This document shows positions 1 to 64,000 of a DNA stretch of 64,000 nucleotides, piece after piece. Position 1 is the first letter of the stretch, and the number at the start of each line of letters is the position of its first letter. A model generated the notes under the pieces. It had not been told where the DNA came from and searched no databases. It saw only the letters and a list, made by a program, of their open reading frames with translations. Position numbers and translations under genes: made by a program. The stretch comes from a virus: positions 1 to 64,000 of the IMG/VR virus record IMGVR_UViG_3300042876_000250, one strand, 5' to 3'.

Positions 1-99
1 GGCCTGGATGCGGAGGTAGTCCTCTTTGAGGTCGCGCAGGCGGGCGATGGCTGCGGGCTTGAATTGGGTGTGGATGGCGTAGCGGTTGGTCTTGGACAT
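1..99 (-). CDS. Hypothetical early protein, N-terminal fragment cut by window edge
   Basis: The reading frame starts at the ATG whose complement ends at 99 and runs off the left edge after 33 codons with no stop. It begins MSKTNRYAIHTQF and continues with a basic/acidic, probably helical stretch (RLRDLKEDY). A strong ribosome site (AAAGGAGAACC) lies just upstream in the same style as the neighbouring minus-strand genes, which supports the start. I do not recognise the family, and the remainder lies outside the window. Confidence 0.6.
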   Translation of the reverse strand, partial: MSKTNRYAIHTQFKPAAIARLRDLKEDYLRIQA

Positions 100-113
100 G
101 GCGGGTTCTCCTT

Positions 114-338
114 TCAGGCGTAGGTGCAGAACTCTTGGCTTGCGTACTCGGCGGCTTTGCTGGCGCTCCAGTCGCGCATCACTTGCAGCAGGCCGCTCTT
201 GGTTTCAGCGGCGCAGACTTCCGTCTCCAGGCTGTTGTAGAGCCGCCAGTTGCGGTCGCCGTACAGTTTCTCCAGCGTGAAGGCGTGGTTGTGCAGGCTG
301 ACGCGGTAGCGTCCTGGGCTGAGCTTGGTGGATTTCAT
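114..338 (-). CDS. Hypothetical early protein, 74 aa
   Basis: The start chosen is the internal ATG at 338, giving MKSTKLSPGRYRVSLHN, because AAAGGAGAACCCGCC stands directly before it; a longer frame starting at 356 has no such site. The protein has alternating polar/hydrophobic segments (GRYRVSLHNHAFTLEKL, DRNWRLYNSLETEVC) that look like a small beta-rich fold. No family is recognised. It sits 14 bp after the next gene upstream in a run of small early genes that use the same leader motif, so co-transcription is likely. Confidence 0.6.
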   Translation of the reverse strand: MKSTKLSPGRYRVSLHNHAFTLEKLYGDRNWRLYNSLETEVCAAETKSGLLQVMRDWSASKAAEYASQEFCTYA

Positions 339-352
339 GGCGGGTTCTCCTT

Positions 353-550
353 TCATTCGCAGAGGCAGTCGAAGTAGGTCTGGATGGCGTCCTCGTCTTC
401 CAGCTTGGCGGTCTCGCCGTAGAAGTGGTCGGCGTCGTGGTCTTGGAACCAGAGAGAGTCGCCCGTGGCTTGGTGCGTGACCTCGTAGGCCCAGCCGTTG
501 CCGTGGCTTGTGATGTGGAATCGCCCGGTGGGCGTGGTGAATTGCAGCAT
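353..550 (-). CDS. Hypothetical early protein, 65 aa
   Basis: The frame stays open upstream to 760, but the upstream part is Ser/Thr/Pro-rich shadow translation. The ATG at 550 follows TTTGGAGAACGCACC and gives a sensible 65-residue protein starting MLQFTTPTGRFHI. It contains the phrase WAYEVTHQATGDSLWFQDHDADHFYG and an acidic C-terminus (KLEDEDAIQTYFDCLCE). It looks like a small beta-sandwich protein; no family is recognised. It lies in the same minus-strand string as its neighbours. Confidence 0.6.
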   Translation of the reverse strand: MLQFTTPTGRFHITSHGNGWAYEVTHQATGDSLWFQDHDADHFYGETAKLEDEDAIQTYFDCLCE

Positions 551-620
551 GGTGCGTTCTCCAAAGGTTGTCGGGCAGGATTGCCCCCTCAGCCCTGCAC
601 GCAAGGCTGAGAGAGTTTCC

Positions 621-803
621 TCAAGAGTTGATGGCGCGGGCGTAGAGCGCTCGCTTGAACTCGAACTTGGCGTGCTCGAAGTTGAAGCTGCGGTTGAACT
701 GGCGCTCGCGCTCCCTGCGTTCGGCTTGTTCTTTGGCGGCTTCGGCATCGCCTTGGGCAATCCACTCGGCGAGTTCTTGGCATGTGCTGGGGAGTTTGTT
801 CAT
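621..803 (-). CDS. Hypothetical early protein, 60 aa
   Basis: Sixty residues starting MNKLPSTCQELAEWIAQ, with a charged helical middle (EQAERRERERQFNR) and C-terminus KFEFKRALYARAINS. The start is supported by TTTTGGAGAACACACC immediately upstream. Its 147-bp upstream spacer holds three hairpins, each followed by a T-run on this strand, so expression may be separated from the upstream gene by termination or attenuation. Function unknown. Confidence 0.6.
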   Translation of the reverse strand: MNKLPSTCQELAEWIAQGDAEAAKEQAERRERERQFNRSFNFEHAKFEFKRALYARAINS

Positions 804-823
804 GGTGTGTTCTCCAAAAGAAA

Positions 824-840
824 GAGTCTTGCTCAGACTC
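824..840 (-). terminator. Hairpin with T-rich tail, terminator-like (hairpin 3 of 3)
   Basis: Perfect 6-bp arms GAGTCT/AGACTC are separated by 5 nt. On the minus strand the stem is followed by TTTCTTTT and then directly by the ribosome site of the gene at 621-803. It could act as a weak intrinsic terminator or attenuator, or could mask translation signals. Confidence 0.35.
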
Positions 841-897
841 GGGTTGACAGGAAAGGAAATAGCGGCCGGGCCTCACGCCCTGCGCCGCCAGGAAAAA

Positions 898-913
898 GTG
901 AGTGTGCACTCAC
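898..913 (-). terminator. Hairpin GTGAGTG/CACTCAC plus T-run, terminator-like (hairpin 2 of 3)
   Basis: Perfect 7-bp arms with a 2-nt centre; on the minus strand the stem is followed by TTTTTCC. It lies between the stop of the gene at 951-1343 and the gene at 621-803, so it is placed to end transcription of the former. The two-base loop means the real stem would be one or two pairs shorter. Confidence 0.4.
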
Positions 914-930
914 TCCACGGGAAAAAACTC

Positions 931-947
931 GCTGACAGGTTGTCAGC
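931..947. repeat. Palindromic repeat copy 1 (GCTGACA-N3-TGTCAGC)
   Basis: First of five copies of a 17-bp palindrome found only in the early regions. Here the minus strand reads the stem and then CGAGTTTTTT, so this copy could also work as an intrinsic terminator just after the stop of the gene at 951-1343. Confidence 0.7.
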
Positions 948-950
948 AAC

Positions 951-1343
951 TTACAGGGCAGCAAGCTGGGCCTTGAAGCTGCGCTTCTCACCGGCAGACA
1001 GCTTCGCGTAGTCGGCCAGCAGCTTGGCCACGAGGTCGGCCTTGGCTTTGGTCTTGGCCTTGGCGGGCTTGGTGTCCACGCTCGGGAAGCACACGGCCAG
1101 CACGCGGTACATGGCGCGCTCGGCGTCAGAGTTACGCGGCAGCATGTCACCGCGCTGGCCCTGGGTGATGGCGGCCTTGTACTTCTTGCTGGCCCACTCC
1201 ATCGCCAGTGGCTTGGCCGTGGCTTTGTCGCCGATGCCCAGCTTCAACAGGCGCTCGGTGAAACTCGCTGACGTGTTGTCAGCATCGTTGAAGACGGCGA
1301 AGGCAGCGGCTTTGGTGGCGGCAGTGAGTTTGAATTGAGACAT
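951..1343 (-). CDS. Hypothetical early protein, 130 aa, first gene left of the control region
   Basis: A 130-residue protein starting MSQFKLTAATKAAAF, with ACTGGAGAACCACC before the ATG. The N-terminal half looks globular and alpha-helical (FTERLLKLGIGDKATAKPLAMEWASKKY as two segments). The C-terminal third is a Lys/Ala-rich helix (KPAKAKTKAKADLVAKLL) that could bind nucleic acid. It is the gene nearest the divergent control region and would be transcribed leftwards from it; a TACAAT hexamer lies at 1404-1409. A copy of the early-region palindrome lies inside its coding sequence (1267-1283, encoding ADNTSAS). No family is recognised. Confidence 0.65.
   Translation of the reverse strand: MSQFKLTAATKAAAFAVFNDADNTSASFTERLLKLGIGDKATAKPLAMEWASKKYKAAITQGQRGDMLPRNSDAERAMYRVLAVCFPSVDTKPAKAKTKAKADLVAKLLADYAKLSAGEKRSFKAQLAAL
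1267..1283. repeat. Palindromic repeat copy 2 (one mismatch), inside a CDS
   Basis: GCTGACG-TGT-TGTCAGC with the CGAGTT flank seen at other copies. It lies within the N-terminal coding part of the gene at 951-1343, so the DNA or RNA motif is kept despite coding constraints. Confidence 0.6.
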
Positions 1344-1403
1344 GGTGGTTCTCCAGTAGTGAGGTTGAGTATCGGCAGGGCGAACTCCCTAACCGATGAC
1401 TCT

Positions 1404-1409
1404 ATTGTA
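1404..1409 (-). promoter_or_regulatory. Candidate -10 hexamer TACAAT for the leftward gene
   Basis: TACAAT reads on the minus strand about 60 bp before the ATG at 1343. It is preceded by CGTGTTTAGG, which resembles the sequence before an identical TACAAT at 63719-63724 ahead of another leftward gene. No good TTGACA is present at 16-18 bp, so a phage activator or a weak promoter would be needed. Confidence 0.25.
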
Positions 1410-1629
1410 CCTAAACACGTTTCAGAGCAGCCCTGGCAGCGGCTGGCGGCGAATGCTTTTGGCTACACATCGACCCCACCGTGGGGTGGGAACCCCTTTT
1501 TGGGCGTGCGGCGGCGTCATTACATGAACACTGTTCCACACCCGCTCCCACAACTTTGTAAAACGTTTGCCCAAACAACTCGCCCAGAGCTAAACATCCT
1601 ACCAAAGGGCGTCTATATAAAAATTAGGG

Positions 1630-1652
1630 AAGTTATCGCCGGACGATAACTT
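1630..1652. promoter_or_regulatory. Perfect inverted repeat AAGTTATCG-N5-CGATAACTT, operator-like
   Basis: Nine-base perfect arms around CCGGA lie just after an AT-rich TATATAAAA tract and upstream of the terminase operon. The symmetric arms with a short spacer suit a dimeric repressor or activator site. No T-tract follows, so a terminator is unlikely. The XRE-type protein encoded at 42947-43225 is one possible binder, which is speculation. Confidence 0.4.
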
Positions 1653-1716
1653 TGCCCTGGCTCCAAATTTTTCAAAAAATTTTGGAAAACCTGTGTCAAA
1701 CGCTGGCCAAAGAAAA

Positions 1717-1743
1717 GGCCCGGGTGTTTTCACACGCCGGGCC
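1717..1743 (-). terminator. Strong GC hairpin with T-rich tail on minus strand
   Basis: GGCCCGGGTGT pairs with ACAC-g-CCGGGCC around a 4-nt loop (one bulged base). Read on the minus strand the stem is followed by TTTTCTTT, the form of an intrinsic terminator. It would stop leftward transcripts arising from the terminase side; on the plus strand it would form a stable leader hairpin upstream of the terminase gene. Confidence 0.4.
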
Positions 1744-1868
1744 CAACACCTTCAACCAACAAGGAAAGCAAAATGAAACAAGGAGGAGCAGTTGCTTGCA
1801 CAACGGCTCGATGAAAGTGTACATTACGCCCCAACGAGGTATCAAGGGGGCAACCCCAGCCTGCGCAT

Positions 1869-2480
1869 ATGTTTGAACACTTGGTGCAATTCGAGCCGGA
1901 AGTCACACCGCCCGGAAAACTGACCACGCTGGAAAACGCGGGGCCGGAACAACTGTTGGCTGCCCAGACTGCCACGGCATCCTGGCTGGAAGAGATTGGT
2001 GCACCGCCAGACGAGGCGGTCGAGTTGGAAGTGGAGAAGTCCCGCGCCCGCACGGCGTTCTCCGCGCTCACCACAAACACCAACACGCTCGACCAGAAGG
2101 CCGCGCTCGTCACCCTCAAGACCCCCGAAGCTGTCCGGCACCTTACAGGCATGCTCACGGCCTACGACTGGGAGTTTGTCGAGCAGGCCAAGGAGCTGCG
2201 CGGGTACACGGTCGCCAAGATCGTGGAGGAAACCACCAACCCGAACCCCAACATCCGCCTCAAAGCGCTTCAGCTTCTGGGCAAGGTCACAGAAGTGGGC
2301 CTCTTCACCGAGAAGATCGAGGTCAAGCAAGCTCCCGCCAGCGACGCGGAGCTGGACGCCCGCATCAAAGAGAAGCTGGGCAAGTTCATGGGTGTGGTTG
2401 ATGTAATCGACATCAGTCAGCGGGAAGAAACCATCGAAAACGCTGAAGAAAAGCCCGCCCAAGAGGGCAGCGCCGAGTGA
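1869..2480 (+). CDS. terS: Terminase small subunit (probable)
   Basis: A 203-residue protein directly before the large terminase, overlapping it by 4 bp (GTGA), so the two are translationally coupled. The small subunit recognises the packaging site and regulates the large subunit. The helical core includes LRGYTVAKIVEET and NIRLKALQLLGKVTEVGLF, a pattern I associate with phage small terminases. The C-terminus is acidic (EETIENAEEKPAQEGSAE), as expected for a partner-binding tail. No clear ribosome site precedes the ATG; AAGGGGG lies about 20 bp upstream. The identification rests mainly on position and this helical pattern. Confidence 0.75.
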   Translation: MFEHLVQFEPEVTPPGKLTTLENAGPEQLLAAQTATASWLEEIGAPPDEAVELEVEKSRARTAFSALTTNTNTLDQKAALVTLKTPEAVRHLTGMLTAYDWEFVEQAKELRGYTVAKIVEETTNPNPNIRLKALQLLGKVTEVGLFTEKIEVKQAPASDAELDARIKEKLGKFMGVVDVIDISQREETIENAEEKPAQEGSAE

Positions 2481-4009
2481 AAACCCTAACTTCGTTGACG
2501 AAGTTGGAGCTTGAGGCGCTCCAGAAGGCCCTGCCGCTGATGTCAGCGCAGGAAAAGGCCGAGCTGCTGGCTGATCTTGAGGAGCGGGAAAAGCGCACGC
2601 GTCTGGCAGCAGCCCAGGACAACATGCTCGGGTTCGCCAGCGCGGTGTACCCAGGCTTCAAGATCGGGCCGCACCACAAAAAGCTGGCCAAAATATTCAC
2701 GGACGTGATCGAGGGGCGCAAAAAGCGCGTCATCATCAACATCGCCCCGCGTATGGGGAAGTCCGAGTTCTCCAGCTACCTGTTCCCGGCGTATTTCTTG
2801 GGCAAATACCCCGAGAAGAAGATCATCATGGGCACGCACACGGCGGGCCTGTCGGAGGACTTCGGCCGCAGGATCAGAAACCTGCTGGACACGGAGGAGT
2901 ACCGCGAGATTTTCCCCGCCACGGTGGTGGCAGACGACCAGAAAGCTGCGGGCAAGTGGTCTACGAGCGTCGGCGGCCAGTATTACGCAGCCGGTGTGGG
3001 CGGCGCGCTGGCCGGACGGGGTGCTGACCTGTTCGTGATTGACGATCCGCACTCCGAGCAGGACGTAAAAACCAACAGCCGACTGGCATTCGACACCGCG
3101 TGGTCGTGGTTCCAGACGGGCCCGCTTCAGCGCTTGATGCCGGGCGGCGCGATCATAATCATCATGACGCGCTGGTCGCTGCTCGACCTCACCGGCCGTC
3201 TCATCGACTACCAGACAAAGAACCCGGACTCAATCCCGTGGGAGATTGTTGAACTCCCGGCGATCCTCCATGAGGACACGCCCAACGAGAAGTCCCTCTG
3301 GCCGGAGCAGTGGCCGCTGGCCTCGCTCAAGGCAACCAAGGCCTCGCTCGACCCGAAGTACTGGAACGCCCAGTACATGCAGCAGCCCACTTCCGACAGC
3401 TCGGCGGTCATCAGCAGGAAGAGCTGGCGTATTTGGGAAGGCGAGAACCCACCGCCGTGCGACTACGTGATTCAGTCCTGGGATACGGCCTTTGAGACCA
3501 AGAACTCCTCCGACTACAGCGCCTGCACCACCTGGGGCGTGTTCTACAACGAGGAGGAGGGCAACAGCCCGCAGGTCATCCTGCTCGACGCGTTCAAGGA
3601 CAGGATGGCGTTCCCAGAACTCAAGCAAATCGCGCTCAAGCACTACAAAGAGTGGGAGCCAGACGCGTTCATCGTGGAGAAGAAGGCGGCCGGTGCACCC
3701 TTGATCCAAGAGCTGCGTCAGATGGGCATCCCGGTTCAGGAGTTTTCACCGAGCCGGGGAAATGACAAAATGGTGCGGGTTAACGCCGTGGCCGATTTGT
3801 TTTCCTCCGGAAAAGTATGGGCCCCGGATACGCGCTGGGCCCGGGAAGTCATCGAAGAAATCGCCGCGTTCCCCGTCGGAGAGCACGACGACTATGTGGA
3901 CACGACAACTCAGGCGCTGCTGCGCTATCGCCAAGGGGGGTTCATCGCGCTGGACAGCGACGAGCCCGAGGACAGGTTTTTCCAGCGTCGCAGGGCGGCG
4001 TACTACTGA
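2477..4009 (+). CDS. terL: Terminase large subunit
   Basis: A 510-residue packaging motor with both domains visible. The ATPase part has a phage-type Walker A (PRMGKSE, residues 91-97) and Walker B (LFVIDDP, about 185-191), and the RNase H-like nuclease part contains QSWDTAFE, DAFIVEKKAAG and GEHDDYVDTTTQA, which would supply the acidic metal ligands. It pumps DNA into the procapsid at the portal and cuts concatemers. The start is GTG within the stop of the small subunit gene. Length and motif order are normal for the family. Confidence 0.95.
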   Translation: MKTLTSLTKLELEALQKALPLMSAQEKAELLADLEEREKRTRLAAAQDNMLGFASAVYPGFKIGPHHKKLAKIFTDVIEGRKKRVIINIAPRMGKSEFSSYLFPAYFLGKYPEKKIIMGTHTAGLSEDFGRRIRNLLDTEEYREIFPATVVADDQKAAGKWSTSVGGQYYAAGVGGALAGRGADLFVIDDPHSEQDVKTNSRLAFDTAWSWFQTGPLQRLMPGGAIIIIMTRWSLLDLTGRLIDYQTKNPDSIPWEIVELPAILHEDTPNEKSLWPEQWPLASLKATKASLDPKYWNAQYMQQPTSDSSAVISRKSWRIWEGENPPPCDYVIQSWDTAFETKNSSDYSACTTWGVFYNEEEGNSPQVILLDAFKDRMAFPELKQIALKHYKEWEPDAFIVEKKAAGAPLIQELRQMGIPVQEFSPSRGNDKMVRVNAVADLFSSGKVWAPDTRWAREVIEEIAAFPVGEHDDYVDTTTQALLRYRQGGFIALDSDEPEDRFFQRRRAAYY

Positions 4010-4028
4010 GTTTTGAAAAGGATCGCGC

Positions 4029-6545
4029 ATGGCCACGAATATCGACAAAGCCCTCTTTCAAGCCCCGCAAGGCATTGATGCCGCAGGCGCGGACGAGGAG
4101 GCCCTGGAGATTGAGATCGTTGACCCGGAGGAGGTGAACATCCACGCCGACGGCCTGGACATCTCGATCACCAAAGAAGAGCCCACGCTCGATGATTTCG
4201 ACTCCAACCTCGCCGAGTACCTAGACGAAGGCGTGATGTCTTCGCAAGTCTCGGAGTTGGCCAGCGCCATCGACAACGACAAGAACTCCCGCAAGGACTG
4301 GGAGAAGGCTTATGTTACAGGTCTGAAACTTTTGGGTTTACAGATTGAAGAGCGCACGGAGCCGTGGGACGGCGCGTCGGGTGTCTTTCATCCCATGATT
4401 ACCGAGGCGGTGGTCAAGTTCCAGTCGGAGACCATCACCGAGACGTTCCCGGCCCAGGGCCCGGTGAAAACCAAGATCGTCGGCCGCCAGACTCCGGCCA
4501 AGCAAGAAGCCGCTGTTCGGGTGCAGGAGGACATGAACTTCCAGCTCACCGAGAAGATGCAGGAGTTCCGCCCCGAGCATGAGCGCATGCTGTGGTCGCT
4601 GCCTGCCACCGGCAGCGCCTTCAAGAAGGTGTACTACGACCCGAACCTGGGTCGTCAGGTCTCCATCTTCATCCCGGCCGAGGACATCATCCTGCCCTAC
4701 GGCACCTCGGACATCCAGACTGCGCACCGCGTCTCGCACGTCATGCGTAAGACCGAGGACGAGATCAAGAAGCTCCAGATGCAGGGCTTCTACCGCGATG
4801 TGGACATCGGCTCGCCCGAGAAGAACATCGACGACATCAACCGCGCCAAGGACAAAGAGACCGGGTTCACCGACCTCAACGACGACAGGTACACCCTGAT
4901 CGAGTCGCACGCCGACCTCGTGCTGGAGGACGACCCGTACTGCGTGCGGGACGAAGAAGGCGAGCCTGCTGGCATCGCGCTGCCGTACGTGGTCACGTAC
5001 ATCAAGGGCACGAACACGGTGCTGGCCATCCGCCGTAACTGGCGGGAGGATGACGAGCTGCACCTCAAGCGCCAGCACTTCGTCCACTACCAGTACATCC
5101 CGGGCTTCGGTGCCTACGGCTTCGGCCTGTTCCACCTGATCGGTGGCTTTGCCAACTCGGCAACCAGCCTGATGCGCCAGCTCATCGACGCGGGCACGCT
5201 GTCGAACCTGCCCGGTGGCCTCAAGAGCCGGGGCCTGCGTATCAAGGGCGACGACACGCCGATTGCTCCGGGCGAGTTCCGCGACGTGGACATCGGCTCG
5301 GGCAGCCTGCGCGACAACATCCTGCCGCTGCCGTACAAAGAGCCCTCGGCCACCCTGTTCAACCTGCTCCAGACTGTGGTGGAGGAGGGTCGCCGGTTCG
5401 CCGCCACGGCGGACATGAAGGTCTCGGACATGTCGGCCCAGGCCCCGGTGGGAACGACCCTGGCCCTGCTGGAGCGCCAGCTCAAAGTCCTCACCGCCGT
5501 CCAGGCCCGGGTGCACTACTCCCTCAAGCAGGAGCTTCAGCTCCTCAAGGCAATCATCCGCGACTACACGGACGACGAGTACAGCTACGAGCCCGACGCC
5601 AACAAGGACGAGGGCGACCTGCGCCGGGTCAAGAAGTCGGACTACGACATCGTTGAGGTCATCCCGGTCAGCGATCCGAACGCCGCCACCCTCTCCCAGC
5701 GTCTGGTGCAGTACCAAGCGGTCATCCAGCTTTCGCAGACGGCCCCGGACATCTACAACCTGCCGCAGCTCCACCGGGGCATGCTGGAGGTTCTAGGCAT
5801 CCGCAACGCTGACAAGCTGGTGCCGCTGCCCGACGACCAGAAGCCCAAAGACCCGGTGTCTGAGAACGTGGCGGCCCTCAAGGGCGAACCGCTCAAGGCG
5901 TTCCAGTACCAAGATCACGAGTCCCACATCAAGGTGCACACCGCCGCGATGCAAGACCCGATCATCATGCAGCTTGTGGGACAGAACCCCCGCGCCCCGC
6001 AGATTCAGGCTGCCATGATGGCGCACATTGCCGAGCACGTCGGCTTTGCCTACCGCCAGAAGATTGAGCAGCAACTGGGCATGGCCCTGCCGCCCGACGA
6101 CGAGAAGCTGCCCCCGCAGATCGAGCTGTCGCTCTCGCAGATGATGGCTCAGGCTGCGCAGCAGGTGCTCCAGCAGTCGCAGACCATGGCGGCCCAGCAG
6201 CAGGCACAGCAGCAAGCCCAAGACCCGGTGCTCCAGATGCAGCAGCAAGAGTTGCAGCTCAAGCAGCAGGAGCTTCAGATCAAGGCGCAGAAGCTGCAAC
6301 TGGACTCCCAGGCCATGCAGCAGGACATGGCGCTCAAGGACAAGCAGATGCAGGTCAACGCGGCGACCAAGGCCGACGAGATCGCACTGAAAGAAAAAGC
6401 CCTCCAAGTGGACGCGGCCTACAAGGCTGACCAACTGGCCGCGCAGCAAGAACGCGAAGGTACCCGCATGGGTATCGACATTGCGAAGGCGAAAGCCGCT
6501 GAACGTGCGAGAGCACAAAACCCCGGAGGTAAGTCCAACAAATGA
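4029..6545 (+). CDS. Portal protein
   Basis: An 838-residue protein immediately after the large terminase with AAGGA at the ribosome site. The N-terminal third contains WEKAYVTGLKLLGL and EPWDGASGVFHPM, phrases typical of large portal proteins in short-tailed phages. The protein forms the dodecameric DNA gate at one capsid vertex and docks terminase, then the tail. The last 170 residues are extremely Gln-rich and helical (QQVLQQSQTMAAQQQAQQ then QMQQQELQLKQQELQ), predicting the long C-terminal coiled-coil barrel known from P22-type portals. Confidence 0.9.
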   Translation: MATNIDKALFQAPQGIDAAGADEEALEIEIVDPEEVNIHADGLDISITKEEPTLDDFDSNLAEYLDEGVMSSQVSELASAIDNDKNSRKDWEKAYVTGLKLLGLQIEERTEPWDGASGVFHPMITEAVVKFQSETITETFPAQGPVKTKIVGRQTPAKQEAAVRVQEDMNFQLTEKMQEFRPEHERMLWSLPATGSAFKKVYYDPNLGRQVSIFIPAEDIILPYGTSDIQTAHRVSHVMRKTEDEIKKLQMQGFYRDVDIGSPEKNIDDINRAKDKETGFTDLNDDRYTLIESHADLVLEDDPYCVRDEEGEPAGIALPYVVTYIKGTNTVLAIRRNWREDDELHLKRQHFVHYQYIPGFGAYGFGLFHLIGGFANSATSLMRQLIDAGTLSNLPGGLKSRGLRIKGDDTPIAPGEFRDVDIGSGSLRDNILPLPYKEPSATLFNLLQTVVEEGRRFAATADMKVSDMSAQAPVGTTLALLERQLKVLTAVQARVHYSLKQELQLLKAIIRDYTDDEYSYEPDANKDEGDLRRVKKSDYDIVEVIPVSDPNAATLSQRLVQYQAVIQLSQTAPDIYNLPQLHRGMLEVLGIRNADKLVPLPDDQKPKDPVSENVAALKGEPLKAFQYQDHESHIKVHTAAMQDPIIMQLVGQNPRAPQIQAAMMAHIAEHVGFAYRQKIEQQLGMALPPDDEKLPPQIELSLSQMMAQAAQQVLQQSQTMAAQQQAQQQAQDPVLQMQQQELQLKQQELQIKAQKLQLDSQAMQQDMALKDKQMQVNAATKADEIALKEKALQVDAAYKADQLAAQQEREGTRMGIDIAKAKAAERARAQNPGGKSNK

Positions 6546-6736
6546 TCCATGAGTTCGCACGCGTACTGCGCGAGAAGCTACGCACCGACATGAACAACTA
6601 CGCCGATGACATGGCTGGGGGTTCGTGCCGCTCTTTTGACGAATACCAAAAACTCTGCGGTGTGATCCAAGGTCTCGCCATCGCGGAGCGTTATCTCCTC
6701 GACCTTGCAGAGAAAGTAGAGAAATCCGATGAGTGA
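6542..6736 (+). CDS. Hypothetical small protein between portal and GroES-like gene, 64 aa
   Basis: Sixty-four residues starting MIHEFARVLREKL, overlapping the portal stop (ATGA) and the next gene by 8 bp. It is helical and charged (EKLRTDMNNYADDMAGG, AERYLLDLAEKVEKSDE). It is probably a small structural or assembly helper. No family is recognised, and tight coupling in the morphogenesis operon is the only clue. Confidence 0.75.
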   Translation: MIHEFARVLREKLRTDMNNYADDMAGGSCRSFDEYQKLCGVIQGLAIAERYLLDLAEKVEKSDE

Positions 6737-7163
6737 ATCTGGCCTGATTCTTCCCCCGGGCGTGTCCATGCCTGCGACCATTCAACCCAAAGACACCCAG
6801 GACGAGAGCATTCCTGCGGAGCAGAAGGCGACCTCGCTGCCTGACCCGACTGGCTGGAAGCTCCTGTGCATCGTGCCGGACGTGTCTGACACGTTCGAGA
6901 ACTCCAGCATCGTGAAAGCCGAGAGCTTCATGAAGCAGGAGGAGCACGCGACCACCGTGCTGTTCGTGCTCAAGGTTGGCCCCGACGCATACAAAGACCC
7001 GGCCAAGTTCCCCAACGGTGCTTGGTGCAAAGAAGGCGACTTCATTCTCACCCGTACCTATTCTGGTACGCGTTTCAAAATCTTCGGGAAGGAGTTCCGT
7101 CTCCTGAACGACGACCAAGTGGACGCTGTTGTCCAAGACCCTCGCGGCATCACCCGCGCCTAA
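6729..7163 (+). CDS. GroES/Cpn10-like co-chaperonin (probable)
   Basis: A 144-residue protein. The segment TGWKLLCIVPDVSDTFENS resembles the opening strand of Cpn10 (a short motif ending in K-x-D). The block GDFILTRTYSGTRFKIFGKE followed by LLNDDQVDAVVQD matches the Cpn10 C-terminal roof and barrel pattern (G-D-x-V-x-x-x-x-Y-x-G ... D-x-x-A-V). Such proteins would cap host GroEL and widen its folding chamber, as T4 Gp31 does for its capsid protein. Position between portal and scaffold fits a role in capsid folding. A mobile loop is expected near residues 55-75. The call is from motifs only. Confidence 0.7.
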   Translation: MSESGLILPPGVSMPATIQPKDTQDESIPAEQKATSLPDPTGWKLLCIVPDVSDTFENSSIVKAESFMKQEEHATTVLFVLKVGPDAYKDPAKFPNGAWCKEGDFILTRTYSGTRFKIFGKEFRLLNDDQVDAVVQDPRGITRA

Positions 7164-7175
7164 ATAGGAGTAAGC

Positions 7176-8153
7176 ATGTCAGGATTTAAGTTCCCCGACG
7201 AACAGGATGACGACAAACAAGTCGTTGATTCCACCGAGGACAACGAGGTCAAGATCACCGCTGACGCGGATGACGACGTTGAAATCGAGATCGTTGACGA
7301 TACCCCCGAGCGGGATCGTGGTCGCAAACCCCTTGAGCGGGAGGTTGCCGACCCCACGGACGATGAAATCGACAACTACTCCGAAGGCGTCAAGAAGCGC
7401 ATCAAGGAGCTGACCCACGCCCGTCACGACGAGCGCCGGGCCAAAGAAGCCTTGCTGCGTGAAAAGCAGGAGCTGGAGCGTCTTGCACAGCACATGGTTG
7501 AGGAGAACAAGAAACTCAAGCAGTATGTGCAGACCGGCACGGAGCACTACGTTGCGTCCCAGGTTCAGGTTGCTGAGTCGGAGGTCGAGAAGGCCAAGCA
7601 GCAACTGAAACAGGCCACCGAGGCGTTTGATACTGAGGCCATCATTGCGGCCCAGGAAGCGCTGATGGAGGCGAAACTGAAGGTGCAGCAGGCGCGTTCT
7701 TTCCGCCCTGCCCCTTTACAAGAAGAAAGAGTTGAGGTACAAATTCCTCAACAGCAAGTATCTCAACAGTCGCTGGACGAGAAAACCCTGAACTGGCAGG
7801 CACGGAACCAGTGGTTTGGCGCGTCGGGATACGAGGAACTTACCAGCTTCGCACTGGGGCTGCATCAAAAACTGGTGAACTCGGGGGTTGACCCCCGCTC
7901 CGATGAGTACTTCGAGAGAATCGACTCTCGCATGAAGGACAAGTTTCCCGAAGTTTTCGGGGAATCGCAGTCCAAGCCGAAATCCGGCGATGGCTCCAAG
8001 AGGCCTACGACGGTTGTGGCTCCGGCGACTCGTTCGACGGGCGCAAAGAAAATCCAACTGACTCCGACGCAGATCGCGTTGGCAAAGAAGTTCGGACTGA
8101 CTCCGCAGCAATATGCGGCCCAAGTAGCAAAACTGGAGAAATCGAATGGCTGA
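7176..8153 (+). CDS. Capsid scaffolding protein (probable)
   Basis: A 325-residue protein with a very acidic N-terminus (about residues 5-60), a central coiled coil (EALLREKQELERLAQHMVEE and KAKQQLKQATEAFDTEA) and a basic, helical C-terminus (KKIQLTPTQIALAKKFGLTP). This acidic, coiled coil, basic order is characteristic of scaffolds, whose C-terminal basic helix binds the capsid protein. It lies just before the capsid genes, preceded by TAGGAG, and overlaps the next gene by 8 bp. Confidence 0.8.
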   Translation: MSGFKFPDEQDDDKQVVDSTEDNEVKITADADDDVEIEIVDDTPERDRGRKPLEREVADPTDDEIDNYSEGVKKRIKELTHARHDERRAKEALLREKQELERLAQHMVEENKKLKQYVQTGTEHYVASQVQVAESEVEKAKQQLKQATEAFDTEAIIAAQEALMEAKLKVQQARSFRPAPLQEERVEVQIPQQQVSQQSLDEKTLNWQARNQWFGASGYEELTSFALGLHQKLVNSGVDPRSDEYFERIDSRMKDKFPEVFGESQSKPKSGDGSKRPTTVVAPATRSTGAKKIQLTPTQIALAKKFGLTPQQYAAQVAKLEKSNG

Positions 8154-8601
8154 AACCCAAAACCGGAATCCTCGTGAGTTGACCTCACGCGAAAAGACTG
8201 CCCGTGCGGTGTATGTCCCGCCGAGCGCACTGCCCGATCCGACCCCCGAGCCGGGGTATGTGTACCGCTGGATTGCGACGCACATTCTTGGCGAGGCCCA
8301 GAACGTCAACGTGTCCAACAAGATGCGTGAAGGCTGGGAGCCGGTGAAGGCTGTTGACCATCCTGAGCTGATGCTGGAAGGCAATGCCAAAACTGGCAAC
8401 GTGGAAATTGGCGGTCTCATGCTTTGCAAGATGCCCGTCGAACGCGCCCGTGCCCGTGACGAGTATTACGCCAACCAAGCTCGTGCGCAGATGGAGTCTG
8501 TGGACAACAACTTCCTGCGAAACAACGACCCGCGCATGCCGCTGTTCTCGGAGAGGAAATCTTCGGCCAGCCGTGGCGGATTTGGTTCTGGTTCCAAGTA
8601 A
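8146..8601 (+). CDS. Hypothetical virion-region protein, 151 aa
   Basis: A 151-residue protein starting MAETQNRNPRELTSREK, lying between scaffold and decoration/capsid genes. It contains YVYRWIATHILGEAQNVNV and WEPVKAVDHPELM, and an N-terminus that looks unstructured. The compact core and Ser/Gly tail (SSASRGGFGSGSK) suit a minor capsid or assembly protein. I have seen similar sequences in environmental phages only as unknowns; function is inferred from position. Confidence 0.75.
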   Translation: MAETQNRNPRELTSREKTARAVYVPPSALPDPTPEPGYVYRWIATHILGEAQNVNVSNKMREGWEPVKAVDHPELMLEGNAKTGNVEIGGLMLCKMPVERARARDEYYANQARAQMESVDNNFLRNNDPRMPLFSERKSSASRGGFGSGSK

Positions 8602-8617
8602 CTTTAGGAGGCCTTAA

Positions 8618-9205
8618 ATGGCAACTACCGCTTCCCCCTACGGCCTGCGTGCCGTGAATGAGCTTGGGGGTCTGCCGTATGCTGGCAGCACCCGCACGTT
8701 CCTCATTGATCCCGCTGGCACCACCGGCTCGATCTTCAATGGCACTGTTGTCGGCATCGACAGCAACGGCTACATCAAGGCTGTGGACACCACTGGCGAA
8801 GATGGCACCACCAACGCGCTCAACGCCGTGGGTGTGTTCGTCGGCTGCTCGTACGTCAACGCCCAAGGCCAGCAAATCTGGTCGCAGTACTACCCCACGG
8901 GTGTGACTGGCGTGATTACGGCTTCCGTCATCGACGACGACCGTGCCGTGTTCCAAGTCCAGGCCGCTGGCGTCATCAGCCAGAACGAGCTGGGCAAGAA
9001 CGTGTACTTCTCGTCCGCCAGCCAAACTGGTTCGACCACCACTGGCAACTCCAACAACGCCGTCGTGGCCGTCTCTGTGGCGACCGCTGCCGCGTTCAAG
9101 ATCATTGGTTTTGCCTCCGGCCCCGGCGACGCCTACACGGACGTGCTGGTGAAGTTCAACCCTGGTCAGCACGTGTACAACACGGCTACCTACACCGCTG
9201 TTTAA
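8618..9205 (+). CDS. Probable head decoration/structural protein
   Basis: A 195-residue, Gly/Thr/Val-rich beta protein directly before the capsid gene, with TTTAGGAGG upstream. It opens ATTASPYGLRAVNELGG and shows repeated short beta-strand patterns (GTVVGIDSNGYIKAV, NALNAVGVFVGCSYV). Proteins of this composition and place commonly decorate capsid hexamers. There is no sequence proof, and a minor structural protein is an alternative. Confidence 0.7.
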   Translation: MATTASPYGLRAVNELGGLPYAGSTRTFLIDPAGTTGSIFNGTVVGIDSNGYIKAVDTTGEDGTTNALNAVGVFVGCSYVNAQGQQIWSQYYPTGVTGVITASVIDDDRAVFQVQAAGVISQNELGKNVYFSSASQTGSTTTGNSNNAVVAVSVATAAAFKIIGFASGPGDAYTDVLVKFNPGQHVYNTATYTAV

Positions 9206-9218
9206 GGAGTCCTGAAAA

Positions 9219-10148
9219 ATGGCTATTTCTCGTTCCCAACTTCTCAAGGAACTCCTGCCCGGCCTGAATGCCCTGTTCGGCATGGAGTACGCCCGTTACG
9301 GCGAAGAGCACAAAGAAATCTACGAGACCGAGAAATCGGAGCGTAGCTTCGAGGAGGAGACCAAGCTGTCCGGCTTCGGCGCTGCTCCGGTGAAGAACGA
9401 AGGCTCGGCAATCGCCTACGACAACGCGCAGGAAGCGTTCACCGCACGCTACACCCACGAGACCATCGCTCTGGGTTTCTCGATCACCGAGGAAGCTGTG
9501 GAAGACAACCTGTACGACAGCCTGTCGGCCCGTTACACCAAAGCCCTGGCCCGCGCCATGGCCTACACCAAGCAGGTGAAAGCCGCTGCCGTTCTGAACA
9601 ACGGCTTCAACGGCGCTTACGCTGGTGGTGACGGTGTTTCGCTGTTCGGCGTCAACAGCGGCGGCTCCCGCGTGGGCCACCCCCTGGTTGGTGGCGGTCA
9701 GAACTACAACAGCCCGGTGACTGGCGTTGACCTGAACGAAACCTCCCTGGAAAACGCAGTGATCCAGATCGCTGCCTGGACTGACGAGCGTGGTCTGCTG
9801 ATCGCCGCCAAGCCCAAAAAGCTGGTGATCCCGCCCGCCCTGATGTTCGTGGCCAAGCGTCTGCTGGACACCGAACTGCGTGTCGCCACTGCCGACAACG
9901 ACATCAACGCGTTGAAGCAGATGGGCTCCATCCCCGAGGGCTACACCGTCAACCACTTCCTGACGGACAACAACGCTTGGTTCCTGATGACCGACGTGCC
10001 CAACGGCCTGAAGCACTTCGAGCGTGTGGCCCTGTCCACCTCGATGGACGGCGACTTTGACACCGGCAACGTCCGTTACAAGGCCCGCGAGCGTTACTCG
10101 TTCGGCTGGTCTGACCCGCTGGGCGTCTGGGGCTCGGCTGGCGCTTAA
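9219..10148 (+). CDS. Major capsid protein
   Basis: A 309-residue protein following AAGGAG. The N-terminal region ELLPGLNALFGMEYARYGEE, the middle GFSITEEAVEDNLYDSL and the C-terminal TSMDGDFDTGNVRYKARERY read as an HK97-fold shell protein: an N-arm, a long spine helix (LSARYTKALARAMAYTKQV) and the A-domain towards the end. It is the most regular gene of the arm and is followed within 20 bp by the strongest terminator in the window, as expected for the most abundant structural product. Confidence 0.9.
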   Translation: MAISRSQLLKELLPGLNALFGMEYARYGEEHKEIYETEKSERSFEEETKLSGFGAAPVKNEGSAIAYDNAQEAFTARYTHETIALGFSITEEAVEDNLYDSLSARYTKALARAMAYTKQVKAAAVLNNGFNGAYAGGDGVSLFGVNSGGSRVGHPLVGGGQNYNSPVTGVDLNETSLENAVIQIAAWTDERGLLIAAKPKKLVIPPALMFVAKRLLDTELRVATADNDINALKQMGSIPEGYTVNHFLTDNNAWFLMTDVPNGLKHFERVALSTSMDGDFDTGNVRYKARERYSFGWSDPLGVWGSAGA

Positions 10149-10165
10149 TACCGCGAGGTATGTGG

Positions 10166-10196
10166 AAAAGGGGGCCTTGTGCCCCCTTTTCTTTTA
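10166..10196 (+). terminator. Strong intrinsic terminator after the capsid gene
   Basis: A perfect 10-bp stem AAAAGGGGGC/GCCCCCTTTT around a 5-nt loop is followed by CTTTT. It would cap or reduce transcription past the capsid gene and raise its relative dose. Because of the flanking A-tract the stem is bidirectional in form, but only the plus direction has upstream genes. Confidence 0.9.
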
Positions 10197-10291
10197 CTGT
10201 ATATTGCCTTTATTCCGGGGTATTTCCCAGCGCAGCAGACAGACCCGGCTGACGACATGCAGACTGCTGTGCTACTCGCATGTGAGGCATC

Positions 10292-10480
10292 ATGGCTCAA
10301 ACTACTTTCTCCGGCCCGGTCAACCTTGGCGTTTTCACCGTGGCCACCGCCCCCACCAACGCTTCCACTGGCTCTGTTGCTTACTTCAGCAACGGCGCTG
10401 CTGGCTCGCCTGTTCTGGCTTTCTGGAACGGCACCAACTGGCTGCGCGTTGACACCCTGGCCGCGATCTCCGCGTCCTGA
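10292..10480 (+). CDS. Hypothetical small structural protein, 62 aa
   Basis: Sixty-two residues starting MAQTTFSGPVNLGVFT and ending WLRVDTLAAISAS. Its short beta-strand repeats and the phrase FWNGTNWLRVDT resemble small fibre or virion-surface domains. It is the first gene after the capsid terminator, with about 95 bp of non-coding leader that could hold a promoter, though no consensus is visible. GTGAGG is the only ribosome site candidate. Confidence 0.65.
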   Translation: MAQTTFSGPVNLGVFTVATAPTNASTGSVAYFSNGAAGSPVLAFWNGTNWLRVDTLAAISAS

Positions 10481-10492
10481 TAGGAGCCCGTC

Positions 10493-10771
10493 ATGGGTAT
10501 GCAAACTGACATCAAAGCCACATCGCTGGCTGCGTCAGGCACCGCGTTCGATCAGCGTACCCGTGTTCGTGGCGCGTTGATTGAGCCCAGTGCCAGCGCG
10601 GGGAGCATTGTCTTCAAGGATGGCGGTGCCAGCGGTACCACCGTCTTCACGGTGAATACTCTCGCCAACGGCGAGTCGTTTTCCGTGGTGATCCCCGCCG
10701 ATGGCATCGTGTTTCAAAACGACGTGTACGTGGTCTTGACCAACGCGAAAGTCACGGTGTTTTATGCCTAA
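10493..10771 (+). CDS. Hypothetical beta-rich virion protein, 92 aa
   Basis: A 92-residue protein starting MGMQTDIKATSLAASG, rich in Val, Gly, Ser and Thr, with regular strand-turn patterns (GSIVFKDGGASGTTVFTV, SFSVVIPADGIVFQNDVYV). It reads as a single beta-sandwich. The ribosome site is ATAGGAG, and the stop overlaps the next start by 8 bp. It is probably a small structural or head-completion protein; not assigned. Confidence 0.7.
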   Translation: MGMQTDIKATSLAASGTAFDQRTRVRGALIEPSASAGSIVFKDGGASGTTVFTVNTLANGESFSVVIPADGIVFQNDVYVVLTNAKVTVFYA

Positions 10772-11018
10772 GACAGCAGCATGGCAGCGCAAGGAAGGCA
10801 AGAACCCCAAAGGCGGCTTGAACGCCAAAGGTCGTGCCTCCTACAACAAGGCCAACCCGGGCAAGCCTGGGTTGAAGCCGCCCCAGCCCGAGGGCGGCAA
10901 ACGCCGAGACTCTTTCTGTGCCCGCATGGAGGGCATGAAGAAGAAGCTGACCAGCGCCAAGACGGCGAAAGACCCGAACTCTCGCATTAACAAGAGCCTG
11001 CGGGCGTGGAACTGCTGA
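10764..11018 (+). CDS. Small basic protein (DUF6321-like, tentative), 84 aa
   Basis: An 84-residue Lys/Gly-rich protein starting MPKTAAWQRKEGKNP. The run WQRKEGKNPKGGLNAKGR matches my memory of the DUF6321 family found in environmental phages. Most of the chain is basic and low in hydrophobics, so it may bind DNA inside the capsid. It overlaps the previous gene by 8 bp and begins a string of tiny basic proteins. Confidence 0.7.
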   Translation: MPKTAAWQRKEGKNPKGGLNAKGRASYNKANPGKPGLKPPQPEGGKRRDSFCARMEGMKKKLTSAKTAKDPNSRINKSLRAWNC

Positions 11019-11019
11019 C

Positions 11020-11226
11020 ATGCAACAGCACCATGACACGGTTAAAAACACCCTGGACATCCTTTCGGTTGTCGCAGCGGTGGGGTCTTTTCTCCAAGTG
11101 CTTACGCCCGTTTTTGGTTTGATTGGTGCTGTCTGGACGCTGATGCGGATTGCCGAAATGGTGACGGGTAAGCCGTTCGCCGAGCTGATTCGCCGTAAAA
11201 AGGCAGACGATGCCGAGCAGCAGTAA
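11020..11226 (+). CDS. Small membrane protein, one transmembrane segment, 68 aa
   Basis: Sixty-eight residues with one long hydrophobic region (LDILSVVAAVGSFLQVL and FGLIGAVWTLMRIAEMV, possibly a hairpin of two short helices) and a basic, charged C-terminus (ELIRRKKADDAEQQ). It could be a holin-like or inner-membrane docking protein. It is not beside the endolysin, so lysis is only a possibility. It overlaps the next gene by 17 bp. Confidence 0.65.
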   Translation: MQQHHDTVKNTLDILSVVAAVGSFLQVLTPVFGLIGAVWTLMRIAEMVTGKPFAELIRRKKADDAEQQ

Positions 11227-11617
11227 GAAGCAGCACAACTTCATGGCTGCGGTGGCCAAGAACCCCGCGTTTGCCAAGAAGGCTGGAGTCCCGCAGAGCG
11301 TGGGACAAGATTTTCTCAACGCGGACAAGGGCCGCAAATTTGCCGGAGGTGGTGAAATGAAAGAGTCGAAGAACATGATGAAAAAGGAAGTGGCCTTCAT
11401 GAAAAAGAAAGGCGCTCCCAAGTCCATGGTCAAACACGAGATGGCTGAGATGGGCATGAAAAAAGGCGGCACCGCCAAGTATGCCAACGGCGGTATGACC
11501 ACGGCCAAGATGGGCGCTGTGCGTACGGCCGCCCCCAGCCGCGACGGTATTGCCTCCAAGGGCAAAACCAAGGGCACCATGGTCAAGATGGCCTACGGCG
11601 GCAAAGCCTGCAAATAA
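11210..11617 (+). CDS. Basic Gly-Gly-motif protein, 135 aa
   Basis: The N-terminus (PSSSKKQHNFMAAVAKNP then AFAKKAGVPQSVGQDF) resembles DUF3008-type proteins. The rest is Lys/Met/Gly-rich, with several copies of an aromatic-or-Met-x-x-Gly-Gly motif (KFAGGGEM, MKKGGTAKYANGG, KMAYGGKACK). Such motifs recur in at least eight other proteins of this arm. It is probably packaged or virion-associated; no enzymatic motif is visible. Confidence 0.7.
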   Translation: MPSSSKKQHNFMAAVAKNPAFAKKAGVPQSVGQDFLNADKGRKFAGGGEMKESKNMMKKEVAFMKKKGAPKSMVKHEMAEMGMKKGGTAKYANGGMTTAKMGAVRTAAPSRDGIASKGKTKGTMVKMAYGGKACK

Positions 11618-11626
11618 GCCACAGCC

Positions 11627-11839
11627 ATGGCCGACACCCCGCGCTTCAAAAGCAAGAAGGAGATGTACGAGGACATGCTCGTTGAGCCGACTCGTATCAC
11701 TTCTGGGCACACCACCAAGCCGATGCAGCTCGCAGACAAGATGTTTGCTGCGCCGCAGGAAAAGAAGATGGCCAAAGGCGGTGTGACGCGGGGCGACGGC
11801 TGTGCCAAGCGCGGCAAGACGAAAGGTAGGATGGTATGA
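11627..11839 (+). CDS. Small Gly-Gly-motif protein, 70 aa
   Basis: Seventy residues starting MADTPRFKSKKEMYEDM. A helical N-terminal half is followed by KKMAKGGVTRGDGCAKRG and KTKGRMV. It overlaps the next gene by 4 bp (ATGA). The tail is similar to that of the previous protein (KGKTKGTMV), suggesting shared ancestry or a shared targeting signal. Function unknown. Confidence 0.7.
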   Translation: MADTPRFKSKKEMYEDMLVEPTRITSGHTTKPMQLADKMFAAPQEKKMAKGGVTRGDGCAKRGKTKGRMV

Positions 11840-12117
11840 AGCTCTCAGATGTCAATCTTCTGGCAGGTGCGCTGACTGGTAAAGGTGCGATGGGCAAAGC
11901 TCTTGCCCAGGGTTTTGGTGGCATTCTCCCTGCCGCGATTGCTCGTCGTGAGCAGCGCGAAGATGCAGAAGAAGCGCAGCGAAACGCTGCCGCCGAAGCC
12001 GCGCGTCAGCAGGCGCTCGCCGCATCCGCTGCCGGTCAGCCCATGAAAAAGGGCGGCGCAGTGAAGGCCAAGGGTTGGGGCAAAGCTCGCGGTGTTCGCG
12101 GAGCCAAGGTGTACTGA
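11836..12117 (+). CDS. Small Ala-rich protein with Gly-Gly motif, 93 aa
   Basis: Ninety-three residues starting MKLSDVNLLAGALTGKG. A Gly/Ala segment that could associate with membrane (ALAQGFGGILPAAIA) is followed by a charged Ala-rich helix (RREQREDAEEAQRNAAAEAA) and then PMKKGGAVKAKGWGKARG. Its start overlaps the previous stop. It resembles short versions of the Ala/Gly-rich ejection proteins encoded further downstream. Unknown function. Confidence 0.65.
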   Translation: MKLSDVNLLAGALTGKGAMGKALAQGFGGILPAAIARREQREDAEEAQRNAAAEAARQQALAASAAGQPMKKGGAVKAKGWGKARGVRGAKVY

Positions 12118-12118
12118 C

Positions 12119-12406
12119 GTGAGGGCCAGCCGTGGCATGGGGGCCATCAACCCCAGCAAGATGCCCAAGGCGAAGACGGTTGTTCGCAAGGACAACCCGA
12201 ACGACGTGACCATGTACGCCAAGGGCGGCAGCACGTCCAAGGTCAACGAGGCTGGAAACTACACCAAGCCCGGCATGCGCAAGGCGCTGTTCGAGTCCAT
12301 CAAGGGTCGTGCGGTGCAGGGCACGGCTGCCGGACAGTGGAGCGCCCGCAAGGCGCAGTTGCTGGCCAAGAAGTACAAGGAAAAAGGCGGAGGCTATCGT
12401 GGCTGA
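12119..12406 (+). CDS. Small conserved phage protein, GTG start, 95 aa
   Basis: I place the start at the GTG one base after the previous stop, giving (V)RASRGMGAINPSKMPKAK, because this N-terminus looks conserved in environmental phages; ATG at 12137 is the alternative. The middle holds TMYAKGGSTSKVNEAG, another Gly-Gly motif, and the end is basic (KKYKEKGGGYRG). It overlaps the following gene by 8 bp. It probably belongs with the other tiny virion-arm proteins; role unknown. Confidence 0.65.
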   Translation: MRASRGMGAINPSKMPKAKTVVRKDNPNDVTMYAKGGSTSKVNEAGNYTKPGMRKALFESIKGRAVQGTAAGQWSARKAQLLAKKYKEKGGGYRG

Positions 12407-12575
12407 GAAGTGGATTCAGAAGGCGATCAAGAAGCCCGGCGCTCTGCGCGAGTCTCTAGGCGTCAAGGGCGATAAGCCGATCCCCGCCAAGAAGCTGGCT
12501 GCTGCGGCCAAGAAGCCCGGCAAGATGGGGCAGCGTGCCCGACTGGCACAGACGCTCAAGGGCCTCAAGAAGTGA
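12399..12575 (+). CDS. Small basic protein, GTG start, 58 aa
   Basis: Starts at GTG within the end of the previous gene, giving (V)AEKWIQKAIKKPGALRE and ending GQRARLAQTLKGLKK. It is almost entirely helical and basic, with a repeated KKPG phrase. Longer upstream frames are implausible in composition. The stop overlaps the next GTG start. It may be a DNA-binding or portal-associated peptide; unknown. Confidence 0.6.
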   Translation: MAEKWIQKAIKKPGALRESLGVKGDKPIPAKKLAAAAKKPGKMGQRARLAQTLKGLKK

Positions 12576-12805
12576 AAGCCCCGCAGAAATCGCTCAAGGA
12601 TTGGACGGCGCAGAAATGGCGCACCAAGTCCGGCAAGCCGTCGAGCAAGACGGGGGAGCGGTATCTGCCTGAGAACGCCATCAAGGCGTTGTCGCCTGCC
12701 GAGTACGCGGCCACCACCCGGGCCAAGCGTGCTGGCAAAGCGGCGGGCAAGCAGTTTGTGAAGCAGCCGCCAAAGGTGGCGTCGAAGACAGCAAGGTACA
12801 GGTGA
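12572..12805 (+). CDS. Small basic protein (DUF5872-like, tentative), 77 aa
   Basis: GTG start overlapping the previous stop by 4 bp. It contains KSLKDWTAQKWRTKSGKPS and ERYLPENAIKALSPAEYAA, followed by a basic tail (TRAKRAGKAAGKQFVKQPP). The pattern matches my recollection of DUF5872 proteins, whose function is not known. Strongly basic, so DNA binding is plausible. Confidence 0.7.
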   Translation: MKAPQKSLKDWTAQKWRTKSGKPSSKTGERYLPENAIKALSPAEYAATTRAKRAGKAAGKQFVKQPPKVASKTARYR

Positions 12806-13170
12806 TGGAAGAGGCGAAACCTGTTGAGACGGCCAAAGAAGTCGCTGGCAAGTCCATCGGCAGGTTTGGCCTCTTCTACATCACGCTGATTGTCCTGATC
12901 GGCGTGGGATCGTCGTACTTTCTGTCTGAAGCGGCTATCACGGCCGTGATGACAATGGTGGGTGGTGCGTTGGTGGCCCTCATCAACATGATGAACGGGA
13001 TTGCTGGCACGGCCGAGAAGCAGGAAAAGCCTGAGTTCAAAGTCATTGAGACCTTGATCCAGAAGCTCGACAAACTCGACAGGCAGGAGCTGCCGATGCG
13101 CGTGGATGTTGAGGGTGAGAAGGTCACGGTGCGCAAAGGCGACGACGTTGTAATGGCGAAGAGGGATTGA
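12805..13170 (+). CDS. Small membrane protein with two transmembrane segments, 121 aa
   Basis: The protein starts MEEAKPVETAKEVAGKS and has two hydrophobic stretches near residues 28-47 (FGLFYITLIVLIGVGSSYFL) and 50-72 (AITAVMTMVGGALVALINMM). A charged C-terminal half follows (KLDKLDRQELPMRVDVEGEK). A holin or inner-membrane pore role is possible, but the endolysin lies 9 kb away next to a better holin. Start alternatives are GTG 12802 and ATG 12805. Confidence 0.65.
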   Translation: MEEAKPVETAKEVAGKSIGRFGLFYITLIVLIGVGSSYFLSEAAITAVMTMVGGALVALINMMNGIAGTAEKQEKPEFKVIETLIQKLDKLDRQELPMRVDVEGEKVTVRKGDDVVMAKRD

Positions 13171-13171
13171 T

Positions 13172-13873
13172 ATGGCAGGCGGATCAGGCTTTGTGAATCA
13201 AGCGGCGGGTGCAAGCCAAGGTGCTGGCGGCATGCCGCAGCCGGGCGGTGTTCTTGGCAACACCATGCAGCAGTACAACACGCCGCCCATGCAGCAGCCT
13301 GCGCAGCAGCCCACCGGCCTGTTTGGCGGCAATTTCCCGCAGCCGAACACCACGCCCGGCCAGCAAGCACCTGCCGTCGGGTTTGGCAACCTTGCCGGTG
13401 CGTCCCTTGCGATGCCGTACGACCAGCCGCAGCAGCCGCAGTATCAGCCTGCGCAGATGCCGCCCGCCTTTGAGCAACTGAAGAACCCCGAGTTCCAGGC
13501 GTACCGCACGCAAGCGCAAGACCTTCAGCGGCAGATGGACGAGTACATACGCAAAGCGCCTATGTACCAGCAGTTGCAAGATCTGCAATCCAAGATGAGG
13601 GGTTTTGGCCAGCCTTCGCCGATGCAGACTTCGCCGATGCAACCTTCGCTGCATCAGCAAAACCCCATGGAGCAGATGGCGCGGCAAAAAGCTATGGAGC
13701 AGATGCTTGGGCAACAGCCGATGAAGCCTGCCGGTGGCTTGGACGCACTGGCGCAGGCACAATCGCAACTCATGGCCCCACAACAGCCTGCGGCTCCGTC
13801 GCCGTCGGCATCCATGCAGCAACCCCAGCCTGCCCGCAGTCCGTTTGGCGGTTTCCGCCGCAGGAGAATGTAA
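13172..13873 (+). CDS. Gln/Pro-rich low-complexity virion protein, 233 aa
   Basis: A 233-residue protein dominated by Gln, Pro, Met and Gly (MQQYNTPPMQQPAQQPTG; QPQQPQYQPAQMPPAF) with one short helical segment (FQAYRTQAQDLQRQMDEYI). The C-terminus is Arg-rich (FGGFRRRRM). It is mostly disordered. Its place before the adaptor genes suggests an internal or connector-associated protein. No family is recognised. Confidence 0.65.
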   Translation: MAGGSGFVNQAAGASQGAGGMPQPGGVLGNTMQQYNTPPMQQPAQQPTGLFGGNFPQPNTTPGQQAPAVGFGNLAGASLAMPYDQPQQPQYQPAQMPPAFEQLKNPEFQAYRTQAQDLQRQMDEYIRKAPMYQQLQDLQSKMRGFGQPSPMQTSPMQPSLHQQNPMEQMARQKAMEQMLGQQPMKPAGGLDALAQAQSQLMAPQQPAAPSPSASMQQPQPARSPFGGFRRRRM

Positions 13874-13876
13874 GAC

Positions 13877-14575
13877 ATGGCAACTTCCGGCGTAGCCAAT
13901 TTCAACCTCGATCTGGCGGAGATCGTTGAGGAGGCGTTCGAGCGCTGCGGTGCCGAACTGCGCACCGGCTACGACCTGCGCACGGCTCGGCGTTCTCTGA
14001 ACCTGCTGTTTGCCGACTGGGCCAACCGTGGCATCAACATGTGGACGTTCGAGCAGGGCACGCAGGCTCTTACGCCCGGCACGGCCACGTACAACCTCCC
14101 CGCCGACACAGTGGATTTGATGGAGCACGTCATCCGCACGGGGGCGGGCAACCAGTCCACGCAGGCAGACCTGACCATCACCAGGATCAGCGTCTCCACC
14201 TACGCGACCATCCCCAACAAGTTGCAGCAAGGGCGGCCCATCCAGATTTGGATTGAACGACTCGACACACCGCGTTTCACTGTGTGGCCCGTCCCCGATA
14301 ACTCGCAGACCTACCAGCTTGTCTACTGGCGTTTGAGGAGAATCCAAAATGCGGGCGATGGTACGAACACTATGGACATGCCGTTCCGGTTTATCCCGTG
14401 CATGGTGGCGGGACTGGCGTATTACCTGTCGATGAAGCTGCCCGAAGGCCTGGAGCGTATGCAGGTGCTCAAGGCGCAGTATGACGAGGCCTGGGCGCTG
14501 GCGGCCGAGGAAGACCGCGAGAAGGCTGCTGTGCGGTTTGTCCCGCGTCGTCAGTACCTGGGAAGCGGCACGTAA
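13877..14575 (+). CDS. Head-to-tail adaptor, P22 gp4-like (probable)
   Basis: A 232-residue protein. The N-terminal helical phrases LDLAEIVEEAFERCGAEL and RTARRSLNLLFADWANRG are typical of short-tailed-phage adaptor proteins that ring the base of the portal. The middle is beta (TYNLPADTVDLMEHV), and the C-terminus returns to helix (LPEGLERMQVLKAQYDEA). It would extend the DNA channel and allow the tail hub to bind. The start follows TAAGACATGG and is tightly spaced after the previous gene. Confidence 0.8.
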   Translation: MATSGVANFNLDLAEIVEEAFERCGAELRTGYDLRTARRSLNLLFADWANRGINMWTFEQGTQALTPGTATYNLPADTVDLMEHVIRTGAGNQSTQADLTITRISVSTYATIPNKLQQGRPIQIWIERLDTPRFTVWPVPDNSQTYQLVYWRLRRIQNAGDGTNTMDMPFRFIPCMVAGLAYYLSMKLPEGLERMQVLKAQYDEAWALAAEEDREKAAVRFVPRRQYLGSGT

Positions 14576-14964
14576 TGGCCAACCGTTTCGCGTCTGGCAA
14601 GAACGCCATCGCCATGTGCGATAGGTGCGGGCAGCGCTTTAAGCTGACCGAGCTGAAGACCGAAATCGTCAAGACCAAGAAGGTCAACATCCTCGTTTGC
14701 CGCACATGCTGGGATCCGGATCATCCGCAGCTCCAACTGGGTATGTATCCAGTGGATGATCCGCAAGCACTGCGCAACCCTCGCCCGGACAGCACCTACG
14801 TAACTGCGGGCGTTGGCCCAGACGGGTATGTGACGGGCGGCAGCAGGGACATCCAGTGGGGATGGAACCCCGTTGGTGGGGCCAGATTTTTCGATAACGC
14901 CTTGACGCCAAACGACTTGGTTTCTGTTGGCGAAATTGGTACAGTCACGATTGTCACGACGTAA
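14575..14964 (+). CDS. Zinc-ribbon protein, 129 aa
   Basis: Overlaps the previous stop by one base (TAATG). Two Cys pairs, CDRCG near residue 15 and CRTCW near 42, form a likely treble-clef or zinc-ribbon site. The following PDHPQLQLGMYPVDDPQ and NPRPD are regular phrases in this kind of environmental phage. The C-terminal half looks beta-structured. A structural zinc protein near the adaptors is likely; the exact role is unknown. Confidence 0.75.
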   Translation: MANRFASGKNAIAMCDRCGQRFKLTELKTEIVKTKKVNILVCRTCWDPDHPQLQLGMYPVDDPQALRNPRPDSTYVTAGVGPDGYVTGGSRDIQWGWNPVGGARFFDNALTPNDLVSVGEIGTVTIVTT

Positions 14965-14974
14965 GGAGTCGATC

Positions 14975-15139
14975 ATGGACGCAAAGACCGCCGTGCGCAA
15001 GCACGAAAAGAACATGCACCCCGGCCAGAAGCCCACCAAACTGAAAGCTGGCGGCAAGACCAATGCCGACATGCTCAAGTACGGGCGCAACATGGCCAAG
15101 GTCATGAACCAGCGCAGCCCCGGCCGCAAAGGGGGCTGA
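14975..15139 (+). CDS. Small basic Lys-rich protein, 54 aa
   Basis: The start is chosen at the ATG after GTAAGGAGTCGATC, a clear ribosome site. The protein reads MDAKTAVRKHEKNMH with KLKAGGKTNADMLKYG, again containing an A-G-G motif, and ends RSPGRKGG. It is highly basic and probably disordered. It resembles the tiny basic proteins encoded at 10764-12805. Confidence 0.65.
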   Translation: MDAKTAVRKHEKNMHPGQKPTKLKAGGKTNADMLKYGRNMAKVMNQRSPGRKGG

Positions 15140-15140
15140 T

Positions 15141-15341
15141 ATGGCAACGTACAAGAACCCCAAGTACTCGCCTTTGAAAGAGGCGGGCACGGAGCCGGTC
15201 AAAGAGTACCTGCGCAAGACTCCGCTGACGATTGCCAACGTCCGCAGCGATGAGTATGCCCCCGTCAAGACGGACGGCATCAAGATTCGCGGAACTGGCG
15301 CGGCCACCAAAGGCGTCAAAGCTCGGGGCCCGATGGCTTGA
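15141..15341 (+). CDS. Small hypothetical protein, 66 aa
   Basis: Sixty-six residues starting MATYKNPKYSPLKEAG, with DEYAPVKTDGIKIRGTG and a basic end (TKGVKARGPMA). It starts one base after the previous stop region. Probably an extended peptide bound to another virion component. No family is recognised. Confidence 0.65.
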   Translation: MATYKNPKYSPLKEAGTEPVKEYLRKTPLTIANVRSDEYAPVKTDGIKIRGTGAATKGVKARGPMA

Positions 15342-15349
15342 GGTAGCGC

Positions 15350-16030
15350 ATGACGTACACCGAACTCGTTGCGGCGATCAAGGACTACACGCAGAACTTC
15401 GAGAACGACTTCTCTGCGAACATCCCGCTGTTTGTTCAGCAGGCGGAGCAGCGCATCTACAACACGGTGCAGTTCCCCAGCCTGCGGCGCAACGTTACGG
15501 GCGTCACGCTGGTGGGCAACAAGTATCTGCCTTGCCCCTCCGACTTCCTCGCGGTGTACTCCATGGCGGTGATCGACATGATGGGGAACTACGAGTACCT
15601 GCTGAACAAGGATGTGAACTTCATCCGGCAGGCGTACCCCAACCCCAACTCGCAGTCGATCCCTCGCTACTACTCGCTGTTTGGCCCGGCCACGACAAAC
15701 ACTTCTCCGCCCGTCACGACCGACGAGCTGACGTTTCTTCTTGGCCCCACGCCAGACGCTGCCTACAACATCGAGCTGCATTATTACTACTACCCCGAGT
15801 CGATTTCTGTTGCTGCTGATGGCCGCACTTGGCTGGGCGACAACTTCGATTCTGTGCTGCTGTACGGCTCGCTGGTCGAGGCCTACACCTTCATGAAGGG
15901 TGAGCAGGACATGATGGCGCTCTACGACGGCAAGTACAAAGAAGCGCTTGCGCTGGCAAAACGCCTGGGTGATGGTCTGGAGCGCAGCGACGCGTACAGG
16001 TCTGGGCAGTATCGACAGGCGGTGACTTGA
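15350..16030 (+). CDS. Second adaptor/tail-tubular-like protein, 226 aa
   Basis: The N-terminal LVAAIKDYTQNFENDF and IPLFVQQAEQRIYNTV match the helical start of T7 gp11-like and related adaptor proteins. A beta section (ELTFLLGPTPDAAYNIELHY) follows, then a helical end (MMALYDGKYKEALALAKRL). Together with the protein at 13877-14575 it would build a two-tier connector below the portal. Position and these patterns are the evidence. Confidence 0.75.
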   Translation: MTYTELVAAIKDYTQNFENDFSANIPLFVQQAEQRIYNTVQFPSLRRNVTGVTLVGNKYLPCPSDFLAVYSMAVIDMMGNYEYLLNKDVNFIRQAYPNPNSQSIPRYYSLFGPATTNTSPPVTTDELTFLLGPTPDAAYNIELHYYYYPESISVAADGRTWLGDNFDSVLLYGSLVEAYTFMKGEQDMMALYDGKYKEALALAKRLGDGLERSDAYRSGQYRQAVT

Positions 16031-16031
16031 T

Positions 16032-16442
16032 ATGGCGTTTGACCAGACGATGACCACCGAGGCCAAGTACCAAGCGCTGTCCGCGCTGGTGCAGGGTACG
16101 GTCAAGATGGCGCTGTACACGGCAAACGCCGATCTCAACGCGAACACGTTGGCATACACGACGGCTGGGGAAGTTCCCAGTACTGGCGGTTACTCCGCAG
16201 GCGGCCAAGTAATGTCTGGCGTGACCGTCAGCAAGAGTAACGGCGTGGCGTACTTGAGCTTCGACAACGTTGTGTGGAACCCCGCAGCTTTCACTGCTCG
16301 CGGAGCCCTTATCTACAATGCCAGCTTGGGCAATATGGCTATTGCTGTTTTGGATTTCGGGGCCGACAAAACGGCCACGACGAGTTTCACGGTGCAGATG
16401 CCTGCGAACACGGCAGACGCTGCTTTGGTTCGCATCGCTTAA
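16032..16442 (+). CDS. Beta-rich structural protein, 136 aa
   Basis: A 136-residue protein starting MAFDQTMTTEAKYQALS. A short helix is followed by Gly/Ala/Thr-rich strands (GGYSAGGQVMSGVTVSK; FTVQMPANTADAALVRI). The fold is probably a beta-sandwich used in tail or fibre attachment. Not assignable to a known family by eye. Confidence 0.7.
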   Translation: MAFDQTMTTEAKYQALSALVQGTVKMALYTANADLNANTLAYTTAGEVPSTGGYSAGGQVMSGVTVSKSNGVAYLSFDNVVWNPAAFTARGALIYNASLGNMAIAVLDFGADKTATTSFTVQMPANTADAALVRIA

Positions 16443-16450
16443 AGGAGTTC

Positions 16451-17002
16451 ATGATGCAGTCTGAAAAAATCAACCCTGTTGACTCTGCGGCCGTGTCTGT
16501 TGCGGCCGGTGCGGGTCAGGCAGAAACTGTTTTCGCAACCGGCCGGTATGTGGTCGAGTGCTTTGATGCCGAAGGCAACCTGAAATGGGAAGACGAGATT
16601 CAGAACCTCGTCGTGACCGTCGGCAAGAATGACCTGCTGGACAAGTACTTCAGCGGCTCTTCGTACACGGCTGCTTGGTATCTGGGCCTCATCAACTCTG
16701 GCGGCACTTACGCTGCTGGCGATACGATGTCGTCGCACGGCGGCTGGACGGAGAACACCGACTACTCAAATCCGACTCGCCCGGCCCCTTCGTGGAACGC
16801 AGCTTCGAGCGGCTCCAAGTCCACGAACCCCACGGCATTCAGCATCAACGCTTCGGCCACGATTGGCGGCGCGTTTTTGACCGACAACAACGTTATAGGC
16901 GGCTTCAGCGGCATTCTGTACTCGGCTGGCAACTTCACTGGCGGCAGCCGCACGGTTGCCAACGGCGACACGCTGAACGTCACCTACGTCGCGTCTGTTT
17001 AA
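16451..17002 (+). CDS. Structural protein, beta-rich, 183 aa
   Basis: The start is the ATG pair after AAAGGAGTTC; longer frames begin inside the previous gene. After a short disordered N-terminus come YVVECFDAEGNLKWEDEIQN and LVVTVGKNDLLDKYF, phrases I associate with phage tail-region proteins that also carry a GGAFLTDNNVIGG-like turn. The C-terminus is regular beta (RTVANGDTLNVTYVASV). Likely part of the tail or fibre base. Confidence 0.7.
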   Translation: MMQSEKINPVDSAAVSVAAGAGQAETVFATGRYVVECFDAEGNLKWEDEIQNLVVTVGKNDLLDKYFSGSSYTAAWYLGLINSGGTYAAGDTMSSHGGWTENTDYSNPTRPAPSWNAASSGSKSTNPTAFSINASATIGGAFLTDNNVIGGFSGILYSAGNFTGGSRTVANGDTLNVTYVASV

Positions 17003-17013
17003 GGAGAGACACC

Positions 17014-17193
17014 ATGGCAGCAAATTTCAAACCCGGCGCGCAGGTCAAGGTCAGTGCAACCCCGCCCCAAGGCGTGGTCTTGCAACTGTCTGTGAGCCAA
17101 GAAGGCGACATCGAGTATCTGGTTGAGTACACCGACGCGCAGGGCAATGTGCACCAGCGCTGGTTCAAGGAAGCCGATCTCGTCGGAGCCTGA
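17014..17193 (+). CDS. Small beta-barrel-like protein, 59 aa
   Basis: Starts at the ATG after TTTAAGGAGAGACACC. The 59 residues alternate strands and turns (AQVKVSATPPQGVVLQL; IEYLVEYTDAQGNVHQRW), ending FKEADLVGA, which looks like a small SH3-like or Tudor-like barrel. It is 3 bp before the fibre gene and could be a fibre-associated domain. Confidence 0.65.
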   Translation: MAANFKPGAQVKVSATPPQGVVLQLSVSQEGDIEYLVEYTDAQGNVHQRWFKEADLVGA

Positions 17194-17196
17194 TAG

Positions 17197-18777
17197 ATGG
17201 CGTACGTTGTAGCGGATCGGGTCAAGGAGACCACCACCTCCACCGGCACGGGGAACATCACCCTGGCCGGTGCGGCCACGGGCTTCAAAACCTTCAGCTC
17301 GACCATCGGTGTTGGCAACACCACAACGTACGTCATCACGGACGCCACCGGCTCACAGTGGGAAGTTGGTCTCGGCACTTTGAGCGGCAGCACGACGCTG
17401 GTTCGCACGAGCGTCTTTTCCAACAGCGCAGGCACGACCACGCAGATCAACTTCTCGGCGGGTACAAAGAGTGTCTTTGTGTCGATGTCCGCTGCGCCAA
17501 GTAACTTCAACGTAGCGCTTGGGACGAGCCTGGGCTTTTCACCAAACACCTTGAGTTACACAACCGTTTTTGGGTTTGGTGCAGGCGCTGGCGCAGACGG
17601 GGCTACGGCTATCGGGCAATACTCCGCTGCAAACGGCGGAAATTCCACCGCCGTAGGTGGCGGCGCAACTGCGACAGGTCTAAATACCGTAGCTGTTGGA
17701 GAAACGTCCAACGCGGGCGGTGCCGGAGCTATTGCGGTTGGTAGCAGCGCAAACGCTGCTGGCTATCAAGGCGTTGCGATGGGGGATGACGCTATTGCAT
17801 CTGCTAACTATTCGGTTGCGCTGGGGCCAAGCACTGCGGTTTACGGGCAGTACGGCGCGGTGGTCGGAGGTCAGTCTACGGCATATATAGATACCGGGGG
17901 TAGCCCCACTCCGGGTATTGTTGTTGGCGGCAATTCCTCCAACTGGGGCGGCATCACAATCGGCAGCGGTTCCAACACGGCCTCTTCCACGGGTGAGCGC
18001 TCGATCATCATCGGGCATAACATCACGGCCGCTGCTCCCGACGCCACCTACATGAACAAGTTCCGCACGGGTGTTACGCCTGTGGGCACTTCGTGGACTC
18101 TGAAGTGGGACGACTCTACCAAAGAGGTCTATGCTGATCCGGGTGGTGGCCCAACGGGCCCGAACTGGTACACGTACGAGACTGTGGCTTTCCCGGGCGG
18201 AACGTTTTCTTTGGCCATGCCCAGCGGGATGCCGACTTCCAGTTTCGGGGCCGGTGGGGTGCTGATTTCTTCGCAGTCGGTGTACGGCGGCAGTGTCAAT
18301 CCCGCCAGCGGAGCTTGGTCTTATTTTGGAAGCACCTCGTACTACAGCGGTGTGTACGGCGCGTACTCGCCGTCACCTGACCCCACGTCGTATTCTGGCT
18401 CTGGGTATGGCACTATCGTTGTGTACTACTCTGGATACGAGACAGACTCTGGCACGGCCTCGGTGCACCAAGTAAATACTGGCACCACACTTTACAGCAA
18501 CTTCTCGAACACCCTGAGTTGTAGCTCTTTCAGCCCTTTCGGGTCTACCCGTCACGGTCATGCAATTGTGGCCATCAACGGCAACTATGCTGGCACCATC
18601 ACCCCTTCTTCGGGTGTGACGCTGGTTGAAGAGTTTTACGACAGCAACGCAGGCTACACGTACGCGTTTTTTGATCTCGACACGACGGCGGTTAGCAACG
18701 CGTCTATGGGTATGGGCTTTGCCACTTACGGCGGCTTTACCAGCTACGAGACCATTTTTTGGTACAACTACTCATGA
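17197..18777 (+). CDS. Tail fibre with YadA-like head repeats, 526 aa
   Basis: Residues 1-105 form a phage-attachment domain (DRVKETTTSTGTGNITLAG; GLGTLSGSTTLVRTSVF). Residues about 125-290 hold YadA-like left-handed beta-roll repeats of the form (S/A)xAxGxxAxAxGxx-s-(T/I)A(V/I)G, visible as ATAIGQYSAANGGNSTAVG, AIAVGSSANAAGYQGVAMG and SGERSII-type sections. A separate Gly/Ser/Tyr-rich C-terminal domain follows. Such trimeric heads bind host surfaces, so this is the best receptor-binding candidate. It is followed by its likely chaperone with an ATGA overlap. Confidence 0.8.
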   Translation: MAYVVADRVKETTTSTGTGNITLAGAATGFKTFSSTIGVGNTTTYVITDATGSQWEVGLGTLSGSTTLVRTSVFSNSAGTTTQINFSAGTKSVFVSMSAAPSNFNVALGTSLGFSPNTLSYTTVFGFGAGAGADGATAIGQYSAANGGNSTAVGGGATATGLNTVAVGETSNAGGAGAIAVGSSANAAGYQGVAMGDDAIASANYSVALGPSTAVYGQYGAVVGGQSTAYIDTGGSPTPGIVVGGNSSNWGGITIGSGSNTASSTGERSIIIGHNITAAAPDATYMNKFRTGVTPVGTSWTLKWDDSTKEVYADPGGGPTGPNWYTYETVAFPGGTFSLAMPSGMPTSSFGAGGVLISSQSVYGGSVNPASGAWSYFGSTSYYSGVYGAYSPSPDPTSYSGSGYGTIVVYYSGYETDSGTASVHQVNTGTTLYSNFSNTLSCSSFSPFGSTRHGHAIVAINGNYAGTITPSSGVTLVEEFYDSNAGYTYAFFDLDTTAVSNASMGMGFATYGGFTSYETIFWYNYS

Positions 18778-19205
18778 CGCACAAGCTGTTTGTCCTCGTT
18801 GTTGACGGCGTACCTGCGGGGGATGTAACCCCGCAGGGGCTTGTACCTGCTGACGCTGCTGGATACCAAGAAGTCTCGATCCCGCCGTACCCGCAGGATG
18901 GTCGTAGGTATGTCCCCGGCAACCCCCGGTTTGAAGGTGATGCCTTGATGGCCGACTGGCTACAAGTCGAAGACCCCGGCTACATTCTTCGTACAGCCAT
19001 GCGTGCTCGTGCGGAACGTGAATCCCGCGATGCTCGCATCAAGCTGGTAGAGTGGCGGTACGCACGATACGAGCGCAACGCCCGCTTGGGCCTGCCCCAA
19101 CAAGACGACATGGCCAAACTGGACGCTTACGTCCAGGCGCTGGCTGACGTGCCCTCGCAGGAGGGTTTCCCCTGGCAGATTGACTGGCCGGTGTACACGC
19201 CGTAA
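18774..19205 (+). CDS. Tail fibre assembly chaperone (probable), 143 aa
   Basis: The ATG overlaps the fibre stop (ATGA). The C-terminal end, DAYVQALADVPSQEGFPW then QIDWP, matches the ending of phage tail assembly chaperones (YRQALRDxPxQ...PxxVxWP). The preceding RAERESRDARIKLVEWR is a charged helix. Such proteins trimerise or protect the fibre encoded just upstream and often remain specific to it. Confidence 0.75.
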   Translation: MTHKLFVLVVDGVPAGDVTPQGLVPADAAGYQEVSIPPYPQDGRRYVPGNPRFEGDALMADWLQVEDPGYILRTAMRARAERESRDARIKLVEWRYARYERNARLGLPQQDDMAKLDAYVQALADVPSQEGFPWQIDWPVYTP

Positions 19206-19217
19206 CGAGGACGCCAC

Positions 19218-20315
19218 ATGCTGTTTGGCGATTCCGCGTTCAGTGAAGTTGCATTTGCGGAGCAGCCAGCCGCAGGTGGAAACGTGTACTCGGTCTCTGT
19301 TGCCGAGGCCGTAACTGCGGCGGACGCAGTTTCCGCCACCATGGTTCGCGTTGCTTCCCTGACGGAAGCGGTCTCGGCGGCAGATGTCATCTCCGCCATC
19401 ATGGCGTTGAGCGCGGCGGTTTCAGAGACTGCGACCGCAGCGGATTCCGTAAGCGGAGTCAGCACAATTGGTAGCAGCGTCACCGAAGCACTCGCGGCAA
19501 CGGATTCTGTAGCTGGCGACATCTCGCTGGATTCCTCGCTTACGGAAGCTGCTACTGCCAGCGATTCCGTCTCCGCAACACCGGCTATTGCTGCGCAGGT
19601 TTCTGAATCTGCCCCCGCAACAGAAGCCGTTTCGTCTTCTGGAGACTTTGTAGCGGAGGTGGTTGCGGTGGCCAATGCCCAGGACTTTTCTGAAGGCATC
19701 GCTGGCATCGACACCTTTGTTTTTGAGTCCGGCGTTGCGGACGCATTTCCGTTCACGCAGGTCACGCAAGAAGCAGAAGTTCTTGAGACTGCGCTTGCCG
19801 AAGACTCCGTTGAAGGCGAGTTCAACATGTTCGTGGACGTGTCGGAGACGGCTGCTGCGGACGACGCGGTTTCGTACAGCTTCGAGGCATCTGGCACAGT
19901 TGATGAAGCGCTGACCGCCACGGATGTCTATGACGTTGTGCAGGAGTATGGCGGCCTTGTCGAGGAGTTTGTTCCGGTTGCTGACGATGTGACTTCACAG
20001 CAGATTGCGGGGGCAACAGTGCAGGAGTTTGCTGCTGCGCAAGACGTGCTTACCGGCGTGCTGATTCAGAACGTTTCTGTGCAGGAGCTTGTGCAGGCTT
20101 TGGATGCGTACAGCGCCGCAGGCAGCAGCTACCAAGTCACGCTGAACGAGGCCGTGGCAATCACCGACCAATATGTGGCGCGGCTGCTCTGGGAAATTAT
20201 TCAAACGGGTGTCACCAACACGTGGAACGTAAGCGCCACGGGTACATCCGCCACTTGGACGACGATTGCAACTACGACCGAAACCAACTGGCAGGTCATC
20301 AAAACCCAGCCGTAA
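19218..20315 (+). CDS. Repeat fibre protein: 14 exact 20-residue units, 365 aa
   Basis: A short N-terminal cap (MLFGDSAFSEVAFAEQ) is followed from residue 27 to 306 by 14 consecutive units of exactly 20 residues. The pattern is x-(V/L)-x-E-(A/T)-x-x-A-x-D-x-(V/I)-S then seven variable residues, for example SLTEAVSAADVISAIMALSA and SLTEAATASDSVSATPAIAA. Later units drift but keep the phase. The C-terminus (TWNVSATGTSATWTTIATT) is Trp/Thr-rich. It is probably a rod-like fibre shaft or surface decoration; no signal peptide or enzyme motif is seen. Confidence 0.7.
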   Translation: MLFGDSAFSEVAFAEQPAAGGNVYSVSVAEAVTAADAVSATMVRVASLTEAVSAADVISAIMALSAAVSETATAADSVSGVSTIGSSVTEALAATDSVAGDISLDSSLTEAATASDSVSATPAIAAQVSESAPATEAVSSSGDFVAEVVAVANAQDFSEGIAGIDTFVFESGVADAFPFTQVTQEAEVLETALAEDSVEGEFNMFVDVSETAAADDAVSYSFEASGTVDEALTATDVYDVVQEYGGLVEEFVPVADDVTSQQIAGATVQEFAAAQDVLTGVLIQNVSVQELVQALDAYSAAGSSYQVTLNEAVAITDQYVARLLWEIIQTGVTNTWNVSATGTSATWTTIATTTETNWQVIKTQP

Positions 20316-20380
20316 AGCGCGGCTAGACAAGTTGTTGGTATGACTCGACAATACCAAAACCGCACGACAGGAAGACTCAA

Positions 20381-21700
20381 ATGAGCACGTATTCCACCAA
20401 TTTGCGCATCGAACTCATCGGCACCGGCCAGCAGGCAGGTACGTGGGGCACAACCACGAACACCAACTTGGGCACGCTGATTGAGGATGCCATCTCCGGG
20501 TTTGAGACCGTGACGATCACGTCTACCGCGCAGGCCTTCACCGCCGTGGACGGTGCTGCGGATCAGGCGCGCAACGCAGCAATCAAGCTGGAGACCTCCA
20601 CTGTCACCACGGCGTTCAGCGTCTTTGCGCCGCCAGTGCCGAAGCTGTACGTCATCCACAACGCTTCGATTTACGCCGCCACGATCTACAACTCGACCGT
20701 TACGGGCAACACGACGGCCGCAGGCGATGGCGTGGTTATTCCTGCGGGCCAGACGGTTTCGGTTTACACCGACGGCACGGACTTTTTTGCACAGACCTCT
20801 TATCTGCCCTCGCTGATTCTGGGCACTGACCTTGCCGTGGCCGACGGCGGCACGGGCGCATCGAATGCAGGGGATGCGCGTGTTAACCTGGGCCTGGGCT
20901 CCATGGCCACGCAGAACGCCAACGGGGTAACAATTGTTGGTGGGGATATTGCTGGCGTCACGTTTGCTTCGTCTGGTGTAACCATCACAGGCGGCAACAT
21001 TACGGGGACTTACATCACCGTCCTTTCGGCCACGCTCCCTGTGTTGACCCAGGGGCAGCTTGCGTACAACATGTCCGATCAAACGCTTTCTGTGGGCCGG
21101 GCTTCCGACACGGTTTCGTTGGCCACTGTTTCTACAACGCAGACGCTCACGAACAAAACGCTGACCAGCCCGGTCATGACCGGGACGCCCACTGCACCCA
21201 CGGCGGCCTCCGGCACCAACACGACGCAGGTTGCCACCACCGCGTTCGTGCAAGCGGCTGTTACGGCCGCAGCGCAAGCAGCCTATCCGGTGGGCTCGAT
21301 TTACATTAACGCCACGAACAGCACCAATCCAGCATCGCTTCTTGGCTTTGGCACTTGGGTTGCATTTGGTGCAGGCCGCGTACCCGTCGGCTTTGATTCA
21401 GGCAATGCACTGTTCAACTCTGCCGAAGAGACGGGCGGCTCCTACGATGCTGTGGTGGTCTCCCACACTCACACTGCCACGGTGACAGACCCTGGACACA
21501 ACCACACGTACCAGCGGCGCACGACGATCAGCAACGGCGAGTTTGCAAACGACCCGATGGCGTACATCAATCTGGAGACTGTGAACACCAGCACCAGCAC
21601 GACCGGCATCACCGTGGCCAACTCCACCGAGGGTGTGTCCGGAACCAACGCCAACATTCAGCCGTACATCACGGTGTACATGTGGAAGCGCACGGCCTGA
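20381..21700 (+). CDS. Tail fibre/collar protein with His-rich tip, 439 aa
   Basis: The N-terminus NLRIELIGTGQQAGTWG with TNTNLGTLIEDAI is a common phage fibre attachment domain. The middle carries the fibre repeat GTPTAPTAASGTNTTQVAT and TAFV. The C-terminal part begins YPVGSIYINATNSTNPAS, LLGFGTWVAFGAGRVPVG, the tail-collar/gp12-type domain. Near residue 365 the motif HTHTATVTDPGHNHTY has spaced His pairs like those that bind metal along fibre cores. It probably takes part in host recognition. Confidence 0.85.
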   Translation: MSTYSTNLRIELIGTGQQAGTWGTTTNTNLGTLIEDAISGFETVTITSTAQAFTAVDGAADQARNAAIKLETSTVTTAFSVFAPPVPKLYVIHNASIYAATIYNSTVTGNTTAAGDGVVIPAGQTVSVYTDGTDFFAQTSYLPSLILGTDLAVADGGTGASNAGDARVNLGLGSMATQNANGVTIVGGDIAGVTFASSGVTITGGNITGTYITVLSATLPVLTQGQLAYNMSDQTLSVGRASDTVSLATVSTTQTLTNKTLTSPVMTGTPTAPTAASGTNTTQVATTAFVQAAVTAAAQAAYPVGSIYINATNSTNPASLLGFGTWVAFGAGRVPVGFDSGNALFNSAEETGGSYDAVVVSHTHTATVTDPGHNHTYQRRTTISNGEFANDPMAYINLETVNTSTSTTGITVANSTEGVSGTNANIQPYITVYMWKRTA

Positions 21701-21711
21701 TTTAGGAGCCA

Positions 21712-22218
21712 ATGATGCTGTCCCTTATCTCCACCCTCGGCGGGCTGCTCATCAGTGGACTGCCAAAACTGCTTGAGTTCTTCCAGAACAAGGCGGATCA
21801 GCAGCACGAACTGGCCCTGGCCCGGATTCAAACCGAGCGCGAACTGGCCCTGGCTGCTCAGGGCTTTGCCGCCCAGCAGCGTATTGAGGAGATCCGCACC
21901 GAGCAGGTCTCAATGCAGACCGAGGCCCAGATGACGGCTGCTGCGCTGCAACATGACGAGAAGGTGCTGGAGAAAGCCAGCCGCTGGGTTGCCAACTACG
22001 TGGGCACTGTTCGGCCTACAGTTACCTACATCTTCGTGCTGGAGCTTGTGGTCATCAACGCCTTCATGGCGGTGTACCTGTGGAACCACCCCAACCTGAT
22101 TACCAGCATCGACGACGTGGTGAAGTACTCCGAGCTGATCTTCTCCAGCGATGAGATGGCCATGCTGGGCGGCATCATCGGGTTCTGGTTCGGGTCGAGG
22201 CAGTGGGGCAAGAAGTGA
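21712..22218 (+). CDS. Holin, 3TM gene-transfer-agent type (probable), 168 aa
   Basis: A hydrophobic N-terminus (LSLISTLGGLLISGLPKLL) precedes a charged helix (ALARIQTERELALAAQGF), then RWVANYVGTVRPTVTYIF, LELVVINAFMAVYLW and MLGGIIGFWFGSRQWGKK. The final W-F-G-S-R motif and the R-P preceding the second membrane segment are hallmarks I recall for the GTA_holin_3TM family. It overlaps the endolysin gene by 4 bp, which strongly supports a lysis role: it would open the inner membrane for the endolysin. Confidence 0.8.
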   Translation: MMLSLISTLGGLLISGLPKLLEFFQNKADQQHELALARIQTERELALAAQGFAAQQRIEEIRTEQVSMQTEAQMTAAALQHDEKVLEKASRWVANYVGTVRPTVTYIFVLELVVINAFMAVYLWNHPNLITSIDDVVKYSELIFSSDEMAMLGGIIGFWFGSRQWGKK

Positions 22219-22730
22219 AGCTCAGCAGTGCTGGCGCGGATTTGATGCACAAGTACGAAGGCTTCAGGAACAAGCCGTACCTTTGCCCCGCCCACATCTG
22301 GACAATCGGCTACGGCCACGTCCTCTACCAAGAGCAGATCAGGCTGCCGATGGTTCGGCCTCCGGGCAAGACCAAGGAGGACATCCCCATGATCCGCAGC
22401 GAGTACCCTTTGAGGCCGGAGGACAACCGTGTCTGGAGCAAGCAAGAAATTGAAGACCTGTTCAGTGTGGACGTCTCGTCTTTTGAACGTGGTGTTCTAC
22501 GACTTGTTCCCGGCGTGGTTGGCCGTCAAGGCAGCTTTGACGCTCTGGTCAGTTTTGCCTTCAATGTCGGTGTAGGAAACCTACAGCGTAGTACCATCAG
22601 AATGCGGGCCAATCGCGGAGATTGGGAGCAGGCAGGCGACGCTTTCTTGCTTTGGAATAAGGCCGGGGGTAAAGTACTGCCTGGGTTGGATCGTCGGCGC
22701 AAAGATGAACGCGCTCTTTTTCTGTCGTAG
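22215..22730 (+). CDS. Endolysin, GH24 lysozyme with E-C-T triad
   Basis: I take the GTG at 22215, overlapping the holin stop, which gives a 171-residue protein (V)KLSSAGADLMHKYEGF. The catalytic signature is E15, C24 and T30 in EGFRNKPYLC and WTIGYGH. The spacing of +9 and +15 from Glu is that of T4/P21-type lysozymes, with Cys in the position of T4 Asp20. The later FDALVSFAFNVGVGNL and RRKDERALFLS are family-typical. No N-terminal signal-arrest segment is seen, so release through the holin is expected. Confidence 0.9.
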   Translation: MKLSSAGADLMHKYEGFRNKPYLCPAHIWTIGYGHVLYQEQIRLPMVRPPGKTKEDIPMIRSEYPLRPEDNRVWSKQEIEDLFSVDVSSFERGVLRLVPGVVGRQGSFDALVSFAFNVGVGNLQRSTIRMRANRGDWEQAGDAFLLWNKAGGKVLPGLDRRRKDERALFLS

Positions 22731-22738
22731 GACAAGAC

Positions 22739-24718
22739 ATGCCGCTTCAAAGTTTGCAACTTCGTCCCGGGGTCAACCGCGAATCTACTTCTCTTGCCAA
22801 CGAAGGCACTTGGTTCGAGATGGACAAAGTGCGCTTTCGCTCCGGCTACCCTGAAAAGCTGGGCGGTTGGGTCAAGGACACCGGGAGCGCATACGATCCT
22901 TCCGGCACCATTGCGACTCCTCCTGCGGGTTCGTTTTGGGGTGTTTGTCGCAGCTTGCGCAACTGGGTCACGCTCGCCGGGTTCAACCTGTTGAGCCTGG
23001 GCACCAACCTCAAGCTGTACATCCAGCAGACGGTCGGCGGCAATTTCTATGACGTGACCCCTTTGCGGCTCACGGTGACTATCACGGGTACCGCGTTCAC
23101 GACGACCAGTGGGTCGGGGGTTGTGGTGTGCAACGTCCCTGGGCATGGCTCCCAGACGGGCGACTTTGTGACGATTTCGGGAGTTGTGGGCTCCGTCAAC
23201 GGTATTACGGACGCACAGCTCAACCGCGAGTTTCAGATCACCTACATCGACAACAACAGCTTCAGCATCTCCACGACGGGCACGGCCAGTCCAGGCGTGA
23301 GTCCCGCAGGCACCGCCACTTTTGCTCTCCAGATCAACACCGGCAGCGACATCTACACCACGGGCGTGGGCTGGGGTGCTGGCGGCTGGGGCGGCGTTAC
23401 TGGCTCTTCCACCCCTACAGGTTGGGGGTCTGCCGCCCCTGCGGGCGTGGGTGTCGGTGTGCAGCTCCGGCTGTGGAGTCAGGCCAATTTCGGCGACCGG
23501 CTGGTGGCCAACCCGCGAGGCGGCCCAATCTATCTGTGGGTGCCTGCGGCAAGCCCCGCTACCTACTACCGGGCTCAGGTGCTGTCGTCCACCAACACGA
23601 GCACGCAGGACGGCCAGCAGTATTGGCTGACGGACTCTTCCTGCCCGGTCGTGGCCAACTCCATTGTTGTATCGGACGCTTCTCGCTTTCTGATTGCGTT
23701 TGGCTGCAACAACTACGGCGAAACCACGCTCGACCCCATGCTGGTTCGCTGGTCTGACGCCGAGGACTACAGAATCTGGTTCCCCGATGAGGACAACCGT
23801 GCGGGCTTTGCTCGCCTGAGTTCAGGCTCCTCCATCATCGGCCAGCTCCAGTCCCGTCAGGAAATTCTGATCTGGACGGATTCTGCGCTGTACTCCATGC
23901 AGTTTGTGGGCGGCGATCTGGTCTGGCAGTTCCAGATTCTTGGCGACAACCTGTCCATCATGGGCCCCAACACGGCGGCGCTGGCTTCTGGCGTGGCGTA
24001 CTGGATGGGCCTGGACAAGTTCTACGCCTATTCCGGCCGTGTGGAGACGCTGTACTGCCCGCTGCGCCAGTACATCTTTGGCGACATCAATCTGGATCAG
24101 AGCGCCCAGTTCTTTGCCAGCACCAACGAAGGCTTCAACGAGGTCTGGTGGTTCTACTGCTCGGCGAACAGCACCGTCATCGACAGGTACGTTGTCTACA
24201 ACCACCTCGAAAAGCTGTGGTCTTACGGCAACCTGTCTCGCACGTCTTGGCTTGATTCCCCACTGCGCGACTACCCGATTGCTGCTGGCTACAACGGCCA
24301 GTTGTTCTACCACGAGCAGGGCGTGGACGACGGCTCTACCAACCCGCCCAGCCCGATCTCCTGCTACATCCAGTCGGCCGACTTCGACATCGGCGACGGG
24401 CACAACTACGGCTTCGTGTGGCGAATGATCCCCGACATCACGTTCGACGGCTCTTACGTCAACAACCCGGAGGTCACGTTCACGCTGCGCCCCCGGCAGA
24501 ACCCAGGCTCCAACTACGGGATGGCGGACACCCCCGCAGTCATCAGCGCGCAGAACTACCAGGGCCAGCGCAACTACACCGTGCAGCAGTTCACGGAGAT
24601 CATCTACACGCGCCTGCGCGGCAGGCAGATGGCGTTCAGAGTGTCCTCTGACGGTCTTGGTGTGCAGTGGCAGCTTGGCGTTCCCCGGATGGACGTTCGC
24701 CCGGACGGCCGGAGGTAA
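22739..24718 (+). CDS. Tail hub / DNA stabilisation protein, P22 gp10-like (probable), 659 aa
   Basis: A large beta-propeller-like protein. The opening LQLRPGVNRESTSLANEG, the motif VRFRSGYPEKLGGW, and regular strands with turn phrases such as LVANPRGGPIYLWVP and RFLIAFGCNNYGETTLDP are typical of hub or nozzle proteins of short-tailed phages. It would close the connector after packaging and anchor fibres. The C-terminal region (GHNYGFVWRMIPDITFDG) belongs to the same pattern. It lies after the lysis pair, an order seen in related environmental phages. Confidence 0.8.
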   Translation: MPLQSLQLRPGVNRESTSLANEGTWFEMDKVRFRSGYPEKLGGWVKDTGSAYDPSGTIATPPAGSFWGVCRSLRNWVTLAGFNLLSLGTNLKLYIQQTVGGNFYDVTPLRLTVTITGTAFTTTSGSGVVVCNVPGHGSQTGDFVTISGVVGSVNGITDAQLNREFQITYIDNNSFSISTTGTASPGVSPAGTATFALQINTGSDIYTTGVGWGAGGWGGVTGSSTPTGWGSAAPAGVGVGVQLRLWSQANFGDRLVANPRGGPIYLWVPAASPATYYRAQVLSSTNTSTQDGQQYWLTDSSCPVVANSIVVSDASRFLIAFGCNNYGETTLDPMLVRWSDAEDYRIWFPDEDNRAGFARLSSGSSIIGQLQSRQEILIWTDSALYSMQFVGGDLVWQFQILGDNLSIMGPNTAALASGVAYWMGLDKFYAYSGRVETLYCPLRQYIFGDINLDQSAQFFASTNEGFNEVWWFYCSANSTVIDRYVVYNHLEKLWSYGNLSRTSWLDSPLRDYPIAAGYNGQLFYHEQGVDDGSTNPPSPISCYIQSADFDIGDGHNYGFVWRMIPDITFDGSYVNNPEVTFTLRPRQNPGSNYGMADTPAVISAQNYQGQRNYTVQQFTEIIYTRLRGRQMAFRVSSDGLGVQWQLGVPRMDVRPDGRR

Positions 24719-24720
24719 GC

Positions 24721-25836
24721 ATGGCCCGGCTTCGCCTGCCCGTAAATCCCCGGCTGCCGGTAGCGCCTGCTGCCTACGACGCCCGGTACCATAATCAGTT
24801 CGCAGATATTCTGCGGCTGTATTTCAACCAGCTCGACAATTTCGATGCGGGCCTTGCAAACGGCGGGCCGCCGTTCAACTACATCGACTTCAATACTGGG
24901 GCGATATACACCAGCCAGGAAGCCCGCCTTGGTTGGAACAACAGTGACAAAACGCTCAACCTGGGCATGGCCTACGGCGTCACGCAGCAGATCGGTCAGG
25001 AAACGTACGCCAGGGTCGGGAACACAACAGGCGTCACGATCCCCAACGGCACTGTAGTCGGGTTCGCAGGGGCGACCACCGAAGCGCTTTTGGTCGCGCC
25101 GTACCTTGCAGATGGTTCCCAGCCTTCGCTGTATATCCTGGGCGTTATGACTCACGACCTCCCTGACAGCGGGGAGAAAGGGTACTGCACGACCTGGGGC
25201 TTTGTGCGTGATCTCGACACGAGCGCGTTCACTGCCGGGGACATTTTGTATGCCAGCCCGACGACGGCGGGGGCCTTTACCAACGTTAAGCCGACTGCAC
25301 CTAACAGCGTAATTCCTGTGGCCGCGTGCGTTACTTCGCACCCGACGCAAGGTATTATTTTTGTTCGCCCAACTATTCAGCAGATGCAGTATTACGGGCA
25401 GTTTTCTAAAACTACCGATGATACCCCTGCGGTGATTAATACGGCGTATCCGCTTGTATTCGACAACACGGATATATCTAACGGTATTACGCTGGGAACC
25501 CCCGCGTCGCGTATTGTGGTTCCTCAGTCGGGGCTTTACTCCGTAGAGGCAAACCTGCAACTCATCAGCGGTAGCGCCGTGAACAAAACTGTTTGGTTTT
25601 GGCTGCGGAAAAACGGAGTTGACGTGCCGAACTCTGCCCGCATCGTTACGGTTGCTGTAAACAGCGCGTACACCACTGTCGCTTTGCGGGAAACCGTGTC
25701 TCTGGCAATCAACGAGTACATCGAGGTCTGCTGGGCTGCGGACAGTACCGCCGTAACGCTGGACTCCGTAAGCCCCACTGCATTTGCGCCCGCCGCGCCG
25801 TCAGTGGTTTTGAACATCACCCAGGCCCAGCAGTAA
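24721..25836 (+). CDS. Fibre/spike protein with C-terminal jelly-roll, 371 aa
   Basis: The start is the ATG after GGCCGGAGGTAAGC. The N-terminal LRLPVNPRLPVAPAAYDA and RYHNQFADILRLYFNQLDN attach to the virion. A middle domain shows VGFAGATTEALLVAPYLA. The last 130 residues (VFDNTDISNGITLGTPAS; IVVPQSGLYSVEANLQL; VWFWLRKNGVDVPNS) form a C1q/TNF-like jelly roll common at phage fibre tips. It is probably a trimeric binding protein. Confidence 0.75.
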   Translation: MARLRLPVNPRLPVAPAAYDARYHNQFADILRLYFNQLDNFDAGLANGGPPFNYIDFNTGAIYTSQEARLGWNNSDKTLNLGMAYGVTQQIGQETYARVGNTTGVTIPNGTVVGFAGATTEALLVAPYLADGSQPSLYILGVMTHDLPDSGEKGYCTTWGFVRDLDTSAFTAGDILYASPTTAGAFTNVKPTAPNSVIPVAACVTSHPTQGIIFVRPTIQQMQYYGQFSKTTDDTPAVINTAYPLVFDNTDISNGITLGTPASRIVVPQSGLYSVEANLQLISGSAVNKTVWFWLRKNGVDVPNSARIVTVAVNSAYTTVALRETVSLAINEYIEVCWAADSTAVTLDSVSPTAFAPAAPSVVLNITQAQQ

Positions 25837-25902
25837 CGCTGGCTATAGACCCGTACCCCCTCAAATGATAGACTCAACCAACCCCTTTTCCGCGAGGCAA
25901 CC

Positions 25903-27243
25903 ATGAGCCTGCAACTTGCCGCCCAGCACCTTGCATCCAAGGGCCGTGGCCCTGATACCCAACTCGTTCACATGGCCCCCAGCGAAGTCGCTGGGCTCCA
26001 AGCGCTTGCGCGTGCGGCCGGGGGTACGCTGACCGTCAACCCCGATACGGGTCTGCCGGAGGCGGGCTTTCTTGAGAAAATGCTCCCCGCGCTGATCGGC
26101 GTTGGCCTCATGGCTGCCACTGGCGGCGCAGCAGCTCCCGGTCTTTTTGGCCTGGGCATGCCTGCCACTATCGGCCTGGGTGTTGGCGGCGTCGAGGCGC
26201 TTCGCACTGGCAATCTCAGCAAAGGCCTGATGGCAGGTCTTGGTGCCTACGGCGGTGCCGGACTTGGTGCCGGTCTGCTGGGTGCGGGTGCCGCTGGTGC
26301 GGGTGCTGCCGGGGCTGGTGCTGGTGCGGCTGGTGCGGGAGCGGGCAGTGCGGCTTTGGACGTTCTCGGCCAGCCCATGACCGGCATGGCCCAGGCCGCT
26401 GGTCAGGGTTTCACGCAGAATCTGGCGCAGATGGGCCAGGGTATCGGTGCGCTGGCTTCCGGCACTCCCGGCGCTGGTTCCGCTGCAATGGGGGCCATGG
26501 GTGGTGGCGGCATGAACGCTGCGCGTATGGGCCTTGCTGCCGCATCTCCCGCGCTGATGGCCAAGCCCAAACAAGCCGAAGGCCCCCAGGACGAACCCAA
26601 CCCATACAAGTTCAAGTACGAGTACGAGCGGCCGGAAGACCCGTACTCCACCTCTTCGCGGGAGGCCATGCAGTATCGCGGACGCTACGTGCCTTACGCC
26701 ACAGGCGGTACTGTCGAGGAAATGTCGGCGGCCAACGGCGCGCTGATGCGTGAGCAGGAAGCCAACGTTCCCGGCTACGCCATGGGCGGCGTGTTCAAAA
26801 AGATCAAAGAGTATCTTGATGGTCAAGGTGGCGGCGACTCGTTCACGTTCGACCCTGCCACGCAGACGTACACCCGCACGGGCGGTTCAGGCCCTGGCTC
26901 CTTCTCCTACGATCAAGCCACTGGCCAGTACAAAGAAATGGCTGCTGGCGGCCTCTCGCACCTCGGCGATTACTCCGATGGCGGCCGTCTGCTCAAGGGC
27001 CCCGGTGACGGCGTGAGCGACAGCATCCCTGCGGTGATCGCTGACAAGCGCCCTGCGCGTTTGGCTGACGGTGAGTTTGTGGTTCCCGCCCGCATCGTCT
27101 CTGAGCTGGGCAACGGCTCTACCGACGCAGGTGCACGCAAGCTGTACGCGATGATGGATCGGATTCAGCAGAACCGCGCCAAGACCGTCGGCAAAAACAA
27201 AGTGGCTGTGAACAGCCGTTCTGACAAACATCTCCCCGCGTAA
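25903..27243 (+). CDS. Ejection/internal virion protein, Gly-Ala-rich, 446 aa
   Basis: Residues about 60-180 are very hydrophobic and rich in Gly and Ala (LIGVGLMAATGGAAAPGLF; AGLLGAGAAGAGAAGAGAG), suited to insertion into the host envelope. The C-terminal part carries Gly-Gly motifs (YATGGTVEEM, YAMGGVFKK, MAAGGLSHL) and a conserved ending GPGDGVSDSIPAVIADKR with LADGEFVVPARIVSELG, which I know from many phage internal proteins. It opens the ejection cassette. Confidence 0.7.
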   Translation: MSLQLAAQHLASKGRGPDTQLVHMAPSEVAGLQALARAAGGTLTVNPDTGLPEAGFLEKMLPALIGVGLMAATGGAAAPGLFGLGMPATIGLGVGGVEALRTGNLSKGLMAGLGAYGGAGLGAGLLGAGAAGAGAAGAGAGAAGAGAGSAALDVLGQPMTGMAQAAGQGFTQNLAQMGQGIGALASGTPGAGSAAMGAMGGGGMNAARMGLAAASPALMAKPKQAEGPQDEPNPYKFKYEYERPEDPYSTSSREAMQYRGRYVPYATGGTVEEMSAANGALMREQEANVPGYAMGGVFKKIKEYLDGQGGGDSFTFDPATQTYTRTGGSGPGSFSYDQATGQYKEMAAGGLSHLGDYSDGGRLLKGPGDGVSDSIPAVIADKRPARLADGEFVVPARIVSELGNGSTDAGARKLYAMMDRIQQNRAKTVGKNKVAVNSRSDKHLPA

Positions 27244-27245
27244 CT

Positions 27246-27656
27246 GTGCCGCTGTACCACGTCCAACCACGAGAACTGCCCCAGGTGTGGGCAACCGCTG
27301 CGCCGCTGCTTCAAAAAGCAATCGACCTTGAGCCTGAACTCATCACCATTGAGCAGGTCGAATACGCGATCCGCACGGGCACAACGCATCTGCTGGTTTG
27401 GGTTGAGGACGAGGAAAAGGGCATCACTGGGGCCGCCACGGTCGAGTTCATCGACTATCCCCGGGAGCGAGTGGCGCATGTGAACTTGATGGGTGGAAGC
27501 GGCATTGTGCGCAAGCACGTGTTTGCCGACGCCATGAACTGGATGCGGCTGTTCGGTGCCACCAAAGCGCAATGCTGGGCCCGGGGGTCGCTGGTACAGA
27601 TGTACGAGAAGATGGGCATGACGAACACCCATCAAGTCATGAGGATTGAGCTATGA
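27246..27656 (+). CDS. GNAT-fold acetyltransferase-like protein, 136 aa
   Basis: GTG start two bases after the previous stop; ends overlapping the next start (ATGA). The order of elements fits a small GNAT domain: a helix-rich start (VWATAAPLLQKAIDLEP), a strand (HLLVWVEDEEKGITGAATV), and a final FADAMNWMRLFGATKAQC and SLVQMYEKMGM typical of the last GNAT strands. T7 places gp13, a virion assembly factor, at the comparable position. The acetyl-CoA loop is not obvious, so the activity is uncertain. Confidence 0.65.
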   Translation: MPLYHVQPRELPQVWATAAPLLQKAIDLEPELITIEQVEYAIRTGTTHLLVWVEDEEKGITGAATVEFIDYPRERVAHVNLMGGSGIVRKHVFADAMNWMRLFGATKAQCWARGSLVQMYEKMGMTNTHQVMRIEL

Positions 27657-28951
27657 ACATCCTTCACGAAAAGCGCAAGCTGACGCCGTACGGCAATCCT
27701 CAGATGGGTGGCGGTGGCGGTGGTGGTCAGCCCGAGCGTACGACGCAGGTTCAAGACCTTCCGAGCTGGGCCAAACCGTACGCGCAGGAGACCCTGGCCA
27801 AAGGCCAAGCGCTCACGGACATCAACCAGAACCCGTACCAGCAGTACGGCGGCGAGCGCATTGCGGGCTTCAACCCCCTGCAAAATCAGGCGTTCCAAAA
27901 CGCGGCCAACATGCAGGTGTCCCCGCAAACCGGGCAGGCCACCAACATGGTCACGGATATTGCCAACCGCGCAGCAGGCATGGGTGCTGGGTACGCTCCC
28001 GCACGCGCCCAGTTCTTGGGCGTCAACGCCCCTCAGTTGCAGCAGTATCAGATGGGCCCTGTGGAGCGGGTCAGCGCCGACACCTTCGGCCGCACCCAGG
28101 CGGCGGACTACATGTCGCCGTTCATTGAGCAAGCGCTTGAGCCGCAGCTTCGCGCCGCCTCCCGTGCGTCTGAACAGCAGCGCCAGCAAAGTCAGGATCG
28201 TGCGATTGCTGCCGGGGCTTTTGGTGGTGGCCGCCACGCGGTCATGGAAGCGGCCCGTCGCCGCAACCTGAATGAGCTGCAAGGCGACATCCGGGCCCGT
28301 GGCATGCAGAGCGCCTACGAGCAGGCGGCCAACCAGTTCAACCAAGACGCCGCACGGCGTATGCAAGCCGGTCTCGCAAATCAGCAGGCGGGTTTGAACG
28401 TCGGCCAGCAGAACCTTGCCGCACAGCTTGGAGTTCAGCAGCTTGGTGCACAGACCGGCTTGCAGGCGCAGACGGCCAATCAGCAGGCGTTTCAGCAGGC
28501 CCGGCAGCTTGCGGAGCAATCGCGCCAGTTCGGTGGGAACCTGGGACTGCAAGGTTTGCAGACGGCGCTGCAAGGCACCGGCCAGCTTGGCCAACTCGGC
28601 CAGCAGCAGTTCACGCAGGGCATGGACATCAACCGCCTCCAGCAGCAGGTTGGCGGGCAACAGCAACAGCAACAGCAGCAGCTCCTGTCGCAGCAGTACC
28701 AAGACTTCCTCAACCAGCAGCGCTACCCGTACCAGCAGCTTGAGTTCATGTCGAACCTGCTGCGCGGCACGCCCATGGGCACCGTCAGCTCGCTGTACTC
28801 ACCCGCCGCAAGTCCGCTGGCTCAGTTGGCTGGCGCTGGCACCGCGCTCTACGGCCTGGGTCAAATGACAAGAACGGGCAAAGAAGGTGGTCTGATGGAG
28901 TCCGAGGACAAGCCTGCGGGACTTGCCGAACTGGCCTACACCAAGATTTGA
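27653..28951 (+). CDS. Gln-rich internal virion (ejection) protein, 432 aa
   Basis: After a Gly-rich N-terminus come WAKPYAQETLAKGQAL and FNPLQNQAFQNAANMQV. Long Gln/Ala helices follow (AQLGVQQLGAQTGLQAQTAN) with a run of eight Gln near residue 338. The phrase AIAAGAFGGGRHAVMEAAR is a recurrent feature of such internal proteins. It is likely packaged in the capsid and ejected to form a periplasmic conduit. No enzyme motif is visible. Confidence 0.7.
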   Translation: MNILHEKRKLTPYGNPQMGGGGGGGQPERTTQVQDLPSWAKPYAQETLAKGQALTDINQNPYQQYGGERIAGFNPLQNQAFQNAANMQVSPQTGQATNMVTDIANRAAGMGAGYAPARAQFLGVNAPQLQQYQMGPVERVSADTFGRTQAADYMSPFIEQALEPQLRAASRASEQQRQQSQDRAIAAGAFGGGRHAVMEAARRRNLNELQGDIRARGMQSAYEQAANQFNQDAARRMQAGLANQQAGLNVGQQNLAAQLGVQQLGAQTGLQAQTANQQAFQQARQLAEQSRQFGGNLGLQGLQTALQGTGQLGQLGQQQFTQGMDINRLQQQVGGQQQQQQQQLLSQQYQDFLNQQRYPYQQLEFMSNLLRGTPMGTVSSLYSPAASPLAQLAGAGTALYGLGQMTRTGKEGGLMESEDKPAGLAELAYTKI

Positions 28952-28958
28952 GGACGCC

Positions 28959-31079
28959 ATGATTAACGTCAACCAGATCACCTCCACGCTGGCCAAGCTG
29001 CCGGATCAGGCGTTGCAGCAGTATGCTGCAATGCACAAAAACGACCCGTACATCATGGCCCTGGCCGTGGCCGAGTCCAACCGCCGCAAAGAGATGCGCG
29101 GTGCCGCTCAAGCAGCGCAGGGCCAGATGGAGCAGCCCAAGGTGGCTGACCAAGCGATTGCCGCGATGGCTCCCGCTCCTGCCCCGCAGGCCCCCGCTCC
29201 GCAGGAAATGCTGCCCGAGGAGCAAGGCATCGGCCGACTGCCCGCAGGCGACATGAACTTTGCCGATGGCGGCATCGTGGCGTTTGCACGCGGCGGGGAT
29301 ATGCCCAAGCGCGACGAATTTGAGCAGGCGCTGGATTCGGAGGGTGTCACCGATCCACGGGAGCGGGCGTTCCTCAAAGCGCTGTATGCCCAAGAGTCGA
29401 GCAGCGGGAAGAACACGAAGACTTCTAATCGTGGCGCTCGTGGGCCCATGCAGATTCTTCCCAGCACGTTCAAGGAAGTGGCCGACGAGGGCATGGACAT
29501 CAACAACAAGATGGACAACCTGCGCGCAGGCATCCGTTACGGCCGTCAAGGCTTTCGTGCAGCAGGGGGAGACCCGGTGCTAGGAGGCGCGTATTACTAC
29601 GGCGGCCCTGGCGGCATGGAGAAAGCGCGGGCTGGTGTTGCTGTTGCTGACCCGCAAAATCCGAAAGCGCCCAACACACTCCAGTACGGCGAGTCGATTG
29701 CATCGCGCATGACCAAGCTGCTGCCAATCGGCTCGGCGGTTGCGGCTGAACAGCGTTCTGCTGCTCCGGCAAAGTCTGCGGTTGACCTGATTCCCGGGCA
29801 GGATGGCCGCCCCGTTGCGCTTGACTCCAAAGCCGGGCCGCCTGTTACTGGCAACGAGATCGTCAAAGGCACCGCCAAAACTGCGGCGGCCCTGGGTTGG
29901 AACACTGCGGCTATGCCGCTTGCAGGACTTGCCACGCTGGGCAGGCGTATGTTTGGTGACAAAGATGCCAAGTTCGAGGACATCTACGGCGGCATGACGT
30001 ACTCGCCTGATGATCGCGTGTCGCGTGAGCAGCTTGAAACAGTTGGGCGCGTTGCGCAGGACTTGAAGATTCCTCCGTACATTCCCGTCATTGGCGGCCT
30101 GCCCGGAACTCGCGGCACCCCGTCGGCGGCAGACGCTGCGGCCATCGCCAAGACCCAGAACCTGCGCCTCGGCAACAACCCCACGCCAACTGGCGTGAGT
30201 GCTCGGCAAGCAGCCGTGTTGGAGAGAAGCCAAGCCGCCCGCACCGCAGCGCAGCAAGCCGCCATGCAGACCGACGAAGCTGCGGCGGCTGCGGCTCGCG
30301 GGCGTATTGCCGATTCGGCCATGGCCAACGCCGGGGCCCGTGCAGCAAACGAAGCGCTCCCCGGTGTAACCAACCGTGCAGGCTTGGCGGGCATCGCTGG
30401 GGCTGGCGTCAGCACCGCGCTGGACAACCCCGACCCCACCGGCATCGCGGCCGTCAATCCCGAAGACGGTTCCTACGACCGCCTGGAGCGCAATCGTCTG
30501 AAAGATCGCTCGTTCAACACGGCTGAGTCGCTGCCCACCGAGGTCAAAAAGGACGTCGTGGACGCCGCCAAAGCGGTTACTCCCGAGAAAAAAGGACGCG
30601 GCCTGACCGGCGAAGACTGGCTGATGCTGGGTCTGGGCATGATGCAGAGCAAGTCTCCGCGCTTCCTGTCGGCGCTGGGAGAAGCAGGTCTTGGTGCCAT
30701 GAAAGCACGCCAAGAGCGCTTCAAAGAAGAACGGGAAGCCGCAGCCGACGAAGCGCGCAGCAAGTATCTTTCTGCCATGGGCGACTACTCGGCAGCGCAG
30801 GCGGAAGAATTGCGCGGGGGCGGTCGTAAAACGAATATGGCCATGGATATGGTCAACAAGTACTACGACAACTGGTTGCAGACGGAGAAGGCGAACCCGC
30901 TGAACGCCATGGGCATCAACCCGCAAAAAGCCAACGCGGCGTACCAGCAGATTTTGCAAAATGTCTTCGGTGCGTATAACATTCCGGTACCTACAGGCAT
31001 GGGCTCTGTGGGGGCGGGTGGCTCCGCACAACTTACTCCCTCCGATCTCGCACTGATTGGCAGGTACACCGCAAGGTAG
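28959..31079 (+). CDS. Virion-associated lytic transglycosylase / ejection protein, 706 aa
   Basis: The start is the ATG after GAGGACGCC. A helical N-terminal region is followed at about residues 130-225 by an SLT/transglycosylase domain: the catalytic Glu lies in YAQESSSGKN, followed by GARGPMQILPSTFKEVA (the G-x-M-Q-I-x-P-x-T motif) and YYYGGPGGMEKA. The rest is Ala-rich helix and a C-terminal domain (LTGEDWLMLGLGMMQSKS). It would cut peptidoglycan locally during genome entry. FADGGIVAFARGGDM carries the arm's Gly-Gly motif. Confidence 0.85.
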   Translation: MINVNQITSTLAKLPDQALQQYAAMHKNDPYIMALAVAESNRRKEMRGAAQAAQGQMEQPKVADQAIAAMAPAPAPQAPAPQEMLPEEQGIGRLPAGDMNFADGGIVAFARGGDMPKRDEFEQALDSEGVTDPRERAFLKALYAQESSSGKNTKTSNRGARGPMQILPSTFKEVADEGMDINNKMDNLRAGIRYGRQGFRAAGGDPVLGGAYYYGGPGGMEKARAGVAVADPQNPKAPNTLQYGESIASRMTKLLPIGSAVAAEQRSAAPAKSAVDLIPGQDGRPVALDSKAGPPVTGNEIVKGTAKTAAALGWNTAAMPLAGLATLGRRMFGDKDAKFEDIYGGMTYSPDDRVSREQLETVGRVAQDLKIPPYIPVIGGLPGTRGTPSAADAAAIAKTQNLRLGNNPTPTGVSARQAAVLERSQAARTAAQQAAMQTDEAAAAAARGRIADSAMANAGARAANEALPGVTNRAGLAGIAGAGVSTALDNPDPTGIAAVNPEDGSYDRLERNRLKDRSFNTAESLPTEVKKDVVDAAKAVTPEKKGRGLTGEDWLMLGLGMMQSKSPRFLSALGEAGLGAMKARQERFKEEREAAADEARSKYLSAMGDYSAAQAEELRGGGRKTNMAMDMVNKYYDNWLQTEKANPLNAMGINPQKANAAYQQILQNVFGAYNIPVPTGMGSVGAGGSAQLTPSDLALIGRYTAR

Positions 31080-31083
31080 CAAA

Positions 31084-34000
31084 ATGGAACTCAGTCAAGT
31101 CCTTCAAGCACTCCGTAACGCAGACGCCGCAGGCGACAAGGAGGCAGCAAGAAGGCTGGCTGAGATTGCCAGGGAAATGGCGGGCGTTGAGCCCCCGGCA
31201 CCGGAGAAGAAAAGCTCCGGTGTTCTGGCATCTGCGGCCAAGGGCATCGAGGCCCTCATTTCTTCTGGCCGTACAGCAGCAGGCGCGATCACCGGGGACG
31301 CCAACGAAGCTGCCCGCGCCGCACTTGAGCGCAGCGCCAGCATGGAGCGCCGCTATGCGGACGATGTAAGTCTTGAAAAGGTTAAGCAGGCTTACGAGCA
31401 GCGAGGTCTGCTGCCTGCGGCGGGCGAGGCCATCAGCCAGATTCCAAAAGCTCTGGCTGAACAGGCACCCAACATTGCGGCCACCCTTGGCAGCGCCCGT
31501 CTTGGCGCGATGGCAGGCGCTCCGTTCGGCCCTGTTGGTGCGATTGTTGGGGGTACCGCAGGCGCGGTTGCGCCCGGTTTGGCTCAGATGTTCGGCTCCA
31601 ACGTTGAGCGCCAAGCTGCTGAACAGCAACGTGCCGGGCAGCCCATCAACGTCGATGTGGGCGCAGCAGGAGCTGCCGCAGTCCCGCAAGCCGCGCTTGA
31701 CGCCGCCGCCACTTTCATCCCCCTTGGCGGACGCATCGTCAGCAAAGTTACCGGCATCTCCCTGGAGTCACTTGGCACGCGCACTGCTGCTGAGACCGCC
31801 AAGCTGGCAGAAGAACGGCTGTTGGCGGTGCTGGCCAAGGGCGGGGCAAAAGGTATTGCCGCCGAGGTGCCGACGGAAGTTGCCCAGCAAATGCTGGAGC
31901 GCGCGCAGGCAGGGCTGTCGCTGACATCGCCCGAAGCCCTTCAAGAGTACGGCGAGACCGCATATCAAGTGTCGCTGCTTGCACCGTTGGGCGCAGCCGG
32001 TCGTATCTCCGAACGTAGTGGCGCTCGCCAAGAAGTTGCCAAGCAGCAAGACGCAGAGCGCAAAGCCGCGCAGCAAGCACGCATTCAACAAGAGCGCGTT
32101 GCCAAAGAGCAGCAAGCCCAGGCAGCCGCAGCCGAAGAAGCGCGTCGGCAAACGCCCGGGTACGCGCTGGAAGTGCAAGCCAAATATCAAGCGCTTGAGG
32201 GTCGGGCCGCAGAGCTGCGTGGGCAACTCCGCGAAGTGAAGAAGGACTCTCCCACGGCTACGGCAGACGCGGAGTTCAACAAAGACATCAAGGCCCAGCT
32301 CAAACAGCTTGGCAAAGAGTTGAGTGAAACCGCGAAAGAATACAACCGCGTTCGGCCTGTCCTGACATCCATGACTGCGCAGCAAGCGCAGGCCCAGGCA
32401 GCGCAGCAAGCCGCTGCGGAGGAGTATCAGAAGCGGCAGCAACAAGCCTACGCTGACCAAGAGCAGCAGTACCAACTGCAAGCCATGCGGCAGCAGATGG
32501 AGCAAACGCCGGGCTACCAGCAGCAGATTCCTGGCCTTGCCCCCATGGAGACCGAGGGCGCGCCGCAAACAACGACGCCGATGCCTGACACGGCGGCGCA
32601 GGCGCGGGAGTTTGCAGCCAAGCAGCAAGAGATGGCGCAGCTCTTGGAGAATGCCCAGGAGCAAGAGTCCGAAGCCGCAGGTCGCGGTGACATCGACTCG
32701 CTCAAAGCCCTGCGCCAGCGCAGGCAGATGCTCCAGAACGAGTACGAGTACGTCTCCAAACAACTCGCTGCACTGGGTGGTGTCCCGGCAAACGACGCCG
32801 AGAGTCTTCAAAACAAGATTGCTTCGCTGCAAGAAAAGCTCAAGGCGATGGCAGGGCCCGGCTACGACCCGGCCAAGGCTGACAAGATCATCGACCAGAT
32901 CGACTCCTTGCAGAAGCAACTCAAAGAGCTGGGGCTTCCTGAGAGAGCAGGCGTGCAGCAGCGCCTTGACTACGGCCCGGCCAACCAGACGCAGAAGATT
33001 GCCACCTGGGAAGAAGCCGGACGCCAAGAGCTTGGCCGCCGCGACGAAGACCTCAAGCGCCAGACTGGCCAGCAGGACGGTTTTGACTTTGGTGAGTTTG
33101 ACGAGCAGACCCGCGAACTGGATAAGCAGCGCAGGGAAGGCTTTACTGCCGCAGAAATTGCGGCGATGGAACGCGCTCGGTTGGACACCTCGCGTACTGC
33201 ACAAGGCACCCTGTTTGGTGAAGAGGCGAAAGAAGGGATCGAGACCGGGATCGGAAGCCAGAAGTCCCGTCAACAACTGGTCAACGATCTGCGTCTTGCC
33301 CGCGCTGCGCGCAACGCCCAGCCGGATCGCCGTGCCGGGGGCACCCAAGCCGTCAGCCAAGCACTGGAGGCACTGCGCGACTATGACGCCCGCGTTGCGG
33401 CTGAACAAGAGCGTGGCACCTCCAAGCTGGGAGAGATTGACGAAGACACCCAGAAGGCGCTGGCCGGAGCGGCCGTGCCCGAACGCGAGAAGGCGGTGCA
33501 GTCTGCGCGTGAACTGCGCGACGGTGCATATGCAGACATCGTTGACATGGTGTCCCGCTCCGACCGGGGCCGTTCGTTTACGAATCAGATTGCCGCTGCG
33601 CAGCAAAAGCTCGTGGACTTCTCGATCAAGGAAGCCGAGTTCCGTCGCGGTGAGGCTCTGACCGCTGAAGAGAAGCAACAGCTAACCGCCAAGATTTACG
33701 AGACTGTCCGTGAGCTACGTGGCCGCATGGGCGACACCCGCAACATCGTCAACGTTGGCACCAAAGATGAGCCGCGTTACGTTGACGCTGCATACACCAC
33801 GGAGGGCGGTGCTGGCACTGGCCCAACTGGCATGGGGCTGGCCAACATTGAGAGTCGCGCTCCTGGCCAGCGTACGTTTGCCAACACGTTTGCCGCAATC
33901 AAGTCGCTGCAAGAAGGTCTGGATCGCGCCATCAGTGGTTCGGCCAAACGTCGCACCGGATCGGTAGAGACCACCATCACCCCCGAGAAGACATCCGCGC

Positions 34001-37000
34001 AAATGCTGGCGCGGGAGTTGGAGAAGGCTTCGCGCAACCCAGATGTGCCTGCCGAAGCCCGGGATTTGATCGACCAGATCGCAGACAACGCCAAGCTGAT
34101 CGCCACGCGGCAAGAGCTGCTGGATGACGCCACGCGATTCGTGTACCGTGCAAATAACGGGGACTTCGACGCACTCTTGGCCCGTGATGTGCGGGAGGGC
34201 ATGGCAGGATTCGAGCAAGGCAAGCGCTCGGAGACTGAGGCTGAAACTGAGATGGCTCCGGCCGGGCGGGTGCAGCCTAAAGGTACGGCCGCGCCTGTCA
34301 CCACCTACGCGCAGCGAGCCACGGGTGTTACGCGAATTGCCGAGCAGCGTGACATGTTCCCTGACGTGCAACTGCAAGGACTTGTGTTTGGTACGTCGCC
34401 GGAGTTTCAGCGGTTCATGGGCAGCGACGCCCTGGACACGATGCGCCGCCTCAAGGGTATTCCTGGCGAGACCGCCGCTCGCACGCTCAACCGCCTCAAA
34501 CCGCTGGAAGCGCAGATCAACCGTTACGAGCAGCAGATGGCTGCGCTGCGGCAGCAGTACGAGAAGGCCAAAGCGCAAAGCGCTGAGGCAGCGGCGCTGG
34601 CTCCCGAAGCCCAAGAAGCCCTGCGTAAAGCCGTCGCCCTGCGCACGCAGATGGGCGTCAAGATCGAGCAAAGGCTCGCCGCTGTCGAGGCCGACTACAT
34701 CCGCGCCAGCCTGAAGTACAACTTCACCAGCAGCGTCATTGACGATCTGACCTCCATGATCTCAAAGAACGTGGAGAAGTTCAGCAGCCCCTTGGACGGT
34801 CTGGCAAAGCGGTACTTGAAAGAGATTGCAGACGCTGAACAACCTGCGGCCAAATTGCGCGCCGAGGTGATGGACAGGATTCGTACGGCCATCATCATGA
34901 TGCGTGACTCGCAGTACACGCCTGAACAGTTTGTTGCGGCTGCACAAAAAGGCACGCGCCCCGCCACTGCGTACAAAGCGCTGGCAGGAATGCCCAAGCA
35001 AATGCAGTACACGCCGAAACAAATTGGCCACCTGCTTGGGTTGTCGGACGCTGCTGTAGACAAACTGAAAGCGTACGCGGAAGAGGCTGCGCTCAAGAAA
35101 GACATCTATGTGCAGCGCCAAGCTGCTTGGATGTCGGATGCCCGCGTTATTGCTGCGCTGGACGAGCACCTGAAGCTGACGATGCAGCTTCGGGAAGAAG
35201 AGCGGCAGATCAACAAGCTCGGCAAAGAGTTGATGAATGCGTCACTGGCTGTGCGAGAAGCGCGCAGCATGCTGGAAGACGACCCCCGGGTCAAAGCGCG
35301 TTACGCCCGCCAAGAAGAACTGGCCGCAAAAGCACTGGCCGATCTTGAGGCCGCACGGGAAATCCTGGGCGAGACCGATGCAACTGTTCGCGCTATCTCC
35401 GCGCAGATCAACGCACTGGCCGACAAACAGGACAAACTCAAGCGCGTTGTCAGTGGCACCCAGAAACAGGTGGCTGCCAAGGCGGCCGAACGTGTTGTGC
35501 CCGAGGGCGTTACCGCCGAGACGCAAGGGGATCGTGAAGCCAAAGATGCCGAAGCCCGCAAGGCGGAGCAGGAAGCGCTTGAGCGCCGAGCCGACGACGT
35601 AAATCGCAAGCTGGTGTCGTTTGAGCCGAAGCGTCAGCAGGAACAAAAGCGCATCCGCAACGCGAAGGAAATTCTGGATTTGCAGGAGCAAGCTGCCACG
35701 GCTGCCGATCCGCAAGAACGTACCGCCGCGCAGAAGCAGCTTACGGCTTTCATGGACGAGTTGTACAAAACGTCTATGGGCGCGGCCAAGAAGCTGCAAG
35801 GTAGCATCAATGCGCAGGCAAAGCTGATTAAGCAAATTCAGAAAAGCGATGCCGCACTGGAAGACCCCAAGCTGGGCAAGAAAGCGCGTGCAGAAGAGCA
35901 GGCCAACAACGCCGCGCTGCGTGAAAAACTGAAAGCGCTGAGTGCCAAGATCAACAAGCAGCTTGGTTCTGTGCAGGAAGACATTCCGACCCGCGCCGAC
36001 ATCAAAGCCGAGCGCGAGGAGCAGTATCAGCGCGAGACCGCTGAAAAGTTGCAGTCGCTTGAAGAAGAGGGCAAGACCGAACGCCTGCCCGCCCGGCAAG
36101 TAGGCCCTGTTGTGAAGAAGACGGTGCAGGCTGGCACCGTGCGTACCGGCGAGCTTTCAACTACCGAAGAACGCAAAGTCGGCATGCGCAACACGCCGAC
36201 GCAAGCTGGTGCCCCGCGCAGCTTGACTGGTAAACAAGCGCAGGTTGCCGCTGCCAAAGATGTTGAAGTTGAGCAGTTGCTGCTGCGCGAATCCAACCTG
36301 TCCGATTTGAAGGAACGTGTTGAGGCTGCACTGGAGAAAGCGCAGGAGTCTGGCAACGAGGCGCAAATTGCAGGACGCCAAGACCAGCTTTCCCGCGTGG
36401 AAAAAGAACTTGCCAAGACCCAGCGCAAGCTGGAGAGCCTGGGCAAAACGCCAAAGCCACGCAAGCAAAAGACTATTGCCGCCGTCGAAGACCTCTACAA
36501 CGAGCTTGGCGACGCCAAATTCCAGCTTGCAGCAACGGCCACGCAAGGCCCCAAGGTTGCCGTGGAGCCGGAGTCGAACGCCGCCAATGTGATGGACGAG
36601 ATCACGGCCACCAGTACCAACCCGCTTAACCGCGCTGTGGCTGAGCGGCTGCGCACGCTGCTGGGCAACACCAAGATCAAACTGGTGCGGGACTTGCGCG
36701 ACGACAAAGGCAACCCGGTATACGGCAGCGCCAAGGTGGACGGCTCCGAGATTTCTCTGGACTTGCAGTACGGCACCAATGAACAGACAGTGCTGCACGA
36801 GGGTGTGCACGCGGCGATTGAGCGCGCTTTGCGCCTGCCCGAAGACAAGCTCACCGACGACCAGCGCGCGGCCAAGCGCGAACTGGAGGAGTTGTTCAAG
36901 GCGTACAAGGCTGACAAGACAGCGCCCAACGCAAACGCCAAGCAAGACATCAGCGAGTTTGTCGCCGAGGCGCTGTCAGACGCCGAACTGCAAAGCTACT

Positions 37001-39738
37001 TGGCGTCCAAGAAGTGGACGCTCAAGAACATGTGGAACGCCGTGAAGAATGGCATCTTGCGCATGATCGGCGTCGAGGTGCCCACCAACATGCGCGACGC
37101 CACCCTGGCCGCAGCAGACCGCCTGATGATGCGCGTGATGCGCCCGACGGCGGCCGACCAAAACCTTTTGGTGCCGTCACTCAACCGCCCTCGGTTGAAC
37201 GAGTCTCTGCGCAGCAGCATCGAGGTGGCCGACAAGCTCATTGCCAAGGAGCGGCCGTGGGCAGACCGCGTGCTGGCCGAGAACTCTGGCCTGTCTTTCG
37301 CCACGCGCTACGTTGACCGCTTCGCCGGGTTCGAGCGGCTGGCCAAGCAAATGGGCGACCTCGAAGGCACCCAGATGCTGTACTACCTGCGCATGTACGA
37401 CCAGCGCATGAACTTCGTGGCGCAGTCGGCAGGTAACGGGGCACTGGCCCTGGTCAAGAAAGAGCGCCGCGACGGCAGCTTCGAGTACCTGATTGAGAGC
37501 CAGGAAGGCGCAAGCCTGCGAACGGTAGTGGAGACCTTGAAAGAGGCGACCCCCATGGTTGGCGATGTCGATGCTGTAAACCGCCTGTTTACGACGTATC
37601 TGGCTGCCGAGCGTGCACGCCGCGTGGGGTTCGACAAGCTGAACTTTGGTGGCAGCGTTACGGAAGCAGAACTCAGGAACGCCGTGGCCGAGATCAACAG
37701 CGTCGAGGGGCTGAAGGATGTGTTTGACCGCGCCCGCCGCGAGTACAACGACTACAACGAAGGCCTCGTTCGCTTCGCCCAACAGACAGGCGCGCTGAGT
37801 AAAGAACTTGCGGACAAACTTCTTGCCAGCAAAGACTACATCCCGTACTACCGCCAGACCAAAGATGGCGGCGTGGATTTGGTGATTGGTGGTGAAGCGC
37901 CCATCCGCATCGGCAGCATCAAGGAGCAGCCATACCTGCAAGAGCTTGTTGGCGGCGACGAGCCGATCTTTGACTTCTTCAAGGCCTCGGTGCAGAACAC
38001 CAACCTCATGGTGGATATGGCGCTGCGCAATCTCTCCACCAAAAACGCCATGATCGAACTGGCCGAACTTGGTGGCGCGACCATCACCAAGTCGCAGATC
38101 ATCGGCAACGACGTTGTGAAGTTCAAGGTGGATGGCGAAGACCGCTACGCTCGCGTAGACACCGACATGTTTGGCGTGCCCGCCGAAGTTCTGGTCAAGG
38201 GCATGGAAGGCATCCCCATGCAGCTTACGGGCGTCATGCGGATTGCGTCGATGCCTGCTATGCTGTTGCGCAGGGCCGTGACGCTCTCGCCGCTTTACGT
38301 TGCTCGCCAGTTGTTCCGCGACTCGTTGGCTGCTCCTATCCTGTCCGGCGCAGATTTCACCCCCGTGCTTGGCGCGCTGCGGGAGATCAACCGCCCCAGC
38401 GGCAAAACTCTTGAGCAACGCGGCATCACTGGCGGCCAGTACTTCACCGGCACGCAAGAAGACCTGTCTCGCATCATGCGAGAGATCGCAGACGGCAAAC
38501 CCGGATGGGCCAAAGCGCTGGGCAAGCTGGAGTCTTTCGGCATGCAGGCTGACGCCCTGACCCGCCGCGCGCAGTACAACAGCTACATCAAACAGGGCCT
38601 GTCGGAGATGGAGGCCACGCTGCTCTCGCTGGAGTCTATGAACTTCAACAAGCGCGGTGCTTCTCCCAGCATCCACATGGCCAACTCGCTGATCCCGTTC
38701 TTCAACGCCCAGATTCAGGGCTTGAATGTGTTGTACCGGGCGCTTACGGGTAAAGCCACGCAGGCTGAGAAAGTGCGGTTGCAGTCCAAGCTGCTCACCC
38801 GTGGCGCTCTGCTGTTTGCCGTTTCTCTGGCCTACGCCGCGTCGATGCAGGACGACGAGGCCTACAAGAACGCCATGCCCGATCAGAAGTACGGCAACTG
38901 GTTCATTCGGATTCCCGGTGTTGATGAGCCGGTCAAGTTGCCCGTCCCGTTCGAGGTCGGCTACATCTTCAAGGCGCTGCCCGAGGCGCTGTACAACATG
39001 GCAGTCAACGGCGAGCGCGGCAAAGAGGAAGCAGGCGATGCGTTCATGGGCATCCTGCGCAACGTAATCCCAGGCGGTTCGTCGTTCCTCATTCCGCAGA
39101 TCGCCAAGCCCGCCATCGAGGCGGGGCTGGGCAAGTCGTTCTACACCGGCCGAGACATTCTGTCCGCACGGGAGGCCAAGCTGCGCCCCGAGGAGCAGTT
39201 CCGCGACAGCACCAGCGAGATCGCCAAGTCTCTTGGGGCAGCTTTCGGCATCTCGCCCATCAAGATTGAAGAACTCATCAAGGGCTATACGGGTACGCTG
39301 GGGTTGGCGGTTCTGCAAATGGGCAACCTGGGTTTTGATACCTCGGAGTCTCCGGCCAAGGCAATGAAGCGCTTGTCCGACATGCCTGTGGTGGGTGGTG
39401 CATTCCAGCCCAACGACGCTGGCTACATCATCAACAGCACCTACGACAAGCTCAAGGATGCGGAGGCGGTGAAGAACTCCGTTGACAGCCTGATTCAGCG
39501 CGGTGAAAAAGCCAAAGCCATGGCGCTGATTCAGGAGAAGGCCAACGAGTACGCGCAGAGCGGGTTGAGCACTTGGTACGGAAACGCAATCTCGCAACTG
39601 ACCAAGTACGAGACCGCCATCAAAGCGTCCGACATGAGCCCCGAAGAAAAGCGCAGGCGGCTTGATGAAGCGCGGCAGATGAAGATCAGGTTGGCTACGT
39701 CCGTGCGGGAGGCGGCAGATAGAACCACACCCCAATGA
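31084..39738 (+). CDS. Giant polyvalent internal virion protein with HExxH metallopeptidase, 2884 aa
   Basis: The start ATG lies 4 bp after the previous stop. Layout: the N-terminal helical motif LQALRNADAAGDKEAARRL; a Gly/Ala hydrophobic region at about 130-185; long coiled coils (about 320-720 and 1100-1850) rich in Gln, Lys and Glu; a zincin motif HEGVH at 1905-1909 within EQTVLHEGVHAAIERA, matching metallopeptidase domains of polyvalent proteins; and a C-terminal domain with FNKRGASPSIHMANSLIP and FFNAQIQGLNVLYRAL (LPD38-like). It is probably ejected into the host with the DNA. Substrate unknown. Confidence 0.85.
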   Translation: MELSQVLQALRNADAAGDKEAARRLAEIAREMAGVEPPAPEKKSSGVLASAAKGIEALISSGRTAAGAITGDANEAARAALERSASMERRYADDVSLEKVKQAYEQRGLLPAAGEAISQIPKALAEQAPNIAATLGSARLGAMAGAPFGPVGAIVGGTAGAVAPGLAQMFGSNVERQAAEQQRAGQPINVDVGAAGAAAVPQAALDAAATFIPLGGRIVSKVTGISLESLGTRTAAETAKLAEERLLAVLAKGGAKGIAAEVPTEVAQQMLERAQAGLSLTSPEALQEYGETAYQVSLLAPLGAAGRISERSGARQEVAKQQDAERKAAQQARIQQERVAKEQQAQAAAAEEARRQTPGYALEVQAKYQALEGRAAELRGQLREVKKDSPTATADAEFNKDIKAQLKQLGKELSETAKEYNRVRPVLTSMTAQQAQAQAAQQAAAEEYQKRQQQAYADQEQQYQLQAMRQQMEQTPGYQQQIPGLAPMETEGAPQTTTPMPDTAAQAREFAAKQQEMAQLLENAQEQESEAAGRGDIDSLKALRQRRQMLQNEYEYVSKQLAALGGVPANDAESLQNKIASLQEKLKAMAGPGYDPAKADKIIDQIDSLQKQLKELGLPERAGVQQRLDYGPANQTQKIATWEEAGRQELGRRDEDLKRQTGQQDGFDFGEFDEQTRELDKQRREGFTAAEIAAMERARLDTSRTAQGTLFGEEAKEGIETGIGSQKSRQQLVNDLRLARAARNAQPDRRAGGTQAVSQALEALRDYDARVAAEQERGTSKLGEIDEDTQKALAGAAVPEREKAVQSARELRDGAYADIVDMVSRSDRGRSFTNQIAAAQQKLVDFSIKEAEFRRGEALTAEEKQQLTAKIYETVRELRGRMGDTRNIVNVGTKDEPRYVDAAYTTEGGAGTGPTGMGLANIESRAPGQRTFANTFAAIKSLQEGLDRAISGSAKRRTGSVETTITPEKTSAQMLARELEKASRNPDVPAEARDLIDQIADNAKLIATRQELLDDATRFVYRANNGDFDALLARDVREGMAGFEQGKRSETEAETEMAPAGRVQPKGTAAPVTTYAQRATGVTRIAEQRDMFPDVQLQGLVFGTSPEFQRFMGSDALDTMRRLKGIPGETAARTLNRLKPLEAQINRYEQQMAALRQQYEKAKAQSAEAAALAPEAQEALRKAVALRTQMGVKIEQRLAAVEADYIRASLKYNFTSSVIDDLTSMISKNVEKFSSPLDGLAKRYLKEIADAEQPAAKLRAEVMDRIRTAIIMMRDSQYTPEQFVAAAQKGTRPATAYKALAGMPKQMQYTPKQIGHLLGLSDAAVDKLKAYAEEAALKKDIYVQRQAAWMSDARVIAALDEHLKLTMQLREEERQINKLGKELMNASLAVREARSMLEDDPRVKARYARQEELAAKALADLEAAREILGETDATVRAISAQINALADKQDKLKRVVSGTQKQVAAKAAERVVPEGVTAETQGDREAKDAEARKAEQEALERRADDVNRKLVSFEPKRQQEQKRIRNAKEILDLQEQAATAADPQERTAAQKQLTAFMDELYKTSMGAAKKLQGSINAQAKLIKQIQKSDAALEDPKLGKKARAEEQANNAALREKLKALSAKINKQLGSVQEDIPTRADIKAEREEQYQRETAEKLQSLEEEGKTERLPARQVGPVVKKTVQAGTVRTGELSTTEERKVGMRNTPTQAGAPRSLTGKQAQVAAAKDVEVEQLLLRESNLSDLKERVEAALEKAQESGNEAQIAGRQDQLSRVEKELAKTQRKLESLGKTPKPRKQKTIAAVEDLYNELGDAKFQLAATATQGPKVAVEPESNAANVMDEITATSTNPLNRAVAERLRTLLGNTKIKLVRDLRDDKGNPVYGSAKVDGSEISLDLQYGTNEQTVLHEGVHAAIERALRLPEDKLTDDQRAAKRELEELFKAYKADKTAPNANAKQDISEFVAEALSDAELQSYLASKKWTLKNMWNAVKNGILRMIGVEVPTNMRDATLAAADRLMMRVMRPTAADQNLLVPSLNRPRLNESLRSSIEVADKLIAKERPWADRVLAENSGLSFATRYVDRFAGFERLAKQMGDLEGTQMLYYLRMYDQRMNFVAQSAGNGALALVKKERRDGSFEYLIESQEGASLRTVVETLKEATPMVGDVDAVNRLFTTYLAAERARRVGFDKLNFGGSVTEAELRNAVAEINSVEGLKDVFDRARREYNDYNEGLVRFAQQTGALSKELADKLLASKDYIPYYRQTKDGGVDLVIGGEAPIRIGSIKEQPYLQELVGGDEPIFDFFKASVQNTNLMVDMALRNLSTKNAMIELAELGGATITKSQIIGNDVVKFKVDGEDRYARVDTDMFGVPAEVLVKGMEGIPMQLTGVMRIASMPAMLLRRAVTLSPLYVARQLFRDSLAAPILSGADFTPVLGALREINRPSGKTLEQRGITGGQYFTGTQEDLSRIMREIADGKPGWAKALGKLESFGMQADALTRRAQYNSYIKQGLSEMEATLLSLESMNFNKRGASPSIHMANSLIPFFNAQIQGLNVLYRALTGKATQAEKVRLQSKLLTRGALLFAVSLAYAASMQDDEAYKNAMPDQKYGNWFIRIPGVDEPVKLPVPFEVGYIFKALPEALYNMAVNGERGKEEAGDAFMGILRNVIPGGSSFLIPQIAKPAIEAGLGKSFYTGRDILSAREAKLRPEEQFRDSTSEIAKSLGAAFGISPIKIEELIKGYTGTLGLAVLQMGNLGFDTSESPAKAMKRLSDMPVVGGAFQPNDAGYIINSTYDKLKDAEAVKNSVDSLIQRGEKAKAMALIQEKANEYAQSGLSTWYGNAISQLTKYETAIKASDMSPEEKRRRLDEARQMKIRLATSVREAADRTTPQ

Positions 39739-39889
39739 GGCCGTCCCTGATGCAGGGCACCGCCTTGATACGGAGCCGCGTTGCTACCGCAGCGCGGAGC
39801 CCGAGTTCTCGGGCTTTCTCCGTATCAAGTGCCGGGACAAAGAAGCCCTCACCCGGCTTGAGCTTCGACCAGGGGTAGATCAGCTTCAT
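39695..39889 (-). CDS. Small conserved phage protein at the convergent junction, 64 aa
   Basis: Sixty-four residues: MKLIYPWSKLKPGEGFFVPA then LDTEKARELGLRAAV and a C-terminal GVWFYLPPP. The composition and phrases are protein-like and resemble small basic proteins of other betaproteobacterial phages. The 3' end overlaps the giant plus-strand gene tail-to-tail by 44 bp, and its start overlaps the upstream PrimPol gene by 41 bp. No good ribosome site is seen, so translation may be coupled. A three-way-junction structure occupies the middle of its coding sequence. Confidence 0.65.
   Translation of the reverse strand: MKLIYPWSKLKPGEGFFVPALDTEKARELGLRAAVATRLRIKAVPCIRDGLIGVWFYLPPPART
39764..39829. 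other. Three-way-junction (cloverleaf-like) inverted-repeat element
   Basis: A 12-bp perfect outer stem CTTGATACGGAG (39764-39775) / CTCCGTATCAAG (39818-39829) encloses two directly abutting hairpins: 39776-39797 (9 pairs, one G-T, loop TACC) and 39798-39815 (7-8 pairs, AGCCCGA/TCGGGCT). Only two unpaired bases remain in the junction. It lies at the meeting point of the two transcription arms and inside a small minus-strand gene. Confidence 0.6.
39798..39820 (+). terminator. Probable intrinsic terminator of the late operon
   Basis: AGCCCGA-GTTC-TCGGGCT followed by TTTCTC reads as an intrinsic terminator on the plus strand, 60 bp after the stop of the last late gene. The reverse direction lacks a T-tract, so it is one-sided. 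It is the second hairpin of the three-way-junction element. Confidence 0.6.
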
Positions 39890-42815
39890 CTATCTCGGCC
39901 GTGCGGCGGCTGATGTGCATGACGTTGACGCGCATGACGGGGCCGTTGGTGCCCTGCATCATGTTTTTCTTGCAGTAGGTCACGCGGAACTGCTTCTCAA
40001 GCTGCGCCTTGAAGTCCGCGTACCCGTAGCTCATGGACACGCAGTGCTGGCGCAGTAGCTGCTCCTCGATGAACATCTCGGTGTAGCCCTCTTGGATCGT
40101 GTCGCGCTCGATGCGGCCCAGCACCCGCGTACGGGTGATCGACTTGTCCACCGTCTCGCCACTGCCCCACGACGCCAGGATGCCACGGCCCTCGGCTTTG
40201 ACCACGGCAACGAAGCCGCCGTAGTTGTCCCGGGTGTAGGCGTTGAGCACGTCCTCGGCCGAGCGCACGGCGCGGCGCATCACGCCACGACCACGGATGA
40301 CCAACTCCTTGAGCGCCCCCATGATGCCCTTGACCGGCACCGCCAGGATGTCGGCGTACCTGGGGCCCATCAAGATGCCAGCGGCGATGATGACGGTGCA
40401 CCCCGTGTGCCAGTAGCGCTCGTCGTCGGTGAAGCTGAACTCCTCCTTCAGACGCTCGTGGACATCACGCACCACCTGGGCGGCAGTGTCTTGGTTGCGT
40501 ACCAGCCAGCGCACCCACTTCTCTCCGGCAACGCCGTAGTGGTCTTTGATCTTGCGCAGCACCGCCCGTTCCTCGTCCGTCCACTGGAGCGGTTGGGTGG
40601 GCGTCCACTCCAGCATGCGCAGCAGCTCGCCGTTCGATGAGTGCTTCCTGGCCCCCGACATGTAGTCGGTCAGGTGCGTGTTGGAGGTCATCGTGCAGGT
40701 CAGCTTCCAGACCGAGTTGTTCACCCGCTCCCGGTTCGCGCCCGACTCCATGCGCTCCTTGCCCTGGCCCTCGGACACGTCGAAGATGAAGGCCGGTGCC
40801 CACTCAAAGTCCTCCCGCGCTTTGGCCGTGATCTCGTCGATCAGCAGCGGCAGCGAGTTCAGCAGGCCAGCCCTTTGCTGCATTGCAACAGGAGACGTGC
40901 CCTTGCCGGTGCGGTAGCGCAGGGGGTGCCCCCAGACGCCAGCCTTGAACGACAGCGCCAGCGACTTGCCGGTGCCCGACTCGGTTGAGCCGATGTGCCA
41001 GACGAAGCCCTCGTAGTCCGTGAAGTGCATCAGCGGGCAGCCGAACGAGTCCACCATGAGCGCCAGCATCGTGTAGTTCTTGCGCTGGATGACCAGTTGC
41101 CACGGCTGCCGCCATTCCTCGATGTTGCCTTTGCCCATGGTGCGGGCGTTGATGTTCTCCAGCCCAGGCATCGGCACCGAAATCTCGCGCCCGTCACGGG
41201 TGAACACCCGGTAGTTGTAGACGAAGCTGCCGTCCTTCTGCCAGCCACACTGCTGGGGGATCAACACCGCGCGCTTGCTCGTGGACGCCTCCTCGACAGC
41301 CGCCCGCACGTAGTCGAACAGGTTGTTGTCGTTGTTCTTGCCGAAGCTGGCAATCACGTTCTGGCTGGCCAAGAACTTCACCGTCTCGTCCTTGCTGACG
41401 ACCGCCTTGGTGGGCATGGTGATATTTTTCGGGCCATCGGGACGCAGCGCCACGAGGTGGGCGAGGTAGTCGTTCTCCTGCTCAAGGATGTCTACGACAA
41501 ACAAGTCGTACGGAAGAACTTGCACCTGCTTCTTGGTCTTCGTGCCGTCATCGTCCTCGACCATCTTGGTGCAGTAGATGCCGCCGTTCTGGCCGTAGCT
41601 GAACCCCTTGGGCGGTTGGGGCCGCTTGATGACCTGATGGGGGGTCTGCCCGGCCACGCCGTCCAGCTCCAGCTCCTCGGCGTCCAGCCCGTCAAACTCG
41701 GACTCGTCGAGCATGGACATGGGCGTGGCCTCGGACAGGGGCGCTATGGGGATGATCTTCTCGGTGTCGTCGGTCTTGATCTCCCGGCCGAACACCAGGG
41801 GGTTGGTGATCTTGCCGAAGTGCGGGCAGTTGCCGCAGATGCCGGGGTTCTCGCTATCCATCTTCGTGCACGGATAGGGGCCCTTGATCTCGGCCAGCTT
41901 CTGGTTCATGCGCTGCTCGGAGTACGGGTGCAGATCGCTGAGCCAGGGGGCCCAGGCGTCCACGTCCTCGCACACCTTCGTCCATGACAGCAGCCCGCGC
42001 CAGATCGGCTCCAGCCCATCTTCGCTGGGGTTGTCGATGTACGCCTTGAGCTGTCCGCAGCCGGTGCCCGCCACCGTGCGGTCGTAGATGTTCTCAAACA
42101 GCGTCACGCTGTTCTGGAGCAGCTTGATCTGCGTTGCCCCCTTGGACTTGTTGGGCCGCACGCCCTCCAGAGGAGCCACTACCTTGACTTGGTACTCGGG
42201 GCGCAGCACCGCCTCGATGGCGGTCTTGATGGCATCAAGCGTGAAAGTGTCCCCAGCGTTGAGGAACTTGACCTCTCGGGGCGTGCCGTACTTCTTCTTG
42301 TGGTTGCGCGTGCCAGGAACCCGCAGAACGCGTGAGGCGTCAGCCGTCACGGTCATGTCGATGCGCAGTCCCTCCTGCTTGCACAGACGCTTGAAGTTCT
42401 CGGCCACCGGCCGCCACACAGCAGGCTCGACCTCGGCCGTAAGCGGCCAGTAAACATGCAGCCCGCCGCCAGAGCCGACGAACCAGGGACGACCCAGCGC
42501 GTCCAGACCAGTTTTTGCCAAGAAGTTTTGGAGTTCGGCTGCTGCCGCTTTCTTCGTGGCGTACCCGTCCATGTCAATGAAGAAGGACTTCAGGCACTGG
42601 GCGTTGTCAGCCTCGCGGCTGCCCTTCTTCTTAAACGTGCCCAGGGCAAAGTAGATGTCGCAGTCTTTGGCTTTCCACCCGTCGATGGCGGGGATCAGGT
42701 TCTGTAGCTCCTCCTCATACCTGTGCTCCTTTGTTGTTGTGCTGAGTTCTGCCGCGCAGTAGTACCCGTTTCCCGGGGACGGCAGGACAGCCGCCAAGAA
42801 ATCCAGCGGTTCCAT
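39849..42815 (-). CDS. Primase-polymerase / helicase fusion, 988 aa
   Basis: The N-terminal part looks like an archaeo-eukaryotic primase: FFIDMDG with the acidic pair near residues 81-83, GGGLHVYWPL near 124, and VPGTRNHKKKYGTPREV. A Cys cluster (GICGNCPH) sits in the linker. The C-terminal half is a DUF927-like helicase with Walker A GSTESGTGKS (about 606-615) and Walker B LLIDEIT. One protein would therefore prime and unwind at the fork, in place of a separate DnaG and DnaB. It lies at the end of the replication operon. Confidence 0.85.
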   Translation of the reverse strand: MEPLDFLAAVLPSPGNGYYCAAELSTTTKEHRYEEELQNLIPAIDGWKAKDCDIYFALGTFKKKGSREADNAQCLKSFFIDMDGYATKKAAAAELQNFLAKTGLDALGRPWFVGSGGGLHVYWPLTAEVEPAVWRPVAENFKRLCKQEGLRIDMTVTADASRVLRVPGTRNHKKKYGTPREVKFLNAGDTFTLDAIKTAIEAVLRPEYQVKVVAPLEGVRPNKSKGATQIKLLQNSVTLFENIYDRTVAGTGCGQLKAYIDNPSEDGLEPIWRGLLSWTKVCEDVDAWAPWLSDLHPYSEQRMNQKLAEIKGPYPCTKMDSENPGICGNCPHFGKITNPLVFGREIKTDDTEKIIPIAPLSEATPMSMLDESEFDGLDAEELELDGVAGQTPHQVIKRPQPPKGFSYGQNGGIYCTKMVEDDDGTKTKKQVQVLPYDLFVVDILEQENDYLAHLVALRPDGPKNITMPTKAVVSKDETVKFLASQNVIASFGKNNDNNLFDYVRAAVEEASTSKRAVLIPQQCGWQKDGSFVYNYRVFTRDGREISVPMPGLENINARTMGKGNIEEWRQPWQLVIQRKNYTMLALMVDSFGCPLMHFTDYEGFVWHIGSTESGTGKSLALSFKAGVWGHPLRYRTGKGTSPVAMQQRAGLLNSLPLLIDEITAKAREDFEWAPAFIFDVSEGQGKERMESGANRERVNNSVWKLTCTMTSNTHLTDYMSGARKHSSNGELLRMLEWTPTQPLQWTDEERAVLRKIKDHYGVAGEKWVRWLVRNQDTAAQVVRDVHERLKEEFSFTDDERYWHTGCTVIIAAGILMGPRYADILAVPVKGIMGALKELVIRGRGVMRRAVRSAEDVLNAYTRDNYGGFVAVVKAEGRGILASWGSGETVDKSITRTRVLGRIERDTIQEGYTEMFIEEQLLRQHCVSMSYGYADFKAQLEKQFRVTYCKKNMMQGTNGPVMRVNVMHISRRTAEIDEADLPLVEAQAG

Positions 42816-42833
42816 TCGAGTCCTTGGGGTGGG

Positions 42834-42974
42834 TTACTTGTTGTCGTCCAGCAGCCGCGCAAAGCGCTCAACGAGTTCTTGCACCCACTCCGCAGGCACC
42901 TTGTCGAACCCATAGATATACATATAACGAAGCAGTTCGTTATCACTCAGGGTTGATGGTCGAATGCCTTGCAT
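42834..42974 (-). CDS. Small hypothetical protein, 46 aa
   Basis: Forty-six residues starting MQGIRPSTLSDNELLRYM and ending WVQELVERFARLLDDNK, with TGGAGGAAAGC before the ATG, a strong ribosome site. It overlaps the end of the XRE-type gene by 28 bp and precedes the PrimPol gene by 18 bp. The helical protein resembles short unknown proteins in replication regions of other phages. Confidence 0.65.
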   Translation of the reverse strand: MQGIRPSTLSDNELLRYMYIYGFDKVPAEWVQELVERFARLLDDNK

Positions 42975-43225
42975 GCTTTCCTCCAGGCGTCGTCGGCTGT
43001 GGCCGAAGACCGCAAAATGGTTAAGAGATTGGTGACGGCTGGCCTGTACGCGCCGAAGACTTCCCCGCCCGCGAACCAGTTGTAGACGGTCTGGCGGGTA
43101 GCGCCGGTCAGCTTTGAGATTTTCGTCACGGGGAAGTCTAGGTGAACTGCCCAGCGCCCAAGCTGATTGCCCAGCGTCTTGGGTGCCTTCTTCACCGTGT
43201 CGATTGTTTGAGTTGAGTACGCCAT
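42947..43225 (-). CDS. XRE-family helix-turn-helix regulator, 92 aa
   Basis: A small DNA-binding protein. The helix-turn-helix is visible as ISKLTGATRQTVYNWFAGG, in which TRQTVYNW is the recognition helix. The N-terminus (MAYSTQTIDTVKKAPK) is basic. It may control early or late promoters, with the inverted repeat at 1630-1652 or the GCTGACA palindromes as possible targets; this link is speculation. The ribosome site is weak, suggesting low expression. It lies between the SSB and PrimPol genes rather than in a lysogeny module. Confidence 0.8.
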   Translation of the reverse strand: MAYSTQTIDTVKKAPKTLGNQLGRWAVHLDFPVTKISKLTGATRQTVYNWFAGGEVFGAYRPAVTNLLTILRSSATADDAWRKACKAFDHQP

Positions 43226-43294
43226 GGTATAGGTGGGGAGGGGGCCCGGGTCGTCGGCCCGGGTGAAGGGTGACGCACCCCCTCCCCGAACTCC

Positions 43295-44251
43295 TTACTC
43301 GTCGTCCCAGTCGTCAACCATGGAGGCGAGGTTGGCCTTGGCAGCGGGCACCGCGCTGGGCTTCTTCTCCTCCTTGCGCACCACCGGCTCGTCGGGCTCC
43401 TCGGCAACCGGCTCGGCCTTGGCCTTCTTGGCCTTGGGCGGCGGGGGCGGGGCCTCGTCTTCCTCGGCCTCCACCTTGGCGGCAGCGCGCGGCTTCACGC
43501 CTTCCAGGGGAGCGGCAACCTGCGGGGCATCCATCTTGGCCACGGTCATCGTCACGGCCTTGGTGGCGTCGTCGCTCTTGCCCTGCTTCTGGCACTCGGC
43601 GTACTCGTCGTCGGTCAGGTAGCGCATGGCCTTGAAGTACAGCTTGGGGCTCTCGCTCTTGGTGTCGAACTTCAGGCGCGTGACCACATCGGAGGGGTCA
43701 ACATTCTGCGCGGCCAACCAGCGGGCGTAGGCTTGCAGAGGGCGGTTCTCACCATCTTCTTTGCCGAAGATGCTGGTGGCAGGCAGCGCCAGTTGCAGCA
43801 CGTCGCCTTCGACGTTGTTGGCCAGCACCACAGCAAGACGTTGCTGGTAGCGGCAGGCGCGGCTGTTGCCCTGGCCCGAGCCTGCGATGTTCTGCGGGCA
43901 CTCGCTGCACTTGACCGACTGGCGGTTGGCGCTGTCGGGGCTGGAGGTCTCGCCGTCGGCAGACCAGCAATCGGGCGCTGCACCCGTGGCGTCCTTGTCG
44001 AACTTCTTCATGTAGAACACGCGGTTCACGGTGGGCGCGGCCTTGACGATCACCACGTCCAGATGGCGGTCTTCGATGGAGGCCACCTCTTTGCCAGCGG
44101 ACATCAGGCGGAACACGCCGCCCTTGATCGAGATGCGCTTGCCGCCGCCCACACCGCCACCGGCCAGGGCCTTGGCAATGTCGGTCAGGCCTTCACGGCG
44201 CTTGACGAAATCCGGCACTTGGCCGGGGTTGAAAACAGCTACGTTGCTCAT
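43295..44251 (-). CDS. Single-stranded DNA-binding protein (probable), 318 aa
   Basis: Residues 1-220 form a compact domain with a metal-binding Cys set (SVKCSECPQNIAGSG and RACRYQQRLAVV), the kind seen in phage SSB-like proteins. A long linker follows, rich in Lys, Pro, Ala and Glu (PPPPPKAKKAKAEPVAEE), and the chain ends MVDDWDDE, an acidic tip such as SSB and T7 gp2.5 use to recruit partners. It follows the polymerase and helicase genes in the replication arm. The family name is from features, not from a search. Confidence 0.7.
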   Translation of the reverse strand: MSNVAVFNPGQVPDFVKRREGLTDIAKALAGGGVGGGKRISIKGGVFRLMSAGKEVASIEDRHLDVVIVKAAPTVNRVFYMKKFDKDATGAAPDCWSADGETSSPDSANRQSVKCSECPQNIAGSGQGNSRACRYQQRLAVVLANNVEGDVLQLALPATSIFGKEDGENRPLQAYARWLAAQNVDPSDVVTRLKFDTKSESPKLYFKAMRYLTDDEYAECQKQGKSDDATKAVTMTVAKMDAPQVAAPLEGVKPRAAAKVEAEEDEAPPPPPKAKKAKAEPVAEEPDEPVVRKEEKKPSAVPAAKANLASMVDDWDDE

Positions 44252-44263
44252 TTGACTTTCTCC

Positions 44264-44725
44264 TTACTGAGTGGGTTTGCGAACAGAAATCTGGTACTCG
44301 GTCGTCGAGTTCATGCCGGGAGGCAGGACGCCGGGGTTGTCCTTGAGGAACGTCGCCATGTTCGTCTGGGCAATACGTTTCTCCAAAAGGTCAAGGGCGT
44401 CATGTTCCTTGATGAACTCTTTGAAAGAGTCCCAGTCCTGGGTTTGGTAGCGCGTCTTGGTGGAGAGCACCACGGTGCCGTTGGCGGTACGCACAGAGTT
44501 GATGCCCAGCACGAGCATCTGATCCTTCAGCGCGTTCTTCACAGCTTCCTGCTGGCGCTTGACCTCTGCAACAGCGGTGTCGTATTCAGTCGTGAGTTCC
44601 TGAATCTTCGCCGCCATCTTGCGGTAGACCTTGGCCAGCTTGTCCATGGGGATCGCGGCCAGCGCAGCAGCTTCTGCTTCGTCGTTCTGAGCCGGGGGCG
44701 GCTCCTCGTCATCAATGTCGTGCAT
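44264..44725 (-). CDS. Conserved replication-region protein, 153 aa
   Basis: The start is set at the ATG after CAAGGAGCAAAA, giving MHDIDDEEPPPAQND. A disordered acidic N-terminus precedes a long helix (KLAKVYRKMAAKIQEL; AVAEVKRQQEAVKNALK) and a beta section (SVRTANGTVVLSTKTRY). The C-terminus (NPGVLPPGMNSTTEYQISV) is of a type I have seen beside SSB genes in short-tailed phages. Function not known; an SSB or nuclease partner is possible. Confidence 0.7.
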   Translation of the reverse strand: MHDIDDEEPPPAQNDEAEAAALAAIPMDKLAKVYRKMAAKIQELTTEYDTAVAEVKRQQEAVKNALKDQMLVLGINSVRTANGTVVLSTKTRYQTQDWDSFKEFIKEHDALDLLEKRIAQTNMATFLKDNPGVLPPGMNSTTEYQISVRKPTQ

Positions 44726-44794
44726 TTTTGCTCCTTGTTGTTTGTCTAAGGTTGGACATGTTACTCGGTTTTTGTGGTCGTGCAATAGCCTCCT

Positions 44795-46357
44795 TCAAAA
44801 ATTTTTGATTTCGCTGTCAAACAGGCCAACCAGCAGCGCGTGGTCGCTGACTTTGGTATCCATGGCCTTGAACAGCTTGCGCTCAATCGGGCTTGACTGG
44901 ATGTGGTACACCGTGACCTTATCGGCGTCTTGACCTTTGCGGTCTGCTCGTGCTATGCACTGCGTGTACATCTCCACCGACATGAGCGGGCCATAGAACA
45001 CCACCGTGTCGGCAGCGGTCAGCGTGATACCGTGCGCCGTGGCCTGGGGCTGCATGACCAGCACGCGGATGTTGGGCGTGGTCTGGAAGTCGTTGATGAT
45101 CTTGCCGCGCTTTGTTGCGGTGACATCGCCGTGGATGGTGTCCACGCCCACGCCTTGCTTCTGGAGGTGCGTGACGATGGTGTCGATGCTGGAGCGGTAC
45201 AGCGCGAAGATGATGACCTTGCGGTCGGTCTCCTCCAGAATCTCATCCAGCACGTTCAGGCGCGGCGCTGCGTCGAACTCCACCACCTCCTTGTCGTCGG
45301 TGTATGCTGCACCGCAAGAAATCTGGAGCAACTTGTTGACAGCAACTCCAGCGTTGACTGCGCTGATGGTCTCGCCCGCAGCGCGCACCAGCATCTGCTC
45401 CTTGAGCAGCTTGTAGTACTTGTTCTGCTGGGCCGTCATCGGCACCTCACGCGTGACCGTCACGACCGGGGGCAGGTCGAGACACTGGGCCTTGGTAAAC
45501 CGGATAGCCGGTTGGAGCGCCGCGTAGACGGTGGCGGTGGCGTCGGCCTTGGGGGCCCACTTGAACATGCTGATCTTGTTCATCACCTTGTCGCGCCATG
45601 CGGTCTGGAACTTGGGCACACCGCCCGGGTTCACCAGCTTGGCCAAGCCGTACGCATCAACAGGCGACTGCGAAGCAGGCGTGCCCGTCATCATCCACAG
45701 GTAGGTCTCGGGCTTGATGATCGACGCCAGGGCCTTCCAGCGCCGCGTGCTCGGGTTCTTGTACGCGTTGGCTTCATCGACGATGACCAGATCGAAGCGC
45801 CCATCGTTCACAACTTCTTGTGCAATGAGGTTCAGGCCGTCATAGTTGGTGATGACGATCTCGTAGTCCTTCTGAATCATCTCGATGCGCCGTGATGCCT
45901 GCGCATGGTGGGCGATGACAGCAGAGCGGTGAATGATTGACTTGTTGATGTCCTCCATCCACGCTGACTGCATGATCGACAGCGGGCACAGGATCAACAC
46001 CCTGCGCACGTCTCCCCGCTTCATGAGGTAGTCGGCTGCCCACAGCGCTGAGAGCGTCTTGCCGGTGCCCGGGTCATTAAAGCAGAACGAGCGCCGGTAA
46101 AGCGTGAGGAAGGATGCAGTCTCAATCTGGTGCTGCATCGGCTTGAAGCGGCCGGGCCAGTCATAGCGCTTGACGATGGGGCTTGGCGCGTTCTTCACGC
46201 CCAGGTTGCGCAGCACCCTCGTCTCATCCAGGCCCCAGTACACCGCCACTTCGTAGGTGCCGTTGTCCTCGGAGAGAACTTTGTGTTTGGGAATGACTGC
46301 GTACTTGCCGGGGTTGCGCGTACGCAGCACCAGCGCCTTGTTGTCAACGATCTGCAT
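44795..46357 (-). CDS. SNF2-family (SF2) DNA helicase/translocase, 520 aa
   Basis: The start is at the ATG after ATAAGGAGAACC. Motif I is FNDPGTGKTLSALWAA; motif Ia is RRVLILCPLSIMQSAW; motif II is LVIVDEANAYKN (DEAN); motif III is WMMTGTPASQSPVDAYG; later motifs lie in KVIIFALYRSSIDTIV, and YTQCIARADRKGQDADKV is the SNF2 motif VI. It would move along double-stranded DNA, remodel protein-DNA complexes or aid recombination. Similar phage proteins lie in replication clusters, as here between SSB and nuclease genes. Confidence 0.9.
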   Translation of the reverse strand: MQIVDNKALVLRTRNPGKYAVIPKHKVLSEDNGTYEVAVYWGLDETRVLRNLGVKNAPSPIVKRYDWPGRFKPMQHQIETASFLTLYRRSFCFNDPGTGKTLSALWAADYLMKRGDVRRVLILCPLSIMQSAWMEDINKSIIHRSAVIAHHAQASRRIEMIQKDYEIVITNYDGLNLIAQEVVNDGRFDLVIVDEANAYKNPSTRRWKALASIIKPETYLWMMTGTPASQSPVDAYGLAKLVNPGGVPKFQTAWRDKVMNKISMFKWAPKADATATVYAALQPAIRFTKAQCLDLPPVVTVTREVPMTAQQNKYYKLLKEQMLVRAAGETISAVNAGVAVNKLLQISCGAAYTDDKEVVEFDAAPRLNVLDEILEETDRKVIIFALYRSSIDTIVTHLQKQGVGVDTIHGDVTATKRGKIINDFQTTPNIRVLVMQPQATAHGITLTAADTVVFYGPLMSVEMYTQCIARADRKGQDADKVTVYHIQSSPIERKLFKAMDTKVSDHALLVGLFDSEIKNF

Positions 46358-46365
46358 GGTTCTCC

Positions 46366-46722
46366 TTATTCTGGCCTTCTGCAAACAAACCGTGCCCGGT
46401 CGGTAAGGAAGTGCACCTCAAGCTCACTCATGGTTTTCAAACGCTTGTAGACGCGTCCGTAGAACACGTCCTCCATGACCTGATCCAAGTCCACCCAAGC
46501 GTTGCCATAACGTGTTACCCAGAGGTCGATGAGCGTCTCGACCTTGGCATTGAAGACATCACTGTTCATGTCCTCCATGTTGATCCTCGGCACGGCGTCA
46601 GGCGTCTGCGGGCGAACCCTGTTTGATGCGCTGAGGGTGTTAATGGCGCTGGCGGCGTCGGCGGTGTACACGTAGCCACCAGCAGGCAGTGGCTGCGGCA
46701 ACATGGTGTTTGTAGTCAGCAT
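46366..46722 (-). CDS. Hypothetical protein, 118 aa
   Basis: The frame stays open upstream, but the real start is probably the ATG at 46722 (MLTTNTMLPQPLPAGG), two bases after the HNH gene stop. The protein contains AASAINTLSASNRVRPQ and SDVFNAKVETLIDLWVTRY, then VDLDQVMEDVFYGRVYKRL. It is helical at the C-terminus. No family is recognised. It sits between the SNF2 helicase and the HNH gene. Confidence 0.6.
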   Translation of the reverse strand: MLTTNTMLPQPLPAGGYVYTADAASAINTLSASNRVRPQTPDAVPRINMEDMNSDVFNAKVETLIDLWVTRYGNAWVDLDQVMEDVFYGRVYKRLKTMSELEVHFLTDRARFVCRRPE

Positions 46723-46724
46723 TG

Positions 46725-46994
46725 TTATTTCATCGAGTGGTCTTTGTTGCGCTTGAACGACCGATTGGCGCTGGCCGATTTGACCGCGAGGTTGCTGCGC
46801 GTCGTCGTGCCGCCCTTGGACAGGGGCTTCTTGTGGTGCACGTCTTTGCCGTCGCCCTTGTGCACCAGCCCCTCGCGCTCCAGCATGCGCCGCGCCTTGT
46901 TGTTCTCGGCCCTGCGCTTCTTGGCGGTCTCGGTGCCGTTGTAGTTTTCGTACTCCGCTTTGTAGTCGCGGTCTTTTTTGTTTGCGTAAGGCAT
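46725..46994 (-). CDS. HNH endonuclease (small), 89 aa
   Basis: The start is the ATG after TTAAGGAGTTATCAC. An N-terminal basic helix (MPYANKKDRDYKAEYEN) is followed by an HNH finger: DGKDVHHKKPLSKGG with TTTRSNLAVKSASANRSF, giving the His-His and Asn ligands. The size fits small phage HNH proteins that assist terminase or cut DNA. The location in the replication arm rather than next to terminase leaves its role open. Confidence 0.8.
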   Translation of the reverse strand: MPYANKKDRDYKAEYENYNGTETAKKRRAENNKARRMLEREGLVHKGDGKDVHHKKPLSKGGTTTRSNLAVKSASANRSFKRNKDHSMK

Positions 46995-47005
46995 GTGATA
47001 ACTCC

Positions 47006-47263
47006 TTAATGTTTGGGGTTGAACTCGCAACCAGTAACTTGGCACCAGTTGCACAGCGGTGTCTGGGTGGGGTTCCACACACCTGTTTCAAAGCACTGCT
47101 CCAGCCGGGCCGTGCGCTCACGGTACTTCCACCAGATCGCGTCCTTGGCGTCGCGCATCATCTGCATCTTCACCATGGAGTTCTTGACAATGAACATCAG
47201 CGCCGAGTTCACCTTGCGGATGTGCGGGAAGTGCTCGAACACCATCACCGACATCAGCATCAA
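47006..47263 (-). CDS. Cas4/RecB-like nuclease, C-terminal portion (frameshifted)
   Basis: This fragment continues the protein at 47260-47670 in another frame. The natural join gives AWVLDYKTGNDKYPDRDQL then MLMSVMVFEHF, so the catalytic D-x-K strand straddles the break. It ends with PLCNWCQVTGCEF, three Cys spaced as in the iron-sulfur cluster of Cas4/AddB-type nucleases (the fourth Cys is in the N-terminal part). Alone it lacks a plausible start, so it is not likely to be an independent gene. Confidence 0.6.
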   Translation of the reverse strand: MMLMSVMVFEHFPHIRKVNSALMFIVKNSMVKMQMMRDAKDAIWWKYRERTARLEQCFETGVWNPTQTPLCNWCQVTGCEFNPKH

Positions 47264-47670
47264 CTGGTCGCGGTCGGGGTACTTGTCGTTGCCGGTCTTG
47301 TAGTCCAGACCCAGGCGGTCAGGTTCTCGTCGTCCAGAATCAAGAGGTCAGCGATGCCGCGCACCCAGACATCCTTGGCCTTCCACTCCGTGGGCTTGAG
47401 GTCAACAGTCAGCGCCATCTCGTACTCGGCCAGCTTGCGGCCGGGCTTCTTGAGCAGCGCATCGGCCACCTCTTGGAACTGCTTGAACTCAGGCGGCAGC
47501 GGCTTGCCATCACGCACGTAGAACTCCAGCGCTTCGTGCACCCGATTGCCGTAACGCGTTTGCTCCGTCTCTTGGAACGGGTACTTCTTGAGCACCTTGA
47601 CCTCGTGGTAGCGGCGGGCGCAGCCTTCAAAGTCTTTCAGCGAGGAGTGTGACCAAGCGGGTTTTTTCAT
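47260..47670 (-). CDS. Cas4/RecB-like PD-(D/E)XK nuclease, N-terminal portion (frameshifted)
   Basis: The reading begins MKKPAWSHSSLKDFEGC, with ARRYHEVKVLKKYPF, GNRVHEALEFYVRDG (the His motif) and VRGIADLLILDD (the metal-binding Asp). After TAWV the frame runs into nonsense (WTTRPATTST) and stops. One missing base near 47308-47312 would restore LDYKTG and the C-terminal part. Intact, it would be an about 220-residue Fe-S exonuclease for recombination or end processing. It could be an assembly error or a recent inactivation. Confidence 0.65.
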   Translation of the reverse strand: MKKPAWSHSSLKDFEGCARRYHEVKVLKKYPFQETEQTRYGNRVHEALEFYVRDGKPLPPEFKQFQEVADALLKKPGRKLAEYEMALTVDLKPTEWKAKDVWVRGIADLLILDDENLTAWVWTTRPATTSTPTATS

Positions 47671-47888
47671 TCTGATTCGTCGGTGGTGAGAAACTTGGCA
47701 ACGCGTTCAAGCGTTTGGAAAGAGCAGGCGTACGGGCCGTTGATTCTGGACAGCACGTACGTTGGTGGCTCGTCAATAGCGTAAGAGGGGAGCGTCTCCA
47801 GCTCCCAGCCCTTGTACTGCGCCAGCGAGTACATCGCGTCAAAGCTCAGCGGAGTGGATGGCATCGTTGAGTCGCTTGGCAAAGGCAT
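47667..47888 (-). CDS. Hypothetical protein, 73 aa
   Basis: Starts MPLPSDSTMPSTPLSFDA, preceded by CGAGGAGTTCGTGG, and ends by overlapping the nuclease start (ATGA). It contains YSLAQYKGWELETLPSYA and RINGPYACSFQTLERVA. It overlaps the upstream metallopeptidase gene by 50 bp; a start at the second Met (47864) would halve this. No family is recognised. Confidence 0.6.
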   Translation of the reverse strand: MPLPSDSTMPSTPLSFDAMYSLAQYKGWELETLPSYAIDEPPTYVLSRINGPYACSFQTLERVAKFLTTDESE

Positions 47889-48135
47889 CCACGAACTCCT
47901 CGTTGTGCTCCAGCCGGTGCCCCATGTCGCGCAGGATGGCGTGCGTCATCTCGTGCCAGAAGGTGTGCGACTGCTGCTGGGGAGACCTGCGGCGCTGGGT
48001 GAGTTGTGAGTGGGTGCCGACGACGATGCGCTGCTGCTCATAGTCAATGAAGCCGAAGCGGTGCTTGCCGGGAGTCTTGACGACATCGACGGTGTACCTG
48101 CTGCGGCCCACGCTGATGTGTTTGGGAATCATCAT
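47839..48135 (-). CDS. Zinc metallopeptidase-like protein (SprT/ImmA-like), 98 aa
   Basis: Begins MMIPKHISVGRSRYTVDVV, has a beta section (HRFGFIDYEQQRIVVGTHS), and then the zincin motif in SHTFWHEMTHAILRDMGH (H-E-M-T-H). EEFVDAFAKRLNDAIH follows, in which a Glu could be the third ligand. AACTAGGAGAACC precedes the start. Small phage HExxH proteins of this kind may cleave repressors or other host regulators; no substrate can be named. Reading of the motif is firm, the role is not. Confidence 0.75.
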   Translation of the reverse strand: MMIPKHISVGRSRYTVDVVKTPGKHRFGFIDYEQQRIVVGTHSQLTQRRRSPQQQSHTFWHEMTHAILRDMGHRLEHNEEFVDAFAKRLNDAIHSAEL

Positions 48136-48147
48136 TGCTTGGTTCTC

Positions 48148-50118
48148 CTAGTTCTTGGCATTGCCATATCTACGGTGAGCGCCACCGTCAGCGGCCAGGG
48201 GAATCCCCGGCATATAGCTCGGCTCCATGGTCATCTGCGCCAAGACCCAAGTCTTAGCGTGTGCCACTTCGTCGTCAGGCACGACGGCAATCAGCTCGTC
48301 ATGCACGGTGCCTGCTATGGGGTACTTCTTGTTCACCCGCAGCATCCCGTCCGTCATCACGATCCTGGCGGTGCCCTGCACCACGTTGTTCGTGATCTTG
48401 CCAGGGTACAGCTTGGTCTCGTCCTCGCCATACACCCAGTTCATGCCGCCCGTCTCTTTGTCCTTGACCTGACGCAGGTTCGGGTACAACAGCTTCATGC
48501 CGTTGGGCAGCACGATCTCTTCCTTGCGGAAGGTCAAACATTTATACACGACCTCCTTGCCGCCTGCAAGACTCTTGACCAACAAATCACCCATCGCCTC
48601 CCAGAATGACACGACAGGCCACGCAGTGGCACGGTACTTGTCGATGATCTTCTTGGCCGCCACGCAGTGCGTGAGCAGCTCCTCGTCGGTGCAGGTGTGG
48701 GGAATCTCCAGCATCTTCTTGATGTAGTCGTCGTTGTTCAGGAACGTCTCCACGTAAGCCCGGCCAACGCCCAACTTCTTGGCAAACTCCCGGTCATAGC
48801 GCACGGGCGGTGCGCCCAGAAAGCCAACGAGTAGCTGCGCCGCGAAGCTCGCCCAGCCCAGGCCGTACCCGCACCCCAGCAGCGCACTCTTGGCGCTCTG
48901 CCGCAGGTCTGGGTGGCTCTCCTTGGTCATGCCGGGTATGCCGAACATCTGGGAGCCGAACTGCGCGTACGCGTCCTGGCCCGAGCGGAAGATGTCCAGC
49001 AGCTCCTCGTAGTCCGACAGCCACGCCAGCACCCGGGGCTCGATCTGGGAGAGGTCGCCCACCACAAGCTGGTGTCCCTCGGGGGCCATGATCGCCTTGC
49101 GCAGGAAGCTGCCGCGCTTCAAGTTCTGCATGTTGATGGCGCTCCCCTTGGAGGCAGTCCACCGCCCAGACAGCGCGCCGTAATAACTCAGGGGGACAGG
49201 CAGACGGCCGCGCCGGGAGATGTCGAGGAAGCGCTGCGCGCGCGTGCGCTCGGTCGTTGACTTCACCTTGAGCCGGGCTTCGCAAAGCGCCGCAACGTCT
49301 TCGTTGTCACCGTTGAGAAGCGCCTGGAACAGCGCATCGTTCTTGGCCAAGGCGAGGGTTTCTTTTCCAGTGGCCTTACTCTTCTTTGTAGGAGGCGCGA
49401 TGCCAAGCCCTTTGAGGACTTCCGCAAACTGCTTATTTGAAGCAAGCGCAGCTTCATCCACGCCGATCCTCTGTAGAAGTCCTTCACGCTTTTCCTTTTC
49501 CTCGGCCAGCGCCTTCTCCAACATCTCGCTGTCCAGCTCCAGCAGCGGGCGCACGTACATGCGCAGGGTCATGTCGATGAGGCGCAGTTCACTCTTGGGG
49601 TAGCCCTGGCTCAGTCGCCGAAAGATTTCTTCGCAGAGGAAGACATCGTGAGCGCAATAATCCGCAAGTTCTCTTTCAATTTGTTCTGGGAGTACCTCAA
49701 GTCCGTCCGTCGAATGAACGGCTTGTCCTTTGGGGGGAAGGCCGTAATCTCTTGCGAGGTCTTCGAGGCGATTGCCAGCCCCCACGCCGCGCAAAGCTCT
49801 TGCCATTGATAGCGTGTCGAAGATGAACGCGGGAACAACTCCGTACTCCCATGCGAGAATTGAGACATCGAACTGTGCGTTGTGTGCAAGCACGGCAGTT
49901 CGTCCCCAGTCGATTCCAGAAAGGTACTGAGGTAGGTCGCATCCTCGTACCCACAGAACTGGGTCATCGCTTCCAAGCTCGTGGAAGCAGCATCCGAAAG
50001 CAGTGAAACGGGGGTCACGTATGTACTCCTCGGTGGTCATCTTCGACAGCGTGTAGTCGGCCTTCGACCAGCGCGTCTCAAAATCTACGGCAATGATGCG
50101 GTCAAACGGGGCGCTCAT
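48148..50118 (-). CDS. Family A DNA polymerase with 3'-5' exonuclease, 656 aa
   Basis: The exonuclease part has VDFETRW (the D-x-E pair at residues 12-14), AHNAQFDVSILAWEYG and LADYCAHDVFLCEEIF. The polymerase part has motif A GDLSQIEPRVLAWLSD, motif B RQSAKSALLGCGYG and motif C TVHDELIAVV. Leu414 stands where E. coli Pol I has Phe762. No 5'-3' exonuclease domain is present. It is the replicative enzyme of this phage, encoded in the middle of the minus arm and overlapping its upstream neighbour by ATGA. Confidence 0.95.
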   Translation of the reverse strand: MSAPFDRIIAVDFETRWSKADYTLSKMTTEEYIRDPRFTAFGCCFHELGSDDPVLWVRGCDLPQYLSGIDWGRTAVLAHNAQFDVSILAWEYGVVPAFIFDTLSMARALRGVGAGNRLEDLARDYGLPPKGQAVHSTDGLEVLPEQIERELADYCAHDVFLCEEIFRRLSQGYPKSELRLIDMTLRMYVRPLLELDSEMLEKALAEEKEKREGLLQRIGVDEAALASNKQFAEVLKGLGIAPPTKKSKATGKETLALAKNDALFQALLNGDNEDVAALCEARLKVKSTTERTRAQRFLDISRRGRLPVPLSYYGALSGRWTASKGSAINMQNLKRGSFLRKAIMAPEGHQLVVGDLSQIEPRVLAWLSDYEELLDIFRSGQDAYAQFGSQMFGIPGMTKESHPDLRQSAKSALLGCGYGLGWASFAAQLLVGFLGAPPVRYDREFAKKLGVGRAYVETFLNNDDYIKKMLEIPHTCTDEELLTHCVAAKKIIDKYRATAWPVVSFWEAMGDLLVKSLAGGKEVVYKCLTFRKEEIVLPNGMKLLYPNLRQVKDKETGGMNWVYGEDETKLYPGKITNNVVQGTARIVMTDGMLRVNKKYPIAGTVHDELIAVVPDDEVAHAKTWVLAQMTMEPSYMPGIPLAADGGAHRRYGNAKN

Positions 50119-50231
50119 TTACGCTCCACCATGTTGTTGCCCTGCGCCCAGCGCATTCCAGGCAAAGGTTTCACGCGGCGCATGTGTGCGCGGCGCAGAC
50201 CTCCGACCAACCACCAAAACTGTTTACGCAT
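50115..50231 (-). CDS. Small basic protein overlapping the polymerase start, 38 aa
   Basis: Thirty-eight residues: MRKQFWWLVGGLRRAH then MRRVKPLPGMRWAQGN. The stop overlaps the polymerase ATG (ATGA), which favours a coupled real gene. The nearest ribosome site (GGGAGG) is about 18 bp upstream, so initiation is uncertain. It could serve mainly to deliver ribosomes to the polymerase gene. Confidence 0.45.
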   Translation of the reverse strand: MRKQFWWLVGGLRRAHMRRVKPLPGMRWAQGNNMVERK

Positions 50232-50242
50232 TTTTCTGAGTT

Positions 50243-50530
50243 TCAATTAAGCCTCCCATGGTCTGGCTGCGCGGCGCGGATCAGCTCGTCGTGGAACGGC
50301 ATGGCGTTGTGCAGCAGACCGTGAGCTTCGTACTCGTTGGCGTTCATGCGGACGATGGACTGCCCTTCTTCGTCGGCCAGCACCATAACGCCGCGCACCT
50401 TGGAGTCGTTGCGGTAGAGCTTGGAAAGCAGCGGCAGCAGCGTCAGGAAGGCGTTGCGCTCGGTCTCGCCCATGTATTTCACGTCTTCTTCGAGTGCGCT
50501 CACGCACTCGTCCAGCAGTTTCTGGTTCAT
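50243..50530 (-). CDS. Hypothetical protein, 95 aa
   Basis: The start is the ATG after TTGAAGGAGTCCCA, overlapping the VRR-NUC stop. The sequence is helical at first (NQKLLDECVSALEEDVKYM; FLTLLPLLSKLYRND), then a beta hairpin (VRGVMVLADEEGQSIVRMN). No known family is seen. The tight coupling suggests action with the adjacent nuclease or polymerase. Confidence 0.65.
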   Translation of the reverse strand: MNQKLLDECVSALEEDVKYMGETERNAFLTLLPLLSKLYRNDSKVRGVMVLADEEGQSIVRMNANEYEAHGLLHNAMPFHDELIRAAQPDHGRLN

Positions 50531-50820
50531 TGGGACTCCTTCAAAAGCAGTGGCAAGCCACCGATGTTGTTCTCGTTGATGACTACGGCGTGGCCTCCGC
50601 ATTCCTTGATCCTTGCAATGTGCGCCTCTTGCAGCGCAGTCGTTGTGCCCTTGCCAGCCTTGGCCTCAATGGCCAGGAACTTGCCGCGCACGCAGCACAG
50701 AAAGTCCGGCACGCCAGAGTTACCGTAGCCGGTACCAATCGGCATGGCGTAGTACACGCCATGCTCGTCCAAGATTTTTCTGATCTTGGCTTTCACTTTA
50801 GCTTCTGGAGTTGATGCCAT
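50527..50820 (-). CDS. VRR-NUC domain nuclease, 97 aa
   Basis: A compact PD-(D/E)XK nuclease: EAKVKAKIRKILDEHGVYY, then GYGNSGVPDFLCCVRG with the conserved G-x-P-D, then KFLAIEAKAGKG carrying the E-x-K pair, and LQEAHIARIKECGGHAV. The order and length match stand-alone phage VRR-NUC proteins, which are structure-specific endonucleases such as Holliday junction cleavers. It is coupled at both ends to neighbours. Confidence 0.9.
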   Translation of the reverse strand: MASTPEAKVKAKIRKILDEHGVYYAMPIGTGYGNSGVPDFLCCVRGKFLAIEAKAGKGTTTALQEAHIARIKECGGHAVVINENNIGGLPLLLKESQ

Positions 50821-51194
50821 ATGTCTCGAAAATATCTTGCGGGGACTTCGCGTTCCTCGCTTTGGAAAAACATCTCTGCGTCATAGCGCTGCGCAAACTC
50901 GTCGAGTTCATCACCCGAGAAGAATTTGAACTGGCCCTCGTCTTCGACCAGCACACCGCGCCTGCGCAGCACCTCGTACATGTGGGCTTTGGCTGCGTAC
51001 CGCATGGCGGTATTTCTCGTATCGCCCAATTCGCGCTGGAGTGAAGCAAGCCTTTCGCGCAGTTCGTACTGCTCATAGTTCATGCGAACCATCTTGGCAT
51101 GTGCTTCGATTACCTTCGCAGCGTCTTGCTCTTGCTGGGTCAGCGGCCTTTGCTGCGCCAGCTCAAGCGGTTTCTTTTTCCATTGTGCTTTCAT
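50793..51194 (-). CDS. Hypothetical protein, coiled coil, 133 aa
   Basis: Starts MKAQWKKKPLELAQQRP after CAAGGAGCGCAAG. A long charged helix (QEQDAAKVIEAHAKMVRM; YELRERLASLQRELGDTRN) precedes a compact C-terminal part (VLVEDEGQFKFFSGDELDE; RYFRDIWHQLQKLK). It overlaps the VRR-NUC start by 28 bp. Unknown; possibly a nuclease partner. Confidence 0.65.
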   Translation of the reverse strand: MKAQWKKKPLELAQQRPLTQQEQDAAKVIEAHAKMVRMNYEQYELRERLASLQRELGDTRNTAMRYAAKAHMYEVLRRRGVLVEDEGQFKFFSGDELDEFAQRYDAEMFFQSEEREVPARYFRDIWHQLQKLK

Positions 51195-51391
51195 CTTGCG
51201 CTCCTTGTGTTGGGGTAGGGGGTCATGTAGATTCAGCGCCCCCTGTCGCTGTGAGGAGAACGGTGCGGGTGGAACATCTCACTGCTGCCGACCCCGGCCC
51301 GCACCGGGCAAAACGTGTTCGCATCTACAAGGCTTGCACGCGTTGCCCCAACCAATCCTGTCGGCATTGGTGTTCTTATCAGTACGGCGCT

Positions 51392-51634
51392 TCAGGCAGC
51401 GCCGCGAATTCTTTTTTCTTCAGCAGTCTTTCGATCTGCTCCAGCTTCTCCGGGTCGGCCTTCTCGAAGGGCCACCACTTGCCGGTCTGAATTTTTTCTG
51501 CGAGTTGTTGCGATGAGCACTTCCGCAGTCTTAAACCTGTGCTCGTTTCCGCAGACTCTGGTTCGGATGTTGTTCTCATTTTGCTTTCTTGTCTCGACCA
51601 CCATCGTCCACGCTCCGCACTCGGGGCACTTCAT
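51392..51634 (-). CDS. Zinc-ribbon protein, probably frameshifted near its C-terminus
   Basis: The start is the ATG after TGGAGAAGAAAG. MKCPECGAWTMVVETRK, RTRVCGNEHRFKTAEV show a zinc ribbon like those of NrdR-type or Ogr-type proteins (C-x2-C, later C and H). After ATTRRK the frame goes to low-quality sequence and stops at 51392. If the run of six A (T at 51492-51497) were five, translation would instead continue IQTGKWWPFEKADPEKLEQ and end ALPEAPY at 51379. So the true gene is probably 51379-51634. Confidence 0.6.
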   Translation of the reverse strand: MKCPECGAWTMVVETRKQNENNIRTRVCGNEHRFKTAEVLIATTRRKNSDRQVVALREGRPGEAGADRKTAEEKRIRGAA

Positions 51635-51950
51635 CTTTCTTCTCCAGCCAAACAATGATCTCGCCCGTCCCGCGCTTGACTGCCTGCCGCACCGCGACCT
51701 TGCCCCGCAGGTCTTTGTTGAGGATGTAGCGTTGCAGCGCGCGACGGACGCTTTGGAAATTTCTCTCGGGGAACTCAATAGCCGACTTCATCTGCACCAG
51801 CTTGTCGAACTCCGCGTCGTACTTGGTCATGCCCTTGGAGACGCGGTTGATCGCGGGGATCGGTACCTCTTTCAGCACGGGCTTGCCGGTGAACGGGTTG
51901 GTTGCAGTTGCAAAGGAAGTGGTCGGTTTCTTGGTGTTCATTTTGCTCAT
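51576..51950 (-). CDS. Hypothetical protein, 124 aa
   Basis: Starts MSKMNTKKPTTSFATAT, overlapping the upstream stop (ATGA). The core reads NRVSKGMTKYDAEFDKLVQ, SAIEFPERNFQSVRRALQRY and KVAVRQAVKRGTGEIIVWL, the look of a small winged-helix or DNA-binding fold with a basic end (RVRSVDDGGRDKKAK). It overlaps the zinc-ribbon start by 59 bp. No family is recognised. Confidence 0.65.
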   Translation of the reverse strand: MSKMNTKKPTTSFATATNPFTGKPVLKEVPIPAINRVSKGMTKYDAEFDKLVQMKSAIEFPERNFQSVRRALQRYILNKDLRGKVAVRQAVKRGTGEIIVWLEKKDEVPRVRSVDDGGRDKKAK

Positions 51951-52288
51951 TTGCGGGGGGTTGTGTCGAGCCCTTTAAGGGTTTCTTTGATGAGGTCTTG
52001 CTCCGACATCTTGTCCAGAGCCAGAATAAAAAGCAGACTGCATATGGCGTGCGCCATGTGGTTGAGTCCGGTCTCGGGGTCGTACTTCTGCCCTTGCAGG
52101 TAGGCGCTGATGTGGCGCATGGCGGCGGCCGGGTATCGCTGCTCTTTGCCCTCAACGTGTTGCCAGTTGTTGTCGGCGTACTTCTGCGCCCCGTACGTCA
52201 GCACCCGCACCACATCGTCCAGCGCCGCCCATGGTACGAGATCGTAGCGCGGCTTGCCGTGGTCAAACTTCATTCCCAGTTGGCTCAT
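51947..52288 (-). CDS. dATP/dGTP diphosphohydrolase, MazG-like (PF18909-type), 113 aa
   Basis: Phrases KFDHGKPRYDLVPWAALDD, VVRVLTYGAQKYADNNWQH, AAMRHISAYLQGQKYDPET and GLNHMAHAICSLLFIL match the conserved core of the phage all-alpha NTP pyrophosphatase family that includes MazZ. The E-x-G-x2-H...H-A motif is present. It would remove particular dNTPs or dampen ppGpp-like signals. No PurZ is seen here, so a 2-aminoadenine genome is not supported. Ribosome site GAGGAAG. Confidence 0.8.
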   Translation of the reverse strand: MSQLGMKFDHGKPRYDLVPWAALDDVVRVLTYGAQKYADNNWQHVEGKEQRYPAAAMRHISAYLQGQKYDPETGLNHMAHAICSLLFILALDKMSEQDLIKETLKGLDTTPRK

Positions 52289-52745
52289 TTATCTTCCTCA
52301 CTTTCTTTGATCGCAGTTCTTTCTGCACGAGCGCGTTGGCGTTCTCAAGGTCGAGGATTGTGCAGGCATCGAGCTGCGCATCGTGAATGTCCATGCCCAG
52401 GTTCATGGCTTGCAGCTCCTCCCCCGTGAACACGAAGCGCCCCGTCGCTGCACCCCGCCTGCACATGGTGTACAGCGCGTCCTGGGCAGCGCGGATGTCT
52501 TCCCTGATGTCAGCGCCCAGGTCTGGGTTCACGCGGTACAGCGCCTCCGACACATTCATTGCGGCAATAAGTATGTCGATGGCGTTGCGCGTGCCCCGGC
52601 CTTGTGTCACATCCAGCAGCGCCTGATGGTTCTTGATCTTCAGGGTGACAGCGCCCTCATGGCTTTTGACCATGGAGCACCGCTCCAGCACCCGCGTAAG
52701 TGGGTTAATCAGCGGGCGAGGTTTGTAGCTGCTGCGTTTGCGCAT
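52263..52745 (-). CDS. Conserved phage protein of unknown function, 160 aa
   Basis: Starts MRKRSSYKPRPLINPLT. It contains VTLKIKNHQALLDVTQGRG, TRNAIDILIAAMNVSEALY, AATGRFVFTGEELQAMNLG and MDIHDAQLDACTILDLEN. These phrases recur in many Burkholderia and Pseudomonas phages that I remember only as unknowns. It is all-helical. It overlaps the diphosphohydrolase by 26 bp. The N-terminus is basic and could touch nucleic acid. Confidence 0.75.
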   Translation of the reverse strand: MRKRSSYKPRPLINPLTRVLERCSMVKSHEGAVTLKIKNHQALLDVTQGRGTRNAIDILIAAMNVSEALYRVNPDLGADIREDIRAAQDALYTMCRRGAATGRFVFTGEELQAMNLGMDIHDAQLDACTILDLENANALVQKELRSKKVRKINEPTGNEV

Positions 52746-52933
52746 CAGAGTAGTTGTTCAGAAGGTTCGTCGAAATCGAATGCTTCGTGTAGTTGCAGCC
52801 AGATGGCGTCACGCACGTGCTCTCGAATCATATCTTCGCTGGGGCTGTCTGCATGTTTGTGCGCCCTGCGCCAGCCCTGCGCGAAACCGTTCTCAATGCA
52901 CTGGTCAAGCAGCGGAATGATCTTGGGTTTCAT
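52745..52933 (-). CDS. Hypothetical protein, 62 aa
   Basis: The start is the ATG after GCAAGGGGGAACAC; the longer upstream frame is out of context. It reads MKPKIIPLLDQCIENGF, RAHKHADSPSEDMIREHV, ending AFDFDEPSEQLL. It overlaps neighbours at both ends (4 bp and 1 bp). Small, helical and acidic; unknown. Confidence 0.65.
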   Translation of the reverse strand: MKPKIIPLLDQCIENGFAQGWRRAHKHADSPSEDMIREHVRDAIWLQLHEAFDFDEPSEQLL

Positions 52934-53145
52934 GTGTTCCCCCTTGCTCGGATGGCGGCGGCAACGCGGTCTTTGGCTTCCATAGTGATGTCGTCCTGCT
53001 CGCCCGATACCGGCGTTTCGGCAATCACCGCACACGCCTCGCGCTCTGCTGCGGCTACCGTTTCAACGATGTACAAGAGGCTGTCGATGTCTTTTTGTGA
53101 CCAGCCAGCCTCCCGCGCCATGCGGATGATGTCGTCTTGGGTCAC
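52930..53145 (-). CDS. Hypothetical early protein, 71 aa, GTG start
   Basis: The first codon is GTG overlapping the previous stop (GTGA). It contains MTQDDIIRMAREAGWSQK, VETVAAAEREACAVIAE and EAKDRVAAAIRARGNT, the format of short proteins common in betaproteobacterial phages (helical pair with an A-x-x-R-E-A-C segment). No function is known. Confidence 0.7.
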   Translation of the reverse strand: MTQDDIIRMAREAGWSQKDIDSLLYIVETVAAAEREACAVIAETPVSGEQDDITMEAKDRVAAAIRARGNT

Positions 53146-53273
53146 TGCGGGTTCTCCTCTTCATCAAAAGTCATGTCGGGCGGGTGAGGCACAGCGTCAT
53201 GCACAATCACCCCATGCTCGTCTGCGGGTAGAAAGCGCCCGCACACCACGCAGTAGTAACCTTCATTTTCCAC
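53142..53273 (-). CDS. Small protein with single CxxC, 43 aa
   Basis: GTG start after TTAAGGAGAACCGCC. It reads (V)ENEGYYCVVCGRFLPADE then HGVIVHDAVPHPPDM and an acidic end. One CxxC pair and two His could bind zinc. It overlaps neighbours on both sides. Too short to assign. Confidence 0.6.
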   Translation of the reverse strand: MENEGYYCVVCGRFLPADEHGVIVHDAVPHPPDMTFDEEENPQ

Positions 53274-53433
53274 GGCGGTTCTCCTTAATCTTTTTGGCTA
53301 GTACTTCGATGTAATCGCGCGCCTGCTCAACGGGCACTTCGGCGTGATAAAAAATAAGTGCGGCCTCCACGAGTTGCGGACTCATCGGTAGCGTGTAGAA
53401 AACCTGCTCCAGGTACACTCGTTTTTCGCTCAT
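53263..53433 (-). CDS. Small hypothetical protein, 56 aa
   Basis: Starts MSEKRVYLEQVFYTLPMS and ends DYIEVLAKKIKENRRGK. It is helical and basic. The ATG overlaps the previous stop (ATGA), and it overlaps the next gene by 11 bp, supporting translation in series. No family is recognised. Confidence 0.6.
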   Translation of the reverse strand: MSEKRVYLEQVFYTLPMSPQLVEAALIFYHAEVPVEQARDYIEVLAKKIKENRRGK

Positions 53434-53627
53434 GCCACCCTCCAGCAGCGAAAGCCCTCGGGCGTCTTGCGGATGGTGAACCGCCTGCCCAGGGGGTTGC
53501 CGTACCTCATGGCTGCAACGCTGGCTGCGTTTCGCTTCATGCCTTCAGGCAGCAGGAAGCTGTCCCCCACCTCCATCTGCGCGAAGGGGTACTTGATCGG
53601 CAACGGGATGTTCTTTTCTATTTTCAT
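53430..53627 (-). CDS. Small conserved phage protein, 65 aa
   Basis: The start is the ATG after CAGGGAGGAAAC. It reads MKIEKNIPLPIKYPFAQ, EVGDSFLLPEGMKRNAA and RRFTIRKTPEGFRCWRV. The pattern (PFxxMxxGDSFxxP...TRKxxxGxRxWR) recurs in many phages and plasmids as a small DNA-binding-like unit of unknown function. Coupled to both neighbours. Confidence 0.75.
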   Translation of the reverse strand: MKIEKNIPLPIKYPFAQMEVGDSFLLPEGMKRNAASVAAMRYGNPLGRRFTIRKTPEGFRCWRVA

Positions 53628-53866
53628 GTTTCCTCCCTGGCAGCAGCGATGGCGGCGCGGGCTTTGACGACCGGGCACCACTTCAAGTCTTCGCAGATAT
53701 GGTCGTCGTGCTGAGTGTCTTGCAAGAGGTCTTCCAACGCCTCCAGCAGTTGCGCGTTCACTTCGTCTAGGCGGCGTAGTTCCGCCACTGCCCCTCGTTG
53801 CCAGCCCACGCGATGGCTTATGTGGGCGGAATCAATTAGCTGCTGGGCTTTGCTTTGTTTGGTCAT
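53624..53866 (-). CDS. Hypothetical early protein, 80 aa
   Basis: Starts MTKQSKAQQLIDSAHIS and contains AVAELRRLDEVNAQLLEAL, a clear coiled coil, then DHICEDLKWCPVVKARA with two Cys. It overlaps both neighbours by 4 bp. No family is recognised. Confidence 0.65.
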   Translation of the reverse strand: MTKQSKAQQLIDSAHISHRVGWQRGAVAELRRLDEVNAQLLEALEDLLQDTQHDDHICEDLKWCPVVKARAAIAAAREET

Positions 53867-54363
53867 TTCTGGCCCCCATTCTTCTCGCGCAGCTTGGCTT
53901 CAATGGCGCGGGCGAAATGCCAATACGGGTCATCGGCGGCTGTAAACTGTTGACCGCGAATGCGCGCATCGTGTTTGCGGAACGAAATGACCGACTCGAT
54001 CTTGGCATCGACTATCTCGTCCACGGTCAGCGACACCCACTCTCGGCGAGGCGGGGCAGGGTAGGGTTGCACATGAAATGATGCGAGTGAACCAGACAAG
54101 TTGTACCGCTTTTGCATTTCTGCGGCCAAGGCGTCTGCTTGTTCTTTCGATTCAAGAAGCTGGTAGTCACAAACCCCGTTCATCACCATCCAACCCAACG
54201 GCTCCTGCTCCGTCTGGGCCAGCCTCTCTTGCAGGGCGGCTCTCAACGGCCCATTGCGGTCAACGTAGTCGTCGCAGTGTGTGCAGCGATGGCCGGGGTC
54301 GTCGTCCTCGCCAGAACAAGTCAGCGCCTCCAGCGCCTGCTGCATCAGTTCGCGGTCAGTCAT
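53863..54363 (-). CDS. MTDRE-family early protein, copy A, 166 aa
   Basis: The start is the ATG after CAAGGAGAAGAACAC. N-terminus MTDRELMQQALEALTCSG, a Cys/His stretch (HRCTHCDDYVDRNG), then LQERLAQTEQEPLGWMV, and later PPRREWVSLTVDEIVDAK and ARAIEAKLREKNGGQK. The same N- and C-terminal signatures and the central E-R-L-A-Q-x-E-Q-E-P motif occur in the next gene, so they are tandem paralogues. This modular family is frequent in Burkholderiales phages; function unknown. Confidence 0.75.
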   Translation of the reverse strand: MTDRELMQQALEALTCSGEDDDPGHRCTHCDDYVDRNGPLRAALQERLAQTEQEPLGWMVMNGVCDYQLLESKEQADALAAEMQKRYNLSGSLASFHVQPYPAPPRREWVSLTVDEIVDAKIESVISFRKHDARIRGQQFTAADDPYWHFARAIEAKLREKNGGQK

Positions 54364-54761
54364 GTGTTCTTCTCCTTGAGTTTGGCTTCGATGGCTTCGT
54401 ACAAGTACAGCATCATGGGCGCCCACACGGGGCCGAGTTCTTCTTGAATGCGCCGCCATTCACGAATGCCTCTGCGCTCCTCCTCCGTCAGCCCCACCCA
54501 TTCACGGCGCGGCGGGGCGGTGTAGAGGGGCGTTACTGGCCAGCCTTTTTCTCTCCACCGCTCCGACATTTTTTTGCTGTAAGTAGTAGCCGACTTGTCC
54601 TCTCGATGGTTTTCGGTAAACCACGCCACCGGCTCCTGTTCCGGCTGCGCCAGCCTCTCGTTCAAATTTTTCATAGCCAGCTTTGCCACAGGAAACGGCA
54701 TGGCATCGTCAATCAACTTCAGCGCCTCCAGCGCCTGCTGCATGATCTCTCGGTCGGTCAT
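54360..54761 (-). CDS. MTDRE-family early protein, copy B, 133 aa
   Basis: The start is the ATG after CGGGGGAGCGGGAC. MTDREIMQQALEALKLID parallels copy A, followed by NERLAQPEQEPVAWFTE, YTAPPRREWVGLTEEER and ending EAIEAKLKEKNT. It lacks the CxxC insert of copy A. It overlaps both neighbours by 4 bp. Probably a duplicate that diverged in the middle. Confidence 0.75.
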   Translation of the reverse strand: MTDREIMQQALEALKLIDDAMPFPVAKLAMKNLNERLAQPEQEPVAWFTENHREDKSATTYSKKMSERWREKGWPVTPLYTAPPRREWVGLTEEERRGIREWRRIQEELGPVWAPMMLYLYEAIEAKLKEKNT

Positions 54762-55087
54762 GTCCCGCTCCCCCGTTGGTTGCTGCGCTGGCACGGCCAC
54801 ACGCGGCTGAGGGCCCGGTTGACCAGGGAGTCGGCAGACAGGTGGCGGATAGCGGGGTTGTCCTCCAGATAGCGCTTCACAATGTCATGCGCTTGGCCCA
54901 CCGTCACGCCGTCTGGCATGCACACAGTCACCGTGGTCAGGGCATCGGATGCGCCCATCACGTAGCCGACCGCAGACATCTGGCGCATCTGGGTGCCGTT
55001 CATGTCAGCCAGCAGGCGGTTGCCGTCCATGAACTCTGCATGTGCGGCGCTGGCGCACAGCGCCAGCATGAGGAGTGCTTTCTTCAT
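54758..55087 (-). CDS. Secreted Rap1a/Tai immunity-like protein, 109 aa
   Basis: A signal peptide is clear: MKKALLMLALCASAAHA with cleavage before EF. The mature part reads FMDGNRLLADMNGTQM, AVGYVMGASDALTTVTVC, MPDGVTVGQAHDIVKRYL, NPAIRHLSADSLVNRALSR and VWPC. This matches the layout of Rap1a/Tai immunity-type proteins (dG..L, GYV.G..D, C.P.gvT.gQ, V..yL..nP, wPC), which block type VI secretion peptidoglycan amidases. In a phage it may protect or modify the periplasm. Two Cys could form a disulfide. Confidence 0.75.
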   Translation of the reverse strand: MKKALLMLALCASAAHAEFMDGNRLLADMNGTQMRQMSAVGYVMGASDALTTVTVCMPDGVTVGQAHDIVKRYLEDNPAIRHLSADSLVNRALSRVWPCQRSNQRGSGT

Positions 55088-55242
55088 TGGTCGATCCTAC
55101 CTTTCTTTTGAGCAAGCAGCCACTTGTCGCCGAGCCTGCGAATCTGCCTGACCCATTGGCGCTGGTAGCTGCGGTTGTGTTCGCGCGGCACCCATTCAGA
55201 GTTGAACAGGCGGCGCACATGCTTGAGTCGTTCGGTGTTCAT
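55084..55242 (-). CDS. Small basic protein, 52 aa
   Basis: MNTERLKHVRRLFNSEWV, EHNRSYQRQWVRQIRRLG and LLAQKKGRIDQ after AAGGAGGCGACAC, one of the best ribosome sites in the window. Highly basic with many Arg. It overlaps the Rap1a-like gene start (ATGA). Similar short proteins occur in other betaproteobacterial phages; perhaps a nucleic-acid binder. Confidence 0.65.
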   Translation of the reverse strand: MNTERLKHVRRLFNSEWVPREHNRSYQRQWVRQIRRLGDKWLLAQKKGRIDQ

Positions 55243-55258
55243 GTGTCGCCTCCTTGTC

Positions 55259-56182
55259 TCAGTTGAAGAGCTTCTTGAGTTCGTCGTACACGGCCTTGGC
55301 TTGCAGCACCGACAGCCCTTCGAGGTGCGCCTGGGGAGACCACGCTTCCTTGCGCGGCAGCACCGCAGCGATACCGACAGGGGCAGCGCTCACAGCGGGG
55401 GCAGGCGCAGGCGCTGCCTGCACTTTGACCTTGGACTTGGGGCCGGGCTTGCTACGCACAGCCTTGGGCGTGCGGTTGACCGCTGCTTTGATGGGCGTGT
55501 ACTCATTCTGGGTGGCAAACAGTCCGGTGTCCGCGTCGCCCTTGAGCATCCCCGCCTTGAGCATCTGGCCCAGCAAAGAGTCAACCGAGTTGGGCTTGAA
55601 CCCCCGAGCGACCATAGCTTCAGCGGCCTGCCTGCGAGTGCAGCCAGGGTTGTCGCGCACGTAGTTGAAGGTCTCGCGGGAGACGTTGTTGGTGATCTGG
55701 AAAAGATGTGCAGGCATGGTTTGCTCCTTCTTGGTAGTGATTGCGTGGTTGGTGGAAACTTCTTCGATCTTCTGCGCGCCGCCCTCGTCGTCCCAGTCAT
55801 CGGGGATTTCTTTCGGGGGAGTAGGCACGGGTTGCAGTGTTTGCGCAGCGCGTTCAATTGCGGTTTGCAGCGCGGTCTTGAGGTCGGGCATGATGAGAGT
55901 TCCTTTCTTGCTTGCTTCGATTTGTTGCTTAACTTGCTGCACCCACTGCACTACTTCCTTCTTGCGGTAATAGGTTCGTGGGTGTTGTGTGGCTGATGCT
56001 GGCACTTTGAGTGCTGGTTTGGGAGCGCCTGGGTACTTCCTGGCCATCTTCCCAAACCATGTCGGGTGTATGCCTGCTGCTTCGCAGCACTCTGCGAGCG
56101 TGTAGAGAGGGGTGTGCTTGACCCCCGCTTTCATGTCTCGCAGGCGCTGGGCATGCATGGCGCCTAGGCCTTCGTGTTTCAC
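55259..56182 (-). CDS. DNA-binding protein with two HTH-like regions and internal starts, 307 aa
   Basis: The first region (TLAECCEAAGIHPTWFGKM ... RTYYRKKEVVQWVQQV) looks like an AlpA/MerR-type helix-turn-helix, the second (NYVRDNPGCTRRQAAEAMV and SVDSLLGQMLKAGMLKG) like a winged helix. They are joined by an acidic linker and followed by a basic tail (KPGPKSKVKVQ). The long form starts with GTG behind AAAGGGGC. Internal ATGs at 55891 and 55717 each have their own ribosome site (AAAGGAA, AAGAAGGAG), so shorter products of 210 and 152 residues are likely. Confidence 0.7.
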   Translation of the reverse strand: MKHEGLGAMHAQRLRDMKAGVKHTPLYTLAECCEAAGIHPTWFGKMARKYPGAPKPALKVPASATQHPRTYYRKKEVVQWVQQVKQQIEASKKGTLIMPDLKTALQTAIERAAQTLQPVPTPPKEIPDDWDDEGGAQKIEEVSTNHAITTKKEQTMPAHLFQITNNVSRETFNYVRDNPGCTRRQAAEAMVARGFKPNSVDSLLGQMLKAGMLKGDADTGLFATQNEYTPIKAAVNRTPKAVRSKPGPKSKVKVQAAPAPAPAVSAAPVGIAAVLPRKEAWSPQAHLEGLSVLQAKAVYDELKKLFN

Positions 56183-56194
56183 ATATAGCCCCTT

Positions 56195-57085
56195 TCAAAA
56201 AGAAAATTTGTCGAGGATGGCATCGACGTTCTTCTTCACATCCTGGCGCACCGCCTCGTTCTTGCGAAGCTCGGCAGGGGTCACGCCACACAGCAGTTGC
56301 TCCAGGCTAGAGCGCACGCTCTCCAGTTGCTGGTCGCCAACCACATTCAATGCGCGAGTCAGGTCGCACAGCTCCAGCGCACCATCGACAAGGGAGTCGT
56401 GGAAGCGCCGCGTCTTGGCCTCGCCCGCTACGTAGTCGGTGGTCAGGCGGTCAGACATACGCTTGAGGTGTTCGCCCAGGCGCTTGCGCACGTCAGCCAT
56501 AGCGGCCTCCACCCGCTCGTCAGCAAGACGTTGCAGCTTGCTCTGAATGTCCTGCATCGCAGCGTTGCCCACGTCAACGCGGAAGTCGCCAGCCGTAGGC
56601 ACAGGCATGTAGTTCACGCGGAAAGCGAACTTGGTCATGATCTCGTTCTGCGTGGGGTAGTCGTCCCTGCGGAACATGCCGCCCAGCGCCATGGCCTGCG
56701 CCGTAATCAGCGTGGGATAGATGGCCACGAAGTCGTGCACCAGCCGCTCGAACTCCTCCTCGAAGGCGTTCATCTTGGCCGCGAAGTTCTCGAAGTTGAG
56801 CACCGGCAGCAGGCGCAGGCCAGAGTCAGACCAGGGCAGCGTGTTGTCGTACACGTATTGCCGAGCGCGGCCGACCATCTGCTGGATAACCTCCAGCTCG
56901 TTGCGGCCAGCAAGCAGGTGCTTGTTGACCCGCGCCGCGTCTTTGGCCGCAGCGTTCTTGGAGGTGACGACCTCCTCGGTCGCGCTCTTGTCGAGCTTGC
57001 GCGCAGTCCAGACCGATGCGTTGAACTCGGCCAGCATGGCGCAGGTGTCGATGTTGTAGCGAGGGGTGTTGATTGCTTGGTTCAT
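56195..57085 (-). CDS. MoxR/VWA-associated protein (DUF3150-like, tentative), 296 aa
   Basis: Starts MNQAINTPRYNIDTCAM after AAAGGAGAACCACC. All-helical: LAEFNASVWTARKLDKSA, LEVIQQMVGRARQYVYDN, FEEEFERLVHDFVAIYP, VEAAMADVRKRLGEHLKRM. The pattern of a short N-terminal W-x-A-R-K-x-D motif and a long helical bundle recalls DUF3150, which is often encoded beside MoxR ATPases, as here. It probably works with the VWA protein and ATPase at 57329-59701. Confidence 0.65.
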   Translation of the reverse strand: MNQAINTPRYNIDTCAMLAEFNASVWTARKLDKSATEEVVTSKNAAAKDAARVNKHLLAGRNELEVIQQMVGRARQYVYDNTLPWSDSGLRLLPVLNFENFAAKMNAFEEEFERLVHDFVAIYPTLITAQAMALGGMFRRDDYPTQNEIMTKFAFRVNYMPVPTAGDFRVDVGNAAMQDIQSKLQRLADERVEAAMADVRKRLGEHLKRMSDRLTTDYVAGEAKTRRFHDSLVDGALELCDLTRALNVVGDQQLESVRSSLEQLLCGVTPAELRKNEAVRQDVKKNVDAILDKFSF

Positions 57086-57097
57086 GGTGGTTCTCCT

Positions 57098-57316
57098 TTA
57101 GTAAATGTCAGACACGCTGTTGAGATGATTCTTGAGCGCGCGCAGCGCCACGCGCTCAAGCGTCGAGACGTGAAACCCGAGTATCCGGGCACCTACCTCG
57201 TTGGTGTTATTCGCTATGTACGCCGCCACAATCTTCTCGATGTCCAGCCTAATCTTCTCGGCAAGCTCAGGGTTGCAGTCCCCGAGCGACAGCAGCGATG
57301 CGGTCTCGTCGTGCAT
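57098..57316 (-). CDS. Small protein in MoxR/VWA cluster, 72 aa
   Basis: MHDETASLLSLGDCNPE, RLDIEKIVAAYIANNTNE and GFHVSTLERVALRALKNHL, a short helical protein after TAAGGAGAACCAACC. It lies between the VWA gene and the 296-residue helical protein, 12 bp from each, so it is part of the same unit. Unknown. Confidence 0.65.
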   Translation of the reverse strand: MHDETASLLSLGDCNPELAEKIRLDIEKIVAAYIANNTNEVGARILGFHVSTLERVALRALKNHLNSVSDIY

Positions 57317-57328
57317 GGTTGGTTCTCC

Positions 57329-58528
57329 TTACTCTTTGATGTGCATGACCTTGCCGCGCAGCGGGACGAACGAGTCGTTCTCCACTACGCCCCAGAGGAC
57401 AGGAACGTCCGGCAAGCTGTACTGAGGTTCGATGTAGCCATCGGTCAGCATGATGACTGCCATGGGCTTGTACTCCTTCTCGGCAATGTACTGGGCAACG
57501 CACGAGACCGTGGTGCCGCCACCGCCAACAGGCTTGAGAAGCTCGGGCATGCGCTCGTAGTCCTCGGGCAGGAACTCCTGATCGCCGCCGACCTTGGTGT
57601 CCCACCACAGCACGCGCACCTTCTCGGGCTTGACGTGCTGGCACACACGCGAGACCTCACCGAAGATGATGGGGTAGTACGGGTGCATGGAGCCTGACGT
57701 GTCAGTGGCAATGATGATCTCGCCGATGGTCTCGTCGAAGTGCGAGGGCATGATGAAGCCGCTGGCAAGCAGGCGCTTGTTGGGCGGGCAGAAGCGCGAG
57801 TTCTCGTCGCCCTTGCACACGGTGGTGATGAAGTCGATGAGCGCCTCGCGCCAGTTGGTCTGGCGCTCTTGCATGGTGCCGAGCAGGTCACGGCCACCGC
57901 TACCCTCGCCGCGCATCTTGCGCACGAGCAGCTCACCCTGGCGGTTGGCATCGTCCACGATCTTCTCGATGGCGTCGCGCTCCTCCTGGCTCATGCCATC
58001 GGACATCTGGTGGTCGTCCATCGGGCCGGGCTTACCGTCGCCACCCTGGCCGTCACCTTCGCCGCCCTGGCCCTCGTCGAGCAGGGTCTTGAGCACCTGG
58101 GGGAAAGACATGCCCTTGAAGCGCACGTCAACGAGGGGCTCGACCTTGGTCGGACGCTCAACGAATTGCAGGTTGGGATCAAGCTCCTCGATCATGCCGT
58201 TGACCACGTAGTCCATGGCCATGTTGCACACTCGGCCGCCGAAGCGCTTGACGTAGGCGTGGTACTCGGCCAGCACGCAGTGCTTGAGCGCGATGTGGAA
58301 GTTCTCGTGCAGCACGAGGTAGCGCAGTTGCTTGCGCGTCATGCCGCTGATGAACTCCTCGCCATAGTACTTGTCGAGACCGTTGGTGCAGGCCGTGGGG
58401 ATGTCGGCTTTGACCTCAGACTTACCGGCGCAGATGTGGCCGGAGAGAAGCGCGAAGTTGCGGTCGCGCATGCAGTCGATGTTGACTGCCTGAATCTTCT
58501 GGGTAGGTGTCAGTTTGTCGAAGGACAT
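57329..58528 (-). CDS. VWA-domain protein with HExxH metallopeptidase-like N-terminus, 399 aa
   Basis: Residues 60-90 contain TRKQLRYLVLHENFHIAL with HENFH at 74-78, the DUF2201-type zincin motif. A Gly/Asp-rich flexible linker lies near 153-170. The C-terminal VWA-like domain has ATDTSGSM, giving the metal-site D276-x-S278-x-S280, and later VIMLTDGYIEPQY. Pairing with a MoxR ATPase encoded directly upstream is the classic MoxR-VWA arrangement (compare RavA-ViaA and CbbQ-CbbO), in which the VWA partner delivers substrates for remodelling. Ribosome site AAGGAGAACC. Confidence 0.85.
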   Translation of the reverse strand: MSFDKLTPTQKIQAVNIDCMRDRNFALLSGHICAGKSEVKADIPTACTNGLDKYYGEEFISGMTRKQLRYLVLHENFHIALKHCVLAEYHAYVKRFGGRVCNMAMDYVVNGMIEELDPNLQFVERPTKVEPLVDVRFKGMSFPQVLKTLLDEGQGGEGDGQGGDGKPGPMDDHQMSDGMSQEERDAIEKIVDDANRQGELLVRKMRGEGSGGRDLLGTMQERQTNWREALIDFITTVCKGDENSRFCPPNKRLLASGFIMPSHFDETIGEIIIATDTSGSMHPYYPIIFGEVSRVCQHVKPEKVRVLWWDTKVGGDQEFLPEDYERMPELLKPVGGGGTTVSCVAQYIAEKEYKPMAVIMLTDGYIEPQYSLPDVPVLWGVVENDSFVPLRGKVMHIKE

Positions 58529-58570
58529 GATTGGTTCTCCTTGGGTTGATGGGGCCGAAGCCCCGAGTGA

Positions 58571-59701
58571 TTACTTGGTGGTGAAGAAAATCTTGTGCTC
58601 GGCCAGCATCTTGCCGAAGTTGGCAAGCGTGACGTACATGCCCACGCGCTGCGACTGAGCGACAGAGTTGCAGAAGATGGACTGCATCTCAGCGCGCATG
58701 CGGTGCACGTAGGTCACGATCTTCTCGGCGTCCTCGCGGTTGTCACAGCGAGAGACGAACTGCATCACCTGCACAAGCTGCGCCGTGGGGTTGTTCGAGA
58801 TCGGTGCAGTCTCCGGCTCCTTGAGCACACGGGCGTACTCGCAAATCTCCTTGCCGAAGCGAATGAACGATGCAAGGTTCTGCGCAGCCACAGAGCCGAT
58901 GGTGCCAGACAGCGCAACCTCCAGCGTGTCATCGTCGAGCACACCGAGACCCTCGTGCAGGATGTCAGAGGCAGCAACGAGCGAGCGCATGGTCACGTAG
59001 GCCATAGCGGTGGAGCGAGGGTTGAAGATCATGGCGTTGTCCTTGGCCATGTCCTTGCCCGCATGCTTGCCGCCCTTCTCGTAGTCGAGGAAGGAGTCGA
59101 ACACCACGTCATAGTTCTTGGCAAAGGCCACGACCATCTCGTGCACACCGTTGTCCAGCGCCCAGGTGATCCACTCCTGAGCCGTAGGCTTGCGCATACG
59201 CACGAACACCAGACGGTTGCGCAGGTGAGCCTGGATGCTATCGCCAAGACCCTCGACGGCGAGGTTGGTAGCGCAGAACACAACCGAACCCTCGGGCATG
59301 TGGTAGTTACCGACGCGGTGCTCGTAGATGATCGGGGCCAGCACGTTCTTGATGAACTGCGGAGCCTTGGCCACCTCGTCGAGGAAGCACACGATCGGGC
59401 GGCTGCCGTTGATGCCCTTCTGGTTGGTGCGGCTGACACCGAAGCGCTCGTTGGGAAGCTCACGCGAGACACCGTTCTCACGGTCGAGATCAGGCATCCA
59501 CACCGAGCCATCGGACAGTTGCGTGCAGTCGATGGGGTCAACAGCGATGTGGTTGGCGAACTTGGGATGCGCCTTGAGGGCGTGGAACAGCGCGGTCTTA
59601 CCGATGCCGTTCTCGCCCTCGACGATCACGGTGCGCTTGTGACCGACAGCAGCGATGAGGTTGAGGGTCTGGGTGAAGGAGAGCATTTTGATTGCGGACA
59701 T
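58571..59701 (-). CDS. MoxR-family AAA+ ATPase, 376 aa
   Basis: The start is the ATG after CAAGGAACCAATC; the longer frame would translate the palindromic leader. Walker A GENGIGKT is at residues 29-36, Walker B CFLDEVAKA at about 105-113, and sensor 1 FCATN at 142-146, followed by HLRNRLVFVRMRKP, which carries the Arg-finger region. The C-terminal part is a helical lid. It is probably a hexameric chaperone ATPase acting with the VWA protein. A promoter-like pair and palindrome copy 3 lie just upstream, marking it as the first gene of its operon. Confidence 0.85.
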   Translation of the reverse strand: MSAIKMLSFTQTLNLIAAVGHKRTVIVEGENGIGKTALFHALKAHPKFANHIAVDPIDCTQLSDGSVWMPDLDRENGVSRELPNERFGVSRTNQKGINGSRPIVCFLDEVAKAPQFIKNVLAPIIYEHRVGNYHMPEGSVVFCATNLAVEGLGDSIQAHLRNRLVFVRMRKPTAQEWITWALDNGVHEMVVAFAKNYDVVFDSFLDYEKGGKHAGKDMAKDNAMIFNPRSTAMAYVTMRSLVAASDILHEGLGVLDDDTLEVALSGTIGSVAAQNLASFIRFGKEICEYARVLKEPETAPISNNPTAQLVQVMQFVSRCDNREDAEKIVTYVHRMRAEMQSIFCNSVAQSQRVGMYVTLANFGKMLAEHKIFFTTK

Positions 59702-59748
59702 GATTGGTTCCTTGAGGTTAGGTTGGTTGGGTTGGTTGAGGAATCGAA

Positions 59749-59771
59749 CTCGCTGACACCGTGTCAGCGAG
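59749..59771. repeat. Palindromic repeat copy 3, longest arms (10 bp), in the MoxR leader
   Basis: CTCGCTGACA-CCG-TGTCAGCGAG, perfect 10-bp arms around 3 nt. It lies between the candidate promoter at 59785-59812 and the MoxR start, so it could be an operator at the transcription start or a hairpin in the leader RNA. Confidence 0.75.
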
Positions 59772-59784
59772 TGGTTGCAGAGAG

Positions 59785-59812
59785 TGTATCTGATCTGTCT
59801 AGTGTTTGACAA
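59785..59812 (-). promoter_or_regulatory. Candidate promoter for the MoxR/VWA operon
   Basis: On the minus strand TTGTCA (59807-59812; 5/6 to consensus) is followed after 16 bp by GATACA (59785-59790; weak). The following palindrome copy 3 would start about 15 bp downstream. The 126-bp gap is one of the larger spacers inside the early arm, which fits a separate promoter. Confidence 0.3.
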
Positions 59813-59827
59813 CTCCTTTCATTAGGG

Positions 59828-60805
59828 TTATTTGGGATAGCACGTCACATTGGAGAGCGTGATCTCGTCGGGCTGCGGGAACTGAGGGTAGGGCTTGGTG
59901 CTGTTGGGCTTGTTGAGACCGACCATCTCCACAATACGTTTCCACAAAGCTGCCTGGAACTCCTTGGCCGTGATGCGCTTGTCTGCGGGCAGCACTTCGT
60001 ACGGCGCGGTGTGTGATGAGTTGCCCCAGGTATGCAGGAGGTTGAGGTCGTAGGCCCGTGTCGATGCCAGCTTCTCGAAGACGCGCAGGCCCATATCGAA
60101 GAAGCGGGTGTACGCCTCGGTGGTGGCGGTGCCAAGGCCCATGTACTCCTTGTAGATAGCAACCACGGCGTTCTTGTGCACCCAGGTGATGTTCGAGTCA
60201 CCGAACGGCCCACCGACGTAGCCTTTGAGTTCAGCGTCGTGCTCGTACTCGGGCATACGCATGATAGCCAGCGACAGCAGCGGCTCGAACAGTTGCTTGG
60301 TGTGAGCACGTTTGGCCTTGTCGTCCTGGCCGCTGATGCGCTTGTAGATCGGCGTGTGCGATGACTTGGCCAGGAGCAGCCTGTCGTTTTGGAAGTACAG
60401 GTCGGTGCTGAAGTCACTGCCCGGCATCTTCACAGCGGCGATGGGCACAACCCTGGTGGTGCCATCGTCGGCCTTGACGTGGTTGAAAGCCTCCACGCCA
60501 AGCACGTCCCACATGAAGCCCTTGCTGGTGTTAGTGTGGTGGCCGCAGAACTGCGTGCGCAGCACGCCATCGTCGTCGGGCTTGTGAAAGCGGGCCATCA
60601 CCGTGGAGTACAGGCACAGGTCGTAGTACTCACCAGGGTTGCTGATGCTGGTCTCGATGCGGTAGTGCTGGAAACGCGCGCCGCGCAGCGGGCGCTGGTA
60701 GTCCTCCCACTTGGTGCTGCGGGGTTTGTTGGTGTTGCGGAAGTGCTTCTCGGCAGCGGCGTAGTTGGTGATGCGCGAAATCGAACTTGTTTGTCCTGCG
60801 AACAT
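59828..60805 (-). CDS. Conserved hypothetical protein, 325 aa
   Basis: Starts MFAGQTSSISRITNYAA after CAAGGAGAACCACC. A beta-rich first half (RGARFQHYRIETSISNPG; YYDLCLYSTVMARFHKPD; QFCGHHTNTSKGFMWDVL) and helical second half (KNAVVAIYKEYMGLG; RFFDMGLRVFEKLASTRAY). No nucleotide-binding or metal motif is convincing, although HHTN stands out. It immediately precedes the MoxR unit and could be its client or partner. I do not recognise it. Confidence 0.7.
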   Translation of the reverse strand: MFAGQTSSISRITNYAAAEKHFRNTNKPRSTKWEDYQRPLRGARFQHYRIETSISNPGEYYDLCLYSTVMARFHKPDDDGVLRTQFCGHHTNTSKGFMWDVLGVEAFNHVKADDGTTRVVPIAAVKMPGSDFSTDLYFQNDRLLLAKSSHTPIYKRISGQDDKAKRAHTKQLFEPLLSLAIMRMPEYEHDAELKGYVGGPFGDSNITWVHKNAVVAIYKEYMGLGTATTEAYTRFFDMGLRVFEKLASTRAYDLNLLHTWGNSSHTAPYEVLPADKRITAKEFQAALWKRIVEMVGLNKPNSTKPYPQFPQPDEITLSNVTCYPK

Positions 60806-60844
60806 GGTGGTTCTCCTTGTGGTTGAGGTTGGGTTGGGGGTTGG

Positions 60845-61102
60845 TTAAATGCGGTGCTCGTCGGCTTGGCGTGCGAGCGTTGGGTTGAGCCTGTTGAGTG
60901 CTGCGACAACGACAGGCTTGTGCTTGCGAAGGCGCTGCACCACGTCCTTGTAGCGCGGCGCTGCATCGGCCAAGTACTTGCAGTTTGGCGGGGCGTCAGG
61001 GTGCGCTGCAATCTCCAGCACCTTGCGGCCCATGTCTTCCTTGAGCTTGACGAGCGCAAGCCAAGAGCGGTAAAGCTCTGTTGCTTTATCTTTGTTTGTC
61101 AT
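60845..61102 (-). CDS. Hypothetical early protein, 85 aa
   Basis: Starts MTNKDKATELYRSWLAL, overlapping the previous stop (ATGA). Helical: VKLKEDMGRKVLEIAAHP, RYKDVVQRLRKHKPVVVA, ending RLNPTLARQADEHRI. It contains one Cys (PPNCKYLA). Unknown function. Confidence 0.65.
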   Translation of the reverse strand: MTNKDKATELYRSWLALVKLKEDMGRKVLEIAAHPDAPPNCKYLADAAPRYKDVVQRLRKHKPVVVAALNRLNPTLARQADEHRI

Positions 61103-61794
61103 TGCAGTGTCCCTTCTTCGTCAAAGAGGTAGTTGTTGGCAAAGGCGACCTCGGCGAAGCAATCCGCGCTGGTCTCCCATTCGTACGCCTCCTCAAGCCT
61201 CGCGTAGATTTCATCGGCGTACTCTTTGGCTTTCTCCAGCACGAGTTCTTCAAGCTCACCGACGAGTAGCTCGGCGTCGATACCCTCGGCAAGGTCTTTC
61301 ACGTTGGCACCCTTGAGTGGGCATTCGTGTGTGATGAAGTCCGTGGGGGCCTCCACGTCGTAGTCGTTGCGCAGCAAAAAACTCAGCGCACTGTCGTCAA
61401 TGCTGTCCAGCGACATGCCACCCGAGTGCACATAGAACGTGCTTCGCAGCGAGACGTTGGTGTAGTGCTGCACCCAGCCCTCGTTGACGAGCATGGCGTA
61501 GACCTGCGCACGAGCGTGCAGCGGGTGCGTGTCGGGGATGCAGGCCTCGATGAACTTGGGTAGGTTCACACGCCCGATCCACGACGCGCCATCGCCTTGC
61601 GACCAGAAGCCCGACCAGCGCACGTCGTCGATGTCGAAGCCCTTGGCCTTGCCCTGCTCCTTGGCCTCTTCAATCACGTAGTGGGCCCAGTCGTTGTCGA
61701 GCACGCTGGCCCACCAATCCAGCGCTTTGGTCTTGGCCCTGTCGCTGAGCTGATCGAAGGTGTAGGTTTTGGTTGGTTCCATTGTGTCGGTCAT
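61099..61794 (-). CDS. Conserved phage protein with GFWSQGDGAS motif, 231 aa
   Basis: Starts MTDTMEPTKTYTFDQLS after AAAGGAGAGAGCAA. It contains FDQLSDRAKTKALDWWAS, DIDDVRWSGFWSQGDGAS, a mid-section around HYTNVSLRSTFYVHSGG and an acidic helical C-terminus (ELEELVLEKAKEYADEI; WETSADCFAEVAFANNY). The F-D-x-L-S-D-x-A-K and S-G-F-W-S-Q-G-D-G-A-S signatures recur in many phages; some database entries call it an antitoxin without evidence. Activity unknown. Confidence 0.8.
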   Translation of the reverse strand: MTDTMEPTKTYTFDQLSDRAKTKALDWWASVLDNDWAHYVIEEAKEQGKAKGFDIDDVRWSGFWSQGDGASWIGRVNLPKFIEACIPDTHPLHARAQVYAMLVNEGWVQHYTNVSLRSTFYVHSGGMSLDSIDDSALSFLLRNDYDVEAPTDFITHECPLKGANVKDLAEGIDAELLVGELEELVLEKAKEYADEIYARLEEAYEWETSADCFAEVAFANNYLFDEEGTLQ

Positions 61795-61806
61795 TTGCTC
61801 TCTCCT

Positions 61807-62067
61807 TTACTTGTCACGGTACTCGATGAGCGTCTTGTACTTGTCGAGCAGTTGCTCGGGCCAGACCTTCACGCCCTGCGCATGCAGCGCGGCGTCGAAG
61901 TCGCGGAAGGCAATGTCTTGGTCGAGGTCACGACCGAAGAATCCCTGGCCTTGGCCACGCCAGCGCGTCTCCATCACTTCGCAGTCTTGCAAGATGTTGT
62001 AGAGGGACTCAGCTTGCTGAGGCGTAAGCAGGCACTCGGTGCCGCCGATTTGGATTTGAATACGCAT
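61807..62067 (-). CDS. Hypothetical protein, 86 aa
   Basis: The start is the internal ATG 11 bp after TTTTTGGAG: MRIQIQIGGTECLLTPQQ, ESLYNILQDCEVMETRW, QDIAFRDFDAALHAQGV. A small alpha/beta protein with a C-terminal helix (QLLDKYKTLIEYRDK). Unknown; 12 bp before the GFWSQGDGAS gene. Confidence 0.65.
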   Translation of the reverse strand: MRIQIQIGGTECLLTPQQAESLYNILQDCEVMETRWRGQGQGFFGRDLDQDIAFRDFDAALHAQGVKVWPEQLLDKYKTLIEYRDK

Positions 62068-62069
62068 GG

Positions 62070-62297
62070 TCAGGGTCTCCAAAAAGTAACGTCAAAGAAA
62101 ACCACCGCGAGAGCGATGGCGCAGGAAAGGGCCAAGGCCCAGGACTCAGGACTTGCTGACAGGTTGTCAGCGAGTTGCCTTCTACGCGAGCGCAGTTTGA
62201 TGCGCTCGGCCGGGCCGGTGTAGCGGCGCGGAGAGAAGTGATGAGAGTAGCGCGAGAGCGCGTAAGGGTGAGGTGGTTTGTGTCTGGTCGGTTTCAT
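62070..62297 (-). CDS. Small membrane protein with basic N-terminus, 75 aa
   Basis: MKPTRHKPPHPYALSRY, a strongly basic cytoplasmic half (RIKLRSRRRQLADNLSAS), then one membrane segment (WALALSCAIALAVVFFDV) near the C-terminus. AAGAGGAGAACCAAG supports the start. Palindrome copy 4 lies in its coding sequence and encodes ADNLSAS. It may act at the inner membrane, for example in host takeover or lysis control; unknown. Confidence 0.55.
   Translation of the reverse strand: MKPTRHKPPHPYALSRYSHHFSPRRYTGPAERIKLRSRRRQLADNLSASPESWALALSCAIALAVVFFDVTFWRP
62155..62171. repeat. Palindromic repeat copy 4, inside a CDS
   Basis: GCTGACA-GGT-TGTCAGC flanked by CGAGTT, identical in its 17 bp to copy 1. It is embedded in the coding sequence at 62070-62297. 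Confidence 0.7.
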
Positions 62298-62812
62298 TCT
62301 TGGTTCTCCTCTTTGTTGGTGGGGGTCAGCAGCAACTGCACGGTCAGGTTGGCCAGCATCTCGCGCAGCTTCTCATCCATTTGCTCGTCCAGCTTCTCGT
62401 CCAACTGCTCCTGCACCTTCTCTTCGAGGGTGCTCTCGGTTACGTACTCGTCCTCGAAGAGCTTCTCCTCCAGCGCATCGCTGATCTTCGAGTCGAGCTT
62501 GTCCTCGTTCACGTAGTCGTGGCGGTTAAGGTAGTTGGCGATAAAGTTGTCAACGTCGTCCTCGGTGTAGTGGCACTCCTCGGCCTCGTGCTCTCCGATT
62601 GCGTCCTGCGCGGCATCCTGAGCAATCACCTTCATCTTCTCCTCCAGCTTCTCGTCCATCAGCGCCAGGGTGCTGGCGTTCTGGAGGGCTGCGGTGAGTT
62701 CCTTGTTGACGACGTTCTTGATGTGTTGGTTGAACGCAGTCAGGATGGCGTTAAATAGGGCGGCGTTGCCGGTGGAGGTTTGGGTTTGGTTGGTTGCGGT
62801 CTCGTTGGTCAT
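62294..62812 (-). CDS. Acidic coiled-coil protein, 172 aa
   Basis: The start is the ATG after TTTAGGAGAACCACC. A polar N-terminus (MTNETATNQTQTSTGN) precedes nearly continuous heptads, with repeats such as DEKLEEKMKVIAQDA, DKLDSKISDALEEKLFED and EKVQEQLDEKLDEQMDEKL. One Cys/His spot (EAEECHYTEDD) lies in the middle. Very acidic overall. It may mimic DNA or bind a basic host protein, but this is only a suggestion from composition. Confidence 0.65.
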   Translation of the reverse strand: MTNETATNQTQTSTGNAALFNAILTAFNQHIKNVVNKELTAALQNASTLALMDEKLEEKMKVIAQDAAQDAIGEHEAEECHYTEDDVDNFIANYLNRHDYVNEDKLDSKISDALEEKLFEDEYVTESTLEEKVQEQLDEKLDEQMDEKLREMLANLTVQLLLTPTNKEENQE

Positions 62813-62833
62813 GGTGGTTCTCCTAAACAAGTT

Positions 62834-62850
62834 GCTGACAATGTGTCAGC
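62834..62850. repeat. Palindromic repeat copy 5
   Basis: GCTGACA-ATG-TGTCAGC flanked by CGAGTTTT, in the 79-bp gap between the genes at 62294-62812 and 62892-63683, 22 bp before the start of the former on the minus strand. Confidence 0.7.
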
Positions 62851-62891
62851 GAGTTTTCAAAGGTTGTGGGGAAGGTTTCTTCCCCGGTTGC

Positions 62892-63683
62892 TTACATGGC
62901 GTCCCAGTCGGTCTCTGGGCGTGTGCTCTCCTCTGGGTTGGTTGGTGGGGTTGGTTCGGGTTCCTCAGCATCTTTCACGTAGACCATCGGCACGACTGGC
63001 CGGGTGAGCCTGTCCGTGGCGAACGCACCCGGAGGTCGCATCGAGGCTGATTTGTTGGGGTTGATGCGCCCCCACGCTGCGGCGATGGCGTCTTTCTCCT
63101 GGTGGGTCAGGTACTCCTGCCAGCGTTCGTGCTCCACCTTGAAGGCCAAGCGCCGCCCGGCAAGGGTGAGATCAGCGCGCAGGCGGCGCAGGATGGCCAG
63201 ATAGGTGTCGGCGTACACCTCCACGCTTTGCGCCATTGGCGCAGATGCTGCCCGCCCCCTCGCGTGCTTGCGCTGCTGTGTAACGGCGATGATTTCCGCC
63301 TTTATCTCTTTCATCAGCGCTTGGTATTGCGACAGCTTGGCCTTGTCCCACCGGGCAACGACAGCCGAGCGCATCCGGGCACGGGCGGTGGCCGTCCGGG
63401 TTTTTTCCAGCGCTTTGACGATGGGCGCTGCGATTTCCCCACGCTTGAGCTTCTTCTTGAGTTCGGCCGTGGTGAAGGCCTCGGGCTTGGTGCGGCGGCG
63501 TGGGCGGCAATCCTTGCAGTGCGCGGTCTCGATGAGCACGCGGCGGTTCCCCGTGTACCCCCTGGCCTTGGCCTCGGCGGGGGTGAGGTAGCGCCTGAAT
63601 GCGCTGGCTTCGAGTACGCGGTTGCACTTGGCGCAGTGCTGATGGGAGGGTGGCGGGAAGGTTTCTTCCCCGAGTTCTGACAT
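62892..63683 (-). CDS. Zinc-ribbon, basic DNA-binding-like protein, 263 aa
   Basis: Starts MSELGEETFPPPSHQHC with GGAG upstream. Two Cys pairs (HCAKCNRVLEASAFRRY and HCKDCRPRRRTKPEAF) flank a basic loop, an HNH-like or zinc-ribbon arrangement. Then come LKKKLKRGEIAAPIVKAL and long basic helices (KAKLSQYQALMKEIKAEI) and a C-terminal disordered acidic end (EPEPTPPTNPEESTRPE). It is the first leftward gene after the right-hand control region, so probably an immediate early protein, perhaps regulating the repeats nearby. Confidence 0.7.
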   Translation of the reverse strand: MSELGEETFPPPSHQHCAKCNRVLEASAFRRYLTPAEAKARGYTGNRRVLIETAHCKDCRPRRRTKPEAFTTAELKKKLKRGEIAAPIVKALEKTRTATARARMRSAVVARWDKAKLSQYQALMKEIKAEIIAVTQQRKHARGRAASAPMAQSVEVYADTYLAILRRLRADLTLAGRRLAFKVEHERWQEYLTHQEKDAIAAAWGRINPNKSASMRPPGAFATDRLTRPVVPMVYVKDAEEPEPTPPTNPEESTRPETDWDAM

Positions 63684-64000
63684 GGTGAGTGCTCCGTTAA
63701 CGGTGTGAAGGAGTGTAAATTGTACGCCAAAAACGAGGTTGTCCTGGGCCGTACATCAGGTGTGCACGGGTACTGGACACTTGAAAAGCCCAGTATTCAT
63801 GCGGGTTGGCGGGCCGACACCCACCTTACCTACGTGCTAGAGAGAACGCCTGGACGAACACAAAGAAAAAGCCAGGAAGGTGTCCACTTGCACACACGTA
63901 TATACATATCTAAGGAAAAGAGTATGTATATATGTAGGTAAGCTGGGTGCGAACTGGACGGCGCTAGCATTGGCGCGGGTTTGCGGACGCCCAGTACCCC
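63684..64000. promoter_or_regulatory. Right-end non-coding control region with nested inverted repeats
   Basis: About 317 bp with no convincing gene. It holds a TACAAT hexamer (63719-63724, minus strand) suited as a -10 for the leftward gene; GGGTACTGG (63768-63776) pairing with CCAGTACCC (63991-63999); CTTACCTAC (63825-63833) pairing with GTAGGTAAG (63934-63942), these two pairs sharing exactly the same centre; and an AT-rich inverted repeat TATATACATA/TATGTATATA (63899-63908/63923-63932). A plus-strand ORF across it looks like shadow translation. A promoter cluster or an origin is plausible. Confidence 0.5.

Follow-up and report, generated by a model that had tools for sequence, protein, structure and literature searches.

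Relatives of a phage MoxR-VWA-type gene set on Burkholderia-type plasmids and in a cyanophage point to a possible protein-remodelling machine

Introduction

A helix-2 insert is the defining feature of MoxR-type ATPases, and the known MoxR-VWA chaperones (RavA-ViaA, NorQ-NorD and CbbQ-CbbO) act on host enzymes. Like the phage locus described here, these systems combine an AAA+ ring ATPase with a MIDAS-bearing VWA partner. To our knowledge, however, their VWA partners do not carry the HExxH domain found in the phage protein, and we know of no DUF3150 subunit in any of them. A mechanistic precedent for remodelling comes from NorQ-NorD, a complex that twists its target and in which the VWA finger of NorD goes into the pore of NorQ (PMC13036017). 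Among viruses, p618/p892 of the archaeal virus ATV is by description likewise a viral MoxR ATPase with a VWA partner, but it belongs to another type of virus and p618 is a virion component (PMC4124505). The gp24 and gp25 genes are core genes of N4-like phages, reported with no function stated (PMC7650795, PMC4193335).

Here, we analysed a window of 64,000 nucleotides of viral DNA (positions 1 to 64,000 of IMG/VR record IMGVR_UViG_3300042876_000250), in which an earlier note had described a MoxR-VWA module with helical partners and had pointed to bacterial MoxR-VWA pairs, which remodel or activate large complexes.

Results

Gene content and control region of the phage unit

The minus strand between 56195 and 60805 carries, in this order, the genes for a 325-residue protein (p325), an ATPase, a VWA protein, a 72-residue protein (p72) and a DUF3150-like protein, confirming the five-gene unit proposed in the earlier note gene by gene. 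The structural genes of the phage lie on the opposite strand.

A TTGTCA-N18-TACACT promoter (59783-59812, minus strand) precedes the ATPase/VWA unit. Although the promoter scan on its own performs at about chance level (2 found against 1.7 expected), the element is kept in relatives as GTTGTCAAACACTAGACA...TACACT. Downstream of the promoter lies a perfect palindrome (59748-59772, minus strand; ACTCGCTGACAC G GTGTCAGCGAGT), whose sequence varies between relatives while the pairing is preserved: covariation is seen in 8/11 pairs, double-changed cells number 21 compared to 7.3 in shuffles, and the RNA fold has a z of -3.55. On this pattern, the palindrome looks like a hairpin in the leader, downstream of the unit promoter. 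The proposed control of the unit by a promoter and a palindrome thus holds in that both elements are conserved, with the palindrome now re-read as a putative leader hairpin. The palindrome upstream of units with the VWA gene first was rejected as a further leader hairpin, being the promoter's own TTGTCAA..TTTGACAA dyad.

Conserved motifs of the ATPase and the VWA protein

The ATPase gene (58571-59701, minus strand; 376 aa) can be read as a longer open reading frame with a TTG start (58571-59812). Because this frame overlaps the promoter and the palindrome, and because M1 at the ATG at 59701 is invariant in orthologues, we take the ATG as the true start. The protein matches PHROG 1297 ('ATPase') with 135 bits, and the Walker A motif GENGIGKT (59617-59594, minus strand), the Walker B D-E, the sensor-1 TN and an arginine-finger-like LRNR are invariant in 22 orthologues. 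The assignment as an AAA+ ATPase is therefore sound as regards the Walker motifs, whereas the MoxR label is weaker by Pfam, where AAA_5 scores 17.8 bits, under the cut-off of 22. ICE homologues of the ATPase reach 66-82 bits with the same model. Sequence searches for solved relatives of the ATPase, the VWA protein and p325 gave no meaningful match.

The VWA protein (57329-58528, minus strand; 399 aa) consists of an N-terminal metallopeptidase-like DUF2201_N domain (40.5 bits, cut-off 23.2) followed by a C-terminal VWA-like DUF2201 domain (48.8 bits, cut-off 26.4), and on account of these domains we rejected the label 'HNH endonuclease' that PHROG 1314 gives to the family. Both sites that had been noticed in this protein, HENFH (residues 74-78; 58295-58309, minus strand) and the first MIDAS segment DTSGS (residues 276-280; 57689-57703, minus strand), were located, and H74, E75 and H78 as well as DTSGS are invariant in 31 orthologues, as are all parts of the MIDAS (DxSxS, T and D). 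DxSGS is retained in 14/14 distant homologues aligned. HExxH is found in all phage homologues tested and most plasmid ones, and the N-x-A/C-x-D motif downstream of it does not vary in the phage family and recurs in the majority of distant homologues, N4-like phages included.

Such conservation raises the possibility that the unit is an AAA+-fed metalloprotease, in which the HExxH domain would cleave a protein of the host or the phage handed over by the ring, as in single-chain FtsH; ICE/IncC-type VWA proteins carry HExxH too, together with a MIDAS-like DxSxS, in 6/6 examined. The same conservation is, however, expected from a structural metal site. Furthermore, HExxH and N-x-A-x-D are both gone from the VWA proteins of Paraburkholderia dioscoreae and P. 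sabiae plasmids, and the H-E of HExxH is gone from that of a Variovorax plasmid, yet the MIDAS is intact in all three and the ATPase and DUF3150 genes persist beside them. Cleavage is therefore probably not the core function of the unit, and we regard an obligate protease as unlikely. For the suggestion that the peptidase-like N-terminus makes cleavage possible, this means that the site is usually retained but has been lost in three MIDAS-intact plasmid homologues.

The DUF3150-like protein, p325 and p72

The product of the last gene (56195-57085, minus strand; 296 aa) matches Pfam PF11348 with 23.4 bits (E 4.2e-5), narrowly missing the cut-off of 24.9, while a relative exceeds it with 27.1 bits; hence the name DUF3150-like. 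Its profile link to members above the cut-off has a probability of 91% over 123 columns. A low-confidence structure model (pLDDT 53) predicts a mostly helical protein. Identity to the DUF3150-like protein is 72-86% in relatives, and our literature search found no paper naming DUF3150.

The p325 gene (59828-60805, minus strand; 325 aa, family unassigned) lies immediately upstream of the unit in relatives, in 45/45 related viral loci with enough flank, with an identity of 26-38%. Its AlphaFold2 model has a mean pLDDT of 94.3; nothing in the PDB matched it at E<=0.001, the best VIA-align Z being 4.6, and one weak viral structural match has a low TM-score, so that we make no claim of a new fold. 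As the upstream member of the unit, p325 is thus a constant neighbour, but its gene is placed upstream of the promoter that precedes the ATPase/VWA genes and it was not found outside this phage group, save for one distant contig. The genes upstream of the plasmid triad and of the Planktothrix phage ATPase described below were considered as counterparts of p325 and rejected, as neither shows similarity. The p72 gene (57098-57316, minus strand) had also been counted as part of the unit; a homologue is present in only about one tenth of loci (28-44% identity), which marks it as a clade-specific accessory rather than a general component.

Co-conservation in related viral loci

Of the loci found via the DUF3150-like protein, 45/45 with enough flank have the complete set of ATPase, VWA, DUF3150-like and p325 genes, and in loci found via the VWA protein DUF3150 is present in 46/46 and the ATPase in 45/45. 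The set is thus kept together in both search directions, as the earlier note had asked of other phage genomes, and is not a chance association. Two gene orders exist, with ATPase and VWA genes swapped (25 compared to 31 loci), and the VWA gene is contiguous with the ATPase gene in all loci tested. The rV5-type phages with an annotated 'MoxR ATPase' were rejected as carriers, there being no annotated VWA gene within 9 kb.

Related sets on plasmids, ICEs and other phages

Our main new result is that relatives of the phage set are present on Burkholderia-type plasmids and in a cyanophage. Plasmids of Paraburkholderia, Cupriavidus, Caballeronia, Variovorax, Robbsia, Burkholderia and Rhodovastum carry the same three genes as a contiguous triad, often adjoining type IV secretion genes, and their DUF3150 proteins are about 28-34% identical to the phage protein across most of its length. 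The triad differs from the phage unit in its order (ATPase-DUF3150-VWA), in having no p325 and in the missing HExxH of some members. In the cyanophage, Planktothrix phage Pag-Yong1, the ATPase, DUF3150 and VWA genes lie close together.

The same three domain types also occur in SXT/R391 and IncC elements, as ssb-bet-exo-ATPase-hp-DUF3150-hp-VWA-radC in R997 (SXT/R391-type) and as ATPase-hp-ssb-bet-exo-DUF3150-VWA in pVCR94 (IncC). These sets differ from the phage unit in their VWA proteins, which are CobT-like and about 545 residues or longer, in similarity at the profile level only and in a ssb-bet-exo recombination neighbourhood that the phage unit does not share. Family-to-family profile links between the phage/plasmid and ICE/IncC proteins are 91% for DUF3150, 91.7% for the ATPase and 50% for the VWA protein (negative control 0.1%), whereas single-sequence profile comparison with one ICE set gave nothing for DUF3150 or VWA and a weak link for the ATPase (24%). 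Matches of ICE-type homologues to the CbbQ_C and CobT models, together with the insertion of iron by the MoxR-VWA pair NorQ/NorD (PMC13036017), would fit an insertase for metal cofactors, resembling NorQD/CobST, with a metalloenzyme of the host or the element as its target. We consider such a role highly improbable for the phage unit, in which there is no CobN-size gene or metalloenzyme gene and whose VWA protein has no CobT family match in Pfam.

In N4-like phages (Schitoviridae), gp24 (AAA+ ATPase) and gp25 (vWFA/HExxH) are likewise adjacent and annotated as PHROG 1297/1314, with HExxH and MIDAS conserved in gp25, but share only about 25-29% identity with the phage proteins. No DUF3150-like or p325 gene was detected in the N4-like loci examined; these phages thus appear to use ATPase and VWA protein without DUF3150, so that a third subunit is not required everywhere. 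The 2893-aa giant protein of our phage matches only LPD38 in Pfam and nothing in PHROGs, and in neither database does it show the giant virion RNA polymerase that marks Schitoviridae; by this mark the phage is not N4-like.

A giant protein of this kind could be the client of a virion-assembly or genome-ejection chaperone, with the ring and VWA partner folding, assembling or unfolding it or another virion protein. ATV p618/p892, the best-studied viral MoxR-VWA pair, has been ascribed a part in tail development as a chaperone, with p618 in the virion and its ATPase boosted by the VWA protein p892 (PMC4124505), and N4-like phages, themselves equipped with a giant protein that is ejected, retain gp24/gp25 as core genes (PMC7650795, PMC4193335). 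However, N4 gp24/gp25 transcripts are middle rather than late, gp24/gp25 homologues are not listed in RPP1/RLP1 virion mass spectrometry, and the unit stands on the strand opposite to the structural genes. Related sets are, moreover, common on plasmids and ICEs, which have no virion; this disfavours a purely virion target and a phage-only purpose, and a virion chaperone appears improbable.

Discussion

The co-conserved unit of ATPase, HExxH/VWA protein and helical partner is best read as remodelling a complex in the MoxR-VWA manner, and we prefer a remodelling machine used during establishment of the element to an obligate protease or a chaperone for virions. The unit would encode a three-part, ATP-driven machine in which the AAA+ protein assembles as a ring, the VWA protein binds to this ring and grips the target via its MIDAS, and the DUF3150-like protein serves as third subunit, probably the target adaptor; p325, as a phage-specific neighbour, may have an accessory role or act on the substrate side. 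We infer that the machine would most likely act soon after entry into a new cell, on a complex handling or attacking the incoming DNA, and not on virions. Candidate targets are recombination or replication complexes of the element or host and host DNA-defence complexes. Two other targets suggested before, the respiratory chain and RNA polymerase, found nothing in their favour, and the known defence systems gave no convincing match in PADLOC and NCBIfam. As regards the MoxR-vWA ternary conflict systems, in which a third component of the VMAP, iSTAND or FtsH type comes with effectors, PADLOC returned no hit to p325, the VWA protein or the DUF3150-like protein.

In support of a remodelling machine we count the co-conservation in both directions, the survival of the unit through the swap of ATPase and VWA order, the invariant Walker A/B, sensor 1, LRNR, HExxH and MIDAS, the related sets on plasmids, in the cyanophage and in ICE/IncC elements with their profile links, the three plasmid proteins with MIDAS but no HExxH, and the NorQ-NorD precedent; against it we count the 50% VWA link to ICE/IncC elements, the weak single-sequence comparisons, the recombination genes that surround the ICE/IncC sets but not the phage unit, and the N4-like pairs that appear to do without DUF3150. 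On balance, we see the case as evenly poised that the unit is a version of a three-part machine present in several mobile elements and acts on complexes at incoming DNA in a new cell. More speculatively, and with considerable doubt, phages, conjugative plasmids and ICEs might share one AAA+/DUF3150/HExxH-VWA machine, of which N4 gp24/gp25 would be a minimal two-part version and which, as the element enters, would disarm or remodel the DNA-defence or DNA-repair complexes of the host.

DUF3150 matches occur on 1168 plasmid records, 978 of them typed conjugative, and IncC plasmids are among the carriers. Joining N4 gp24/gp25 and plasmid DUF3150 into one partner set makes the function testable in tractable phages and plasmids, and the phage and plasmid sets together suggest a common early-establishment machine.

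A conserved ATPase, VWA and DUF3150-like gene set

The viral record comprises 64,416 bases, of which the window covers nearly all. Plus-strand genes of the window encode a terminase large subunit, a portal and virion proteins, whereas those for a DNA polymerase, a primase/helicase-like protein and a helicase lie on the minus strand. At 31057-39738 is the gene for a giant protein of 2893 residues, probably a polyvalent virion protein, whose C-terminal part contains an LPD38 domain. No tRNA genes were found in the window and no virion RNA polymerase match among its proteins, and by the latter mark the phage is therefore not N4-like. Its DNA polymerase best matches those of Rhizobium and Pseudomonas phages in the phage collection (~30-32% identity).

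Gene calls bore out the coordinates of the five minus-strand genes that the earlier note had placed at 56195-60805, each preceded by a purine-rich ribosome site. Judging from the sequence, we place the start of the ATPase at ATG 59701, because the 5′ extension of the open reading frame spans the promoter and palindrome and this methionine is invariant in relatives. Invariant among relatives are also the ATPase Walker A motif GENGIGKT, Walker B D-E, TN (sensor 1) and LRNR. The VWA protein (57329-58528) combines a metallopeptidase-like N-terminal and a VWA-like C-terminal domain, each exceeding the Pfam cut-off, and its relatives without exception keep H74, E75, H78, the N102-A104-D106-N110 pattern, D276/S278/S280, T339 and D363. 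PHROGs and many records give the family of the VWA protein, PHROG 1314, the name 'HNH endonuclease', apparently in error. The DUF3150 match of the DUF3150-like protein (56195-57085) lies slightly under the Pfam cut-off.

Scanning with the DUF3150-like protein collected 128 viral stretches, 80 of which were retained; 45 of the loci extend more than 6.3 kb upstream of the DUF3150-like gene, and each of them carries the genes for p325 (the 325-residue protein, 59828-60805), ATPase, VWA and DUF3150-like protein. The reverse search from the VWA protein gave 108 relatives, with DUF3150 in 46/46 and the ATPase in 45/45 loci with enough flank, counts that are not independent events since the two sets have many contigs in common and include near-duplicates. 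Co-conservation of ATPase, VWA and DUF3150-like genes is thus seen from both search directions. Where all four genes are complete, the order is p325-ATPase-VWA-DUF3150 in 25 loci and p325-VWA-ATPase-DUF3150 in 31; the persistence of the set through this change of order speaks for linked function. Identity to the window proteins is about 60-80% for the ATPase, 55-71% for VWA, 72-86% for the DUF3150-like protein and 26-38% for p325. The 72-residue protein (57098-57316), which had been counted as part of the unit, is not a general component of it: only about one locus in ten has a recognisable homologue.

As p325 lies upstream of the unit's conserved promoter, this neighbouring gene is probably transcribed separately. 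Its protein structure, predicted with confidence (pLDDT 94.3), had no PDB match at E<=0.001. Outside the phage family p325 was found solely on one distant contig, which carries the same four genes and is assigned by binning to a Chthoniobacterales MAG. Further upstream, a 231-residue protein (PHROG 5162, 61099-61794) is conserved in about half of relatives.

Promoter and leader palindrome

The candidate promoter, TTGTCA-N18-TACACT (59812-59783), is conserved in many ATPase-first relatives as GTTGTCAAACACTAGACA-N-TACACT. Shortly 3′ of it lies a perfect palindrome (59748-59772). At the equivalent position relatives carry hairpins of different sequence with loops of 3-11 nt, and in 20 of 25 distinct leaders the stem was matched by at most 5% of shuffles. 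Across 12 aligned leaders, both sides had changed in 8 of 11 pairs, with 21 double-changed cells vs 7.3 (sd 2.1) in shuffles. This signal was lost when the partner strand was slid, a comparison somewhat biased toward the unslid version by taking the structure from the window's own palindrome. The leader RNA gave a folding z of -3.55. Variation in the loop speaks for a hairpin in RNA, whereas four exact copies of GCTGACA-N3-TGTCAGC, dispersed across the window (931-947, 59752-59768, 62155-62171 and 62834-62850; 0.01 expected), favour a candidate protein-binding site; the dispersed element may be either an operator or a hairpin family of the phage. A near copy lies at about 1264-1280. In VWA-first relatives a TTGTCAA..TTTGACAA dyad in the -35 region, with TGnTATAAT, stands in place of the leader palindrome. 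Both elements earlier proposed to control the unit, the promoter and the third palindrome copy, are present and conserved, the palindrome in its pairing and not in its sequence.

Two putative metal sites of unequal conservation

All 14 distant VWA homologues compared retain DxSGS of the MIDAS, and 11 retain HExxH, the three exceptions all being plasmid proteins. In two of these N-x-A-x-D has disappeared together with HExxH, and this joint loss suggests that both motifs form one metal site. Loss of HExxH while MIDAS is kept suggests in turn that the machine does not centre on this putative site.

Related sets in phages, plasmids and ICEs

Planktothrix phage Pag-Yong1 carries ATPase, DUF3150-like and VWA genes inside 4.5 kb; a gene annotated as anti-CRISPR AcrVA2 (13054-14094 of its locus, L082) lies shortly downstream of the VWA gene. 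ATPase and VWA genes also occur in Rhizobium phage TM27A and in two N4-like phages, IME11 and Presley, with DUF3150 not detected at these loci. The pair corresponds to core genes gp24 and gp25 of N4-like phages (PMC7650795, PMC4193335).

Burkholderiales and Rhodovastum plasmids encode a contiguous ATPase-DUF3150-VWA set, often directly 5′ of type IV secretion genes, whereas the window phage has the order p325-ATPase-VWA-DUF3150. In a Simplicispira plasmid small genes intervene between ATPase and DUF3150-VWA; the gene table of the Paraburkholderia acidisoli plasmid shows no ATPase where one would be expected, such plasmid tables being incomplete. A Candidatus Manganitrophus plasmid (L191:1-6792) has AAA ATPase, DUF1257, DUF2997 and DUF3150 genes, plus JAB and Fic genes, and no VWA gene listed near DUF3150; by gene content it is a different DUF3150 partner set.

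In R997 (SXT/R391 type) and the IncC plasmid pVCR94, the three domain types are located with ssb, bet and exo. RecT/YqaJ neighbours also occur at some bacterial PF11348 loci (9 of 398 genomes above cut-off). Plasmid records with a match to DUF3150 of this type number 1168, and 978 of these are classed as conjugative. Family-to-family profiles between phage/plasmid and ICE/IncC versions gave link probabilities of 91% for DUF3150, 91.7% for the ATPase and 50% for VWA, against 0.1% for a mismatched control. The putative VWA link draws mainly on the HExxH region and common layout; HExxH and DxSxS are present in 6/6 ICE/IncC-type VWA proteins.

A possible role in DNA establishment

We consider it likely that the unit is a protein-remodelling machine, for which NorQD (PMC13036017) serves as the model. 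By this analogy, the ATPase would form a hexameric ring, a finger of the VWA protein would enter its pore with the MIDAS on the target, and ATP cycles would twist the VWA protein. Third components of MoxR-vWA ternary systems act as adaptors (PMC7159879), and the DUF3150-like protein, predicted to be helical, may do likewise as the third subunit. Since the set is found in phages, conjugative plasmids and ICEs, in the latter near recombination genes, we infer that its task would be one met by any incoming DNA. If the unit does remodel proteins, its target more probably lies in DNA establishment than elsewhere.
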